Below, one piece after another: positions 1 to 44,482 of a stretch of DNA of 44,482 bases; positions within the stretch are counted from its first letter, which is position 1, and each line of letters opens with the position of its first letter. The stretch comes from an uncultured Bacteroidales bacterium. Its GTDB lineage: Bacteria; Bacteroidota; Bacteroidia; Bacteroidales; Bacteroidaceae. The notes beneath the pieces were generated by a model. It saw only the letters and a list, made by a program, of their open reading frames with translations. It was not told the DNA's origin and searched no databases. The DNA is taken from positions 1-44,482 of the forward strand of contig CADCIP010000026.1 in assembly GCA_902801485.1 (NCBI GenBank). Reading direction: 5' to 3'. Position numbers and translations under genes: made by a program.

Positions 1-1
1 T

Positions 2-328
2 GTACTGCCTCTGGCTAAGGACAGCAACGGTGTGCTCGTGCAGGACGGCATCGACAAGTATTTCCTCGGCCACAAGGTCATCTTCTCCGACGCTTGCGAC
101 ACCTGCAAGTTCAAGAGCGGCTCCACTCTTGATGCTGCCAACTGCGACCACATCATCTTCGGCGACTTCAAGAACTATGTGTTCAACTTCGGCGAAGGCA
201 TCGCTATTGAGGCTGACTCCAGCGTAGCATTCCGCAGCGGCTCCACCGTTTACAGAGGCATGGCTCTCTGCGATGGCAACGTTGTAGATCAGGACGCTTT
301 CAAGTGGTCCGTAATCGCTGCATCCTAA
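2..328 (+). CDS. Major capsid protein, HK97 family, C-terminal part (foreign fragment)
   Basis: The open frame enters from the left edge and ends at a TAA at 326-328, giving about 108 residues. The pattern is that of the end of an HK97-fold capsid protein: a ligand-like stretch YFLGHKVIFSD, then the P-domain strand IIFGDFKNYVF, an acidic turn and a final VVDQDAFKWSVIAAS. HK97-type capsids form the icosahedral shell of siphoviruses and myoviruses. It is followed on the same strand by a terminator and the start of a head-tail connector gene, the usual order in such phages. It does not fit the rest of the window, which has its own, different coat gene on the other strand, so I infer it belongs to another phage. 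The N-terminus lies outside the window. Confidence 0.7.
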   Translation, partial: VLPLAKDSNGVLVQDGIDKYFLGHKVIFSDACDTCKFKSGSTLDAANCDHIIFGDFKNYVFNFGEGIAIEADSSVAFRSGSTVYRGMALCDGNVVDQDAFKWSVIAAS

Positions 329-342
329 TTGATTCACCCAGA

Positions 343-375
343 GGGGCGGGCCTTATAAGCCTGCCCCATATTTTT
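343..375 (+). terminator. Rho-independent terminator after the capsid fragment
   Basis: Arms GGGGCGGGC (343-351) and GCCTGCCCC (359-367) pair with one mismatch around a 7-nt loop, followed by ATATTTTT. It lies 15 bp after the capsid stop codon and just before the RBS of the next gene, a common place for a partial terminator after a highly expressed capsid gene. Confidence 0.65.
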
Positions 376-1141
376 GGAGGAGACTATGGCATTTCTCGAT
401 GATGTAAAAACAGCGCTCCGAATCACGCATAACAAGCTTAACGGCGATCTGACAAACAAGATCGCTGCGGCAAGAGCTGAGCTCATCCGAATCGGAGTCG
501 ATTCCACCGTAGCGGCCTACACGACCGTTGGCGATCATTCTGGAATTGTCCGTATCCAGTTCAACGTATGCTCTCTTGAGCATCATTATGAACCACGGAG
601 GAGCGGTAAGCGTAACCTTCGTGTCTCTGGAAACGTTGTTGTTGAGGAGCTTCAGGTAAGCATCGTCGATAGCGTCAAGGATCGGCGTTGCAGATCCACT
701 AGATCCATCGAACGAAATGGCCATGTTGGTATCGGCAGCCTTTTCGACTTCTCCAACGTGCATTTTTGCGATGAAGGAATCGATTTCCTCTGCCATGTTG
801 TCCTTGGCCTTGCCCATGTACTTGCCCATGAGCCCGGAGCCTCCCTGTGCCTGTCTCTTGTCCAGATCGTCCACATAGTAGTGGAAATACCTGATCTCGT
901 TGATAGGCATGAGGATGGAGTTTCCGCTGATCTCGTCGGCATCCGGCAGCTGGTGGAGCTTACCATCGTGCCACGAATAAACAGGCACGTCGCCCAGTCC
1001 GAGAATTCTTACGGCATCCCCGGGCTTTCTGGCGTCGCCCTCATAAGAGTGGTTGCAGTTCTCTTTGAAGACCAGTTTCTTGTCCAAATCTTCCATGAAC
1101 TTGGCAGACCACACTTCAGGCTTGAATTTCTGAAATGACAT
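353..1141 (-). CDS. Major coat protein of the main phage, 3' end replaced
   Basis: Starts at ATG 1141 with GGAG seven bases upstream, just after the scaffold gene, in the podovirus late-gene order. About 214 residues (1141 down to ~500) read as a coat protein: an N-terminal arm starting MSFQKFKPEVWSAKFMEDLD, a strand-rich part with GDAVRILGLGDVPVYSW, a helical spine with KAKDNMAEEIDSFIAKMH, and VTLTAPPWFIMMLKRAYVE. After GRVGRYGGI at about base 505 the frame runs on for ~50 residues that are antisense to the foreign connector gene, with poor, Ser/Cys-rich sequence. The real C-terminus is therefore missing from this window. The HK97-type fold is inferred from position and family, not visible here. 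Confidence 0.75.
   Translation of the reverse strand: MSFQKFKPEVWSAKFMEDLDKKLVFKENCNHSYEGDARKPGDAVRILGLGDVPVYSWHDGKLHQLPDADEISGNSILMPINEIRYFHYYVDDLDKRQAQGGSGLMGKYMGKAKDNMAEEIDSFIAKMHVGEVEKAADTNMAISFDGSSGSATPILDAIDDAYLKLLNNNVSRDTKVTLTAPPWFIMMLKRAYVELDTDNSRMIANGRVGRYGGIDSDSDELSSCRSDLVCQIAVKLVMRDSERCFYIIEKCHSLLQKYGAGL
386..505 (+). pseudogene. Head-tail connector (gp6-like), truncated by the junction
   Basis: ATG at 386 follows GGAGGAG. The first ~40 residues (MAFLDDVKTALRITHNKLNG, then a helix ending AARAELIRIGV) match the N-terminal helices of gp6-like head-tail connector proteins, which normally follow the HK97-type capsid gene and bind the portal ring. From about base 500 on, the frame stays open to 1138 but reads the antisense strand of the coat gene, so that extension is meaningless. 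The true protein would be about 100 residues. I infer the gene was cut by the joint at ~495-512. Confidence 0.6.
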
Positions 1142-1171
1142 ATTGATCTCCTGTTCCGCTTCGGGGCAGAA

Positions 1172-1927
1172 TCACCTATTTGCCATCCTGTCCCAAGAAG
1201 CTAGTATCTTGTTGTGATTCTTTGCGAGTTGTTCGGGAGTCATTGCGTCGATTTCAGCCTCAGTGAAGTAGTCCTTTTCGGCAGTTCCAGTAGCGACCTT
1301 GCCTACTTCCTTGGGTGGAGTGGCATGATTCGCTGTTTCTTTGGCCTTTATTGCCCAGTAGGCGTCCTCTGGTTCCAGCCCTGCCCCGACATAGCGGATA
1401 TATTCTTCCCCTAAGTCTTCAAGGCGTCTCAAAGATGGGTCGATCTTCTGCAATTTAGCCAGATCGGCTTGCATGAGTCTTTCGGCCTCGACCGATTCTA
1501 CCCTCTCTTCAAGTTGCTGGATCTTCAGGTCCTTCTGCGCGGACTCTTGAGCGGCCTCCATTTCTGCAATGATTTCTTCTTCCGACATACCAGTAACTTC
1601 TGCTAAAGCGGCAATTTCACCGTTCTCGTCGCCTGTCAGCTTCGAGATAGCTTGATTGCGTGCTTCAGCTTGGGCTTGAGCCTCACGAAGTTCGTCAAGC
1701 TCTTCCCTTGCGGCTTCGAGTTCAGCTTGATACTGCTCGTTCTCTCTGCGCATCTGCGCAAATGCCGCGTCAGCATCGGATCTTCCTTCGTGTTCCTCTT
1801 CGGGCTCCACTTCGAGTTCCTCTGCTTCGGACTCAGGTACGGCGACTTCCTGATCTTCTACGCCTGTTTCATCGGGGCTTTCAGCGACCTCGCCCATTTC
1901 TACGCTTGTGCTTTCAAAATCACTCAT
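1172..1927 (-). CDS. Scaffold protein for procapsid assembly
   Basis: 251 residues from ATG 1927 (AGGACG eight bases upstream). A longer frame reaches 2068 but crosses a terminator hairpin and lacks an RBS. Residues ~1-50 are extremely acidic (repeated Glu runs), ~55-165 form a long Glu/Ala/Gln-rich coiled coil, and the C-terminal third is less charged and ends DAMTPEQLAKNHNKILASWD, a helical region that in scaffolds contacts coat. Scaffolds direct coat assembly and leave the shell before packaging. The gene lies between portal and coat, as expected. Identification rests on composition, coiled coil and position rather than a sequence motif. Confidence 0.8.
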   Translation of the reverse strand: MSDFESTSVEMGEVAESPDETGVEDQEVAVPESEAEELEVEPEEEHEGRSDADAAFAQMRRENEQYQAELEAAREELDELREAQAQAEARNQAISKLTGDENGEIAALAEVTGMSEEEIIAEMEAAQESAQKDLKIQQLEERVESVEAERLMQADLAKLQKIDPSLRRLEDLGEEYIRYVGAGLEPEDAYWAIKAKETANHATPPKEVGKVATGTAEKDYFTEAEIDAMTPEQLAKNHNKILASWDRMANR

Positions 1928-1956
1928 TGAAAACGTCCTTTCTTTATTTAGTTGTA

Positions 1957-1982
1957 TGAAAAAAACGCCCGTATTGGCGTTC
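1957..1982 (-). terminator. Terminator/attenuator between portal and scaffold
   Basis: On the - strand AACGCC (1981-1976) pairs with GGCGTT (1969-1964) around a 6-nt loop and runs directly into a T tract. It lies in the leader of the scaffold gene, inside the late operon, so it probably acts as a partial terminator or as a processed 3' end that sets portal to scaffold ratio. Confidence 0.6.
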
Positions 1983-1997
1983 TTTGCAAAGGTGGTG

Positions 1998-2020
1998 GGG
2001 GCAGTTTTAGGACTTGCCCC
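1998..2020 (-). promoter_or_regulatory. Hairpin in the portal-scaffold gap
   Basis: Six-base arms GGGGCA and TGCCCC (2020-2015 and 2003-1998 on the - strand) enclose an 11-nt loop. There is no T tract. It stands 15 bases before the terminator at 1957-1982 in a 153-bp gap, so a leader structure affecting termination or mRNA stability is possible. Confidence 0.3.
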
Positions 2021-2080
2021 GGGTCCGATCATTGAGGCATGAACAGTTTTTCGACTTATTCGGGTCAAGGGTAAAGATAA

Positions 2081-3862
2081 TTAGGGAATAGGCTGTTCAG
2101 GTGGAGCTTCCGGTGGCATCTGTGGTGCCATCGCCTGTTGCATCTGCTCCTGCGCTTTTCTTCTCTCCAGTATCACTTCCAGACCGTGCTTAGGCACCGG
2201 CGAAGTATCGGTTGCCAGTTCACACCATTCTTCCAGACTTACAAGGCCCTTCTCCAAAAGCCCGTCAATGACTTGCTGCTGTGCCTCTCTGGTGAATGAA
2301 TTGTCCTTCGTGACATCTATTCTTGTCTTCGGTTTTATCTGGTCGAGTTGTTCCGCCGTTATCTCAAGAGGCATTTCGACTTCTTTTACTTCCATCTGCG
2401 GCTGTCCTGTCATAGGATCTATGGCCGGCCGTCCGGTCAGAGGATCTATAACCGGCTGCTGTACTTCCTGCTTCATAACGACTGTCATGCCATTAGGATT
2501 GAACACCTGCCACAGTTCTACCCAAAGGTTGGCCATATCCTCCACGAACAGCTGTAAGTTGGCCACGGTATCGTCGTGCATCGACTGTGCCTGGTCGTTT
2601 ACAGCTACGATAGCGGAGGCGGCTACTCTCTGAAGGTCGATATTGCCCATTGTGGTATCACCGGAGCCGGATAATTCCTGAGTAATTTCAAGGAGGTCGT
2701 CAGTTAATCGCTTTGGTTCGTCGTTTGACTGTGCAGGATTTAGGTACGCAACAGCTTGCGAAACGGATTGAACGCCACCGGATGTAACCTCAATGGGCAT
2801 ACCGACTTCCATCAATGCTTCAGGATTGGCCACCATCGTAGAATCGTATGCCATCCTCGGATAGGCCGTGTTCTTGGTCGTCATTGACCTTCTGGCCAAT
2901 GTTTTATTTATAAGTATCTGGTTCGGGATAAGCCCTTCTACCTGCGATACCCCTCTTGCATCGTTGGGGAACTCTTCCCACGAAAACTTGATGATCGGAT
3001 ACAGTGACAATGCTCTTCCCTGTCTTCCGTTTGCCATGTCAATAGGACTGGGCTCGCCTTTTATCGGCCTTTCATATTCGACCATCGCTTGACGAGTGCA
3101 TCTAGCAACGTAGACTACATCCCGCTCACCGACTTGTATCAGCCTGCCGGCACGCACGTTTTCTTCCGTATCTTCCCATACAGCTTCGGTGACAGCCTCC
3201 CTCTTCTTTTCAAAGTGAGTTATCATCGTGACTTTCATGGAGTCGGTAGAATCGGCAGCCTCTACTTCGTCAATGTTTCCCAACAGACGATCGGTGTCGC
3301 TGTCCGGCCTTATGAGTGCGATTTCCTCTTCAGGGATGCCGTTTTGACGAGCCAGTTCCTTGACTTCCTCGACGCTTCTTCTCTCCTGGATGATTATGTA
3401 CGGCTGTCTCTGGATGTTCGGTTCGGATTCGTCACCGTACAGTATGTCCGTATTGAGAAGGATCTGTACGTCCTCTACATCGCCGGTAGGGAAGTACTGG
3501 AGCCCATCGCCTACGATACAGCCATGCTTTACGGACTTCCTACACAAAACGTCTTCATTAGCCTTTTCCCACTTGGCGGAAAACATCTGAGATAATCTCT
3601 CATATGCCGGCTGCATATCGGTCCTTCCGTCCATGTCGGAGTAGTTTACGGCCATTCTATTTGTGTAGATGGTCGTGACTTTACGCATGACATTCGGATG
3701 GATGTAGTTTAAGAACGGCAATTCCTCGCCGTCGGCTTCTACGCCCTCCCATTGTTTACCGACAAAGAAGTTCCAGCACGTGTTCATCCTGTTTACAAGG
3801 TTTTTCGTGTCCAGATAGTCTCTGCCCTTTTCGTATCTTCTCCAAAACTTGTTGTCGTACAT
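2081..3862 (-). CDS. Portal protein
   Basis: 593 residues from ATG 3862 with AAGGA seven bases upstream. Portals form the dodecameric ring at one capsid vertex through which DNA enters and leaves. The N-terminus (RRYEKGRDYLDTKNLVNRMN, then WNFFVGKQW) and the central LSLYPIIKFSWEEFPND...RGVSQVEGLIPNQILINKTL segment are typical of P22-type podovirus portals; this is followed by a long helix region with LTDDLLEITQELSGSGDTTMG and a C-terminal Pro/Gln-rich tail (PPEAPPEQPIP). It sits between the large terminase and scaffold genes, which supports the call. The length is that of ordinary portals, shorter than the barrel-bearing P22 portal (about 725 residues), so a long C-terminal barrel is absent. 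Confidence 0.88.
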   Translation of the reverse strand: MYDNKFWRRYEKGRDYLDTKNLVNRMNTCWNFFVGKQWEGVEADGEELPFLNYIHPNVMRKVTTIYTNRMAVNYSDMDGRTDMQPAYERLSQMFSAKWEKANEDVLCRKSVKHGCIVGDGLQYFPTGDVEDVQILLNTDILYGDESEPNIQRQPYIIIQERRSVEEVKELARQNGIPEEEIALIRPDSDTDRLLGNIDEVEAADSTDSMKVTMITHFEKKREAVTEAVWEDTEENVRAGRLIQVGERDVVYVARCTRQAMVEYERPIKGEPSPIDMANGRQGRALSLYPIIKFSWEEFPNDARGVSQVEGLIPNQILINKTLARRSMTTKNTAYPRMAYDSTMVANPEALMEVGMPIEVTSGGVQSVSQAVAYLNPAQSNDEPKRLTDDLLEITQELSGSGDTTMGNIDLQRVAASAIVAVNDQAQSMHDDTVANLQLFVEDMANLWVELWQVFNPNGMTVVMKQEVQQPVIDPLTGRPAIDPMTGQPQMEVKEVEMPLEITAEQLDQIKPKTRIDVTKDNSFTREAQQQVIDGLLEKGLVSLEEWCELATDTSPVPKHGLEVILERRKAQEQMQQAMAPQMPPEAPPEQPIP

Positions 3863-3871
3863 AGTCGATCC

Positions 3872-4141
3872 TTACTTTTCAACAACTACTTTCTTCTGAC
3901 CGGCGGACGTGCCGTCATATCTATCTATATTTGCCAGTATTTGGACTGATCTCTTCTCTTCCGCCGTCATTTTCGGCTCTTTCCTCTTCTTCGGGACGTG
4001 AAATTCGCCCATGATGGCCTCTTTGGACGCCTCTTCCGGGTCCTGAGCGAGCTTTATACCGAACTTCAGCGCCTTGGCATAGAAGTATGGGCTTATGACC
4101 ACATAGGCCACCAGAACGCAAAATATGACGTTATACAGCAT
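3872..4141 (-). CDS. Small membrane protein between terminase and portal
   Basis: 89 residues; ATG 4141 follows GGGAGG and overlaps the end of the large terminase gene by 11 bp. One clear transmembrane helix at residues ~3-22 (YNVIFCVLVAYVVISPYFYA), then a charged cytoplasmic part rich in Lys/Glu (VPKKRKEPKMTAEEKRS). I do not recognise a family. Its place in the terminase-portal block suggests late expression and possibly a role in virion assembly or lysis, but this is only context. Confidence 0.65.
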   Translation of the reverse strand: MLYNVIFCVLVAYVVISPYFYAKALKFGIKLAQDPEEASKEAIMGEFHVPKKRKEPKMTAEEKRSVQILANIDRYDGTSAGQKKVVVEK

Positions 4142-5681
4142 GGATTTTCCTCCCTATGTCCAGATTTTTCTTCGGTTTATCCGACGGAAGACTCCATCCG
4201 GTGGTCTCCTGCACCTTTCTAAGCAGCGATCCTTTACGTGAAAATCGCATTTTATCCAGCGCCATCGACATCGAGTCCACCATATCGTCGTGTTTGTCGT
4301 TAGGAAACTTGGCGCACTGCTCAATAAACTTGTGTGTGAACTTCCTATCCTCCGGAAGGTACACATTCCCGGCCTCTATGAGCGGTGAAACTGAATTCAC
4401 CCTTGATTCTTTCGATGCGTCTGGTGATACAGGCACCATTCCGGCGACTTCATGCCTTAAATGACTGATTATCGCCGGTCCGTTGGCCTTGTCTTCTACG
4501 TAAATTGCCCCGAGTCTGGGATATTTTGCCAACATTATCCTTAATTTTCTAACTGTGTCAGAAAAATTCAGGTGTTCATTGACCAGATCCACCAGATAAA
4601 AGCGATTCTCTATCCTGCCCCACACTGTAAGAGCAACATAGTCATTTTTTTCGCCATCTTTGAAGGTGGCATCCAGTGAAGCGGCCATAAAGTCGAATCT
4701 CATACGCCCTTCCACGTAATCTTCGACGTTATAGTAGTTCCACCAAGCCTTTTTCAGGATATTGCCCTCCTGAATAGTGGGATGGCCTTGATAAAGCGCC
4801 TCCCAGGACCTTCTGCCGGACTCGGTTATGTGTATCTGCTTAAAGCTCCTGAGCCATTCTGCGCCTTTTCCTATCTCAGGACAAAGCGGATCGCCGGGCT
4901 TTTCTTCGGTTCTTTTCTCTCTTCCGAGCGGATCTTCGTCGGATTCACACTCACACTCGTAGTTTACGTGGGTCACGACCTCCGGCATGGCCTCCAGTAT
5001 CCGGCCCGCAAGGTCGTCTTCGTGCCATCTGGTCATTATCAGTATGATCTTGGCACCTGCGGAAAGCCTTGACAAAAGAGAATCATTGAATTCGTCCCAT
5101 ACGCCCTGCCTGATCCTCTCAGAGTCCGCCTGTTCGCGGTTTTTAACAGGGTCGTCTATTATCATCAGATCCGCTGAATGACCGGTAACACCGGAGCCGA
5201 TACCCTTTGAGATCATACGGCCGGTATGGTTTAGTATCTCAAATTCCTTACTAGTGGCTTTCTTGGGGTCTATCTCAACACCGAACAAATGCCCGTGCTC
5301 TTTTATCTTCTCAAGATTTCTTTTACCGAACCGCTCGGCAAGATCATCACCATAAGACACCTGTATCACGCAATCGTCTGGATGCTTCATCAAATACCAC
5401 GAAGGTAACGTCTGTGTTATGGTCGTGCTCTTCCCGTGCTGCGGCGGTGTATTGATTATGAGTATCTCAAAGGCCTTGTCAGTAGGCTTCTCAACGAATT
5501 CCTGTACTCTATCGCACAGATCCTTATGGAACCTACTCGGCTTCCACTTCATGTCCTCTTCCTTAGCATTGGCGTTGGAAAAGTAGTCCATGTTGTGGAC
5601 GTACAGACAATATGCCTTATACATGCCCTGGGCAGCTTTTGTGTATGCCTCTAAGGCTGCGTTCTTTCTCGGTCTGCCCAT
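4131..5681 (-). CDS. terL: Terminase large subunit (packaging ATPase/nuclease)
   Basis: 516 residues. The ATPase domain shows Walker A TPPQHGKST (residues 78-86), Walker B LMIIDDP (172-178) and the coupling motif TRWHEDDL (217-224). The C-terminal RNase H-like nuclease domain has its acidic residues in place: Asp337 in AASLDATFKDG, Glu396/Asp397 in YVEDKANG and Asp465/Asp466 in KHDDMVDS. The enzyme pumps phage DNA into the procapsid through the portal and cuts it. The start ATG 5681 has AGAGG about 11 bases upstream. Length and motif order fit the P22-like/Terminase_6C group. It overlaps the following small membrane gene by 11 bp. Confidence 0.95.
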   Translation of the reverse strand: MGRPRKNAALEAYTKAAQGMYKAYCLYVHNMDYFSNANAKEEDMKWKPSRFHKDLCDRVQEFVEKPTDKAFEILIINTPPQHGKSTTITQTLPSWYLMKHPDDCVIQVSYGDDLAERFGKRNLEKIKEHGHLFGVEIDPKKATSKEFEILNHTGRMISKGIGSGVTGHSADLMIIDDPVKNREQADSERIRQGVWDEFNDSLLSRLSAGAKIILIMTRWHEDDLAGRILEAMPEVVTHVNYECECESDEDPLGREKRTEEKPGDPLCPEIGKGAEWLRSFKQIHITESGRRSWEALYQGHPTIQEGNILKKAWWNYYNVEDYVEGRMRFDFMAASLDATFKDGEKNDYVALTVWGRIENRFYLVDLVNEHLNFSDTVRKLRIMLAKYPRLGAIYVEDKANGPAIISHLRHEVAGMVPVSPDASKESRVNSVSPLIEAGNVYLPEDRKFTHKFIEQCAKFPNDKHDDMVDSMSMALDKMRFSRKGSLLRKVQETTGWSLPSDKPKKNLDIGRKIHAV

Positions 5682-5689
5682 CCGCTTTT

Positions 5690-5881
5690 TTACCTCTCAA
5701 AAAATTTTAGGACTTCGCTTTTTTCGGCCCCCGACCTTAGCAGGATATTCGCAACTTCAAGCCGGCCGTTCAGGCTTAGCATCTCTACAGACTTTCCCAT
5801 GTTCTGCCTGCCTGTCCACAGGGCGTATGATAAAACCGCCTCAAGGCGGTCGTTTTTCGTATTATGTAAATTATTTTCCAT
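5690..5881 (-). CDS. Possible small protein just upstream of terL
   Basis: 63 residues ending 8 bp before the terL start. The second half (MGKSVEMLSLNGRLEVANILLRSGAEKSEVLKFFER, residues 28-63) reads as a helical DNA-binding-like segment, but no family is recognised. Against it: no convincing ribosome binding site before ATG 5881, and a strong hairpin (5835-5850) lies within the frame. A shorter product from the inner ATG (about 36 residues) is also possible. Confidence 0.4.
   Translation of the reverse strand: MENNLHNTKNDRLEAVLSYALWTGRQNMGKSVEMLSLNGRLEVANILLRSGAEKSEVLKFFER
5829..5858. terminator. Strong hairpin, possible two-way terminator, upstream of terL
   Basis: Arms ACCGCC (5835-5840) and GGCGGT (5845-5850) with a TCAA loop; on + it is followed by CGTTTTT, on - by TTTTAT. 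It could separate the small terminase message from terL or protect an mRNA end. It overlaps the doubtful ORF at 5690-5881. Confidence 0.45.
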
Positions 5882-6230
5882 GTTTTGAGGTGTTTTCCCG
5901 GGAAATTTTGATACTTTTTACCCCTTTTGTTTACATAAACTCGGTCTTTTAGGGGGGGATATTTTTTATTGGGGTGTCTACGCGTGAGGCTCACACCAAC
6001 AAACACACTCCACCGCACGCCCCCGCCGATGGGGACAAGGCCTTTATCTGCGTATCGCCTGGTCCGGAAAAGAGGCTCCTACCACCTACCCACTACCCCA
6101 TACTCTTCCTTCTTCTTTTTTCTTCCTCTTCTCTTCTATGATGGCGGGGAGGGAAGTATACCCTTAAAGTAAATTATGGGAATAGTTGAACACACAGCCG
6201 CTTCAGCCTACAAACGTTGATATTCCAACG
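5882..6230. other. 349-bp gap between the two terminase genes
   Basis: I see no convincing gene here. It contains a run of seven G on + (5951-5957 area) beside an AT-rich stretch, a short inverted repeat GTGAG/CTCAC near 5983-5994, a C-rich segment to ~6030, and a long pyrimidine tract on + (about 6107-6138, purine on the transcribed strand). At its right end a 7-bp hairpin (6213-6219 with 6226-6232) touches the stop codon of the small terminase. Packaging (pac/cos) signals often lie in or beside terminase genes; that role is conjecture here. Confidence 0.4.
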
Positions 6231-6860
6231 TTACTTGAGCATTTCAAGAGCTTTCTTAGCCTGGTCCAGATCAGCAATAACTAACTGTTGCACAAGATGT
6301 TGTGGTCCCTCGTCTTCTTTCCAGTTGAATTGTGCCTTTAATCCGAAGATCGAGCCGGCCGGGTTCCCCCTGTTTGTATAACAGTTTCTTTCTAACTGGT
6401 CCTGGATCATCAGATCGGCTTTTTTGCGCAGCCACGACCAAGGTAGAAGTAGCACCGGCCCATTTTCACCATCGCACCAAGGCAAACCGTCCTTATCGTA
6501 GGTTATATCATTCTCAGTAATATTATGATCGTGTATGTATTCCTCTAGTAGGTAGTCCAAGTCTCCGTCTTTAGCCCGGAGCCAGGCATCTTCTAATATA
6601 CCTATAGCCAGGCGTACCCCTGCAACTGTTATAGGTTGTTTTTTCCTGTAACACTCCTCAGTATATGCCAGTATGCTATTGTAGGCGGTCCCGGTCATTT
6701 CCTGGGTATACTTGCGGCGTCTCTTCTTGTCTTCTACATATTCTTTATACCCGGCGACCTCTTCCCGGTACATCTTAGCCAGTGCTATTATTTTCTCCGG
6801 GTCCCGTCGGTGATCGTCCAGGCCGCGCCGGTCCCCTGCTTTATTCAATTTCTCAGTCAT
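6231..6860 (-). CDS. Putative terminase small subunit
   Basis: 209 residues from ATG 6860 (AGGGGG about 10 bases upstream); a GTG at 6908 would add 16 residues but has no visible RBS. Small terminases recognise the packaging site and hand DNA to TerL. The N-terminal half is Lys/Arg-rich and helical (KMYREEVAGYKEYVEDKKRRR), the middle is acidic, and the C-terminal part has AGSIFGLKAQFNWKEDEGPQ, resembling the segment found after the helix-turn-helix core of many small terminases (GSIFxLKxxFxW). It is the first gene of the leftward late block and the next well-supported gene is terL. No textbook DNA-binding motif is obvious, so the call rests on that segment and on position. Confidence 0.65.
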   Translation of the reverse strand: MTEKLNKAGDRRGLDDHRRDPEKIIALAKMYREEVAGYKEYVEDKKRRRKYTQEMTGTAYNSILAYTEECYRKKQPITVAGVRLAIGILEDAWLRAKDGDLDYLLEEYIHDHNITENDITYDKDGLPWCDGENGPVLLLPWSWLRKKADLMIQDQLERNCYTNRGNPAGSIFGLKAQFNWKEDEGPQHLVQQLVIADLDQAKKALEMLK

Positions 6861-6949
6861 AAGATCGGTGCCCCCTGGTTTATAGTTTCCTCTTATAAGA
6901 TCGGCCACAGCTGACGCGCTGCCGCTTGTCTTCCTTGCGTCCGCCCCTT

Positions 6950-7034
6950 CCTTTTATATGGTCCTGAGATCGCCGGCGGCCGGTCCTGTGCTCCTGGTCC
7001 CAGATCAGCGGCCCCGCAAGGCTAATATAAAAGG
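6950..7034. repeat. Long-spaced inverted repeat enclosing GGTCC repeats
   Basis: CCTTTTATAT (6950-6959) and ATATAAAAGG (7025-7034) are perfect 10-base inverted arms. The GC-rich 65 bp between them holds three related direct units starting at 6960, 6982 and 6995 (GGTCCTGAGATC, GGTCCTGTGCTCC, GGTCCCAGATC). The block lies between the small terminase and the ArdC operon, in the leader of the late operon. It could be a packaging site, a regulator binding site or a leader RNA fold; nothing in the sequence decides. Confidence 0.5.
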
Positions 7035-7072
7035 ACAGCATACACGCCGCCCTTGCCTATTTCTACAACTGA

Positions 7073-7081
7073 ATAATACCA
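7073..7081 (-). promoter_or_regulatory. Candidate late promoter (extended -10)
   Basis: On the - strand TGGTATTAT forms an extended -10 element, with no recognisable -35 hexamer 17 bases upstream. That is what an activator-dependent promoter looks like. It would start transcription near 7066, about 200 bases before the small terminase, and could be the target of the ArpU-like protein at 10570-10998. Confidence 0.35.
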
Positions 7082-7219
7082 CGCCAGGAGCCGCGAAAGT
7101 TTCGCAATATTGCCCCATGATCCAGGAATTCTAAAACTTTTTTAATCGCCAAACCCCAGTAATTGCAACGTCTCCGAGATCATGCAGAAAAAAAGTTAAA
7201 AAAATATTGAAAAAAGTGC

Positions 7220-7248
7220 TTGACACTCATGAGTGGCAGGTGTATTCT
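7220..7248 (+). promoter_or_regulatory. Strong sigma-A-type promoter of the ArdC operon
   Basis: TTGACA at 7220-7225, a 17-bp spacer and TATTCT at 7243-7248. Start of transcription is expected near 7255, giving a leader of about 75 bases before the first gene at 7332. Two types of palindrome overlap it (next entries), so it is probably repressed. Confidence 0.7.
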
Positions 7249-7313
7249 ATACTTGCCACAAGGCAAACAGCACCAGGGCCCACGCCCTGAACCAAATTGA
7301 TACACTCATGAGT
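7225..7313. promoter_or_regulatory. Twin palindromic operators ACTCATGAGT
   Basis: The perfect 10-bp palindrome ACTCATGAGT occurs at 7225-7234, inside the promoter spacer, and again at 7304-7313 in the leader, 79 bp apart; both share the longer word ACACTCATGAGT. Two identical copies around one promoter suggest a dimeric repressor, possibly with looping. The only small DNA-binding-like candidate in the operon is the ribbon-helix-helix-like protein at 10354. Confidence 0.6.
7234..7258. promoter_or_regulatory. Second operator-like inverted repeat over the -10 and start site
   Basis: TGGCAGGTGTA (7234-7244) and TATACTTGCCA (7248-7258) pair at 9 of 11 positions around a 3-bp centre. It covers the -10 hexamer and the predicted start, adjoining the ACTCATGAGT site, so a second regulator or a composite operator is likely. 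Confidence 0.45.
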
Positions 7314-7331
7314 ACACAAAGGAGGCAAACC

Positions 7332-7700
7332 ATGAAAAAGTTAATCATCGCACTACTGATCGCAACCCTGGCACTGGCAGCAACAACAGCACCGGCCAGC
7401 GCAGCAACAACAGACAAGGGACTTGTAAAGGCCTACTGCATGAAGACATACAAGAAAGCCCCTAAATATGTCAAGGAGGGCAGCGCCCAGGTAAAGCACC
7501 ACAAAGGCAAAATGATAGTTGAAGTCGTCAAGACTAAAAGCTGCGGCAAGTACGGGAAAACCAGAGACGGCTACAAGATCAAGTACAACAAGACGGTAAA
7601 AAAGGGCCAGACCGTAAACGTTTACCTGGTATATAACCCCAGGAACAACGCCCCGGACGACATAACCGCCGTAATTTGCAACAAGAAGATCAGAAAGTAA
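7332..7700 (+). CDS. Small secreted protein, first gene of the ArdC operon
   Basis: 122 residues from ATG 7332, with GGAGG seven bases upstream; the frame is open further left but only this start has an RBS and a proper signal. Residues 1-24 are a textbook signal peptide (MKKLIIALLIATLALAATTA, then PASA before a cleavage after Ala24). The mature part (~98 residues) is very basic (many Lys), rich in beta-prone Val/Thr/Tyr segments, and has three cysteines. I do not recognise a family. A secreted protein at the head of an antirestriction operon is unusual for a phage: it could alter the cell surface (exclusion of other phages) or bind wall polymers, but this is inference only. Confidence 0.8.
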   Translation: MKKLIIALLIATLALAATTAPASAATTDKGLVKAYCMKTYKKAPKYVKEGSAQVKHHKGKMIVEVVKTKSCGKYGKTRDGYKIKYNKTVKKGQTVNVYLVYNPRNNAPDDITAVICNKKIRK

Positions 7701-7782
7701 GCCGAAACCGCCGCGAGGCGGTCCAGCGGACCCGGCCCCCCGCTGCTGATGAGGCAGGCCAACACAAAAGGAGGAAAAGAAA

Positions 7783-8697
7783 ATGGCTAAGAAGAACACC
7801 AATAAAAAGACAGTTGCGGAGATCGTAACACAGAGATTTATTGACGCGCTGGAGAAGGATAGTATCCCCTGGATCAAGCCGTGGGACGACTGGAAGAGCT
7901 GGAGCCGCAACACCGGCGACTTCTACCAGGGAGCTAACCTACTCACCACAAGCGGCGGCGAATATATCACATTCAACCAGGCCAAAGCGGAGGGAATAAA
8001 GATCAACAAAGGCGCCAAATCGGAAATGATCGTCAAGTATACCGAGTATATGCGCAAGATCAGCAAGGAAGACTTCCAGGCGGCCGGCTACGTCGTAACG
8101 GATAGAGTAGAGGATCACGGGGACTTTTACAAGATCCCGGCAAGGTCCGTCAAATATTACAACGTTTTCAACGTTACGGAGTGCACCGACGCGGAGCAAA
8201 AGCACGACCACAAGCAGCCGCGCCACGAGTGGGACGCAATCGAAGAGGCGGAGAGAATCCAAAAGGCCTACATCGAGAAAAGCGGGCTTGACGTACAGAC
8301 CGCCGGGAATCAGCCGCTTTACTCGCCATCTGGGCACTACATCGTGACCGGACGCCCGGAGCAATTCAAAAGCGCAGCGGCCTACTATTCTACATCATTC
8401 CACGAGTTGATCCACTCAACACAGAAAGAGTTGAACCGGGAAACCGGCGCAGCTTTCAGAGGCAGCGACGGCAAAGCAAAGGCCCGAGAGGAACTAGTCG
8501 CGGAGATCGGCGCGGCCTATCTGATGTCATACCTGGGAATTGAGAACGGATACAGCATCAACAATTCTGAGGCATACGTCAAAAGTTGGATCAGCAACCT
8601 AAAGAACGACCCCAACGCGATTTTATGGGCAGCACCAAAGGCAATCGAGGCGGCCGAGCTCATTCTGGCCGCCGCCGGGGTAAAGGTAAACCAGTAA
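7783..8697 (+). CDS. ArdC-like antirestriction protein
   Basis: 304 residues; start ATG 7783 with AAAGGAGG. The N-terminal domain (~1-130) has the ArdC signature IPWIKPWDDW (28-37), NTGDFYQGANLL (43-54) and ITFNQAKAEG (62-71), a single-strand DNA-binding module. The C-terminal zincin-like metallopeptidase domain has HELIH at 207-211 with the downstream acidic EELVAEIGAAYL (237-248), giving a complete metal site. ArdC-family proteins are carried by plasmids, integrative elements and some phages and shield incoming DNA from restriction enzymes. Length is typical. It is the largest gene of the operon and presumably its core function. Confidence 0.92.
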   Translation: MAKKNTNKKTVAEIVTQRFIDALEKDSIPWIKPWDDWKSWSRNTGDFYQGANLLTTSGGEYITFNQAKAEGIKINKGAKSEMIVKYTEYMRKISKEDFQAAGYVVTDRVEDHGDFYKIPARSVKYYNVFNVTECTDAEQKHDHKQPRHEWDAIEEAERIQKAYIEKSGLDVQTAGNQPLYSPSGHYIVTGRPEQFKSAAAYYSTSFHELIHSTQKELNRETGAAFRGSDGKAKAREELVAEIGAAYLMSYLGIENGYSINNSEAYVKSWISNLKNDPNAILWAAPKAIEAAELILAAAGVKVNQ

Positions 8698-8711
8698 GGG
8701 AGGCGTGAACA

Positions 8712-9017
8712 ATGATAAGCAAGGCAAAGCAAAGGAAGATCGGAGCATATATGAACATGCTGGACAAGATGAAGAGAGAAGACGAAAACAGGGCAAAGAT
8801 CAATATATATATGGACCTGGTCCCGGTAATTGTAAAAGAGGAAGCCGGCGCCTGGACAATCGACAGCCCGGACAGCGGCCCGGACGGGTTCAACACCAAG
8901 GCGGAACTGATGGACTACATCAACGGGGAACTGGAAGAGATCCGGAAGGTATACGAGAGCAACGGAGAAATAGACGAGCTCCGGAGGGTATACGAAGAGA
9001 ACGGAATGGAATGGTAA
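8712..9017 (+). CDS. Hypothetical acidic protein in the ArdC operon
   Basis: 101 residues from ATG 8712, with GGGAGG upstream. N-terminal basic helix (SKAKQRKIGAYMNMLDKMKR), then a mixed region and an acidic C-terminal helix containing a doubled unit: EIRKVYESNGEIDEL followed by RRVYEENGMEW. No family recognised. It lies 14 bp after ardC. Confidence 0.7.
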   Translation: MISKAKQRKIGAYMNMLDKMKREDENRAKINIYMDLVPVIVKEEAGAWTIDSPDSGPDGFNTKAELMDYINGELEEIRKVYESNGEIDELRRVYEENGMEW

Positions 9018-9031
9018 AGGAGCGAAGAAAA

Positions 9032-9199
9032 ATGAAAGAGATAGCAAAGAAGATCAAGGAATCGAAGATATACGCCGCGGCGGAACTAATAACCATGCTG
9101 CCGCTACTGATTCCAACGGTGGTATTGGCATACGCAGCAATCCCGGTGGTACTGGCCGGGTGGAAGATAACGGAAACAATAGCAAAGATCAGAGGATAA
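9032..9199 (+). CDS. Small membrane protein in the ArdC operon
   Basis: 55 residues from ATG 9032, with AAAGGAG ten bases upstream. After a Lys-rich start (MKEIAKKIKESKIYAAAEL) comes a hydrophobic hairpin-like region (residues ~20-45, with MLPLLIPTVVLAYAA), then TETIAKIRG. Probably one or two membrane segments. Unknown role. Confidence 0.6.
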   Translation: MKEIAKKIKESKIYAAAELITMLPLLIPTVVLAYAAIPVVLAGWKITETIAKIRG

Positions 9200-9215
9200 G
9201 AAGGAGGACGAGAAG

Positions 9216-9455
9216 ATGAAAAAATACCGGGGTTATTACATCGACGGCGCAGTTTTCAGCAGCAAGGCAGAGATCGACGACTTTATAAAAGAGAACGCAA
9301 AACAGGCGTATATAAAAGCCCTGAGAGTGTTTAACAGACGGGGAACGATGGAGGCGTCCGCTTTTTGCAGCGAAAGAGCGCAACACATGAACCGCCAAGG
9401 GTACACCTGGGAGGAGATCGAAGCAATCGAAACAGCAGTATTAAAGGAGGTGTAA
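9216..9455 (+). CDS. Hypothetical protein in the ArdC operon
   Basis: 79 residues, ATG 9216 after AAGGAGG. It begins KKYRGYYIDGAVFSSKAEIDDFI, a small beta-hairpin followed by helix resembling short host-interaction proteins of mobile elements, and ends with WEEIEAIETAVLKEV. The start SKAEIDDFIK is similar to NTKAELMDYIN of the protein at 8712, so the two may share a small module. Function unknown. Confidence 0.65.
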   Translation: MKKYRGYYIDGAVFSSKAEIDDFIKENAKQAYIKALRVFNRRGTMEASAFCSERAQHMNRQGYTWEEIEAIETAVLKEV

Positions 9456-9457
9456 CA

Positions 9458-9640
9458 ATGAAAACTTACGGCATATATTACAGCCTCGCCGAGTACAAAA
9501 TCGAACCGCATTATACCGAGTCCGTAACATTTTACGGGGAGTTTCAGGGGACAACAATGCGGGAGGCGATGAAGCGACTAGTTGACCTAGAAAAACGACA
9601 GGCTAGAGTTATCAAAATCAAACGAGTAAAGGAGGTATAA
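9458..9640 (+). CDS. Hypothetical small protein in the ArdC operon
   Basis: 60 residues from ATG 9458, with AAAGGAGGTG overlapping the end of the previous gene. Sequence MKTYGIYYSLAEYKIEPHY followed by REAMKRLVDLEKRQARVIKI suggests two beta strands and one helix. The layout (strand-hairpin, then helix) resembles a small conjugative-element accessory protein, but no family is recognised. Confidence 0.6.
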   Translation: MKTYGIYYSLAEYKIEPHYTESVTFYGEFQGTTMREAMKRLVDLEKRQARVIKIKRVKEV

Positions 9641-9642
9641 CC

Positions 9643-9936
9643 ATGTGCACAGATAGAACAATGAACAAGCATATCAGCGAGGCCATGAGGATAAAGGCCG
9701 AAATCCAGATATTAAAGGCCGAACTGGAAGCACACCAGGACTTTATAAAGGGAGAACTGGAAGCGCGGGACAAAACGGCATACACCTACGGGAAGGACCT
9801 GGACAGTATCACCGTAACGTGGAAAGAGTACAGCAAGAAGAGACTGGACCAGAAGAAACTTAAAGAGGAGCGCCCGGAGATCGTCGCGGAGTACATGATC
9901 GAGGCGAAGGAAAAGCGCTTTACCATGAGGCACTAA
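9643..9936 (+). CDS. Hypothetical protein with YqaJ-tail-like segment
   Basis: 97 residues, ATG 9643 after AAAGGAGG. An N-terminal coiled coil (AMRIKAEIQILKAELEAHQ) is followed by DSITVTWKEYSKKRLDQKKL and ERPEIVAEYMIEAKEKRFTM. The second half resembles the short module found at the end of, or next to, phage YqaJ-type nucleases (TVTWK...RxDxKxLKEExPExxxKY). The role is unproven; a DNA-end-processing accessory is one possibility. The phage YqaJ-like exonuclease itself is far away at 17913-18506 on the other strand. Confidence 0.65.
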   Translation: MCTDRTMNKHISEAMRIKAEIQILKAELEAHQDFIKGELEARDKTAYTYGKDLDSITVTWKEYSKKRLDQKKLKEERPEIVAEYMIEAKEKRFTMRH

Positions 9937-9949
9937 GGGAGGCGAGGAC

Positions 9950-10069
9950 ATGAACGAGCTATTCACAACGGACGCGTGGATCGCGTTGCTGGAATTCATA
10001 AGCATAAGCGGGATAATTACAGCCGGCGGGTGCTATATCGAGAGGAAGACAGAAAGGCGGAGAAAATGA
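9950..10069 (+). CDS. Tiny membrane protein
   Basis: 39 residues from ATG 9950, with GGGAGGCGAGG upstream. A hydrophobic helix (ALLEFISISGIITAGGCYI) is followed by a basic tail ERKTERRRK. It overlaps the next gene through ATGA, indicating translational coupling. Function unknown. Confidence 0.5.
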   Translation: MNELFTTDAWIALLEFISISGIITAGGCYIERKTERRRK

Positions 10070-10314
10070 GTATAATTTGTGATAGAGGCGGAACAAGGAT
10101 AAAGGGGACAACCATAGAGACGATCCAGGACTTCGTAAATATAATAAACGCGGTCCGGGTATCACTTGAAGACGAAATGGACCCGGAAGATGCAGCGGGG
10201 ATCATGGAACAGTGCGGCCGCCTGGCATACGCCACAGGGGACAAGAACACCGAAGCGGAGGCGGCAGCTTTCAGGGAGATAACGGACCTGCTGCTGAAAA
10301 ATGGGAAAATGTAA
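10066..10314 (+). CDS. Hypothetical protein, translationally coupled
   Basis: 82 residues from ATG 10066, overlapping the previous stop, with GGCGGAG upstream. Starts MSIICDRGGTRIKGTTIETI, continues as helices with an acidic centre (EDEMDPEDAAGIME). Earlier in-frame starts exist but lie inside the previous gene. No family recognised. Confidence 0.6.
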   Translation: MSIICDRGGTRIKGTTIETIQDFVNIINAVRVSLEDEMDPEDAAGIMEQCGRLAYATGDKNTEAEAAAFREITDLLLKNGKM

Positions 10315-10320
10315 AAAGTA

Positions 10321-10329
10321 TGGTATAAT
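10321..10329 (+). promoter_or_regulatory. Extended -10 promoter before the ribbon-helix-helix-like gene
   Basis: TGGTATAAT gives a perfect -10 with the TG extension; the -35 region is poor. It lies 25 bases before the start at 10354, so the last gene of the operon may also be made separately, as expected for an autoregulated repressor. Confidence 0.5.
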
Positions 10330-10353
10330 AACCGGACATAGGAGGACGAACAG

Positions 10354-10542
10354 ATGGGAAAGAGGCCATATAACGAGGCGAGGGCCGAGGCCAACGCCAG
10401 GTACGACGAGAAGACGTACAAGAAAATAAGTATAGCTTTTAGAAAAGACGACGACGCCGATATAATACGCTCCATTGAAGAGGCAAAAGCAAAAGGGATC
10501 AGCCTCCGGGAGTGGGTAAGGGAACTATACGACAAGAAATAA
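10354..10542 (+). CDS. Small DNA-binding-like protein (ribbon-helix-helix type)
   Basis: 62 residues, ATG 10354 after AGGAGG. A basic N-terminus, then YKKISIAFRKDDDADIIRSI and an Ala/Lys helix ending ISLREWVRELYDKK. The strand-helix-helix pattern (short beta strand KKISIAF followed by two helices) is that of Arc/MetJ-type proteins common on plasmids and integrative elements. It has its own promoter and is the last gene before the terminator; I infer it could repress the ArdC operon through the ACTCATGAGT sites. Confidence 0.65.
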   Translation: MGKRPYNEARAEANARYDEKTYKKISIAFRKDDDADIIRSIEEAKAKGISLREWVRELYDKK

Positions 10543-10569
10543 GAAAGCCCCGCAGCAGCGGGGTTTTTG
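10543..10569 (+). terminator. Terminator closing the ArdC operon
   Basis: CCCCGC (10548-10553), loop AGCA, GCGGGG (10558-10563) and TTTTT. On the opposite strand it is followed by CTTTCTT, so it may also help to stop the early operon arriving from the right at 10570. Confidence 0.85.
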
Positions 10570-10998
10570 TTATGAATAATACTTTGATTCGATGAAACGG
10601 GCCATATAGTTTTCTATGCGAGCTTTCTCCTGGTATACTTTTGTCTGCCCCATGCCGTGGGTTCTTCCGTAGTCCTGGACAAAGAACGATATGCTTTTGG
10701 TGGGATAATAGAACCCCCGTATAAGCTCTCTATCTTCGTCTGTAAGCATATTAAAGGCCAATTCAAGGATTTCCTTGTAAAGCAATATTTCTTCGATCTG
10801 TGCGTCGATTTCTAGCCTACGCAGCGCTGCCTTAGCGGTAATATCCGAAACGGTCCCGGACTTTGCGGCGGGAACATCGTTAGACGACGGGAGCACAGAC
10901 AGATTATCATGTTCTGCCCTGAGCTTTTGTATATCATCGTCCCAGTGCCGGGAGGCTTTTAAAAACGATTTGATGTCAAAGGGTCTCCATTGGTTCAT
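10570..10998 (-). CDS. ArpU/RinA-like late transcription regulator
   Basis: 142 residues, last gene of the leftward early operon. The C-terminal half has LTDEDRELIRGFYYPTKSIS and a helix-turn-helix-like GQTKVYQEKARIENYMARFI, the pattern of sigma-70 region 4-like phage regulators (ArpU/RinA-type). The N-terminal half is a coiled-coil-like region containing IDAQIEEILLYKEILELAFN. Such proteins switch on late genes in phages of Bacillota. Its gene ends at the convergent terminator, and the late operon promoter should lie just beyond the inserted ArdC operon. The start ATG 10998 overlaps the stop of a tiny upstream ORF. Confidence 0.7.
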   Translation of the reverse strand: MNQWRPFDIKSFLKASRHWDDDIQKLRAEHDNLSVLPSSNDVPAAKSGTVSDITAKAALRRLEIDAQIEEILLYKEILELAFNMLTDEDRELIRGFYYPTKSISFFVQDYGRTHGMGQTKVYQEKARIENYMARFIESKYYS

Positions 10999-11069
10999 AA
11001 TCTACCTCCAACCCAAACACCAGCGAGTGCTATGAGCCCACCTACAAGCAGCCCGATTATTGTATTCAT
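10995..11069 (-). CDS. Tiny hydrophobic peptide, coupled on both sides
   Basis: 24 residues: MNTIIGLLVGGLIALAGVWV followed by GGRL. A single membrane helix. The start ATG 11069 overlaps the stop of the nuclease gene (ATGA) and its own stop overlaps the start of the ArpU-like gene (ATGA), so the three genes form a translationally coupled chain. Whether the peptide itself matters, or only its translation, cannot be told. Confidence 0.5.
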   Translation of the reverse strand: MNTIIGLLVGGLIALAGVWVGGRL

Positions 11070-11398
11070 TTCCGCTCTGCCTCCAATCTGCACAATTCCC
11101 GGTATGCCCAGTCTTTTAATGTCATTGTCACAAGCCACGGCTTATTATTCTTCCGGTGAAATACCATCGGGGACTCGTCGTCTTTACAGTCTCTGATCGC
11201 CTGGTCCATCGCCTCGTTGATATTAAGACGCTCATTCCTCTTGCACTCTATATGCACTCCGGGGATACCAACAAGATCCGCCATGCCCTCTTCTGCCTTG
11301 CCGCAATACTGCACCGATCTACGAGTATTAAACCCAAGTTCATTTAATTTGTGGGACAACTCGAGCTCGCCCCTTTTGCCCTTCTGTTTGCTGTTCAT
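11066..11398 (-). CDS. Holliday junction resolvase-like PD-(D/E)XK nuclease
   Basis: 110 residues. The N-terminus KGKRGELELSHKLNELGF supplies the conserved Glu of the first helix; GMADLVGIPGVHIECKRNER carries the D-(X)n-ExK catalytic core; NINEAMDQAI follows. This is the archaeal-Hjc/phage resolvase pattern. Its likely role is resolving branched DNA before packaging. It overlaps the upstream gene by 4 bp. Confidence 0.8.
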   Translation of the reverse strand: MNSKQKGKRGELELSHKLNELGFNTRRSVQYCGKAEEGMADLVGIPGVHIECKRNERLNINEAMDQAIRDCKDDESPMVFHRKNNKPWLVTMTLKDWAYRELCRLEAERK

Positions 11399-11613
11399 AT
11401 TTCCCTCGCCTCTTCTCCGTCCGGGGCTTCCTCATAAACAAGGTCAAAGTCCCCTTCAATGCTTTCGTATTTGCAAAACCTGTGTTTCGTCATAAAGTCG
11501 TCAAGTATCTCGTACACATTCTCATTAGGGAAAAAGCCTCGTCCAAATGATTTGGCAATCGAGCGAACATCCCCACACACATTACACCGAATGTATATTC
11601 TATTATTTGCCAT
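11395..11613 (-). CDS. Hypothetical small protein with CxxC
   Basis: 72 residues from ATG 11613, with GGGAGGG six bases upstream (an in-frame codon five residues earlier lacks an RBS). Contains IRCNVCGDVRSIAKSFGRGF, a single CxxC, and an acidic C-terminus. It overlaps the upstream gene by 11 bp. Function unknown. Confidence 0.6.
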   Translation of the reverse strand: MANNRIYIRCNVCGDVRSIAKSFGRGFFPNENVYEILDDFMTKHRFCKYESIEGDFDLVYEEAPDGEEAREI

Positions 11614-11812
11614 CGCGATCCCTCCCACTCATTACGTTCAGGTTTCTCAGTGTAAAGTTGCTGCATGGTTGCGCCAGATCCGGTAAGTGCTCTTCTCGGC
11701 CAAATTCATCGGTAGATATTGCGCATAGACAATACCGACACTTTTTATCGCACATTCCCAGTACGCCCTTTTTGCGTGCCATTGATACATCGCATCGCCA
11801 CCGAGTTTTCAT
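11603..11812 (-). CDS. Hypothetical Cys-rich small protein
   Basis: 69 residues, ATG 11812 after AAGGAGG. Contains MCDKKCRYCLCAISTDEFGR, so a zinc site is plausible. It overlaps both neighbours. No family recognised. Confidence 0.6.
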   Translation of the reverse strand: MKTRWRCDVSMARKKGVLGMCDKKCRYCLCAISTDEFGREEHLPDLAQPCSNFTLRNLNVMSGRDRDGK

Positions 11813-12378
11813 AGCGCCTCCTTATTTTCATACTCCCAACGAAATCCGGCGGCCGTTTTTCGCTTGCCTCTACAACAAGCTGAAATTGAAGTGCTTGCTG
11901 TGCCAACACTCTCTCCGGCCCTTTTTGCCGAATCATAACGATTGATTATTGTTCCGTCGGGATCTATCTGTAAAACCGGTCTACAAGTTTTCATCGAGCG
12001 CTTAAACGCCTCTACCCGGCGTAAAATCCCGGTCCCGTGATGGGTATTCTGCATCGCCGTAACGTACTCTAGATTGTCAACGCGGTTATTAGTCTTGTCC
12101 TCGTCAATATGATTAACTTGCATACCTTCGGGATCTCCGATAAACGCGACGGAAACAAGCCTATGGACCTTACACAATTTCTGCTTTCGGTCTTTCGTTA
12201 GGCATACTTGTTTATACCCGTCTTTATCAGTCCCCAACTTGCGGATGCACCCCTTGACTTCCCTGCCAAGTGAATCAAGCCGATCAAGCCCGCGAACCCT
12301 GCCCAGGTTGCTAACTTCATACAAGCCTTCATACCCAACAACGGGCCTCCACTTTTCATCACACCTATAACTCTTCAT
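11809..12378 (-). CDS. HNH homing endonuclease (NUMOD4-HNH-NUMOD1)
   Basis: 189 residues. Residues ~8-35 are a NUMOD4 motif (EKWRPVVGYEGLYEVSNLGR). Next comes the HNH core with HRLVSVAFIG and QVNHIDEDKTNNRVDNLEYV (~73-106). Residues ~135-180 are a NUMOD1-like DNA-binding element (VLQIDPDGTIINRYDSAKRA) and end FRWEYENK. Freestanding homing endonucleases of this kind spread between phages by cutting sites in genomes lacking them. It is inserted among small unknown genes with little disturbance: it overlaps the upstream gene by 14 bp and the next one by 4 bp. Confidence 0.88.
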   Translation of the reverse strand: MKSYRCDEKWRPVVGYEGLYEVSNLGRVRGLDRLDSLGREVKGCIRKLGTDKDGYKQVCLTKDRKQKLCKVHRLVSVAFIGDPEGMQVNHIDEDKTNNRVDNLEYVTAMQNTHHGTGILRRVEAFKRSMKTCRPVLQIDPDGTIINRYDSAKRAGESVGTASTSISACCRGKRKTAAGFRWEYENKEAL

Positions 12379-12628
12379 CCTGCATCTCCGTTATCTGCTT
12401 CTCCAACTCCCTGCACCGCCTTGCTATCTGGCACCGTTCACGGAACCGGAATCGTCCGCCTATCTCATAACCCTCGTCAAAGCCTCTCTCGTATGCCTCG
12501 ACCTTTAGTACTTCGGCCCTCCTGTCTCGGTCTCTCAAGTCGGACGCCCACATGAAGAACAGGATCGCCGCCGATATTGCCATGCCGACCACAGCACCCT
12601 CGACAAAGAATAATGCTGTTATGCTCAT
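12365..12628 (-). CDS. Small membrane-anchored protein
   Basis: 87 residues. N-terminal transmembrane helix (ITALFFVEGAVVGMAISAAI), then a highly charged coiled coil rich in Arg/Glu (SDLRDRDRRAEVLKVEAYER). The start ATG 12628 lies within the repeated junction word that ends the upstream gene (ATGA overlap). Function unknown. Confidence 0.6.
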   Translation of the reverse strand: MSITALFFVEGAVVGMAISAAILFFMWASDLRDRDRRAEVLKVEAYERGFDEGYEIGGRFRFRERCQIARRCRELEKQITEMQDEEL

Positions 12629-12843
12629 TCCGTATCACCGTCCTTAACTTTTATTAACGGACAATTTGCAGGTCTACTGCCACCATCGTACTGCCACCCC
12701 TCGTCAACATCATCGTCCATACACTCGCCCATCAACTCGCATAAATCCGTCCACCCTTTCATCGGGTGCGGTCTTGACCCATGCCATCTGCATTCATCGC
12801 AGTATTGTGGCATAAACACCATGTTAGTTTTAATTGCTATCAT
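12625..12843 (-). CDS. Hypothetical Cys-rich protein
   Basis: 72 residues. Contains YCDECRWHGSRPHPMKGWTD and later two more Cys, a possible zinc-binding fold, and ends KVKDGDTE, a C-terminus shared with neighbouring genes because of the repeated junction word. Function unknown. Confidence 0.6.
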   Translation of the reverse strand: MIAIKTNMVFMPQYCDECRWHGSRPHPMKGWTDLCELMGECMDDDVDEGWQYDGGSRPANCPLIKVKDGDTE

Positions 12844-12849
12844 TCCGTA

Positions 12850-12954
12850 TCACCACCATGTTTGTTTTATCAACCTAAACGCCAAAATCGCCCACAGTAG
12901 AAAGATATAGCAAGTTCCTATTAGTGCTATCCAATCGCCTTTATCCATTTTCAT
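12850..12954 (-). CDS. Tiny membrane protein
   Basis: 34 residues from ATG 12954 (or 12948, better placed for AAGGA). Sequence MKMDKGDWIALIGTCYIFLL and then WAILAFRLIKQTWW: one transmembrane helix with a basic end. It starts inside one copy of the repeated junction word and stops inside the next one. Confidence 0.5.
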   Translation of the reverse strand: MKMDKGDWIALIGTCYIFLLWAILAFRLIKQTWW

Positions 12955-13130
12955 TCCTTATCACCGCCCTCACTGGAAAACTTACTTACCACTTCCCATG
13001 TTACAAAGTTTGTTGATTCCACCCTCTTTGCTTCCGCCAATTTCACCTCGTTATCTTTCTCAAACTTCTGCAAAAGGTCGTATTCTTCGGGGATTTTGAA
13101 TGAAATCGTTGTTGTTACTGTCATATTCAT
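12951..13130 (-). CDS. Hypothetical small protein
   Basis: 59 residues from ATG 13130. It starts MNMTVTTTISFKIPEEYDLL, followed by a Lys/Glu helix, and ends SSEGGDKE. The beginning resembles the beta strand of small DNA- or protein-binding accessory proteins, but no family is recognised. Both ends overlap neighbours through ATGA inside the repeated junction word. Confidence 0.5.
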   Translation of the reverse strand: MNMTVTTTISFKIPEEYDLLQKFEKDNEVKLAEAKRVESTNFVTWEVVSKFSSEGGDKE

Positions 13131-13513
13131 TCCGTATCACCGCCCTTGTATGGATCTGGTAGTGGCATCCATGCGATAACGTCCTCATACGGAACATCGC
13201 CATACTCCCTGTCGGTGTCGTAAAAGCACTTTTCCGCACCTCTCGTATGCAGGGGACTTGGCACTCCGTAGTGCAAGATATTTGTTCGCATACCGATTAT
13301 GCCCTCGTATGACACAAGATACCGTCCGTTATTTTCTGGCAACCTCTCACTCACAGGAATCCACTCTGGTCTTATCCTTTGAACCACAGCATTAAAGAAA
13401 TCTTCTTGCGTCCCTATGCTTTTGAACTCTTTGCAAAATCCATTGTTGCAATCGCAAAGTTCGTGCTTAAAATCCCCTATGCTACAATTCATGCAATTAA
13501 GTTCTTTACTCAT
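13127..13513 (-). CDS. DUF551-type phage protein
   Basis: 128 residues from ATG 13513 (AAGGA nine bases upstream, ATGA overlap with the upstream gene). The N-terminus is Cys-rich (MNCSIGDFKHELCDCNNGFC), then EWIPVSERLPENNGRYLVSY and, near the end, VIAWMPLPDPYKGGDTE. The WIPVSERLP ... AWMPLPxPY frame defines DUF551-like proteins, frequent in phages of Clostridia and Proteobacteria; function unknown. The N-terminal cysteines may add a zinc site. Confidence 0.75.
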   Translation of the reverse strand: MSKELNCMNCSIGDFKHELCDCNNGFCKEFKSIGTQEDFFNAVVQRIRPEWIPVSERLPENNGRYLVSYEGIIGMRTNILHYGVPSPLHTRGAEKCFYDTDREYGDVPYEDVIAWMPLPDPYKGGDTE

Positions 13514-14013
13514 ATCATCTGTCCTTTCATCTTCGCTCCGCAGTTGGGACAATAGTTAGTTTTCTCGCCAATCACTTCATCACCGCAAAACGGACATTCA
13601 TAAATTTTTGCTAATCCTTTTGTTTTCGGGTCATGTTCTATCCACTCCCCTGTCCTCTCTGTCGGCGAGTGTTTATACTTCTCTAAAACCTCTATGGCTT
13701 CTTCAATAGGCACTCCGCAGAATGTTTCAAAATCTGGCACTACTGCCGGGAGATTGTCAAGTGTCCTAACAATGTCCTCGTCCAAAGGCTCTGTTTGCCA
13801 ACCTGTCAACGCCTCTATCGCCTGTTGCCGACTGATACAGTCCTTGTCCCATGATATATATGGGCAGTTGTTGCAATAGTCCACTTCCTCTGTCGGCTCT
13901 TGCAACGCTTCTATGGCAAGGTCAAGGGCTTTGGTTGTCTTGCTCTTTGGGGCAAACCTAAAATCAATCAACTTCATGCTTTCTAAAATCGCTCTGGCTT
14001 CTATCTTGTCCAT
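13510..14013 (-). CDS. Hypothetical protein with C-terminal zinc ribbon
   Basis: 167 residues, ATG 14013 sharing a base with the upstream stop (TAATG). Contains CNNCPYISWDKDCISRQQAI, then a helical stretch with PAVVPDF, and a C-terminal zinc ribbon CPFCGDEVIGEKTNYCPNCG. Proteins of this layout are common in Clostridia phages and probably mediate nucleic-acid or protein contacts; no activity is known. Confidence 0.7.
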   Translation of the reverse strand: MDKIEARAILESMKLIDFRFAPKSKTTKALDLAIEALQEPTEEVDYCNNCPYISWDKDCISRQQAIEALTGWQTEPLDEDIVRTLDNLPAVVPDFETFCGVPIEEAIEVLEKYKHSPTERTGEWIEHDPKTKGLAKIYECPFCGDEVIGEKTNYCPNCGAKMKGQMI

Positions 14014-14369
14014 TACTCGTCCTCCAACAGGCTCATTTCCATCTGCCCTTCTATCGGTTTTTCCGGCTCTGTTTGATTTTTACCGCGCCACAACGACTTG
14101 TATAAATCTGTCTTGGTAATACCGATCACGTTCCAAGCCTTGCAAGCCGTCCAGCCCTTAACCCAATCAGTCGCTTCACTTGCAGACTGTCCGTATATCT
14201 CGCACTTGTAATAGTTCCTTCGATAACCCTCATGCTTTATCAGGTGGCAACATTCGCCGCAGCTTTTCCCATGAAGAATACCGAACTCATCCCACATGGC
14301 AGATATTTTTCTGCCCCTGGTTTTCCTTTGCACGTCTTTCACATGCTCAGGGGTTACATGTTCACTCAT
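14013..14369 (-). CDS. Hypothetical Cys-rich protein
   Basis: 118 residues from ATG 14369 (AGGTG upstream); three more residues would be added from a GTG. The central part KSCGECCHLIKHEGYRRNYY followed by KCEIYGQSASEATDW and ACKAW looks like a small zinc-binding module found in Clostridia phages. The C-terminus is acidic (MEMSLLEDE). It overlaps the upstream gene by 8 bp. Confidence 0.6.
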   Translation of the reverse strand: MSEHVTPEHVKDVQRKTRGRKISAMWDEFGILHGKSCGECCHLIKHEGYRRNYYKCEIYGQSASEATDWVKGWTACKAWNVIGITKTDLYKSLWRGKNQTEPEKPIEGQMEMSLLEDE

Positions 14370-14598
14370 GCTCTTCACCTATTACCCAATCATCAAATTC
14401 AGCCTCAATAAGCTCCTCAGCGCTGTCGTATTGATCTTCGGGGGTTTCGGGACTGTAATAGAACGTGTATTCACAGACCAACCCGTCTTTTCTCAGCTCC
14501 CAATAGAATTCAAACAGGCCGCCGCCATAGGCATCGTCTTTCTCGGAAATGTCAATCTCACAGTATTTTTTGCCTTTGTACTCGTATACCTTCTCCAT
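14362..14598 (-). CDS. Hypothetical small acidic protein
   Basis: 78 residues, ATG 14598 overlapping the upstream stop (TAATG). Beta-rich start (EKVYEYKGKKYCEIDISEKD), aromatic-rich centre (FEFYWELRKDGLVCEYTFYY) and a very acidic end. Function unknown. Confidence 0.55.
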   Translation of the reverse strand: MEKVYEYKGKKYCEIDISEKDDAYGGGLFEFYWELRKDGLVCEYTFYYSPETPEDQYDSAEELIEAEFDDWVIGEEHE

Positions 14599-15056
14599 TA
14601 TTCGCCCTCGCTTTCAAACTCGTTCAGCAGCGATCGGACAGTTATTTTATTTCCGCAATCACACCGGTACGTGTAGTCGAAAAAGCCATGGCCATCGGTA
14701 TGACTTTCAAGTTTCAACAGTGGATCTATAACTCCGCACTTATCGCACTTGTAGCCATCGTTGGTTTTAGTTGCCCCGATAATTTCTTTCTTGTTCATCG
14801 GCGGCTTTTTGTCAATAAACTTCTGGCCGCAAAATACGCAGCGGTCGTAGCTGTATGCCATTTCTCCACATGACGGGCAATAAGGCATAAGCATACCGTA
14901 GTCGTTCTTATAGTCAATCTCTACGGGTTCATTCTTCCCGTTGGGTTTATCGTCGTCGGCCGGCTGATACTCACAGCCTCCGCACATCAAGCCCCTGTCG
15001 CATGTCCGAGACTTATCCCAATTACACTTTGTTGTATATTCTTGTAAAGTTTTCAC
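14598..15056 (-). CDS. Hypothetical protein with several zinc ribbons
   Basis: 152 residues from GTG 15056, with GGAGAG upstream. CxxC pairs: CGGC at 25-28, CPSC (YCPSCGEMA), CVFC (RCVFCGQKF), CDKC (YKCDKCGVID) and CDCG near the end, so two treble-clef or ribbon units are likely. Probably nucleic-acid or protein binding; family not known. Confidence 0.65.
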   Translation of the reverse strand: MKTLQEYTTKCNWDKSRTCDRGLMCGGCEYQPADDDKPNGKNEPVEIDYKNDYGMLMPYCPSCGEMAYSYDRCVFCGQKFIDKKPPMNKKEIIGATKTNDGYKCDKCGVIDPLLKLESHTDGHGFFDYTYRCDCGNKITVRSLLNEFESEGE

Positions 15057-15178
15057 AGCGTACTCTCCAACACTTTGATAATATCTTTCAGTTTCGCCTT
15101 TAAGGCCAGATCCAGTAACGGACTTTCGTATACCTCGCGCAACATTACAAGCGCGTCATATCTATTCTTTACTCTCAA
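15053..15178 (-). CDS. Small protein between ssb and the zinc-ribbon gene
   Basis: 41 residues from TTG 15178, which overlaps the ssb stop (TTGA), to a stop overlapping the next start (GTGA). Sequence reads RVKNRYDALVMLREVYESPL and LDLALKAKLKDIIKVLESTL: two amphipathic helices. The exact filling of the gap between two genes supports translation; a shorter form from the internal ATG is possible. Confidence 0.45.
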   Translation of the reverse strand: MRVKNRYDALVMLREVYESPLLDLALKAKLKDIIKVLESTL

Positions 15179-15627
15179 AATGGGATCTCCTCCTGCATCT
15201 GTTCAAAACCGGCCGGTACGTTCTGCTGGATGGATGTCTGCTGCTGTGGGCCCGGGTCCTGGACCGGCTGCTGAGCAAATGTCTGTTGTGGCTGCTCCTG
15301 TTCTCTCTGGTTCAAGAACTCCACGTTGTTTGCAACTACATCCGTGGTATATACCTTCTGGCCCTCTTTGTTGGTGTATGATCCTGTCTTGATTTTGCCG
15401 TTGACGCCACACTTGCTGCCTTTGCTCAGGAATCGGCCGCAGTTATCGGCCAGTTTCCCCCAGGCCACTACCGGGATAAAGTCTGTATCGTCTACCCACT
15501 CGCCGGTCTTAGGGTCTTTCTTCCTGTCGCTTACTGCGATGGTGAATCTGCAAAAGCTCGTGCCGTTACTAGTTGCTCTCAGGTCCGGGTCTTTGGTAAG
15601 ATTGCCGATCAATGCTGTCTGGTTCAT
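15175..15627 (-). CDS. ssb: Single-stranded DNA-binding protein
   Basis: 150 residues. The OB fold (~1-108) has NQTALIGNLTKDPDLRATSN, FCRFTIAVSDRKKD, FIPVVAWGKLADNCGRFLSK and KIKTGSYTNKEGQKVYTTDV. The linker is Gln/Pro-rich, and the end is EEIPF, the acidic tip that recruits replication proteins. It coats single-stranded DNA during phage replication and recombination. Confidence 0.95.
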   Translation of the reverse strand: MNQTALIGNLTKDPDLRATSNGTSFCRFTIAVSDRKKDPKTGEWVDDTDFIPVVAWGKLADNCGRFLSKGSKCGVNGKIKTGSYTNKEGQKVYTTDVVANNVEFLNQREQEQPQQTFAQQPVQDPGPQQQTSIQQNVPAGFEQMQEEIPF

Positions 15628-15869
15628 GCCATTTCCTCCTCTATCATCTTTTTCAGGTGGTGAAGTTCATTGGCGTATCTCACGCCGGCTACTCCCAACT
15701 GTGTTGCTGCTTTTAACTCGTCCTCGATGTACGGGATCAGCTTGCTCCGGTCTTCATCAATGACAAGATCCAGAATGTCTGATCCAAAACTGAGCTTATA
15801 TACGGAATCGCGAACATCTAACCGCTTCTCATATACATCTAAGGCTTTTGCTTTTGTTTCTTTGTTCAT
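15624..15869 (-). CDS. Hypothetical helical protein upstream of ssb
   Basis: 81 residues, ATG 15869 after GGAGG and overlapping the upstream stop (ATGA). All-helical, charged: KETKAKALDVYEKRLDVRDS, then YIEDELKAATQLGV and HHLKKMIEEEMA. Its place between the helicase loader and ssb suggests a replication accessory, but no family is recognised. Confidence 0.6.
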   Translation of the reverse strand: MNKETKAKALDVYEKRLDVRDSVYKLSFGSDILDLVIDEDRSKLIPYIEDELKAATQLGVAGVRYANELHHLKKMIEEEMA

Positions 15870-16390
15870 CCTATGCCTCCTATCTGTTTCGCCCCCGCAA
15901 GTGAATCTTCAAGCACTTCGCTTAGCACTGCGGGTATCCTTGCTTGCGTTTCTCTATCAGTCTTGACTTGCCCGTATATCTGTCTGAAGTTTGCTCGTAT
16001 AGACATGAGCTCGTCCTGATCTGACTGACATATCTGCTTCCACCCAAGCCTCTTAACTGCCGTCCTTGTGGTTTCATCCATGCTGGCAAGAGCTCCGGCC
16101 TCATCGGTATAACCAAATCTACCGATAGCCTTTATGACCTGCTCCCATCCTTCCGACCAGTCACCGATCTTCACTTGCGCCTTTGTCACATGATCTATGA
16201 TCTCCGCCGGTGTTGGTGGCCATTTGCTTGTCCTCATGTGAATCTGTACCGCAGCATTAGCAGCCTCATAGGGTAGATCCTTTAAGAGTGCATACCAGAT
16301 GTCCGTTGCATCCTTGTCTCTCAGGAAGTCGTCTTTTGCCCATATCGCTTTCATGCCTTTGGCCAGTATGAGAAACTCTTTATACTCCAT
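15866..16390 (-). CDS. Helicase loader (G39P-like)
   Basis: 174 residues, ATG 16390 after AGGAGG. The N-terminal domain (~1-75) has AIWAKDDFLRDKDATDIWYA, then LLKDLPYEAANAAVQIHMRT and KWPPTPAEI, the pattern of SPP1 gp39-type loaders/inhibitors of the replicative helicase. The C-terminal part is helical and would bind helicase. It overlaps the initiator gene upstream by 11 bp, the usual initiator-loader pairing. The phage carries no helicase of its own in this window, so it probably recruits the host DnaB/DnaC-type helicase. Confidence 0.7.
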   Translation of the reverse strand: MEYKEFLILAKGMKAIWAKDDFLRDKDATDIWYALLKDLPYEAANAAVQIHMRTSKWPPTPAEIIDHVTKAQVKIGDWSEGWEQVIKAIGRFGYTDEAGALASMDETTRTAVKRLGWKQICQSDQDELMSIRANFRQIYGQVKTDRETQARIPAVLSEVLEDSLAGAKQIGGIG

Positions 16391-17078
16391 TCGCCGCCTC
16401 CTGTTCTATCAACTCGTCGAGCCAATCAAGGCGTCCCGGCTTTTCCTCGGGTTTCTGTTTGCCCCGTGTGTTTTTCCTATCCCACGACAGGATCGTTGCA
16501 TAGTGAGACTTATATCTCTTCCCGGTTTTAGCTAGATACTGTGACAGGTTTTCCACTCTATCCTGGTAGTCCATCGGGAATCTATCTACCAGCTTCTTGT
16601 ACTCATCGTCTGTCAGCCTCACGTTTTGGAACTCGCCATAAACGCCTATATTAATATCTTCTTTTGTTCTTTTGTTCTTTTGTTCTTGTTTACTGGTCAC
16701 TCGTTGGTCACTCGTTGGTCGCTCGTTGGTCACTTGTTGGTCAATCTGTTGGTCACAGTTTTGGTATGTGTGCCAGTTAAGTATTGTAATTAGCGAGCCG
16801 TAGTGCTTTGCCTGTTGGTCAATCTGTTGGTCACTTTTTAGATCGTTTAGAATCCGCTTCACTTTTGACTCATTTATCCTTAGATCACGCGCTATCTGTA
16901 ACCGCCCTTTAATAACTTGCCCAGGCTTTAATACAACCTTATCTTTACCCCACAATGTAGGGTAGTCTTCATGCGTGGCTTCAAGTAACAGGTATGCCCA
17001 CACCATGAAATGTTCGGGGCTTTTCATTACAACAGGATTGTCAAGTATTTTTCTATGAAGTTTTATCCATCCAGCCAT
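16380..17078 (-). CDS. Replication initiator / DnaD-like protein
   Basis: 232 residues from ATG 17078, sharing a base with the upstream stop, with GGGGGGAG upstream. The N-terminal winged-helix region reads WIKLHRKILDNPVVMKSPEH, then a typical initiator stretch VVLKPGQVIKGRLQIARDLR with the recognition helix INESKVKRILNDLK. The middle is a polar linker (DQQ repeats, encoded by direct repeats), and the C-terminal half has LTDDEYKKLVDRFPMDYQDR and a helix ending SHYATILSWDRK, a feature of phage replisome organisers. It would bind the iteron-like repeats inside its own gene and load the helicase with the next protein. Confidence 0.8.
   Translation of the reverse strand: MAGWIKLHRKILDNPVVMKSPEHFMVWAYLLLEATHEDYPTLWGKDKVVLKPGQVIKGRLQIARDLRINESKVKRILNDLKSDQQIDQQAKHYGSLITILNWHTYQNCDQQIDQQVTNERPTSDQRVTSKQEQKNKRTKEDINIGVYGEFQNVRLTDDEYKKLVDRFPMDYQDRVENLSQYLAKTGKRYKSHYATILSWDRKNTRGKQKPEEKPGRLDWLDELIEQEAANGV
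16659..16834. other. Probable replication origin: iterons and AT-rich tract within the initiator gene
   Basis: Eight copies of TTGGTCA-type units (core TGGTC) lie at 16694, 16705, 16716, 16727, 16738 and 16750 (spacing 11-12 bp, one helical turn) and at 16816 and 16828. Beside the main cluster, 16659-16690 is a T-rich tract made of repeated TTTTGTTC, suited to unwinding. Origins with iterons inside the initiator gene are the rule in lambda and many Bacillota phages. The repeats encode a Gln/Asp/Thr-rich linker of the protein. Confidence 0.7.
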
Positions 17079-17617
17079 TACTCCCCCCACGCAGCTTTCA
17101 ATCTTGCAATCTCATCCGGTGTCGCCGTATCAATGCCAAGTTCCTGAGCATCGGCCACAATGCCATCAATAAGTACCGACATTTCGTAGGTGTCGTACTG
17201 ACTTGATCCCACGTACAATCTGACGTTGGTATATCCGTCAATCTTAGACGGTCCCAGTATGTCATGCGTATTGCCTATGCCCTGACCGTCCCATGATCTT
17301 AATATCAGCGGCAGCCTATCAGTTTCCACCGGCAGAATAGTAGTAACTCCATAGTCCCGAATCGCCTGTTTGTATATTTCGGTCTTCTTTACCATCAGCC
17401 CCTTAGTAGATGCAATCTTGTCACACAGCACCCAACAGTAGGCATTGGCATCCAGGCTTCTTCCTCCTCTCTTTTCTTTGATTTCTACGTTTATCTTCTT
17501 GCCCTCGTACTTATGCAGAAGTTCAGGCGAATACTTCAAGTCAAGGGTTTCAAATCTTACGATTGCTCCGCCGGACAATGCCGGTTCAACAAGCATATTT
17601 TCAGCAACAAGTTTCAT
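17078..17617 (-). CDS. NinB-like recombination protein
   Basis: 179 residues. The segment RGGRSLDANAYCWVLCDKIA (residues ~50-70) is the hallmark of a phage family related to lambda NinB, a recombination mediator that binds single-stranded DNA. The N-terminus is beta-rich, and the C-terminus has YTNVRLYVGSSQYDTYEMSV and ELGIDTATPDEIARLKAAW. It sits between recombination and replication genes, as NinB-type genes often do. ATG 17617 overlaps the upstream stop (ATGA). Confidence 0.65.
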   Translation of the reverse strand: MKLVAENMLVEPALSGGAIVRFETLDLKYSPELLHKYEGKKINVEIKEKRGGRSLDANAYCWVLCDKIASTKGLMVKKTEIYKQAIRDYGVTTILPVETDRLPLILRSWDGQGIGNTHDILGPSKIDGYTNVRLYVGSSQYDTYEMSVLIDGIVADAQELGIDTATPDEIARLKAAWGE

Positions 17618-17916
17618 TCTTCCTCCCAGTCAAGGTATGACCGCCCATAGCGAGCCATCCATTCTTCACGGGTATGTGTCTCCTCGTACTTTCGCTGTGC
17701 CATCCGCTTATAGAACAGATCCGTTTCTCTGTTGTTATGCGGTGTATCATGTGGACTATCGGCTATGTGATAATCCCACCGAAGATAGATGTATAATCCA
17801 TCCTCCTCCGCATGTTGACGATCAGGGCCATTCATGCAGTGATGCTTATGTAGCCCAGGGCCGTAGTAGCCTGTCAAGAAACACTCGTGGTTATCCTGCA
17901 ATATTGACTTACTCAT
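17614..17916 (-). CDS. Ref-like HNH nuclease
   Basis: 100 residues. Starts with SILQDNHECFLTGYYGPGLH followed by KHHCMNGPDRQHAEEDGLYI, and contains WDYHIADSPHDTPH. The Cys-(x)-HH-(x)-H spacing and LHKHHCMNG/DGLYI core match the small HNH-type nucleases near phage recombination genes (Ref-like/DUF968-like). Probably a DNA nicking enzyme used in recombination. Overlaps both neighbours by 4 bp. Confidence 0.65.
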   Translation of the reverse strand: MSKSILQDNHECFLTGYYGPGLHKHHCMNGPDRQHAEEDGLYIYLRWDYHIADSPHDTPHNNRETDLFYKRMAQRKYEETHTREEWMARYGRSYLDWEEE

Positions 17917-18506
17917 AACGGCCTCTTATTCTTCTTCAGCGCCCTTGCAAGTTCTTTGACCTTCGGTAAATACTCGGCCTTGATCCAGCCTTTGTCGTAC
18001 TCTATTTCCTGCATCTGAATACGTTTCTCGTAGACTTCCACCTGGCCCTCTAGTACTTCGTACTCGTTATCATGCAACGGATAATTTACAAGTATCAGCT
18101 TTTGAAAGCCCGGCAAAAACCACTCGGAGCAAAGTTCCTGATACACGAACATTTCCACTTGGCACTGCATCCAATAATCTTTGGTAACTGTAAACTCGTT
18201 TTTCGCCCTATGGGTCTTGCACTCATATATGACACCATCCTTGTAGCCGTCATAATTTACGCGGATCTTGTATTTCTCATATATGATCTGACCGTCAAGG
18301 ATCATGTCCTCGTCTATGGTCTTTAATATCGGATGCTCGTACATGGTCCCGGCTCTGGTGTATACGTTGCCGATCATGTCTGCTTGTCTCTCGCCGGTCT
18401 TCACCTTCCACCAGTCGTCCCAGGTCGCCGTGTTCCGATTCTTGGCCATGACTTTTTTAGTATCGGATGCTCCGAAATATCCCGATCTATCTAAGTTCTG
18501 AATCAT
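17913..18506 (-). CDS. YqaJ-like exonuclease (PD-(D/E)XK recombinase nuclease)
   Basis: 197 residues from ATG 18506, overlapping the upstream stop (ATGA). N-terminal GYFGASDTKKVMAKNRNTAT with TWDDWWKVKTG, then TRAGTMYEHPILKTI (conserved E of helix 1). The catalytic core RVNYDGYKDGVIYECKTHRA supplies D-(X)n-ExK, and YWMQCQVEMFVY gives the Q motif helix. This is the lambda Exo/YqaJ fold that chews one strand of double-stranded ends. Next to the Rad52-like annealing gene it forms a two-component single-strand annealing recombination system. Confidence 0.85.
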   Translation of the reverse strand: MIQNLDRSGYFGASDTKKVMAKNRNTATWDDWWKVKTGERQADMIGNVYTRAGTMYEHPILKTIDEDMILDGQIIYEKYKIRVNYDGYKDGVIYECKTHRAKNEFTVTKDYWMQCQVEMFVYQELCSEWFLPGFQKLILVNYPLHDNEYEVLEGQVEVYEKRIQMQEIEYDKGWIKAEYLPKVKELARALKKNKRPL

Positions 18507-19207
18507 TTGCCAGCCAACCATTCAATAACGTTCACAAGCCTTTGCGTTTCCATGTCGTCCAGGGTAGCAACATTCCCCTTCTTACAGATAGCATCTATGG
18601 TTATGCTCTTCAGGTCGCTCAGTTCATGGATGCGCATTATGAGTTCTTCCCTCTCGTCTTTCTCGCTCTTCTGGTTACTGGGAGGAACAGCATCACCGTA
18701 TGTTGAGAACAAGTCTTCGCCGTTCTTGTTGCATATAACCAACGTAGCGATGTTTCTGCTCTCGTCGTAGCCGATCTCCTTTACGTAGCTCCCTGCAAAA
18801 AGGCTTTTATTCACGAGCTCATGCCCGTAGCCTTTGTCCTTCGGTTTTGTCGGGCAAGCAACCGGGATAAACGGCGATGAATAAAGCTCCCTGCCTATCC
18901 CCCAGTTGAAACACGCCCTCTTAAAGGAATCTGAGGCAAGGCCTTTCTCCGCTTCAGTGAATGACTGAGTACCGGTGTCTTCCTTGCTTACCCACTCGCC
19001 CTTATCAGGATCGTAGATCGACACAGTACAGTTGGCATTGTCCCGTGAGTGCTCACGTTTCCAGTTGAAAGGTCCCACTACTTCGTCCAGGAGTTTCATG
19101 TCAACACGTGCGTCCTTATACAGAAGTAACGAACATCCGCCGGCCCATACCGATCCGACTCTGACTTCTATCTCGTCTGCCATTAGGGGCCTGAAATTGA
19201 GATCCAT
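18503..19207 (-). CDS. Rad52/Sak-family single-strand annealing protein
   Basis: 234 residues, ATG 19207 with AGGAGG seven bases upstream. The family core is clear: VGSVWAGGCSLLLYKDARVD, then KREHSRDNANCTVSIYDPDK, KEDTGTQSFTEAEKGLASDS and FKRACFNWGIGRELYSSPFI. These residues form the DNA-binding groove of Rad52/22-type annealers. The C-terminus is a separate helical domain. It anneals complementary strands produced by the neighbouring exonuclease, possibly to circularise or recombine phage DNA. Confidence 0.88.
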   Translation of the reverse strand: MDLNFRPLMADEIEVRVGSVWAGGCSLLLYKDARVDMKLLDEVVGPFNWKREHSRDNANCTVSIYDPDKGEWVSKEDTGTQSFTEAEKGLASDSFKRACFNWGIGRELYSSPFIPVACPTKPKDKGYGHELVNKSLFAGSYVKEIGYDESRNIATLVICNKNGEDLFSTYGDAVPPSNQKSEKDEREELIMRIHELSDLKSITIDAICKKGNVATLDDMETQRLVNVIEWLAGK

Positions 19208-19217
19208 GTTCTACCTC

Positions 19218-19484
19218 CTAAAAATCGTCCTCTTCCGGTGTCTGCTTTTCCAGGAGCCACAGCTTGTAGGAATCGTGGCAACTCTCTACAACGTACTTGT
19301 TATACGGTTCAAGGACTTCAACTTTCTTCTTGAGTGAGTCCCTTTCCCTCTCGACCTCCCAGCGTCGGTCACGTTCCTTCTCGTACTCTCTCTGTGCAGC
19401 GGCGCACTGGGTAATGAGATCCCTATACTCGTCGGTTCCTATCTCCACCTTGCCGACGATTTCATACTTTCTTTCTTCGTTCAT
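19218..19484 (-). CDS. Hypothetical coiled-coil protein
   Basis: 88 residues, ATG 19484 after GGAGG. Nearly all helical with a long coiled coil (AAAQREYEKERDRRWEVERE), ending in an acidic tail. It is 10 bp from the annealing protein gene and may be an accessory to it, but no family is recognised. Confidence 0.6.
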   Translation of the reverse strand: MNEERKYEIVGKVEIGTDEYRDLITQCAAAQREYEKERDRRWEVERERDSLKKKVEVLEPYNKYVVESCHDSYKLWLLEKQTPEEDDF

Positions 19485-19648
19485 TCTTCCACCTCCGGTA
19501 ACTCTATCTCCACATCTTCCGGGAGATCATCGTCTTCGTAAATGACATCCAGATCATCGTATGTAGCCTCAGACTCAAGGCCTCTTATATAGTCTCTGTG
19601 CATGTCGTACTTCGTGTAGTATCCATCATCGTCCCAGTCCCATATCAT
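19481..19648 (-). CDS. Very acidic small protein
   Basis: 55 residues from ATG 19648, with TAGGAGGG five bases upstream and an ATGA overlap with the next start. Sequence MIWDWDDDGYYTKYDMHRDY, then almost only Asp/Glu between hydrophobics (DDLDVIYEDDDLPEDVEIEL). Roughly 40% acidic. Such composition is seen in DNA-mimic inhibitors, but also in many phage proteins of no known role. Confidence 0.6.
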   Translation of the reverse strand: MIWDWDDDGYYTKYDMHRDYIRGLESEATYDDLDVIYEDDDLPEDVEIELPEVEE

Positions 19649-19650
19649 GG

Positions 19651-19959
19651 CTACCCTCCTATGTAATAGTTCGCATGAGGGACAACTTTCTTCCGGCGCT
19701 TCTCGTAGATCATCTGTGTTTCGATAGGGATGTTGTAATCATTCTTGAGCTCCCATATCCTTGCGCCCAGTCGTCTTGAATAGATCGGGGCCTTCATGGC
19801 CTCCCTGTCTGTGATGTTGCCGTGCTCCAAAATGTGGGCGAGGATCTTCTTCCTCTGATTGTCGCCTTGCATTTTGTTGAGAACCGGTGTATACTTCTTA
19901 CAGGTTTTTTTAGAAGTGCGTTTCGGTTCGGCCGGCGCATTTTCTTTTACTTTTGCCAT
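19651..19959 (-). CDS. Helix-turn-helix domain protein
   Basis: 102 residues, ATG 19959 after AAGGAG. The basic N-terminus is disordered; residues ~35-80 form a winged-helix-like unit NQRKKILAHILEHGNITDRE followed by APIYSRRLGARIWELKNDYN. This matches small phage helix-turn-helix proteins that sit early in the operon. DNA-binding role likely, target unknown. Confidence 0.65.
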   Translation of the reverse strand: MAKVKENAPAEPKRTSKKTCKKYTPVLNKMQGDNQRKKILAHILEHGNITDREAMKAPIYSRRLGARIWELKNDYNIPIETQMIYEKRRKKVVPHANYYIGG

Positions 19960-20153
19960 TTGTTTCTCCTTTCCTTCGCTTCTTTATGTGCTTTTGAAAT
20001 AACGTACTCTTGTAATGAATGTACTGGAATCTTCCAGTAGCTTCCCTGCTTGTATGCTGGCAATACCCCGGCCTCTAACATTTCATAGATTTTGTTAGGC
20101 GACGTGGCCAGCATTTCCGCCGCATCATTCGGCGTAACTACTAACCTCTCCAT
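19947..20153 (-). CDS. Excisionase/MerR-like DNA-binding protein
   Basis: 68 residues from ATG 20153 (GGAG seven bases upstream). MERLVVTPNDAAEMLATSPN, IYEMLEAGVLPAYKQGSYWK and IPVHSLQEYVI make an HTH_17 unit: sequence-specific helix-turn-helix followed by a wing with Gly-Ser-x-Trp-Lys-Ile. Many phage excisionases have it, but here it sits second in the early operon on the far side from the integrase, so it may be a regulator or the directionality factor for the att site at 22300-22540. Confidence 0.75.
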   Translation of the reverse strand: MERLVVTPNDAAEMLATSPNKIYEMLEAGVLPAYKQGSYWKIPVHSLQEYVISKAHKEAKERRNKWQK

Positions 20154-20154
20154 A

Positions 20155-20361
20155 TCAATCTCCATAAAAATAAGTGATCGGAACATCGAAGTAGTCGCAA
20201 ATCTTTGCGATTATGTCTGCCTTCGGCGTGCACTTGCCACGCTTCCAATCACTTATACGTGCGTTATCTATCTCCTTGTCGGAGCATACTCTATACGTAG
20301 ATACATTATGCTCCTTTAAGAGTCTGTCGTACTTCTCGTACATGGCCTGTCTTTGGTTCAT
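20155..20361 (-). CDS. Cro-like repressor, first gene of the early operon
   Basis: 68 residues from ATG 20361 (AAGGGGAC upstream). An HTH_3 domain: KYDRLLKEHNVSTYRVCSDK, then DNARISDWKRGKCTPKADII and CDYFDVPITYFYGD. It is closely similar to the N-terminal domain of the repressor at 20554 (same TYFY end and YRV...WKRG...TPK frame), as expected for a Cro/CI pair sharing operators. It is transcribed leftwards from the promoter at 20478-20506. Confidence 0.8.
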   Translation of the reverse strand: MNQRQAMYEKYDRLLKEHNVSTYRVCSDKEIDNARISDWKRGKCTPKADIIAKICDYFDVPITYFYGD

Positions 20362-20396
20362 GATTGTCCCCTTGAAATGAGTGTTAAAAAAATAAC

Positions 20397-20425
20397 TTGA
20401 CTTTATTTGGGAAATCACACATAAT
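20397..20425 (+). promoter_or_regulatory. Rightward lysogenic promoter
   Basis: TTGACT (20397-20402), 17-bp spacer, CATAAT (20420-20425). It would start near 20432, leaving a leader of ~120 bases before the repressor gene. An operator-like TTTGGGAAAT lies in the spacer, so the repressor or Cro-like protein probably controls it. Confidence 0.6.
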
Positions 20426-20529
20426 GTACTTTACAGATAAGTTTTACTAAAGTTTGGTATTTCCCAATGTCACCATCATTGTAAATGGTGAATCCTAATT
20501 TGTCAATACCTTTATTTGGGTTTTACCAA
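20406..20529. promoter_or_regulatory. Repressor operators in the switch region
   Basis: Two palindromic sites TTGGTATTTCCCAA (20454-20467) and TTGGGTTTTACCAA (20516-20529) share TTGG-N6-CCAA, and a half-site TTTGGGAAAT lies at 20406-20415 within the rightward promoter. The middle site covers the first transcribed bases of the leftward promoter. The set fits a CI/Cro type switch. The remaining spacer is AT-rich and contains no gene. Confidence 0.6.
20478..20506 (-). promoter_or_regulatory. Leftward early promoter
   Basis: On the - strand TTGACA (20506-20501), exactly 17 bp, TACAAT (20483-20478): a near-consensus promoter. Start expected near 20471, with about 110 bases of leader before the Cro-like gene. 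It faces the rightward promoter at 20397-20425, so their leaders overlap by ~40 bases. Confidence 0.7.
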
Positions 20530-20553
20530 AAATATTTTCAAGGAGTTATTGGA

Positions 20554-21045
20554 ATGTATGAAAGATTCAAGCATTTGCTGGAATTGAAAGGGGTTTCAGC
20601 TTATCGAGTCGCAAAGGAAACAAAAATCAACCCTACAACTTTTACCGAATGGAAGCGAGGCGACTACACGCCCAAAAGAGACAAGCTGCAAAAGATCGCA
20701 GAATATTTTAATGTGCCTGTTACTTATTTTTATGAAGGCACAGACGACAGCGTAGACAATTATTTGTTGGACGTTGCTGTTACGCATCTTTCAAGCAAGC
20801 TTCGGGAAGACCAAAGAAATATCATAAAGGCCGCCGCATCATTAACAGAGGAGGAGGTCGTTATTGTAGACACTTTAATTAGAGCACTCAAAGAAATGAA
20901 GCCAGAAGAAGTTACCGTGGCGAAAATGATGATTAAATCGCTCGCCGATTTGCACAACGAAAAAGAAGTGGAAAGAGTTGCTAAAATTAGTCACATGCAC
21001 AATGAGGGGTATACGGAGATCCACCCATGGGGAGGAGACGAATAA
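20554..21045 (+). CDS. CI-like lysogeny repressor
   Basis: 163 residues from ATG 20554 (AAGGAG upstream); earlier in-frame codons lack an RBS and overlap an operator. HTH_3 domain at ~5-65: KHLLELKGVSAYRVAKETKI, NPTTFTEWKRGDYTPKRDKL and AEYFNVPVTYFYEG. The C-terminal part (70-163) is helical (EEEVVIVDTLIRALKEMKPE) with no S24 peptidase residues, so induction does not use LexA-like self-cleavage. First gene of the rightward lysogeny unit. Confidence 0.85.
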   Translation: MYERFKHLLELKGVSAYRVAKETKINPTTFTEWKRGDYTPKRDKLQKIAEYFNVPVTYFYEGTDDSVDNYLLDVAVTHLSSKLREDQRNIIKAAASLTEEEVVIVDTLIRALKEMKPEEVTVAKMMIKSLADLHNEKEVERVAKISHMHNEGYTEIHPWGGDE

Positions 21046-21216
21046 ATGAGTATTGGAGAAAGAATCGCATACGTAATAGTTGTTATAGGTTTATTTGCCG
21101 GGGCATTTGGCATATCGGTTCTTCTCAAGAACCTCCCATATACTCTATGGATGTTTGTTTCGTTAGGATCGTTCTGTGCCTTTATGGTTTCGTTTATTTG
21201 GATAGTTAAAAAATAA
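21046..21216 (+). CDS. Small membrane protein between repressor and integrase
   Basis: 56 residues from ATG 21046, one base after the repressor stop, with its own stop overlapping the integrase start (TAATG). Two transmembrane helices: AYVIVVIGLFAGAFGISVLL and FVSLGSFCAFMVSFIWIV. It would be made in the lysogen, so a superinfection-exclusion or signal role is a fair guess; no family recognised. Confidence 0.65.
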   Translation: MSIGERIAYVIVVIGLFAGAFGISVLLKNLPYTLWMFVSLGSFCAFMVSFIWIVKK

Positions 21217-22295
21217 TGGCTACTAAAACCAACACAACAATCAATAGTAAAAACTACTTCCGGATCACCCGGACAATAGACGGTAAGAAGAAACAGTTTT
21301 ACGGATCATCTAAAGGCGATGCGGAAAAGCAGTACAGAGAGTTCCTTGAAAAGCGCGCGGAGGGTATGCGCCAGGAGGCTCAGATTTTAGCCACAGCAAG
21401 TTTTTCTGATCGAGCCGAGGAATATATTAATGAAGCTCTTAAACCATCGTCACGGTATGCAGAGGGCACCAAGGCGGCCTATGAATCCGCATACAACACC
21501 CACATAAAAGGGTCCTCACTTGACAAGATGGTCGCCCATAAAATAAAGGCCGGCGACATACAGAAGTTTTACAACGAGCTGAACGTCTCACAGCAAACTC
21601 TCCGCCGGGTGCACAAGTTCATGGCATCGTTCTATAAATGGATGGTCCGGAACGAGTACGCAAACGATGTATTGTCCGCAGTAGAGATCCCTAAGAAGGA
21701 AGACAACAAAAGGCACGAGGATATTGTTATCTGGACGGATGACGAGATACACACCATCCTTGACGGGCTTGAAGAATCTCGGCTCAGGTTCCTCGTCTAT
21801 GTTCTGTTATACACCGGTTGCCGGATCAGCGAAGCATTAGGGTTAAAGTACAGCGACTTCGACAACGGCACATTACATATAAGAAGGCAACGGTACAAAG
21901 GAGAATTGAAAGAACCAAAGGCCGGGTCACAAAGGGACATCCCTATTCATTCGGCATTAGTAGAGGAGCTCGAAAGACATAGAACGTGGCACAAGGCGGA
22001 AATGAAAAAAAGAAATTACAGAACGGATTTTGTTTTCACTACCGCAAACGGGTTTCAGATCGACACAAGAAATTTACATCGAGCATTTACAAGATATTAT
22101 AACAAGATCGGAGTAGAACCGAAGCACACCCACGCATACCGAAGCACATTCTGTACTCAGTTGTGCAAGTGCGGAGTGCCTTTAGAAGTTGCGAGTAAAT
22201 TGTTGGGGCACAAGTCCATAGAAGTTACAGCAAAACACTACGCATTAGTGCAGCCGGAGACTCAAAAAGAAGCTATTGAAAAACTGGTTTATTGA
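21216..22295 (+). CDS. int: Tyrosine integrase
   Basis: 359 residues. Arm-binding N-terminal domain (~10-50), core-binding SAM-like domain (~60-155) and catalytic domain with all active residues: Arg203 (TGCRISEALGL), Lys235, His306 and Arg309 (THAYRST; Tyr replaces the usual Leu between), His332 (LLGHKS) and Tyr342 (HYAL). It inserts the phage at a tRNA gene; the attP site lies directly downstream (22300-22540). The start has no RBS of its own and is translationally coupled to the upstream stop. Confidence 0.95.
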   Translation: MATKTNTTINSKNYFRITRTIDGKKKQFYGSSKGDAEKQYREFLEKRAEGMRQEAQILATASFSDRAEEYINEALKPSSRYAEGTKAAYESAYNTHIKGSSLDKMVAHKIKAGDIQKFYNELNVSQQTLRRVHKFMASFYKWMVRNEYANDVLSAVEIPKKEDNKRHEDIVIWTDDEIHTILDGLEESRLRFLVYVLLYTGCRISEALGLKYSDFDNGTLHIRRQRYKGELKEPKAGSQRDIPIHSALVEELERHRTWHKAEMKKRNYRTDFVFTTANGFQIDTRNLHRAFTRYYNKIGVEPKHTHAYRSTFCTQLCKCGVPLEVASKLLGHKSIEVTAKHYALVQPETQKEAIEKLVY

Positions 22296-22361
22296 ATTTC
22301 AAAGTCGTTAAATAGTCGTTAATTGATTTCAAGAACGTTGAAATATCAACAAACCTTATGC

Positions 22362-22401
22362 TACCAGAAGGTCATTGGTTCAAGTCCAATATGGGTCACC
22401 A
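22362..22401 (+). other. attP: attP core: 3' end of a tRNA gene
   Basis: The segment contains a complete T arm (ATTGG-TTCAAGT-CCAAT at 22374-22390), the acceptor 3' strand ATGGGTC, discriminator A and encoded CCA, but no matching 5' half upstream. Phages integrating into tRNA genes carry exactly such a 3' copy, which restores the gene on integration. The acceptor strand predicts a host tRNA starting GACCCAT. No host DNA is seen, so this is the attP of a non-integrated genome. Confidence 0.8.
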
Positions 22402-22413
22402 AATACCAACGTT

Positions 22414-22449
22414 TACAGCCCTTGAAGCCCTGTGTTTTCAAGGGCTGTA
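22414..22449. terminator. Strong 12-bp hairpin beside the att core
   Basis: TACAGCCCTTGA (22414-22425) and TCAAGGGCTGTA (22438-22449) are perfect inverted arms with a 12-nt loop. No T tract follows on either strand, so it may end the integrase message by structure, or be a recombination-related fold between core and right arm sites. Confidence 0.4.
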
Positions 22450-22545
22450 GCATTTCACAGGGTATACTGAACTATACTATACTATATCGCAATTCACCCC
22501 TTTATACTGTGCAAAAGTCGTTAAAAAGTCGTTAATTTTTGACAC

Positions 22546-22580
22546 AGAAAAACGGCCCCGGGAGTCTCCCAGAGGCCGTC
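22546..22580 (-). terminator. Terminator of the late operon
   Basis: On the - strand ACGGCC (22579-22574) and GGCCGT (22557-22552), with an inner GGGAG/CTCCC stem, followed by TTTTT. It lies about 70 bp after the stop of the giant virion protein, the last late gene. Confidence 0.8.
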
Positions 22581-22648
22581 TTCCATGTATACCCCGTGTA
22601 GGAGTACGTTCTATGATGCAGAAATTATATCTGCTGCTGGCGAGCTCG

Positions 22649-25600
22649 TCAATGCTTTCTACTCTTCTCGCGAAGTTTTTTAAGTCTTTTTCTGTAAGCA
22701 TTGTCCAGATTTGACTTTACGGTTACATCGGATATTTGACCAAACGGATCAGTTATCTTACCAAGCCTAGAGGCCTTAGGCCCAGCGGTCTTAGTTGCCT
22801 TAGCTTTGATAGCGCCGGTTGCGGTTGCCGGTACTTCACCGCCACCGCCGGAGCCTCCGCCACCGCCTCCGCGTCTACCACGTCTGCGGCCTCTGCGACC
22901 ACGGCCCCTGCCCTTGTTCTCGAGTTCATCGAGTTTGGTAATTCCGGTATCATTCTTCTGTGTCATATCCGGAATGTCGCCAAAGGGCTTATTGTAAGTG
23001 TCGTCGGTTATGACATGATACACGGCTGCTTTTACGGCATCAGTAGCATCTTTGTACTCCTTGTTTACGGCGGCCTCTACCTTTTTGTTAAAAGCTCTCC
23101 AGCCTTCGCCGCGTTCCTTTGCCGTAGTATTCTCGTAGTCAAACTTAGGAAGTTCAAGATTGTACTTGTCGGCAAAATCGTAAATTTCCTTTGTCGTATG
23201 ATCCGTTTTATTGAGATAACGGGCGTAGTTCATCCTGCGGCTTACTTTACCATCAGTATCGGCGGAGTAATAAGCGCCATCGGCATAGTTCTTCTTGGCC
23301 GTAGAGAGTGCCATAGCCTTATCCCAGGGGTTCATTTTGTTGGTGTACTCATATTCAAGCGCTCTACCTGCCTTGAACAATGTACGTTGCGACTTCCTAT
23401 AATAGCCCTGAGTAAAGCCATAATCTCGGTAATTCTTTCCGCGCTGGATGATTTTCTTGGTGTACTCTCCGTCCTCGTCGAAGTCTGGCCTGATATACGC
23501 CTTTGCAAGGTCGTCATTCTTGCCTTTCTCCGTTGCGGCCAGTACACTCGCAGTCATCCACGACGGGTAAGATTTATTCTCTCCTATCAGCCCATTAGTC
23601 CAGCGCATCTTTGAATAGAAGTCAATAAACTTTCCATCAGCCGTTTTAGGATTGTTCTTATACTCGTCGGACTTTTTATAAGCTCTCCAGGCGTCAAGGT
23701 GCTGGTTCTTCTTTTCGCCGGTCTCAGGATCAACATAAGTATAGGTAAGTTTCTCCATCGCATAATCGACGCCGACCATACCAGCAAGTTTCCTTATCGG
23801 GTCCATCTTCGGAGTTACGATCCCGTCTCCGTAAGCCAGGTCATGCCTAAAAGTGTTCTGAGCAATCTTGGCATTACGAATCAGGTCTTCCTTCTTTTTA
23901 CCCTTAAAGTCCTTACTCGTCTGGAAGTGCAGAACAGCACTGGAATAGGTCATGTCGTCATAACCCTTCTGGTTCAACCAGTCTTGCGCTTCAATAGTTT
24001 TATCGGTGATATTGTATTTGTTGTTCCCTAATACAGCATCCTTTCCGGCTTGCAGGATCTTTCCGCCAGTTGTTTTCGGGGCATTGAGTTTTGCGAACTC
24101 TTCCCATAATTCAGTGCCGGTCTTGTTTGAGAACACTGAATCCTTGACGAACTGGTTGACAAATGGATTGCCTGATCCAACTTCGGGTTTGGTCTTATCG
24201 AGCGACAATACCCCAAGATCGTATATCATGCCGAGGTACGAATCCATCAGGTCGTCTATCTTCTTAGGAGACAATTTGAACCTGTCGGATATTGTCTTTC
24301 CACCGAATTTCTTGTTACCAATCTCAATAGCAAGGGCAGATGTCTTCTCGTCGAATACTTCGCTGTGCTTTGTCTCACCGTCGCGAAGCGCGATAGTATC
24401 CGATATGGAATCAATACTCCCGCCGTACCATGTCTTGTTCTGCCAGAGCCTTACGAGCGGTGAAATGATATTATCGGTCAACGGGTTTACTGGTCCAATG
24501 TTGTCCCATGCAGAATCCCACATCTGGAACATCTTTTCACCGGAGTACTCGCCTTTATCGATAACGCCAACTTGCGCCTTATCAAAGAAGTACCTAAGCC
24601 CATACTCTACCGGCTCTGCCAATACGGCGTTTTCTCTAGGTTTCGGAACCTTGATAAACTTTCCGTCGCCTATCGAGATAAAGAAGTTACTGTCTTTCTC
24701 TCTCGTGTTAAGGTTCTGGTAGTCCCTATTGTCCTTCATCAATACTTCATTTAGTACGGCAGGTGCAATAGTGAATGTCCCAAGTTTCATTCCAAGATTC
24801 AGCAACGCCTTGTCAGCGCGGCCTTCCGTAAATAACCTTATTGTTTTTGAAAGGCCTTGCAACGACGGATTCAAGTACGGGACAAGTCCAGAGTTAAGAG
24901 TCTTGCCCATCACGCCGGTACGTGAGAAGTTCAGAGTAATATCCGCCGAATTTCTCATAGCCTCGTCAACAGCATCTTTGCCACAAAGGTCAACGATCCT
25001 GTTCGCTACCTTTTCTTCAAACTCGTCGATCTCGTCGGCAGTAAGCTGTTTTGCAGTTTTGCCGGGGTACATATCCTCCATCATTTCTTTACGCAGTTGC
25101 TTGACAGAAGAGCCGTCTTTTTTGAGGATGTCGTTGGCGTGTTTGTTAAGAGTACCGATAAACTCGCACATTCTCGGTCCCATTTCAATAGCACTGTTCG
25201 CAGCCTCCAGTGCTCGTATTGGTGCCTTCAAGCCTTTAGGAATCTTCTCCATGCCCGGCTCGACGAATTTCTTGTCCTGCCTTACAAGCGCAGAGTACCT
25301 ACCGCCATTGGCCTGATACAGTTTCATGTAGGCGCTTTCCTGCCCCGTAATGGATCTGGCTATACTTGCGTATGCCTGTGGGATACTCTTGCAGTACGCC
25401 CGCGTGTTCTTGCTGTTCACAAGGGCCTGCTGGAAGTCTCTCGCACCGTTACGGATACCGAACATTATATTCCAGTCGGTTATCAGATGTTTGAAGTTGG
25501 TGCCAATGGTGTTAGTAACCTTGTTACTCGACATCTTCGTAAAGGCGTTCATCATGGTAGAAAAGTCTGTACCATTGAACTCCTTTAAGCCCTGAGCAAC

Positions 25601-28600
25601 TATCTTGTCACACGCCATCGTTACGGGCTCGCCATCTTGGAAAAACGTTACTCTCCATCCTCCATCGTGGCCCTTATGGACAGAGATCGCAGCCTCGGAT
25701 ACTTCCTCTAATGTTGCCCCCCTAGGAATTGCACCGGGGCCAAGCCCCTTTGCCTTAGCAAACATGTTCATCATGACGTTCTCTTCTGCGTTTTTGAGTA
25801 CGTCTTCTGTCCGTTTGACAGTCTGTGAGTACAAGTCCTCTATGGGTTCACGTCCGCCGGTAGCGACTCCAACAGTCTGCCCTATGTTGGCCTGGTAACT
25901 TTCGCCATTTGATATGACTCCTTCCATCCAGTCGTCGCCTTCACGATACGTAGGCACGTAGTTGGGATACTTTTCTTTAAGTGCGTCAGCGAAATCCTTT
26001 GTAACAAGCCCGGCATCAACACGGTACTGCATGAGATTGTCATAGTATCCTCTCATGCCTTTTTCAAACTGTTCCAGTTGGCCAAGTTCGCCTCGCTCTT
26101 TATACTTACCTGCAATATCGTCAATGAGTTCTTGATACTGCTCTTTTGTATAAAGGCTGGCCCCATCCTCGCCCATGTGAACGGGCTTACCTGCATCAAG
26201 TCGATCTATGGCGTGTTTATACAGAAGATAATTTGTAAAGTCGGCTTTCTTTTCTTTGTTCTTCTTCCCGAACAGCCCGGCCTTTTCGTAAATAGCATCA
26301 AGGCCATCGCCAGTGATCTTCCCGTCAAGGTTGGTGCGTTTCTGTTGGATAAAGGCGCTAAGTTTATTCCTGGTCAGATATACTTTAGTTGTCTGATTGA
26401 GCAGTTGCTTGTCGCCAGCCTTCATGGCCTCTTTCTCTATGCCATAAAGTGACGATACCCATTGACGTACAACAGAGTCCTTAGCATCAGCCAGTTTCTG
26501 TATACCGGTAGGCAGTTGTCTTTTTGGTTTTGCGTCAATGCCGTTAGGCCTTTGAGCCTCATACCTGGCCTTTGCAGCTTCGACTTCTGCGTCGGGCAGA
26601 ATCCCTACATCTCTTGTGTCCTCATCAAAGCCAATGGGTTTATCCTTAATGGATTCAGTCTTCGACTCGGCGGTCTTCTCCGGCTTTGGTTTTACCGGCT
26701 CCGACTCGGTCAGTTTGCTGCCCTGCATTTCAGCAAGTTTTTCCTCGCCCTTTGCGATGTAGTCTTTGATCTCCTTGACGCGCGGAGAGTCCTCGCCGTG
26801 CTTCTCAATAGCCCTTTTAAGATGGAAGTTCTTTTCACTGTCAAGATGCTTTTCAAGCTGTGCAGGAGACATATCGTCTATAGGCTTTAACGGTGTAGGA
26901 TCATCAATGCCCTTATAAGTTCCAGCGTTCTCCCTCGCAAGATCAAGAATCTCGTCAACAGTAAACCCCTTGTATTCGGCTATATCAGCATCGCTAAGAG
27001 TCCTAACGATCCTTTCCTCCGGGAAGATGTCGTCTGCGTTCATCATCACCGCATCGACCATTTTAGTGAAGCGATCCTCGACTCCCGATGTCTCAGGTGG
27101 GAAGTATTCAGGCCATTCCTTGCTAAGGGTAGACCACTGATCGTCTATCTGGGCCCTGGGTGTCTTTCCGCCTTTGTCAATTACGGCTCTGTGCGCGCCT
27201 TTCTTGCCTAATGTGCTAGCTTTCTTGTTCCATCTGCGAATCGGCAGAAGGTGGGTCATGTTTTTAGGCAGCCCGATGTACTCTAAAAACTCATCCAGTG
27301 TCCTAGCAGAACCGGGGGGCATTTCCCACGCATGGCTCTTCAGATACCTTTGAATGTCTTTTAGCTCTTCGCGCTTCTTCTTGTAGTCAGGATCAATCTC
27401 TCGTTCTTCTGCATCATAACGGAAGTGCTTTTCTACAAGTTCCTCAGCATCGGCCTTTGCGCCAGCATCGTCACCATTGGCGATCCTGTTGCTGATGGTC
27501 TCAAAGGATTTGTCAATATCCTTTTGTTCGGCCTTAGTAAACTCCTTCTTGTCGTGCTTCTGTGAGTTAAGTGTCTCCTGCACTCTATCCTTTATGGGCC
27601 TTGAGGCTTTTCTGTTGGCCTTGAGTCCTTTAGGCATTTCGCCAGAATCGGGAGCAGGCCTTTCAATACCGGCAAGTTCATCGTCGCTGTTCTTGATAAC
27701 GTCCTCGTTGTTTCTGACAACGGTTTCGTCGCTTGCCCTCTGCGCCTCGATTGCTTTTAATGCCTCGTCTGCGTTTTCTTTTGTTACACGGCCTCCGCCT
27801 AGTTCTTCGCTTATCTCGTTAATACGTGAAATGATCTCGTCAGAACGTTTCTCGGCTTCTGGTGTAAAGTCTTTCTTGTTCAGGTCCTTTAACTCAGCGT
27901 CAAGGTCTTTCCACTCTTTGAATAGCGGGTTTTCGGGGATGTCTGTGTATTTGCCTATACCCTTGCTTTGGTCTTCTAACAACGATTCAAGGTCTTTGCC
28001 ATATAACTCCTTGTTGTTAGAAATAATGCGTTCAAGCCTATCCAATTTGCTTTTTATGCTTAAAGCATCTTTGCTATTAGGATCAAGCCGCTTCAGATCG
28101 GCACGATAGTCACGAACCATCGAAACAGTTTTGCTCCGCATTTCGGCCAATTTGTTCTGTTCTCGCTCTATACCAATTCGCTTGCCTTCAAGTTGCTCTT
28201 TTGTTAGCAGCTCGTCAGGCAAATATTTTAAGAAGTCAGAATCGGAGGGATTGACTTTTTTTATTAAGTCTGCTACATTGTACGTGGATGACATAGTAGC
28301 GCGACCCCTACCATTGTGAGTAGGCAAGTCCGCTGCATTGACTGTCATCTTTTTTATTTTCTCCATTACGACAGTTACGTATAACTTATTCTTTCGTTTG
28401 TCTGCCCTTCTTATAACAATCATCTCGACAGGAGAAACAGATCCATTGTCCTCTATCGCACCAAGCAAAACGTAAGTTCCTTCGTGATCGTCGCCCTCCT
28501 TAAATGTACCCTTGTAAAGATCAGAGTATTCTTTAATAGGTACAGCATTTTTTACGGTTTCATCAAGGGAAGTTAGCGTCTTCCCAAGCTGTTCGTATTC

Positions 28601-31510
28601 GCCAGAAGAAAGAGTTTGAGATTGTGCACTTTCATCGACGTTTTTCCCGGAAAACTTAAAGCTGAAATCTATGTCGGCATTGTAATAAGTTTTATCGAAA
28701 ACGCCAAACTTTTTTCCAATTTCACGCAGTTGTTTTTTTGCCTTTTGGATGCTGGTTGTTTTTAGCGCATCAAGTTCTTTTTTTGATGCAATAACGTTCT
28801 CTTCACTAATGCTTGATGGCTTGATCTCAGCGCTTGACAAGGCCTTCGCTCTATCTGCGTCACTCATATCACGCGTTATTCTAAAATCAAGATTGTGAGG
28901 TTCGCCAATTATGTTCTCAATTTCATCAGTTATTGCGCTAAGTTGTTTTTTAAGCTCAGGGCTCTGAACGTTAGAAGATATATCGCTTATAAAGTCGTCC
29001 AGTCTACGAGCGGCTTCTGGGGACTTGTTTGCTAACGATTTAATAAACGAGCTGTCTTTGTTAAACACGTAGCGGTCAAGCAACACATTGGTAACTTCAT
29101 CGCGCAGCTCTGATTTTTTAAGGTCGGGGTGTTTTATGCTAAGCGATCTTTCTATTTCTTCATAAACGCCTTCAGCTTTGGAATGATTTGTAAGCGCTTC
29201 AGTTAGCTCTTTATACTCTTCCTTGCTTGTGGATTTAATAGTTCCCACAGCTTCACGGGAAAGAATTATATTGTCGGCATTTGCCGCACCTTTTCTTATT
29301 AAGACTTCTCGCTCCCCAGTCTTGGGATTTGAGTAAATCGTCCAATTATCGTTGTCAGCTTCGCCTATGCGCTCGCGCATTTCATCGTCCGGTACAAATC
29401 TGTATTTAGCATCAGATTTAACGCCAGAAGAATCAAGGGCTTTTACAACGTCGTCAGCTTTTTGCGTGGCGGCCTTTATATCATCGTCTAATAGTTTCTG
29501 TGCCTTCTTTAGTTTCGCCGTCTCACCGGTGTTCTCAAAGTGCTTTACGGTAAGTTCAAGGGTATCCCTGTCTACTTTTACGTCCTTCTTGCCACCATAC
29601 TTAATGACTTCGTTGGCATTAAAATCAACCGCCTTCTGTGCGGTCTTGACATCGGTGTCAAGTTCCTGAAGACGGGCTTTGTTCTTAGGTGTAATTGTGC
29701 CGGCCTTATCCTGGGCCTTCAGAGCGAAATACTCTTTCTTCTGAGTGGGCGAAAGAACATTCGTGGCATCCTTGTTGATTGCAACAATCTTCCCTTTATC
29801 ATTCACCTTCACAACTTCTTCGGTGTTCTGTGACTTTTTGAGAAGATCGTTATATCTTGTCTGCTGTTCTTTTGACAGGCTGCTTGCGCTTGTCCCTCCT
29901 TTAAGGTTAGCGTTCCCCTTTGCGGAGTCTTTTATATACTGAAGGTTGACAAGTTCTTTTGCCTCAGATGGAGAAAGGTTTGTCCCTTTATTTATGCTGT
30001 CAGCAATATCAGTTTTAAGTGCTTTCTTCCCGGCCTTTGTTGTCCGTCCGGCTACGCCAGAGGCGACGCCACCTAATACTGCGTTCATGGCGGCGTTCTG
30101 GATCATATAATCACGGAATTCTTTGCCTTTAAGGCCTTGCTCCTTCCCCTTCGCTGCATCCAAGGCTGTACCAATGGTTGCATCCTGCATGGCATTGGCA
30201 AGCAATTCTTTCTGTATGTTGGTTGCCCTGTCAGATCGCATAACCTTTTTGGTTGCGGCCTTGATTGCATCGTTAGGGGCCTTGCCTTCCTTGACCATTT
30301 TGGCGGCTATTTCCGAGACGGCCTTTTTCCCGTCCTTTGTAAGTTCTTTCGCTCCGCCTTTAGCGGTCTGAGTAAGAACCTTGCTGCCTTTCATAAACTT
30401 TAGGGCTTTTTCTGCACCCTTTAAGGCTTTGCCGGAGGTTCCCAGGTACGGGATCATGTAGTCGATCATTTCCGACGACATTTCTACTCCGCCCTTTGCT
30501 ATATCCTGAGAAGACAACTTGCCGACATTCTTGGTACGTCTGCGGATTTCCTCTTCAGACATACCGGGGTTTTCTTTCCTCAGCCGATCCTGTTCAAGTT
30601 TGCGTTGCTTTTCCCCGCTCTGGACAAGTTTGTTGAGCCCCCATACATTGTCTACCCACTTCGGGATCTCTTTATCTTTCTTATCGCTAAAGCCCGATAC
30701 GGTTTCTTTAAGAGTATTCTCTTTCGCCTTTGTCAGCTTCTTGTAAGCGTCGCTTGTCCCTTTATTGTAGGCCTCATAAACTTTCTCGTTTTTCTTTGTC
30801 TCAGGGTTCCACTTTGTACGAGTTACCTTGTACCCACTATCAGCAAGAGCTTTTGCCTTTTCCTTGTTTTTCGCCCTCTGTTCAGCAAAAGACTGTGCCC
30901 TCTTCTGTTGGGCTTCGTTCCCTCTATCAGAACTTCTCGTTGCACCTGTCGTCTGCCCGCCTTTTCGGCCTGTGCCGGCCTTTGTTATTGCTCCTTTAGA
31001 AGCAGTATCAGCTGCCTTTGTGGCATAACCAGCCCACCTTTGAGCTGTATACTTTGCCGTTCCTGTCGTCAGTTTAACAGCATTATTCTTTGAAAGACTG
31101 GTACTGGTCTTCTGCGCAGCCTCACGACGCTCCTGGGCTTTGGTTTTTATTGCGCCGGAACTGGACTTCCTGCTACTCGGTGTATAGCCGCCTCTATGGG
31201 CAGCAGTCCCACCACGAGAAACAGCGCCGGAACCCGTGTTGCGAGTCCCAGCGCTTGACCTGTTATTGGATGAAGAAGATTGTCTGTTAGATCCGGAGGA
31301 TGATCTTGACGAGCTACCTGAATCACGTGTGCCAGAGCCGCTTGAACTCGACCCGGAGCTTCTACTACTTGATCCGGAGCCACGAGATCCTTTGCTCGAT
31401 GATGAACTAGATTCGCGCTTTTTCTTGCGCTGCGTAGATTTCCCGCCACTCTTAGCACTCTTGCTGGCACTGCCAACAAGTTTTTTATATAAATCTTTAA
31501 GAGCTCCCAT
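22649..31510 (-). CDS. Giant internal virion / polyvalent protein (2953 residues)
   Basis: ATG 31510 follows AAGGAG. Residues ~25-100 are a Ser/Gly/Arg low-complexity tail (SSSSSSKGSRGSGSSSRSSG). About 100-690 are Lys/Ala-rich helices with hydrophobic patches (AAMNAVLGGVASGVAG). About 700-1090 form a distinct globular part with lower GC, including GEREVLIRKGAANADNIILS and VSPVEMIVIRRADKRKNKLY. About 1090-1650 are coiled coils. About 1900-2320 resemble LPD38-type large-polyvalent-protein domains (EMGPRMCEFIGTLNKHAN, ADITLNFSRTGVMGKTLNSG, VPYLNPSLQGLSKTIRLF). Near 2860 lies an RGG-like stretch (KGRGRGRRGRRRGRRGGGGG). Such proteins are packed in virions and enter the cell with DNA. Its place after the ejection protein gene supports that. 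No transglycosylase or protease motif was seen, but I could not search for remote domains. Confidence 0.8.
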   Translation of the reverse strand: MGALKDLYKKLVGSASKSAKSGGKSTQRKKKRESSSSSSKGSRGSGSSSRSSGSSSSGSGTRDSGSSSRSSSGSNRQSSSSNNRSSAGTRNTGSGAVSRGGTAAHRGGYTPSSRKSSSGAIKTKAQERREAAQKTSTSLSKNNAVKLTTGTAKYTAQRWAGYATKAADTASKGAITKAGTGRKGGQTTGATRSSDRGNEAQQKRAQSFAEQRAKNKEKAKALADSGYKVTRTKWNPETKKNEKVYEAYNKGTSDAYKKLTKAKENTLKETVSGFSDKKDKEIPKWVDNVWGLNKLVQSGEKQRKLEQDRLRKENPGMSEEEIRRRTKNVGKLSSQDIAKGGVEMSSEMIDYMIPYLGTSGKALKGAEKALKFMKGSKVLTQTAKGGAKELTKDGKKAVSEIAAKMVKEGKAPNDAIKAATKKVMRSDRATNIQKELLANAMQDATIGTALDAAKGKEQGLKGKEFRDYMIQNAAMNAVLGGVASGVAGRTTKAGKKALKTDIADSINKGTNLSPSEAKELVNLQYIKDSAKGNANLKGGTSASSLSKEQQTRYNDLLKKSQNTEEVVKVNDKGKIVAINKDATNVLSPTQKKEYFALKAQDKAGTITPKNKARLQELDTDVKTAQKAVDFNANEVIKYGGKKDVKVDRDTLELTVKHFENTGETAKLKKAQKLLDDDIKAATQKADDVVKALDSSGVKSDAKYRFVPDDEMRERIGEADNDNWTIYSNPKTGEREVLIRKGAANADNIILSREAVGTIKSTSKEEYKELTEALTNHSKAEGVYEEIERSLSIKHPDLKKSELRDEVTNVLLDRYVFNKDSSFIKSLANKSPEAARRLDDFISDISSNVQSPELKKQLSAITDEIENIIGEPHNLDFRITRDMSDADRAKALSSAEIKPSSISEENVIASKKELDALKTTSIQKAKKQLREIGKKFGVFDKTYYNADIDFSFKFSGKNVDESAQSQTLSSGEYEQLGKTLTSLDETVKNAVPIKEYSDLYKGTFKEGDDHEGTYVLLGAIEDNGSVSPVEMIVIRRADKRKNKLYVTVVMEKIKKMTVNAADLPTHNGRGRATMSSTYNVADLIKKVNPSDSDFLKYLPDELLTKEQLEGKRIGIEREQNKLAEMRSKTVSMVRDYRADLKRLDPNSKDALSIKSKLDRLERIISNNKELYGKDLESLLEDQSKGIGKYTDIPENPLFKEWKDLDAELKDLNKKDFTPEAEKRSDEIISRINEISEELGGGRVTKENADEALKAIEAQRASDETVVRNNEDVIKNSDDELAGIERPAPDSGEMPKGLKANRKASRPIKDRVQETLNSQKHDKKEFTKAEQKDIDKSFETISNRIANGDDAGAKADAEELVEKHFRYDAEEREIDPDYKKKREELKDIQRYLKSHAWEMPPGSARTLDEFLEYIGLPKNMTHLLPIRRWNKKASTLGKKGAHRAVIDKGGKTPRAQIDDQWSTLSKEWPEYFPPETSGVEDRFTKMVDAVMMNADDIFPEERIVRTLSDADIAEYKGFTVDEILDLARENAGTYKGIDDPTPLKPIDDMSPAQLEKHLDSEKNFHLKRAIEKHGEDSPRVKEIKDYIAKGEEKLAEMQGSKLTESEPVKPKPEKTAESKTESIKDKPIGFDEDTRDVGILPDAEVEAAKARYEAQRPNGIDAKPKRQLPTGIQKLADAKDSVVRQWVSSLYGIEKEAMKAGDKQLLNQTTKVYLTRNKLSAFIQQKRTNLDGKITGDGLDAIYEKAGLFGKKNKEKKADFTNYLLYKHAIDRLDAGKPVHMGEDGASLYTKEQYQELIDDIAGKYKERGELGQLEQFEKGMRGYYDNLMQYRVDAGLVTKDFADALKEKYPNYVPTYREGDDWMEGVISNGESYQANIGQTVGVATGGREPIEDLYSQTVKRTEDVLKNAEENVMMNMFAKAKGLGPGAIPRGATLEEVSEAAISVHKGHDGGWRVTFFQDGEPVTMACDKIVAQGLKEFNGTDFSTMMNAFTKMSSNKVTNTIGTNFKHLITDWNIMFGIRNGARDFQQALVNSKNTRAYCKSIPQAYASIARSITGQESAYMKLYQANGGRYSALVRQDKKFVEPGMEKIPKGLKAPIRALEAANSAIEMGPRMCEFIGTLNKHANDILKKDGSSVKQLRKEMMEDMYPGKTAKQLTADEIDEFEEKVANRIVDLCGKDAVDEAMRNSADITLNFSRTGVMGKTLNSGLVPYLNPSLQGLSKTIRLFTEGRADKALLNLGMKLGTFTIAPAVLNEVLMKDNRDYQNLNTREKDSNFFISIGDGKFIKVPKPRENAVLAEPVEYGLRYFFDKAQVGVIDKGEYSGEKMFQMWDSAWDNIGPVNPLTDNIISPLVRLWQNKTWYGGSIDSISDTIALRDGETKHSEVFDEKTSALAIEIGNKKFGGKTISDRFKLSPKKIDDLMDSYLGMIYDLGVLSLDKTKPEVGSGNPFVNQFVKDSVFSNKTGTELWEEFAKLNAPKTTGGKILQAGKDAVLGNNKYNITDKTIEAQDWLNQKGYDDMTYSSAVLHFQTSKDFKGKKKEDLIRNAKIAQNTFRHDLAYGDGIVTPKMDPIRKLAGMVGVDYAMEKLTYTYVDPETGEKKNQHLDAWRAYKKSDEYKNNPKTADGKFIDFYSKMRWTNGLIGENKSYPSWMTASVLAATEKGKNDDLAKAYIRPDFDEDGEYTKKIIQRGKNYRDYGFTQGYYRKSQRTLFKAGRALEYEYTNKMNPWDKAMALSTAKKNYADGAYYSADTDGKVSRRMNYARYLNKTDHTTKEIYDFADKYNLELPKFDYENTTAKERGEGWRAFNKKVEAAVNKEYKDATDAVKAAVYHVITDDTYNKPFGDIPDMTQKNDTGITKLDELENKGRGRGRRGRRRGRRGGGGGGSGGGGEVPATATGAIKAKATKTAGPKASRLGKITDPFGQISDVTVKSNLDNAYRKRLKKLREKSRKH

Positions 31511-31519
31511 GTTGTCTCC

Positions 31520-32263
31520 TTATTTCTGATTTGCAAGTACTCCGCGTCTGTTGCCAATGCCTCTAAGGGCTTGCTGCCATCTGATCTTCTCGGCAGAAGT
31601 CTTGGCCTTAGCAAGTTTCTTGTTGATCTTAGCCTCTTCCTTCTTCAAGGCATCCTTGCCCCATCCGCTGTACTTGTCGAGATAGTAGTTATTCCACTTC
31701 TCCATGTTGGCATTGTACTGGTTCCACTTTTCTTCCCTGTTTGCTGTGGTCTTCTTCCAGTTGTAGTCTTTGGTGTTCCAGTAGTCTTCACGCGCGTTCT
31801 GATACTTATTCAGGGCGTTCTCTCTGTCGGCTTGCCATCTGGCCTGTGCAAGGTTCTGCCTGTATTCCTCCGCACGCGACTTCATATCAGAAGTGTAGTC
31901 AGCGATATTCTGATCTATCGACTGGTTGATAGAATTTACAGAATTGGTGTAGTCAGTGTTGGCGGCACCTACCGCAGCCCCATAAGTATTCTGAAGCCTG
32001 AGATTGGAAGTCTCTGTCGCTCCGCCTCTGATCCCGGACGTGGCGAGTGCTTCGTTGAGCCTGTTCTGGTTCTGGACTTTGGTAATGTACGCCTGTTTGA
32101 GTGCGCTATCTTGGGCTTTCTGCGCCTCTCCTATCTGAGTAGCACGTTGCTTCTCAGCCTGAGTAGTGTAGCTTTTGATAGCATTGTTGTAGTAGGTTGT
32201 GTTTATCCCCTTACTGTATTTCTTGTCGTCATAAGCGGGTGTAGAAAGTTTTGGTAGTGCCAT
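31520..32263 (-). CDS. Internal virion / DNA ejection protein
   Basis: 247 residues from ATG 32263 (GGAGG upstream; a start four residues earlier overlaps that RBS). Ala/Gln/Asn-rich helical protein: KSYTTQAEKQRATQIGEAQK, LNEALATSGIRGGATETSNL and a repeated Trp/Asn/Tyr stretch (KWNQYNANMEKWNNYYLDKY). The motif ALATSGIRGGATE resembles the GxxGG turns of T7 gp14/P22 gp7-type ejection proteins. It is directly upstream of the giant protein, with which it probably forms the ejected complex. Confidence 0.65.
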   Translation of the reverse strand: MALPKLSTPAYDDKKYSKGINTTYYNNAIKSYTTQAEKQRATQIGEAQKAQDSALKQAYITKVQNQNRLNEALATSGIRGGATETSNLRLQNTYGAAVGAANTDYTNSVNSINQSIDQNIADYTSDMKSRAEEYRQNLAQARWQADRENALNKYQNAREDYWNTKDYNWKKTTANREEKWNQYNANMEKWNNYYLDKYSGWGKDALKKEEAKINKKLAKAKTSAEKIRWQQALRGIGNRRGVLANQK

Positions 32264-32273
32264 TTCATCCTCC

Positions 32274-32303
32274 AATAAAAAGGAGGCGTTTTATGGCCTC
32301 CTA
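32274..32303 (-). terminator. Terminator inside the late operon before the ejection genes
   Basis: On the - strand AGGAGGC (32302-32296) pairs with GCCTCCT (32287-32281), followed by TTTTATT. The RBS of the ejection protein is immediately downstream. As the next genes are also late genes, it must leak or be antiterminated; alternatively an unseen promoter restarts transcription. Confidence 0.65.
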
Positions 32304-32306
32304 GTG

Positions 32307-32858
32307 TCAGATTATACCTTTGATCTTACATTTATATTTCTCGTAGAGGTTGTCCTGTCTCGTTATGATGGAGATAAGATCGTACCCAACGGATTCAAGT
32401 GTAATATGCTTGCTTTCTGCGTGTTTGAGTTCTTCTTCAACGTCCCGAACCATCTGCAAAACGAATTCTGCTGCTGCCGGTTCGCCTATCTCAATGAGAG
32501 ATAAATAGGCATCCTGGTAGATTGCCTTTGTTTCCCTCTCCCATTTTACCCATTTCTCAAACGCCGACTTTATCCCGGATTGTCTTGTACTGATGTCAAC
32601 TTGATCCTGCGTCGCATTGTACCAGTTCGACGGAATAACGTCTGGCTTTTGCATAGGCAGCACTGGTATAAGTTTATGATGGTGTCCCATGTAGTACCGC
32701 GATAATTCACGATACCCCTTCGTCTCCTCTGCGTAGTGATACTCATGGCATTTCATAAACCCCCTGAGGTTCAAGAAGTCAAAGTACTTTGCCATTTCGT
32801 CATGGAACACCATGCCCTCGAGAAGTCTCTCCCGAAGTCTCGCAAAGATGTTCTCCAT
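32307..32858 (-). CDS. Ferritin-like-fold phage protein (putative)
   Basis: 183 residues, ATG 32858 after AAGGAGG. All-helical, with acidic/His helices: GMVFHDEMAKYFDFLNLRGF, HEYHYAEETKGYRELSRYYM, and EPAAAEFVLQMVRDVEEELK followed by HAESKH. Pairs of E..H residues in four helices suggest a ferritin-like bundle. Related proteins are common in Clostridia phages near the virion and lysis genes, with no assigned role; a virion-associated function is inferred from position. Confidence 0.55.
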   Translation of the reverse strand: MENIFARLRERLLEGMVFHDEMAKYFDFLNLRGFMKCHEYHYAEETKGYRELSRYYMGHHHKLIPVLPMQKPDVIPSNWYNATQDQVDISTRQSGIKSAFEKWVKWERETKAIYQDAYLSLIEIGEPAAAEFVLQMVRDVEEELKHAESKHITLESVGYDLISIITRQDNLYEKYKCKIKGII

Positions 32859-32868
32859 TTAGCCCTCC

Positions 32869-33519
32869 TTATGCGGTTGTACCGGTTCCGGTTGTTGTCG
32901 TCGCGCAGGTGCAGAACGGTGACTTGCCGGCGTCATAGCTCCAAGTTGACGGGTATCTCACTACTCCGGCTACTGCGTTCTGAAGTTCCAGCGCGTTCAC
33001 CTGAGCCTGAAGAGACTCGATCTTGTTCTGAGCCAGCGCGTCAAGAATCTTCTGTGTCTGCATGGTCGTGGTCTCATTGATAGCTGCGGTATTCATGGCC
33101 GCATCGTATCTGTTCTGAGCCAGTTCCATTTTGGTCGAACAACAACACTCGTTCTGATTGGCAAGAAGCTGAGCCTGTCCGAGTGCAAGGGTACTGATGT
33201 CCCTTGATGTCTCGTTGTAAAGGTTCTGCATCGCCGCAAGGTTGTCGTGGAAGGTCTGGTTCGTCGCTGCAACAGACTGTGCAGTTCCGGCATTTACAGC
33301 AGCCATAATGTCTCTGGTCTGCGCCTGAAGGTTCTGCGTGTCAAATCCTCTCTGTACTTCTGCCGAAGATGCAACAGCACCGTCACCGCCCCAGCCTCCG
33401 AAGCCTCCGAAGCCTCCGCCCGCCAGTATCAGCAGTGCGAAGATCCACATAAAGGCGTCTCCACCGAAGCCATCCCTGTTCATCAGGGCAACGTCGCTTG
33501 CGCTAAGTCCATTCTCCAT
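32869..33519 (-). CDS. Membrane-anchored, Gly-rich and Gln/Asn-rich protein
   Basis: 216 residues from ATG 33519 (AGGAGG upstream). A hydrophobic helix (DAFMWIFALLILAGGGFGGF) running into a Gly/Trp tract (GGFGGWGGDG) is followed by a long helical coiled region (QTRDIMAAVNAGTAQSVAAT, FHDNLAAMQNLYNETSRDIS), a CCC triplet (NECCCSTKMEL), and a C-terminal FCTCATTTTGTGTTA. Such proteins occur in phages and prophages of gut Clostridia; function unknown, perhaps membrane-tube or host-envelope related at ejection. Confidence 0.6.
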   Translation of the reverse strand: MENGLSASDVALMNRDGFGGDAFMWIFALLILAGGGFGGFGGWGGDGAVASSAEVQRGFDTQNLQAQTRDIMAAVNAGTAQSVAATNQTFHDNLAAMQNLYNETSRDISTLALGQAQLLANQNECCCSTKMELAQNRYDAAMNTAAINETTTMQTQKILDALAQNKIESLQAQVNALELQNAVAGVVRYPSTWSYDAGKSPFCTCATTTTGTGTTA

Positions 33520-33562
33520 GGTCGTTCCTCCTTTCTTCAAGATTTGTATATAATTGCAATTA

Positions 33563-33799
33563 CTACCTGAGTAATTTTAGGATCGTCTCAGGGTCTATGC
33601 CCTTCTGTCCGGCAATCTTGTAGAAAGTCGTCTTTGCATCGCCTCCGTTGGCATTTACCATATCCATCACGTTCTTTAACTGCGGATTGGATCGGGCCAG
33701 TTGTTCCAGCACTGCCTGTGGATTCTGCGCTGCTTTAACCATGTCAATCATCGGTTTCAGACTGTTCATCGTCATGTTCTGCAAAATCGGGTTTACCAT
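33563..33799 (-). CDS. Conserved small phage protein
   Basis: 78 residues, ATG 33799 after AAAGGATG. Helical, with AQNPQAVLEQLARSNPQLKN and NANGGDAKTTFYKIAGQKGI, a pattern frequent among Clostridia phages (NPQLKxVMxxVNxNGGDxKxAFYKLA). No function known. Overlaps the upstream gene by 56 bp. Confidence 0.65.
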   Translation of the reverse strand: MVNPILQNMTMNSLKPMIDMVKAAQNPQAVLEQLARSNPQLKNVMDMVNANGGDAKTTFYKIAGQKGIDPETILKLLR

Positions 33800-34070
33800 C
33801 GTTCATCATCCTTTCTATCCTCTCAAGTCTCTCCTCTATGGTCTTCATATCGACCGGTTCTTCCTGAACGTGAGGAGTTATATCGTAGGGTGTTACAGTT
33901 TTATATCCTGCTCCGTCTGTCTGTGCGAGCCACACTAAAGGTGCGGTATCGTCTAACAGTAGGGCCTGTGAGTTGGGCATCATCTGTAATGCCCTCGCTC
34001 CGTCTTCCCCGTTGACGTGGATTATCTCTGTCCTGATGTATGGATTCTGAAAATATGGTGGATTATACAT
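33744..34070 (-). CDS. Hypothetical small virion-region protein
   Basis: 108 residues, ATG 34070 after AAAGGAG. NPYIRTEIIHVNGEDGARAL then MMPNSQALLLDDTAPLVWLA and TDGAGYKTVTPYDI: a beta-rich core that resembles small proteins of Clostridia phages. The C-terminal third is a Glu/Arg coiled coil (TIEERLERIERMMNDG) and an acidic tail. Long overlap with the next gene suggests coupling. Confidence 0.65.
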   Translation of the reverse strand: MYNPPYFQNPYIRTEIIHVNGEDGARALQMMPNSQALLLDDTAPLVWLAQTDGAGYKTVTPYDITPHVQEEPVDMKTIEERLERIERMMNDGKPDFAEHDDEQSETDD

Positions 34071-34150
34071 AGCACTTTCTCCTTTCGTTTTTGCAATTAT
34101 GCCCCAGGAGGAAATGCCTGTTGTACCGCGAAAGTACGGTCAAAGTATAA

Positions 34151-34384
34151 TCAAAGTATTTTGCCGATCTTGACTAGAGCTAAATGGTGTCTATATTTAA
34201 TTGTTGATTCTGCATAGCCCAGTATGTCGGCTATGTAATTAAAGTTTTTCCCTTCTATGTAGTGCATCCGGATCATTAACTTATCTTCATCGGTTAGAGT
34301 CGTCTTATCCAATAACTCGTTGAAGTCAAATATATTCGCGATTTCTTTTATTTTCTGTCTGATCTTGATATGTTCGGTAGGCAT
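34151..34384 (-). CDS. Sigma-70 region 4-like small regulator
   Basis: 77 residues, ATG 34384 after AGGAGG. C-terminal helix-turn-helix LTDEDKLMIRMHYIEGKNFN followed by YIADILGYAESTIKYRHHLA is the sigma region 4 pattern. It is the second such protein in the window (the other at 10570). Lying inside the late operon, it may tune late expression or be a relic regulator. Confidence 0.65.
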   Translation of the reverse strand: MPTEHIKIRQKIKEIANIFDFNELLDKTTLTDEDKLMIRMHYIEGKNFNYIADILGYAESTIKYRHHLALVKIGKIL

Positions 34385-34394
34385 CGCGGGCCTC

Positions 34395-34727
34395 CTATTT
34401 CATCCTATGCTCCACTCCCCCTTCGTGTTGCACAATTACTTTTTTCTCCAATATCAGCTCGTGCATCCTGTCGCCGGTTCCGTTAAGGCCCTGTGCCTTG
34501 TATGCGTTATACAAATGACAATGGTTTTCTAGGTCCTCTTCCGGGATCTCATCGTATGGCATCAAATACCTACAATGCCGGAAGTACGCGTCATGCGCCA
34601 GGGCTTCTAAGGTCATGCTATCGACCTTGATTTTCTTGAATACCCACTTGATTAAAACGATAACCAAGGTGAGTACTCCGGCACCGCAAGCGCTTAAAAA
34701 GGCTTTCATGATTGTATCCATTATCAT
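34395..34727 (-). CDS. Holin-like membrane protein
   Basis: 110 residues from ATG 34727, overlapping the lysin stop (ATGA). One transmembrane helix (MKAFLSACGAGVLTLVIVLI), a basic step (KWVFKKIK), then a soluble part HDAYFRHCRYLMPYDEIPEE with NAYKAQGLNGTGDRMHELIL. This C-terminal segment is known from putative holins or lysis-cassette proteins of Bacillota phages. Directly follows the GH25 lysin. Confidence 0.65.
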   Translation of the reverse strand: MIMDTIMKAFLSACGAGVLTLVIVLIKWVFKKIKVDSMTLEALAHDAYFRHCRYLMPYDEIPEEDLENHCHLYNAYKAQGLNGTGDRMHELILEKKVIVQHEGGVEHRMK

Positions 34728-35602
34728 CGCTGCACCGCCTTTGCTCTCTTGAGTGATTCTTTCCCGAAGCACCCGTCAACGCGCAGTTTTTCGCGCCCCT
34801 GGTAATAGCGGACAGCCTCAATGGTCTTGCGCCCTACGATCCCGTCTACTGCAAGCCCGTAGTCGCCGTACCAGTTAAGGAACTTCTGGAGATTCTTGAC
34901 TTCTTCGCCCTTGTCGCCGGATGTAAACCAACCTCTCTTCGGAAGAGTCGGGAACGGTCCTGAATATGACTTCTTCGGTGCTGGCTCAGGAACAGAACCA
35001 TACCACCAGTTCATGTCTATTCGTCCAGGGAGGCCTTTTACAGATCCGGAAGATGAATATTGCCACATAATATGCTCGTGCTTATAATCACACCTTGAGT
35101 GATACTGTGCTACCCATATTGGACACCTTTTGTATAGATCACTTGGCAAGTAGGCATTGAGCGTTGACAGATTTGCATACACGCCTGTCTTGTATCCGCC
35201 CTCCTTAATCTTGTTGCAAAATGCCTGGCATATCTGTCCGCACCGGGACTTGCCTCTCTTACGTGCCGCTGAGCCGTTTAATCTGCCCCCAAATTCCCAG
35301 TCAATGAACACGGGCATAGTAATATATGCCTTGTATGGTTTTATCGTCTTGAGGACGAATTCAGCCTCTTTTATGGCTTCAGTTTCGGACAATGCCTGTG
35401 AGTAGTGGTATATGCCAATCTTCTTACCGGCCTTATATGCAGCCTTTATATTGGCGTCAAATACTTTGTCCTTATGGACCTTGAAGCTATCCCACGAAGT
35501 ATATGAACTCCGCAGGATAGTTGGCTTGATGCCGGTCTTCTGAAAATTGGCTACGGATACTGTCCCTTGCCATGCGCTTATATCAATGGCCTTTGTTGTC
35601 AT
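34724..35602 (-). CDS. Endolysin: GH25 muramidase with peptidoglycan-binding domain
   Basis: 292 residues. GH25 lysozyme domain (~1-205): Asp7 in AIDISAWQG, GIYHYSQA, and the catalytic pair in VFIDWEFGG (Asp101, Glu103), plus HIMWQYSSSG near the end. A linker (VPEPAPKKSYSGPFPTLPKR) leads to a C-terminal PG_binding_1 domain (~230-290) with LQKFLNWYGDYGLAVDGIVG and KTIEAVRYYQG. It cuts the glycan strands at lysis; no signal peptide, so it needs a holin. The next gene upstream is a second lysin. Confidence 0.93.
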   Translation of the reverse strand: MTTKAIDISAWQGTVSVANFQKTGIKPTILRSSYTSWDSFKVHKDKVFDANIKAAYKAGKKIGIYHYSQALSETEAIKEAEFVLKTIKPYKAYITMPVFIDWEFGGRLNGSAARKRGKSRCGQICQAFCNKIKEGGYKTGVYANLSTLNAYLPSDLYKRCPIWVAQYHSRCDYKHEHIMWQYSSSGSVKGLPGRIDMNWWYGSVPEPAPKKSYSGPFPTLPKRGWFTSGDKGEEVKNLQKFLNWYGDYGLAVDGIVGRKTIEAVRYYQGREKLRVDGCFGKESLKRAKAVQR

Positions 35603-37203
35603 TTTTTGACCTCTTTCATCTTTGCTATGGTCTTATCACCAACTACACCGTCTACCTTTAGGCCAGTTGCCTTTTGGAACAGCCTGACCGCCTTTTCGGT
35701 GTTGTCAGAGAATATCCTGTTGGCATTTAACTTGTATCCATACCAGATCAGGAACTTCTTTAGCAGTAATACCCTGTCGGATATTTCGCCCTCTTCGAGC
35801 GGACGTGTCACGTTGACGTTACCGTTGTAACGGTATGCCCTCGGAAGCCCTTTGTAACGACTGTCTGTAAGTGCTGTGACGTGTATCGAGTTGTCCCATG
35901 ACTTACTGTTCGGTACATTGTCATCGCCGCCGCTTGCCTCAGCGATCTTGCCGTCGCCGATATAAAGCACAACATGAGAACTGTTGCAAAGTACATCGCC
36001 GGCTTTCAACTTATTCTTTACAGGATGTCCGAGGTTATTGAACAGCTTTGATTTATGGTAAGATCCGTCGCCGGTGCCAAAATCCCATGAGTTACATTTT
36101 TTGCACATATTGAGTGCAGTAGCATCGCCGCCGCCATGAGCCCACGCAGCGCCTACAAATGGATTGCAGCAGTACGTGAAGTCTGGGTTCTTAATACCGT
36201 GGCCTTGCTTCAGCTTCTGCGTACCACAGAAATAGCATCCGTTGTGATGTGCGTCTTTTCCGTGACCATAATGGAATCTGTTGTCCCCTGCTATCCATTT
36301 CGCCCATGTAATAGCATCCGCTTTGACTTGTGCGTTTGTCTTTACAAGTTTTGTGGTTGGCAGCGTGCCGGTATATTTGCCCTTTGCCGGTGCCTTATAT
36401 GCGTTTGCCTTTGCGTATGACTGTTTGCCATACAATCCATCGACACTTATGCCCTCAACGGACTGGAAGGTCTTCAAGGCTGCAAAGGTAGCGTTCCCGA
36501 AGGAGCCATCGACCGCCAGTTTCGTTGTTCCTTTCAGATACCAGTTAAGGAAGGTTTGCAGGTATTTCACCTTCTGCCCGGTATCGCCCCTTTGCAGTAC
36601 GGGTGTTGGGATAGTTCCAGAGTATTTGTCTGTCGGTTTCTTTGGTTTCGGTGCCGGTGCTGGTGCCTTGCCGATCCTCTCGACGATCCACATTTTCGGG
36701 ACGCAGCCCTTCATGCTCTTTTCGTAGGCATACCATCCGTCGTGGTCCCTTCCGCCGCTGTCCTTGCAGTAGAACCAATGCTTACCGTCCTTCAGCTTGT
36801 AGTCAGTAAAGGCCACATAATGACCCCCAGCGGTCCATACCGTACCGTCCGGTCCTCTGCCACTACCAAAAAGGATTATTCCTATACGGTTGCCCTTGTT
36901 CAGTTCTTTCCATGCAACACTCATAGGATCACTCCACACCCTAACCACATTCTTGTGGCCGATGTGTTTCAATGTCTCCGTTATTCCGTTCCATGTAGTC
37001 CCCTGTCCATATACAGCAAAGCCCTGGTTAATCATCCAGGGCCTTAGGTTCTCAGGTGTCCAGTTTTTCTTTGCTTCTTGCTCTATTGCGATGTGAGTAC
37101 AAGCGCAACATCCGCATCCATTTCCGCCGAAAGAAGATCCCTTTCTCGGATAAGGTTTGCTCGACCACCGAGAGTCCATCTGTTTATATATCTTGCTATT
37201 CAT
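35599..37203 (-). CDS. Modular lysin: C39-like peptidase, two PG-binding domains, CHAP/NlpC-like domain
   Basis: 534 residues from ATG 37203. N-terminal papain-like C39 domain (~1-175): catalytic Cys in GGNGCGCCACTH (nucleophile among Cys30-33), His128 (AGGHYVAF) and Asp148 (YCKDSG). Then a Pro-rich linker, PG_binding_1 (~200-270, with GSFGNATFAALKTFQ), a second cysteine peptidase/amidase domain (~290-460; CCNPFVGAAWAHGGG with Cys345/346 and SSHVVLYIGDG with His410), and a second PG_binding_1 (~470-530). Two cysteine catalytic domains in one lysin next to a separate GH25 lysin give three likely cuts in the wall. It overlaps the holin gene by 8 bp and the GH25 lysin gene by 4. Confidence 0.88.
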   Translation of the reverse strand: MNSKIYKQMDSRWSSKPYPRKGSSFGGNGCGCCACTHIAIEQEAKKNWTPENLRPWMINQGFAVYGQGTTWNGITETLKHIGHKNVVRVWSDPMSVAWKELNKGNRIGIILFGSGRGPDGTVWTAGGHYVAFTDYKLKDGKHWFYCKDSGGRDHDGWYAYEKSMKGCVPKMWIVERIGKAPAPAPKPKKPTDKYSGTIPTPVLQRGDTGQKVKYLQTFLNWYLKGTTKLAVDGSFGNATFAALKTFQSVEGISVDGLYGKQSYAKANAYKAPAKGKYTGTLPTTKLVKTNAQVKADAITWAKWIAGDNRFHYGHGKDAHHNGCYFCGTQKLKQGHGIKNPDFTYCCNPFVGAAWAHGGGDATALNMCKKCNSWDFGTGDGSYHKSKLFNNLGHPVKNKLKAGDVLCNSSHVVLYIGDGKIAEASGGDDNVPNSKSWDNSIHVTALTDSRYKGLPRAYRYNGNVNVTRPLEEGEISDRVLLLKKFLIWYGYKLNANRIFSDNTEKAVRLFQKATGLKVDGVVGDKTIAKMKEVKK

Positions 37204-37489
37204 CCTCTTCACCACCTTTATCGGTGAAGAAGTAGTCGCCCATATAGTCGTCCTTCTTCTCGTCCTTCATCTGCCTTGTGATTGCAGTACCCCTACACGC
37301 CTCCTCGGTGAAGTCGTTGTTGTAGTAGGTAGTGAGTGCTACGATTATGAAATTGAGTACCACGGACACGACCTTGTAAATCGAGTCAATAGTGGCATTA
37401 GAAAAGCCCGTCAGGTCAGTGGCCATCAGGGCTGTGTTTAGGCACGTTGCTATTGCTAGCACTGTGCGTATTTTTGTTCCGATATTCAT
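37196..37489 (-). CDS. Holin
   Basis: 97 residues from ATG 37489 (GGAGGG upstream). The N-terminal part reads MNIGTKIRTVLAIATCLNTA, followed by LNFIIVALTTYYNNDFTEEA, giving two membrane helices with a short turn; the tail is acidic (DKGGEEDE). NDFTxEA is the signature of phi LC3-type (Phage_holin_1) holins. It forms the membrane holes that release the lysins. Confidence 0.85.
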   Translation of the reverse strand: MNIGTKIRTVLAIATCLNTALMATDLTGFSNATIDSIYKVVSVVLNFIIVALTTYYNNDFTEEACRGTAITRQMKDEKKDDYMGDYFFTDKGGEEDE

Positions 37490-37500
37490 TTTTCCCTCCA

Positions 37501-37938
37501 CTATGATCTCAAATAGCTGCTTTTATACAGCACACGCACAAAAACACGCACTTTTGCATCCGAATAGCCGGTGTTTCTTATCTGAAAAACGTAATTATCG
37601 CCATCAATTCTGCCGCCAGGAGTAAAGCATGTTGACGAATTTACACCACTGTTCGTGGCATTAACAATTCTCGTTACTGCAATAAGAGGAACATAGTCTG
37701 CCTTGGCGATTGAAATTGTCTGTGCGGTTGATGTAGAATCTGCGGTGACAGTTATGTTGTCTTTGTTAAACTCGTCAGATATGACGATGGTGGCAGGAAG
37801 ATCCCTGTTTACGAGATACCTAAACCCCGTAGGCCCATCGCTGCCGTTTTTAGAAGCAAAAACCTGATTTGCAGTTTTTGTCCCTGCTATTCTTTCTGCG
37901 ATATTATTTAATATCTTGTATAGTCTGCTATCACTCAT
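37501..37938 (-). CDS. Tail fibre/adhesin-like protein (short, distal)
   Basis: 145 residues, ATG 37938 after AAGGAGG. N-terminal helix SRLYKILNNIAERIAG, then a beta-rich C-terminal module: YVPLIAVTRIVNATNSGVNS followed by STCFTPGGRIDG and KVRVFVRVLY. The C-terminal half resembles that of the next gene downstream in the cluster (37948), with shared KxxYxPL and SGxNSSxC patterns. Probably a receptor-binding or host-range protein at the end of the tail module. Confidence 0.6.
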   Translation of the reverse strand: MSDSRLYKILNNIAERIAGTKTANQVFASKNGSDGPTGFRYLVNRDLPATIVISDEFNKDNITVTADSTSTAQTISIAKADYVPLIAVTRIVNATNSGVNSSTCFTPGGRIDGDNYVFQIRNTGYSDAKVRVFVRVLYKSSYLRS

Positions 37939-37947
37939 ATTTCCTCC

Positions 37948-38298
37948 TTATGACGAAGCCACATATATTACTGTTATGGTGGCCTTAACTTTGGCCGCCG
38001 CATTGAAACGGTTTGCTATGTTTACGCTCGCAGTGTTACCGCTTAACGACTGTGTAAAGGCAACACAGCCAGACGAATTTGTCCCACTGGATGACGCGTT
38101 GTCAAGACTCACATGTATCATTAGTGGTGTGTACCCGGACTTTGCTACAGACTTTGTTTTTGCACCGCTTACGGTTGATGCTGGAATGGATATGTTGTCT
38201 ATGGTGAAAGAACCAACGGCTATAAGCGAGCTAAGTTTTGAATCTCTGAGGTCGTATGTAGTGCCGTCAGGTGTTGTTATCTTTTTGAGGTCTGGCAC
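37948..38298 (-). CDS. Tail adhesin-like protein with shared N-terminal anchor
   Basis: 116 residues from GTG 38298, chosen because it has AAGGGGG eight bases upstream and yields PDLKKITTPDGTTYDLRD, matching the start of its neighbour (ADIKQITLPSGTTYNIKD). The C-terminal beta module (KSGYTPLMIHVSLDNASSSG, NSSGCVAFTQ) matches the protein at 37501. Modular anchor plus exchangeable tip is typical of phage adhesins. Confidence 0.6.
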   Translation of the reverse strand: MPDLKKITTPDGTTYDLRDSKLSSLIAVGSFTIDNISIPASTVSGAKTKSVAKSGYTPLMIHVSLDNASSSGTNSSGCVAFTQSLSGNTASVNIANRFNAAAKVKATITVIYVASS

Positions 38299-38311
38299 GG
38301 AGCACACCCCC

Positions 38312-38872
38312 TTAATCCACGGTTATCGTATCCGCTGTTCCTGTAAACGTCGGTGCAGTTGCTTCGTAACTTGCATCGCTTGTCTTTGCGGAGCCAGTAC
38401 TGTATCCGAGCTGGTACAGGGAAAGCACTTCATTCGACACACTGTAATACGTGATTGCATTTGAAGGTGCCGTCTGCCCAGGTGCCGCTGCGTCAACACT
38501 TGTTGCGAAGTTACTGGTAGAACCTGCGGTGTCTACGGTTATCGTCGGAGCACTTACCGAACCGGCAGGTGTATATGATCCGCTTGCACTGTCCTTTGTC
38601 GCCAGATCGCCAAGCCCGGACATATCACCGAATTCATGCCACATTGTTCCGTCAAAAACAAATTCCTTCTTGCCATAAAAAACGGCGTCCTGATTAGATG
38701 CCGTAAAACTTTCTCCGTTGATCGTGATAGGGTTTGTCGTTGCTTCGTCTGTCAGTGCCGTTGTGGTGGTTCCCCAAAGGGTTATCCCCCCGGATGCAGC
38801 CTGTCTTGCGACTTCATCCTTGATGTTATAAGTAGTGCCAGATGGCAATGTTATCTGTTTAATATCTGCCAT
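38312..38872 (-). CDS. Tail fibre-like structural protein
   Basis: 186 residues, ATG 38872 after GGACGG. N-terminal anchor ADIKQITLPSGTTYNIKDEV; middle has GKKEFVFDGTMWHEFGDMSG followed by LGDLATKDSASGSYTPAGSV, a common fibre motif with repeated Thr/Ser/Gly; C-terminal end is a Thr-rich beta region (SYEATAPTFTGTADTITVD). No enzyme motif. Assigned to the tail/fibre module. Confidence 0.65.
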   Translation of the reverse strand: MADIKQITLPSGTTYNIKDEVARQAASGGITLWGTTTTALTDEATTNPITINGESFTASNQDAVFYGKKEFVFDGTMWHEFGDMSGLGDLATKDSASGSYTPAGSVSAPTITVDTAGSTSNFATSVDAAAPGQTAPSNAITYYSVSNEVLSLYQLGYSTGSAKTSDASYEATAPTFTGTADTITVD

Positions 38873-38887
38873 GTCGTCCGTCCTTTC

Positions 38888-39355
38888 TTACAAATCGGTG
38901 AGTACTAGATTTTCACCTGTGACTACTGCTCTGTTTTTGTTGTTCCAGAATTCACGTTCTGTCTGTGTTATGTGTACTGTCGTATCCTCTGTGTGCTCTT
39001 CGTATTTTGCGTCAAGGAAGGGCAGGTCAACCAAGTATGATGTCCCGTCTCCGATCTTTACGCCGGCTATATTTTCTCCACCCACTGTCTGATAATCAGT
39101 GTAGAAGTACAGGTGCCCTTCTTTTGCGATCAGGGTTGTTTGAGAATCCCACGCTTCGGTAGTGTCAACCTCTATCGGCTTGTTTATGAGTGCGTCGTAG
39201 TCGTAGTTCTCAACTACCCTAGTTCCGCCTTGATCTACACCGCCTAGACGCATTTGTGTATCGCCGCTGACTTTGGACAGCTTCCGCTTATTCTCGCTAG
39301 AGATCCTAGACAGTTTCAGTGGGGTATCGACAGTCAACTCATTTAGATGGTTCAT
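38888..39355 (-). CDS. Tail fibre-like structural protein
   Basis: 155 residues, ATG 39355 after AGGAGGG. N-terminal basic part (TPLKLSRISSENKRKLSKVS), then DYDALINKPIEVDTTEAWDS, a typical fibre shaft motif, AGVKIGDGTSYLVDLPFLDA, and THITQTEREFWNNK-like end (VHITQTEREFWNNKNR). These DYxALxNKP and HITxxEREFWN motifs are frequent in tail and baseplate fibres of Bacillota phages. Confidence 0.75.
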   Translation of the reverse strand: MNHLNELTVDTPLKLSRISSENKRKLSKVSGDTQMRLGGVDQGGTRVVENYDYDALINKPIEVDTTEAWDSQTTLIAKEGHLYFYTDYQTVGGENIAGVKIGDGTSYLVDLPFLDAKYEEHTEDTTVHITQTEREFWNNKNRAVVTGENLVLTDL

Positions 39356-39366
39356 GTCTTGCCCTC

Positions 39367-39681
39367 CTAATCAATCAGGTCTTCTATCCTGTCGTCTCTG
39401 GCCACAATGGTTACTTCTTCCTCCTCCCAAAAGACGGTCTCGCCATAAAAGTTCAGGCCCTTCACAAGAAGTTTTGCGGTGCCCTTCTTAAACTCTTTTG
39501 TCTCGTCTTCGTCAAGCGGAAGAATCGCAGTAGTCCCGTCTGCGATGATTTCTCCTTTTGTCTTCCTCCACGATTTAGTCTCCTTGCCTTGAATCCACAA
39601 AGATGCAACAAAGTCCTGATAGGAGTCAACATTTTCATCTATGGTTACTTTCAGAGGAATGTTTGTCCCTTGAATAATCAT
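39367..39681 (-). CDS. Small beta-sandwich structural protein
   Basis: 104 residues, ATG 39681 after AAGGAGG. Beta-rich: IIQGTNIPLKVTIDENVDSY, ILPLDEDETKEFKKGTAKLL and VKGLNFYGETVFWEEEEVTI. The pattern resembles Ig-like baseplate/fibre attachment modules of Gram-positive phages (IPLxV..D, E-T-x-x-F-x-x-G). Likely a virion component; not certain. Confidence 0.6.
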   Translation of the reverse strand: MIIQGTNIPLKVTIDENVDSYQDFVASLWIQGKETKSWRKTKGEIIADGTTAILPLDEDETKEFKKGTAKLLVKGLNFYGETVFWEEEEVTIVARDDRIEDLID

Positions 39682-39692
39682 GTGCGTCCTCC

Positions 39693-39971
39693 TTATTCAA
39701 TGCCGAACAGGTCTTCGAGTGCTTCCAGCTCTGCGACCGTACACGTCCTCTGTTCTATTTGTGCAAATGCGTCGTTGACCGCAGCCTGAACAGTCCTCTC
39801 GGTTCCGCCAAGCGACGCCCCTGCATACTGCCGAATAAATGCCTCAGCGACGTTTGCCATGCTGTCCCTATATGACACTCCGTTCTCGTCCTGTGTCCTG
39901 ACAAAATCTGTTGCCACGTCGATATTTTGGTACGGACGCGGTAGTAAATCGTTCTCATATTTATCTGCCAT
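39693..39971 (-). CDS. Small structural protein in the tail cluster
   Basis: 92 residues, ATG 39971 after AGGAGG. Contains YQNIDVATDFVRTQDENGVS with RDSMANVAEAFIRQYAGASL and a C-terminal helix (TVAELEALEDLFGIE). No family recognised. Spacing of 9-12 bp from both neighbours in a compact structural operon supports a virion or assembly role. Confidence 0.6.
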   Translation of the reverse strand: MADKYENDLLPRPYQNIDVATDFVRTQDENGVSYRDSMANVAEAFIRQYAGASLGGTERTVQAAVNDAFAQIEQRTCTVAELEALEDLFGIE

Positions 39972-39980
39972 GTTTTCCTC

Positions 39981-40190
39981 CTATCGTTTTCTGCGCCATC
40001 TATACGGGCTCGTGTTGGTTTCTCTTTCCCACTCGCCGCCTATCTTCTCAGGGTTATAGCTTTGATCTGCTGTGAAGAAACAGCACCCGACCGGGAACGC
40101 CCTATCGACAAAAGAATTTGCCAGATCGTCTATTCTCTTTTCGAGCTGCGGTATCGCTGCTTCAGGGTTTTTTCTATCTAATATCGCCAT
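39981..40190 (-). CDS. Small tail-tip-like protein
   Basis: 69 residues, ATG 40190 after AGGAAA. An N-terminal helical part (AIPQLEKRIDDLANSFVDRA) and then FPVGCCFFTADQSYNPEKIG with WERETNTSPYRWRRKR. The sequence FPVGxxFxTxxxxNPxxxxGGxWE is the widespread motif of the trimeric fibre/collar (baseplate wedge 'microvirus J/short fibre' type) domains, here reduced to its first part. Likely a structural piece at the tail tip. Confidence 0.7.
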   Translation of the reverse strand: MAILDRKNPEAAIPQLEKRIDDLANSFVDRAFPVGCCFFTADQSYNPEKIGGEWERETNTSPYRWRRKR

Positions 40191-40192
40191 GG

Positions 40193-43174
40193 CTATTTCC
40201 TGTTCTTTGAGTAGTTACCGACGGTGTAGGTTTTTATGATCTGATCCAGTGCAAAACCATCGTTGTACCAGTCGTCCCTTATGATGAATTGAAGACGTTT
40301 ATACTTCTTGATCTTCTTCTTGACTATCATGTCTGACGGAAGTTCTGTTATGCCTGATTCGATATACCCAAGGTCCTTTGGTTCTTTCTCGTCCGGCTTA
40401 ATCAAGACTCTCACGTATGAGCCCTCGCCAGGAAGAAGCGAAACGACGCAACCCTTCTTATTCAGATTCTTGAAAAAGTGCACCATTTCGTCGTCGTCAG
40501 CAATGGTTGACCATTCTGCATATATAGGAACGCCGCTTGACACTATTGCCATTTCATCGCCAGTGTCCTTGTCGATGTAGGTATCAATAACGGTGTAATA
40601 ATCGTCCAGATAACTTACCGTTGCGTTGATCCCGGCAGCGCCGTCAGATACCATGAGACGAATCGGATCTAATATAGTCCAGTGTTCTTCCGTCCATTCT
40701 TCAGGGGTTTCTATCGCCACAGCGCAGGAGTATTCGCTTGTTATCCCGTTATCAGTATGAGCAACAATATCACCAACAGCGTATGTTTCCTCGGCGCTGT
40801 ATATCGTTGTGTCGTCCCTGAACACGCAAATGTAATCGGCGTCAGAATCAATCAAGTATGAATACTCGTCGGAGCGTCCACCCAAATCGTGAAGATTGAA
40901 CACATCGCCATCATCCCCGGCCACAGGAGCAACCGTGGCGATCCATTCAGCCTCCTTGTCAAGGTAGCAATCTATGTATGCGAAATCGTCGCCAGGTCTC
41001 TTGAAGTAGCACAGATTCCCTTTGCTATCAGCAAAGTACAAGGTGCTCCCCATCTTCGCAAAGCACTGCGCCGGAATGTTATCCAAGTAATAACATTCAT
41101 ACTGCAAATTGGTTTTCTCATTGGCCCACGAAGACTTCTGCGAGCCATCCAGCACATAGCAATGGTTGTTTATTGCAAGATAGTAAAGCCCGTCGTGGAC
41201 AAAACTGATAGCGTTTTCCAGACCCGTCTCTGAAAGAAGCCTTTTATTGATGTAAAAGCTCCTGTTCCTTATCTGCTTATTCACGTCGGACTCATTGATG
41301 TTTACGCCCATGATGCCATGTTCAGACAAGAATAACGGTTCTTCATTCAGTATGTTAAAGGCACCGTTTGAGATAGCACCAATGCCGGACACGCTTTGCT
41401 TTACAGCGTAGGTCGAATCCTCTTCAAAGGATGTTGGATACGCAAGATATACGGACGCCTCAGTGCCGCTGCCCTTCTTGACTATCCCAAGATATGAGCC
41501 CATTTTCTGAAGCCCCATTACCTCCTTGTCGTCAGATCCGACTTCTATGTAATTTGTGTCCGGGAAATAAGCCGGGTTGTTTGCGGCGCAATACCATGCT
41601 CTGTTGCGGTAACTCTCCGCTGTGCTCGATGCTATAAACACCTGATTGTAGATGTCATTACCGAAGTTAAGCGTCTTTCTACACTGCGAAAATGCGTCCC
41701 TGCTAATCGCGGCCGACAGGTCTGGCCGAGTAGTAACAGCCTTGTCGTATACGCCGTAAATGTAAAATGTCTTTGTTGTTGTTGTCGTTCTCTCCCGGAC
41801 TTGTTCAATAAAATCGGATCTGTAACCCTGTGACTTATCAGCAATCTCTGTATTTCTAGCGGAGGTAAACCACGATCCGGTCTTCACGGTCTTCGTTCCA
41901 GCTGCTATTGCCTGATCTCTCAAATTGTTATTCGCCAGAACGGACGCCGTACCGTTATAGGCATTAAACTTTAGTTTGAACTTCGACGTTTGGTCTGTGT
42001 AACCGCTGCCGGGGAAGTTCGACATTATTTTTATATTATCTGTCCTGAAGGGAGACGGGAATTTCACTGTAACGGCCTTGTTGCTCGTGCTGGCCACAAA
42101 GGGTTTCTGCCACTTGTATGGTTCAAAGACAACCGTGTCGGTAGACACCCATGTTTTTTTATTTTTGTTCCAGCTAAAATATTCATAGCCGTCGCGGTAT
42201 TGCCTTTCCTTGGAAATCTGCGTTATGGTGTATTTGACGATCCCTGTCTCAGTGTCCGGCACAACAGAATAACTGACAGTGCCGTTGGGGATATACGTGA
42301 TCCTGACGTTGCCGACAACAGAAGCCGGCGGAGAAGTTGCTGTAAATACGACCTTGATATTATCGTCAAGCCTCCATGAGTAGTTGGGGTCTGACGATGA
42401 ATCGTCTTGCGGTACGTTTCTCCACTCGCCGGTATCCGCATCCAGCACTTGAACAGCAACATCATCAACAGACGCCACAGCAGACACAAGTGCGTAGGTG
42501 GCGGTACCGTCACCGAAGTACTCAATAGTCCTCGCCTCTGTGAGCATGTTTATGGCCTGATTTGACGTGCCAACAGCCGTCCTCGGAGTCGCACCAATAA
42601 GTACAACCGGGATTAAAGGCGTGACATTCGTGAAACAAAGACGCCCACCTTCTACCTCGCCGAATTTATACAGGTCGTCGTCTACGAATACATAAAAGCC
42701 GGACGTTCCTCCCCCTTCAAAGAAGAACGCCCTGTTATGATCCGCTGTAAGTTGTACTTCCGTGGACACACCGTCGATCTTCCTTATGCCCATAGGAGGA
42801 AACACACCTTCTGACGTGCCGTCCCACATCTTTGCGACCTGCGGAGCGTCGCTGTCGTCACGTATCCAAAAAACTCCCAGCGAGTTGAACACCATGATGA
42901 AGTCATGGCCGCCGTAAGAAAAATAGTGTGTCCTGAGCGGTATTACCTCGTCTGTGCCTACAATCCCGGCCGCCTCAATAAAATCCTGCTTTGAGAACTT
43001 AATATCCCAGCCAGTCCTCTTGTGGGGCCGCCCGTCCAAATCCGGCAGCATATTCACGCCAGTAGGTGAGCGCCGTCTATACACGTTGGAAGCATCGTTG
43101 GTGAAGTCTACGCCCTTGAAATTGTCATATACTGTTGTGTATTTTTTCGGTTCTTTTGGTACTTCAACAGGCAT
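40193..43174 (-). CDS. Tail stabilisation / tail hub protein (P22 gp10-like)
   Basis: 993 residues, ATG 43174 after GGAGG. The start TVYDNFKGVDFTNDASNVYR then RSPTGVNMLPDLDGRPHKRT is the classical opening of podovirus tail stabilisation proteins (Phage_stabilise-like): NFxGVDxTNxxxxVxxxRSP..NMxPDxxGRPxKRxGW. Repeated beta-blade sequences follow (HDFIMVFNSLGVFWI, NRAFFFEGGG, NEEPLFLSEHGIMGV, YYLAINNHCYVLDG), consistent with a beta-propeller. It closes the head-tail channel. Larger than P22 gp10 (about 470 residues), so additional domains are present. Confidence 0.8.
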   Translation of the reverse strand: MPVEVPKEPKKYTTVYDNFKGVDFTNDASNVYRRRSPTGVNMLPDLDGRPHKRTGWDIKFSKQDFIEAAGIVGTDEVIPLRTHYFSYGGHDFIMVFNSLGVFWIRDDSDAPQVAKMWDGTSEGVFPPMGIRKIDGVSTEVQLTADHNRAFFFEGGGTSGFYVFVDDDLYKFGEVEGGRLCFTNVTPLIPVVLIGATPRTAVGTSNQAINMLTEARTIEYFGDGTATYALVSAVASVDDVAVQVLDADTGEWRNVPQDDSSSDPNYSWRLDDNIKVVFTATSPPASVVGNVRITYIPNGTVSYSVVPDTETGIVKYTITQISKERQYRDGYEYFSWNKNKKTWVSTDTVVFEPYKWQKPFVASTSNKAVTVKFPSPFRTDNIKIMSNFPGSGYTDQTSKFKLKFNAYNGTASVLANNNLRDQAIAAGTKTVKTGSWFTSARNTEIADKSQGYRSDFIEQVRERTTTTTKTFYIYGVYDKAVTTRPDLSAAISRDAFSQCRKTLNFGNDIYNQVFIASSTAESYRNRAWYCAANNPAYFPDTNYIEVGSDDKEVMGLQKMGSYLGIVKKGSGTEASVYLAYPTSFEEDSTYAVKQSVSGIGAISNGAFNILNEEPLFLSEHGIMGVNINESDVNKQIRNRSFYINKRLLSETGLENAISFVHDGLYYLAINNHCYVLDGSQKSSWANEKTNLQYECYYLDNIPAQCFAKMGSTLYFADSKGNLCYFKRPGDDFAYIDCYLDKEAEWIATVAPVAGDDGDVFNLHDLGGRSDEYSYLIDSDADYICVFRDDTTIYSAEETYAVGDIVAHTDNGITSEYSCAVAIETPEEWTEEHWTILDPIRLMVSDGAAGINATVSYLDDYYTVIDTYIDKDTGDEMAIVSSGVPIYAEWSTIADDDEMVHFFKNLNKKGCVVSLLPGEGSYVRVLIKPDEKEPKDLGYIESGITELPSDMIVKKKIKKYKRLQFIIRDDWYNDGFALDQIIKTYTVGNYSKNRK

Positions 43175-43857
43175 TAGATACCTCCGGACAATACCCTCAT
43201 TCTAGGCTTGGCGTTGATCGTCAGATCCGCCTTTGCCTGTTCGTATAGGTTATAATACTGCGCTGCTTTTGTGGGTTCGTCTTCAAGCCAGATGTAATAA
43301 CTGGCCAGAAGCGGCACCAAATGATGGACTTTCAACGGAAGCGGTAGCCTAGTATCAAGCTGCGATCCATCGAAAGGCGTATGCAGCACTTTATAGAAAA
43401 CTCTGAAACTATATGTCTGATTATTGGCGAGCTTCAGCCCGTCAACATTTATGACGATAGTGTCATTAGCTTCGATTTCATAGTCGTTGAATCTGGTATA
43501 GAGAGGCGTTTCTATCAACTTCTCTTCCCACACGCCCTGGTCGTTCTTCTCTTTCTTCAGATAGGACTGCGAATAGTGGACTGGCGTGTCCGCAAAGTCA
43601 AGAAAGTTCTCGTCTATGTCCGGCATTGTGATATACAAATAGCCGGTGTCGCCCTTCTGGACTATCTGCCCATTTGAATCGACGGTATCACCCTTTAGGT
43701 CGAATTCATACCGCTCGATTATTGGTGCGACTTCCAGATTGATCTCTGTTATTGCTCTATTGATGTTGTTCGGGACCAGTTCCCCGAATTCCTCCATCTC
43801 CGCGTCGTCTGAGAACCCCAGGTCACGGATATTGTTTATGAGCTCTTGATAAATCAT
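43174..43857 (-). CDS. Head-tail adaptor (gp4-like)
   Basis: 227 residues; ATG 43857 shares a base with the upstream stop (TAATG). N-terminal helices IYQELINNIRDLGFSDDAEM and NNINRAITEINLEVAPIIER, a beta-rich middle (DTGYLYITMPDIDENFLDFA), and the C-terminal LPLKVHHLVPLLASYYIWLE helix followed by KAAQYYNLYEQAKAD. The closing two helices are characteristic of adaptor proteins under the portal ring of podoviruses. Followed by the tail stabilisation gene as in P22-like clusters. Confidence 0.75.
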   Translation of the reverse strand: MIYQELINNIRDLGFSDDAEMEEFGELVPNNINRAITEINLEVAPIIERYEFDLKGDTVDSNGQIVQKGDTGYLYITMPDIDENFLDFADTPVHYSQSYLKKEKNDQGVWEEKLIETPLYTRFNDYEIEANDTIVINVDGLKLANNQTYSFRVFYKVLHTPFDGSQLDTRLPLPLKVHHLVPLLASYYIWLEDEPTKAAQYYNLYEQAKADLTINAKPRMRVLSGGI

Positions 43858-44051
43858 TACTTACTTTCCTTCTTCTTGTTGGGTCTGCCCCTCTTCTTCG
43901 CCGGTTTTTTCTCTTCCTTGGGTTCTTCTTTAGGCTCCTCGATAGCGGCTTCTTCGGCGATCATTCGTGCCGTCCTGCGGTTCTCTTCTACCTTGCGATC
44001 AAATGTGATGCGTCTTTCACGCAGTTTTTCCCTTACTTTTCTGCTTGACAT
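43857..44051 (-). CDS. Small basic/acidic Lys-Glu-rich protein
   Basis: 64 residues from ATG 44051 (GGAGGAC upstream). It begins SSRKVREKLRERRITFDRKV, a basic helix, continues as Glu/Ala helix and ends in repeated EEPKEE and KKPAKKRGRPNKKK, including an AT-hook-like KRGRPNK. Location in the head-tail gene order suggests an assembly accessory; family unknown. Confidence 0.6.
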   Translation of the reverse strand: MSSRKVREKLRERRITFDRKVEENRRTARMIAEEAAIEEPKEEPKEEKKPAKKRGRPNKKKESK

Positions 44052-44077
44052 ATTTGTCCTCCATAAATCAAAGATTA

Positions 44078-44103
44078 GGGGAGACCAACTGAATGGCCTC
44101 CCC
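44078..44103 (-). terminator. Hairpin between two late genes
   Basis: GGGGAG (44103-44098 on -) pairs with CTCCCC (44083-44078), with an inner CCA/TGG pairing. The following sequence TAATCTTTG is a weak T tract. Probably an attenuator or mRNA-stabilising fold behind the structural gene that precedes. Confidence 0.35.
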
Positions 44104-44109
44104 ATTGTC

Positions 44110-44482
44110 TTATCTCATTTCGTAGCCCTGAATGGTGAGCTTTTCGGTGGCCGCCGTTGTGACGGTGATCTCGCCGGTATCCTTGTCCACGAAATCGGCA
44201 GAATCGAGCCATACGACTGAAATGCCGACAGGTGCGGAAATGGCAAGGTCATTAACCCCGTGATAGGAGTTGCCGGCCTTGAAGGTCACTGTGACTGCGG
44301 CTGCATCCGTGTTGTTCAGGATGAAGATAGTCTTGTGATCCTTGAAGTCCGCAGGGATGGTGATGGTGTCACTTGCGGTGATGGCCTGTCCAGCCAGAGC
44401 GCCGGAAATGGTGTTAGGCTCCCAGCCGTTATACTGCGCCGGAGCACTTGCGGCGATCTGTGCCGCGTCTCTGTAGTCCTGT
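44110..44482 (-). CDS. Structural protein after the coat gene, cut by the window edge
   Basis: 124 residues visible, stop TAA at 44112-44110, N-terminus beyond the right edge. Sequence includes QIAASAPAQYNGWEPNTISG, DTITIPADFKDHKTIFILNN, AAAVTVTFKAGNSYHGVNDL and a strand-rich end (SADFVDKDTGEITVTTAATE). This is a beta-sandwich resembling small head decoration/structural proteins (KxGNSYHGxNDL pattern). By gene order it should follow the coat gene, whose 3' end is missing at the left end of the window. Confidence 0.6.
   Translation of the reverse strand, partial: QDYRDAAQIAASAPAQYNGWEPNTISGALAGQAITASDTITIPADFKDHKTIFILNNTDAAAVTVTFKAGNSYHGVNDLAISAPVGISVVWLDSADFVDKDTGEITVTTAATEKLTIQGYEMR

What the first reader, a model, noticed from the sequence alone, without database searches (positions are those of the whole stretch)
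7220..10569. Self-contained ArdC antirestriction operon inserted between late activator and late genes
A ten-gene unit with its own promoter, operators, internal promoter and terminator runs against both neighbouring operons. It contains ArdC, a secreted protein, two small membrane proteins, a coiled-coil protein and a ribbon-helix-helix-like protein. All genes have excellent RBSs and short spacing, suggesting that it moves and works as a whole. ArdC is usually a plasmid/ICE gene; the associated small genes may be a new anti-defence or superinfection package.
Basis: partly seen in the sequence, partly recalled or inferred. Interest (0 to 1): 0.7.

Follow-up and report, generated by a model that had tools for sequence, protein, structure and literature searches.

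The report
Phage antirestriction cassette with private switch
A temperate phage carries a self-contained block of small genes, led by a protein that protects DNA from restriction, and the last gene of the block appears to be an off-switch whose presumed DNA-reading residues and target sites have changed together across related phages.

Summary
The ten-gene unit is real, with its own promoter, two exact operators (0.06 expected in the window by chance) and terminator, between a putative late regulator and the terminase genes. Gene 2 is ArdC. It does not travel as a whole: among 11 phages with a complete slot (window included), cargo is ArdC in 5, ArdA in 2, neither in 4. Gene 10, a small ribbon-helix-helix-like protein, is in 9 of 11 (6 of the 8 relatives found without using gene 10). 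All nine gene-10 loci have a repeated operator at a promoter. Operator differences track three alternating residues (24, 26, 28; 32 of 362,880 permutations), not the rest of the protein (133,908). A first, cruder metric gave only p=0.029. Best reading: a fast, self-limiting antirestriction cassette with gene 10 as autorepressor, working like the plasmid p576 ardC/Reg regulon and acr-aca operons. Against: no profile or model confirms the fold; one relative kept the operators but lost this gene 10. Bolder and unproven: diverging repressors form counter-defence immunity groups.

The parts
7188..7217 (+). A-tract-rich upstream (UP-like) element
   Evidence: three A-runs of 5 or more in the 45 bp upstream; also 3 in L002, L030, L016, L021, L031, L027, 2 in L178 and L179, 0 in L039
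7220..7248 (+). cassette promoter TTGACA-17-TATTCT
7223..7236 (.). operator 1, core ACTCATGAGT 7225-7234, overlapping the -35 and the spacer
7302..7315 (.). operator 2, same core at 7304-7313, in the 5' leader just before the g1 Shine-Dalgarno
7332..7700 (+). g1, 122 aa, signal-peptide-like N-terminus; relatives in the slot of L039 (61%) and L025 (47%)
7783..8697 (+). g2, ArdC (ArdcN + zincin domain, HELIH at residues 207-211)
   Evidence: PF08401 5e-12 and PF18818 3e-26; solved ArdC 6i89/6sna E 3e-31 with the 4-sequence profile
8712..9017 (+). g3, 101 aa; relative in L179 (41%), N-terminal 22-residue match in L002
9032..9199 (+). g4, 55 aa, one hydrophobic segment
9216..9455 (+). g5, 79 aa, no relative seen in the slots compared
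9458..9640 (+). g6, 60 aa; 78% identical in L002
9643..9936 (+). g7, 97 aa, stand-alone version of the C-terminal part of RecE/YqaJ-like exonucleases
   Evidence: phrog_1956 4e-9, phrog_434 positions 277-361 of 372; Listeria phage A118 RecE-like, E 7e-4
9950..10069 (+). g8, 39 aa, one borderline hydrophobic segment
10066..10314 (+). g9, 82 aa; relative directly before gene 10 in L270 (39%), another in L025 (32%)
10321..10329 (+). internal extended -10-like element TGGTATAAT before g10
   Evidence: sequence; not tested for significance
10354..10542 (+). g10, 62 aa, ribbon-helix-helix-like putative autorepressor; proposed specificity residues 24, 26, 28 = K, S, A
10548..10568 (+). intrinsic terminator
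   Evidence: one search lists the hairpin on the - strand
6231..6908 (-). flank: terminase small subunit-like
   Evidence: position next to TerL; sub-threshold PF16677 0.007; matched in relatives
10570..10998 (-). flank: ArpU-like putative late regulator
   Evidence: phrog_36 2e-5; no Pfam match

Best explanation
The unit is a counter-restriction cassette of a temperate phage, kept in a variable-cargo slot between the late regulator and the terminase genes. On entry, a strong promoter free of repressor should give a burst of ArdC (or ArdA in relatives), which shields phage DNA from restriction, together with small membrane and accessory proteins. Gene 10, made from the same transcript and probably also from its own internal promoter, is a ribbon-helix-helix-type dimer that binds the operator at the promoter and a second one in the leader, and shuts the cassette off. 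Residues 24, 26 and 28 of its ribbon read the operator. Shown by computation: the anatomy, the ArdC/ArdA families, cargo exchange, repeated operators, and covariation of residues 24/26/28 with the operator. Inferred: the fold of gene 10, repression, burst kinetics, antirestriction activity, and the role of the other genes.
For: ArdC: PF08401/PF18818, solved ArdC E 3e-31. ArdA in the same slot: PF07275 7e-33 in L016, 57% identical relative in L178. All 9 gene-10 loci have an operator at a TTGAC promoter plus at least one further copy. In all 9, residues 24/26/28 alternate with hydrophobic 25/27/29. The three positions were named from two loci (note) before the other loci were read. Covariation: (8 loci) 8/40,320, partial about 1e-4, rest of protein p=0.49; (9 loci) 32/362,880, rest 133,908/362,880, columns 28, 24, 26 rank first to third, 4 of 19,600 column triplets do as well; without the two loci that suggested it, 8/5,040. 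Matched contrast: L016 and L021 differ at 34% of the other columns yet share residues Q-N-R and the exact operator; window and L030 differ at 31% of the other columns, at all three residues and in the operator. No exact operator copy elsewhere in the window, so the phage's CI-like regulator (20485-21045) is an unlikely binder. The host bin carries two type I HsdR genes. Precedent: RHH Reg of plasmid p576 represses ardC from operators beside the promoter and, at some promoters, downstream of the start site (PMC8708921, section 16 and passages).
Against: The first operator metric gave only p=0.029 (partial 0.045), and 1,614 of 18,424 triplets did as well; the better metrics were designed afterwards. 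The loci share ancestry, and three of the nine (L016, L178, L179) first came from gene-10 searches. No Pfam RHH model matches gene 10 (best RHH-type hit NikA-like 0.016 in 1 of 8). AlphaFold (monomer, 8 sequences, pLDDT 70) models residues 8-33 as helix, not strand, and Foldseek has no match below E 0.001. L019/L189 keeps the L016 cassette (98% DNA identity) and both operators but carries a different gene in place of gene 10. L270 has 5 rather than 4 nt between half-sites. Before gene 10 itself an operator-like site better than chance is seen only in L016 (2% of random stretches), not in window, L002, L030, L021 or L179. L031 and L098 lack gene 10. Function was not measured.
Confidence: 0.7

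Rival explanations
1. Lysogenic-conversion (moron) cassette: expressed from the prophage to exclude other phages through the secreted and membrane proteins, with ArdC incidental.
For: Own promoter and terminator, opposite to the late genes; g1 secreted-like, g4/g8 hydrophobic; g1 relatives in the same slot of L025 and L039.
Against: g1 was found in only 2 relatives, while operators and gene 10 persist; two operators on the promoter argue for silence in a lysogen; two antirestriction families alternate as cargo.
Confidence: 0.15
2. Gene 10 is not the repressor: the palindromes are bound by another phage or host factor and gene 10 is an unrelated small protein or antitoxin.
For: RHH fold not confirmed by profile or structure prediction; L019/L189 keeps the operators with a different last gene.
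Against: Operator differences follow three alternating residues of gene 10 (weaker); no operator copies near the CI-like gene; no constant partner gene seen beside gene 10 (g9 precedes it only in the window and L270).
Confidence: 0.17
3. A complete anti-defence package that is transferred as one mobile unit.
For: Compact, self-contained transcription unit.
Against: None of the ten other complete slots holds the window's gene set; ArdA replaces ArdC in two; no g10 match in 50,697 phage or 72,556 plasmid records at E 0.1.
Confidence: 0.03

Closest known systems
Establishment regulon of plasmid p576 / clade II pLS20-family plasmids (ardC + RHH repressor Reg)
   Same: ardC behind a strong promoter; small RHH repressor encoded on the same element; operators at the promoter and, at two of four promoters, just downstream of the start; some cargo genes replaced between relatives (PMC8708921: section 16 and passages seen)
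   Different: There the operators are direct TTATCCCnnTTATCCC repeats upstream of -35, on conjugative plasmids. Here they are inverted repeats at the spacer, in a phage, and no plasmid match to gene 10 was found at E 0.1. That paper's discussion contrasts plasmid RHH with phage HTH repressors (passage).
acr-aca operons and anti-defence gene clusters
   Same: Small-gene operon with its own repressor gene; cargo exchange; early burst then shut-off expected
   Different: HTH was called a hallmark of earlier Aca proteins (PMC7648647, passage); gene 10 shows no HTH match; no anti-CRISPR is identified here
ArdC of R388
   Same: Same two domains and HExxH
   Different: Phage-borne and distantly related in sequence; [quoted passage not shown]
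ArdA antirestriction proteins
   Same: First gene of the cassette in L016, second in L178
   Different: Not in this window

Membership tests
ArdC family | ArdcN ssDNA-binding domain plus zincin (MPTase-PolyVal) domain | tested here: met
   both above Pfam cut-offs; one search solved ArdC E 3e-31
ArdC family | HExxH metal site | tested here: met
   HELIH at residues 207-211
ArdC family | antirestriction activity | not testable with these tools
   needs a restriction assay
Ribbon-helix-helix repressors | match to a known RHH profile or fold | tested here: inconclusive
   no Pfam RHH match, one NikA-like 0.016 in 1 of 8; low-confidence monomer model lacks the strand, keeps two helices; no Foldseek match below E 0.001
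Ribbon-helix-helix repressors | alternating ribbon residues that set operator choice (defining role of these residues recalled, not from a call) | tested here: met
   only p=0.029 with the first metric
p576-type establishment regulon | ardC promoter flanked by operators of a co-encoded RHH repressor | tested here: inconclusive
   operators and promoter layout present; repressor identity inferred
p576-type establishment regulon | carried by a conjugative plasmid | tested here: not met
   window has terminase, portal and integrase
acr-aca operon | HTH-type Aca repressor | tested here: not met
   no HTH match for gene 10
acr-aca operon | anti-CRISPR gene | not tested
   no dedicated anti-CRISPR library at hand

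The most novel reading that the evidence does not exclude
Gene 10 and its operators form counter-defence immunity groups. A resident prophage's gene 10 would silence the antirestriction cassette of any superinfecting relative with the same operators, leaving it exposed to restriction. This would drive diversification of repressor residues 24/26/28 together with the operators, as with CI immunity groups but acting on anti-defence genes.
Probability: 0.25. Interest if true: 0.8.

Novelty: new variant of a known kind. Interest (0 to 1): 0.6.

Why it matters
It suggests a phage version of the RHH-controlled ardC switch known from Bacillus conjugative plasmids, gives a marker (gene 10 and its operators) for finding new anti-defence genes by guilt by association in these phages, and supplies nine natural repressor/operator sets that make a small protein-DNA specificity code directly testable. 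If specificity groups limit superinfection, it would link prophage immunity with counter-defence.

Tried and rejected
Gene-10 search of genome contigs with the two-sequence alignment found no relative by tblastn. The genome search found gene 10 only in the window's own genome: 1 of 399 (family) and 1 of 393 (order). phrog_13890 gave 0 of 149 at E 1e-6, so no deeper alignment of gene 10 could be made. PDB profile search for gene 10: best CasPi 0.008 over 23 residues, taken as chance. Foldseek with the gene-10 model and with the g1 model (both pLDDT about 70) gave nothing at E 0.001 or below. PADLOC gave only weak matches (DrmMII 0.011 for g2, CorA-like 0.003 for g7), not taken up. A motif count for KTY-type small proteins in 79 ArdA loci (3 of 79, controls 0 of 78) is not used as evidence: the motif was too narrow and missed known gene-10 loci.

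The first operator metric was weak. I replaced it by a dyad-centred one and then by half-sites so that L270 could be included; all three are reported. The L270 row was placed by hand after the HMM alignment, with four N-terminal residues left out and the last residues trimmed. L019/L189 was left out of the tests because its last gene matches the gene-10 model only over its first part (19 bits). Weaker hits (L213, L273, L190, L276, L228, L003) were also left out and their operators not sought.

Considered and rejected: a toxin-antitoxin pair g9-g10 (g9 precedes gene 10 only in the window and L270); control of the operators by the CI-like regulator (no copies elsewhere).
Full report
WHAT IS THERE. 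The window is one whole contig (G000:C26) of a 3.6-Mb genome bin. It holds a temperate-phage gene set: portal, large terminase, DnaD-like loader, RecE-like exonuclease, integrase and CI-like regulator. Between a TerS-like gene (6231-6908, -) and an ArpU-like gene (10570-10998, -) lie ten + strand genes. They have a TTGACA-17-TATTCT promoter, two exact ACTCATGAGT palindromes (0.06 expected, 0 of 100 shuffles with two), an internal extended -10-like element before gene 10 and a strong terminator (z -5.3). With one mismatch allowed the palindrome count is not above chance (2 against 1.5), but no third site appears.

GENES. Gene 2 is ArdC by Pfam and by match to solved ArdC, with HELIH at residues 207-211. 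Gene 1 has a signal-like N-terminus. Genes 4 and 8 have one hydrophobic segment each, that of gene 8 borderline. Gene 7 resembles the C-terminal part of RecE/YqaJ-like exonucleases (phrog_434 positions 277-361 of 372; Listeria phage A118 RecE-like, E 7e-4). Gene 10 has no Pfam match and a weak match to phrog_13890 (1e-5).

RELATIVES. I fetched relatives through ArdC, gene 10, g6, TerL (79 loci; best 80 of 156; best 80 of 596) and ArdA (79 loci), and ran a gene-10 HMM on the 347 loci held plus the window (several loci are the same contig). I mapped 17 TerL relatives by tblastn, listed ORFs in the slot of 7 of these, and did the same by various means for L002, L016, L178, L179 and L270. The other TerL loci were not read. 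The slot was complete from TerS to the ArpU-like gene in 11 records, the window included: window, L002, L016, L021, L030, L031, L039, L098, L178, L179, L270. All 11 have + strand small genes there, L098 with additional - strand ones. ArdC: window, L002, L031, L039, L179 (5 of 11). ArdA: L016 and L178 (2 of 11; PF07275 7e-33 for L016). Neither at E 1e-3: L021, L030, L098, L270 (4 of 11). Incomplete slots: L019 has ArdA, L027 the start of an ArdC, L025 a g1 relative but neither. Gene 10 is in 9 of 11; L178 and L179 were found by gene 10 itself, so the less biased figure is 6 of the 8 relatives that TerL or ArdC searches brought in. L031 carries an HTH_3 protein (9e-9) and L098 another small protein near RHH_1 (0.011, below cut-off) instead. 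The cassette is therefore a slot with exchangeable cargo, not a fixed package.

REPRESSOR AND OPERATORS. In all nine gene-10 loci a palindrome lies in or overlaps the 16-18-bp spacer of a TTGAC promoter, with at least one further copy. In window, L002, L016, L021, L030 and L179 the second copy is in the leader, 36-79 bp away. In L178 it lies after gene 10, which comes first there. In L039 and L270 several promoters carry it. Cores: window ACTCATGAGT; L178 ACTCAATAGT; L179 ACTCTTTAGT and ACTCAAGAGT; L002 and L030 ACGTTAACGT with an imperfect second copy each; L016 and L021 ACGCTACAGT; L039 ACGATAT(C/A)GT; L270 ACTACTATAGT types with one base more between half-sites. Gene 10 residues 24/26/28 are: window KSA; L178 KNA; L179 KNA; L002 LGK; L030 LGK; L016 QNR; L021 QNR; L039 KLS; L270 KMY. 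I named these positions after seeing only the window and L002 (note).

TESTS. Metric 1 (14-mer of the promoter copy, shifts allowed; 8 loci): Mantel p 0.029, partial 0.045, and 1,614 of 18,424 column triplets do as well. Metric 2 (dyad-centred 10-mer core, all copies; 8 loci): r 0.72, 8 of 40,320 permutations, partial about 1e-4, rest of protein p 0.49; columns 28, 26, 24 rank first to third; 24 of 18,424 triplets do as well. Metric 3 (half-site 5-mers; 9 loci): r 0.69, 32 of 362,880; rest r 0.04, 133,908 of 362,880; columns 28, 24, 26 rank first to third; 4 of 19,600 triplets. Without window and L002: 8 of 5,040. With one member of each same-operator pair removed: 12 of 5,040 in both versions. 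Six loci: 8 of 720. Metrics 2 and 3 were designed after metric 1, and the loci are not independent by descent.

COUNTER-EVIDENCE. L019/L189 is 98% identical to L016 over 2,272 aligned bases including ArdA and both operators, but carries a different small protein in place of gene 10: a recent swap or an assembly chimera. AlphaFold on the gene-10 monomer gives two C-terminal helices but no strand, at pLDDT 70; the ribbon of RHH proteins forms only in the dimer (recalled), so this is inconclusive. Operator-like sites before gene 10's own promoter are no better than chance in 5 of 6 loci tested, the exception being L016.

MECHANISM AND COMPARISON. The design matches two known schemes. In plasmid p576, the RHH protein Reg represses a strong ardC promoter and more weakly its own, giving a short burst of establishment genes after entry (PMC8708921; passages and section 16). 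In phage acr-aca operons Aca proteins repress the acr locus (PMC7648647; passages), and archaeal viruses use a predicted wHTH Aca8 (PMC11065993; passages). PMC8708921 contrasts plasmid RHH repressors with phage HTH ones. I saw no paper describing a phage RHH-controlled antirestriction cassette in the listings (20 of 27 shown; 1 of 1; 15 of 87; 3 of 3; 10 of 12), judged by title and start of abstract; only open-licence papers are held. The host bin has two type I HsdR genes, so the presumed target class exists there; whether this phage meets it is not shown.

VERDICT. Real and coherent; a new variant of a known kind. The strongest new point is the repressor-operator covariation across nine loci; the weakest are the unconfirmed fold and the absence of any functional test.

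Noticed in passing
L189:8439-8630 (same contig as L019): Cassette 98% identical to L016, but gene 10 replaced by a different small KTY-motif protein, while both old operators are kept.
   Followed up: partly
window 9643-9936 and 17913-18521: The phage's RecE-like exonuclease (201 aa) matches only profile positions 63-224 of phrog_434; g7 in the cassette matches a C-terminal part it lacks (277-361), as a stand-alone domain.
   Followed up: no
L039 and L270, slot: The operator recurs at several promoters, so gene 10 may run a small multi-promoter regulon there.
   Followed up: partly
L002:9089-9833 (-): A DNA methylase (PF01555 2e-33 for the ORF 9089-9679), apparently split over two ORFs, sits between the cassette and the ArpU-like gene; a second possible anti-restriction device.
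   Followed up: no
L027 slot (reverse complement 7047-7560): A different RHH-like small protein (by eye; no Pfam match) precedes ArdC, flanked by CATACGTTTACCGTATG and CATACGTTAACCGTATG, as if the switch had been replaced.
   Followed up: no
G000:C8:78809-80836 and C36:23098-25158: Two type I HsdR genes in the host bin, both over the family cut-off.
   Followed up: no
window 22649-31510 (-): A 2953-aa open reading frame, very long for this phage; not examined.
   Followed up: no
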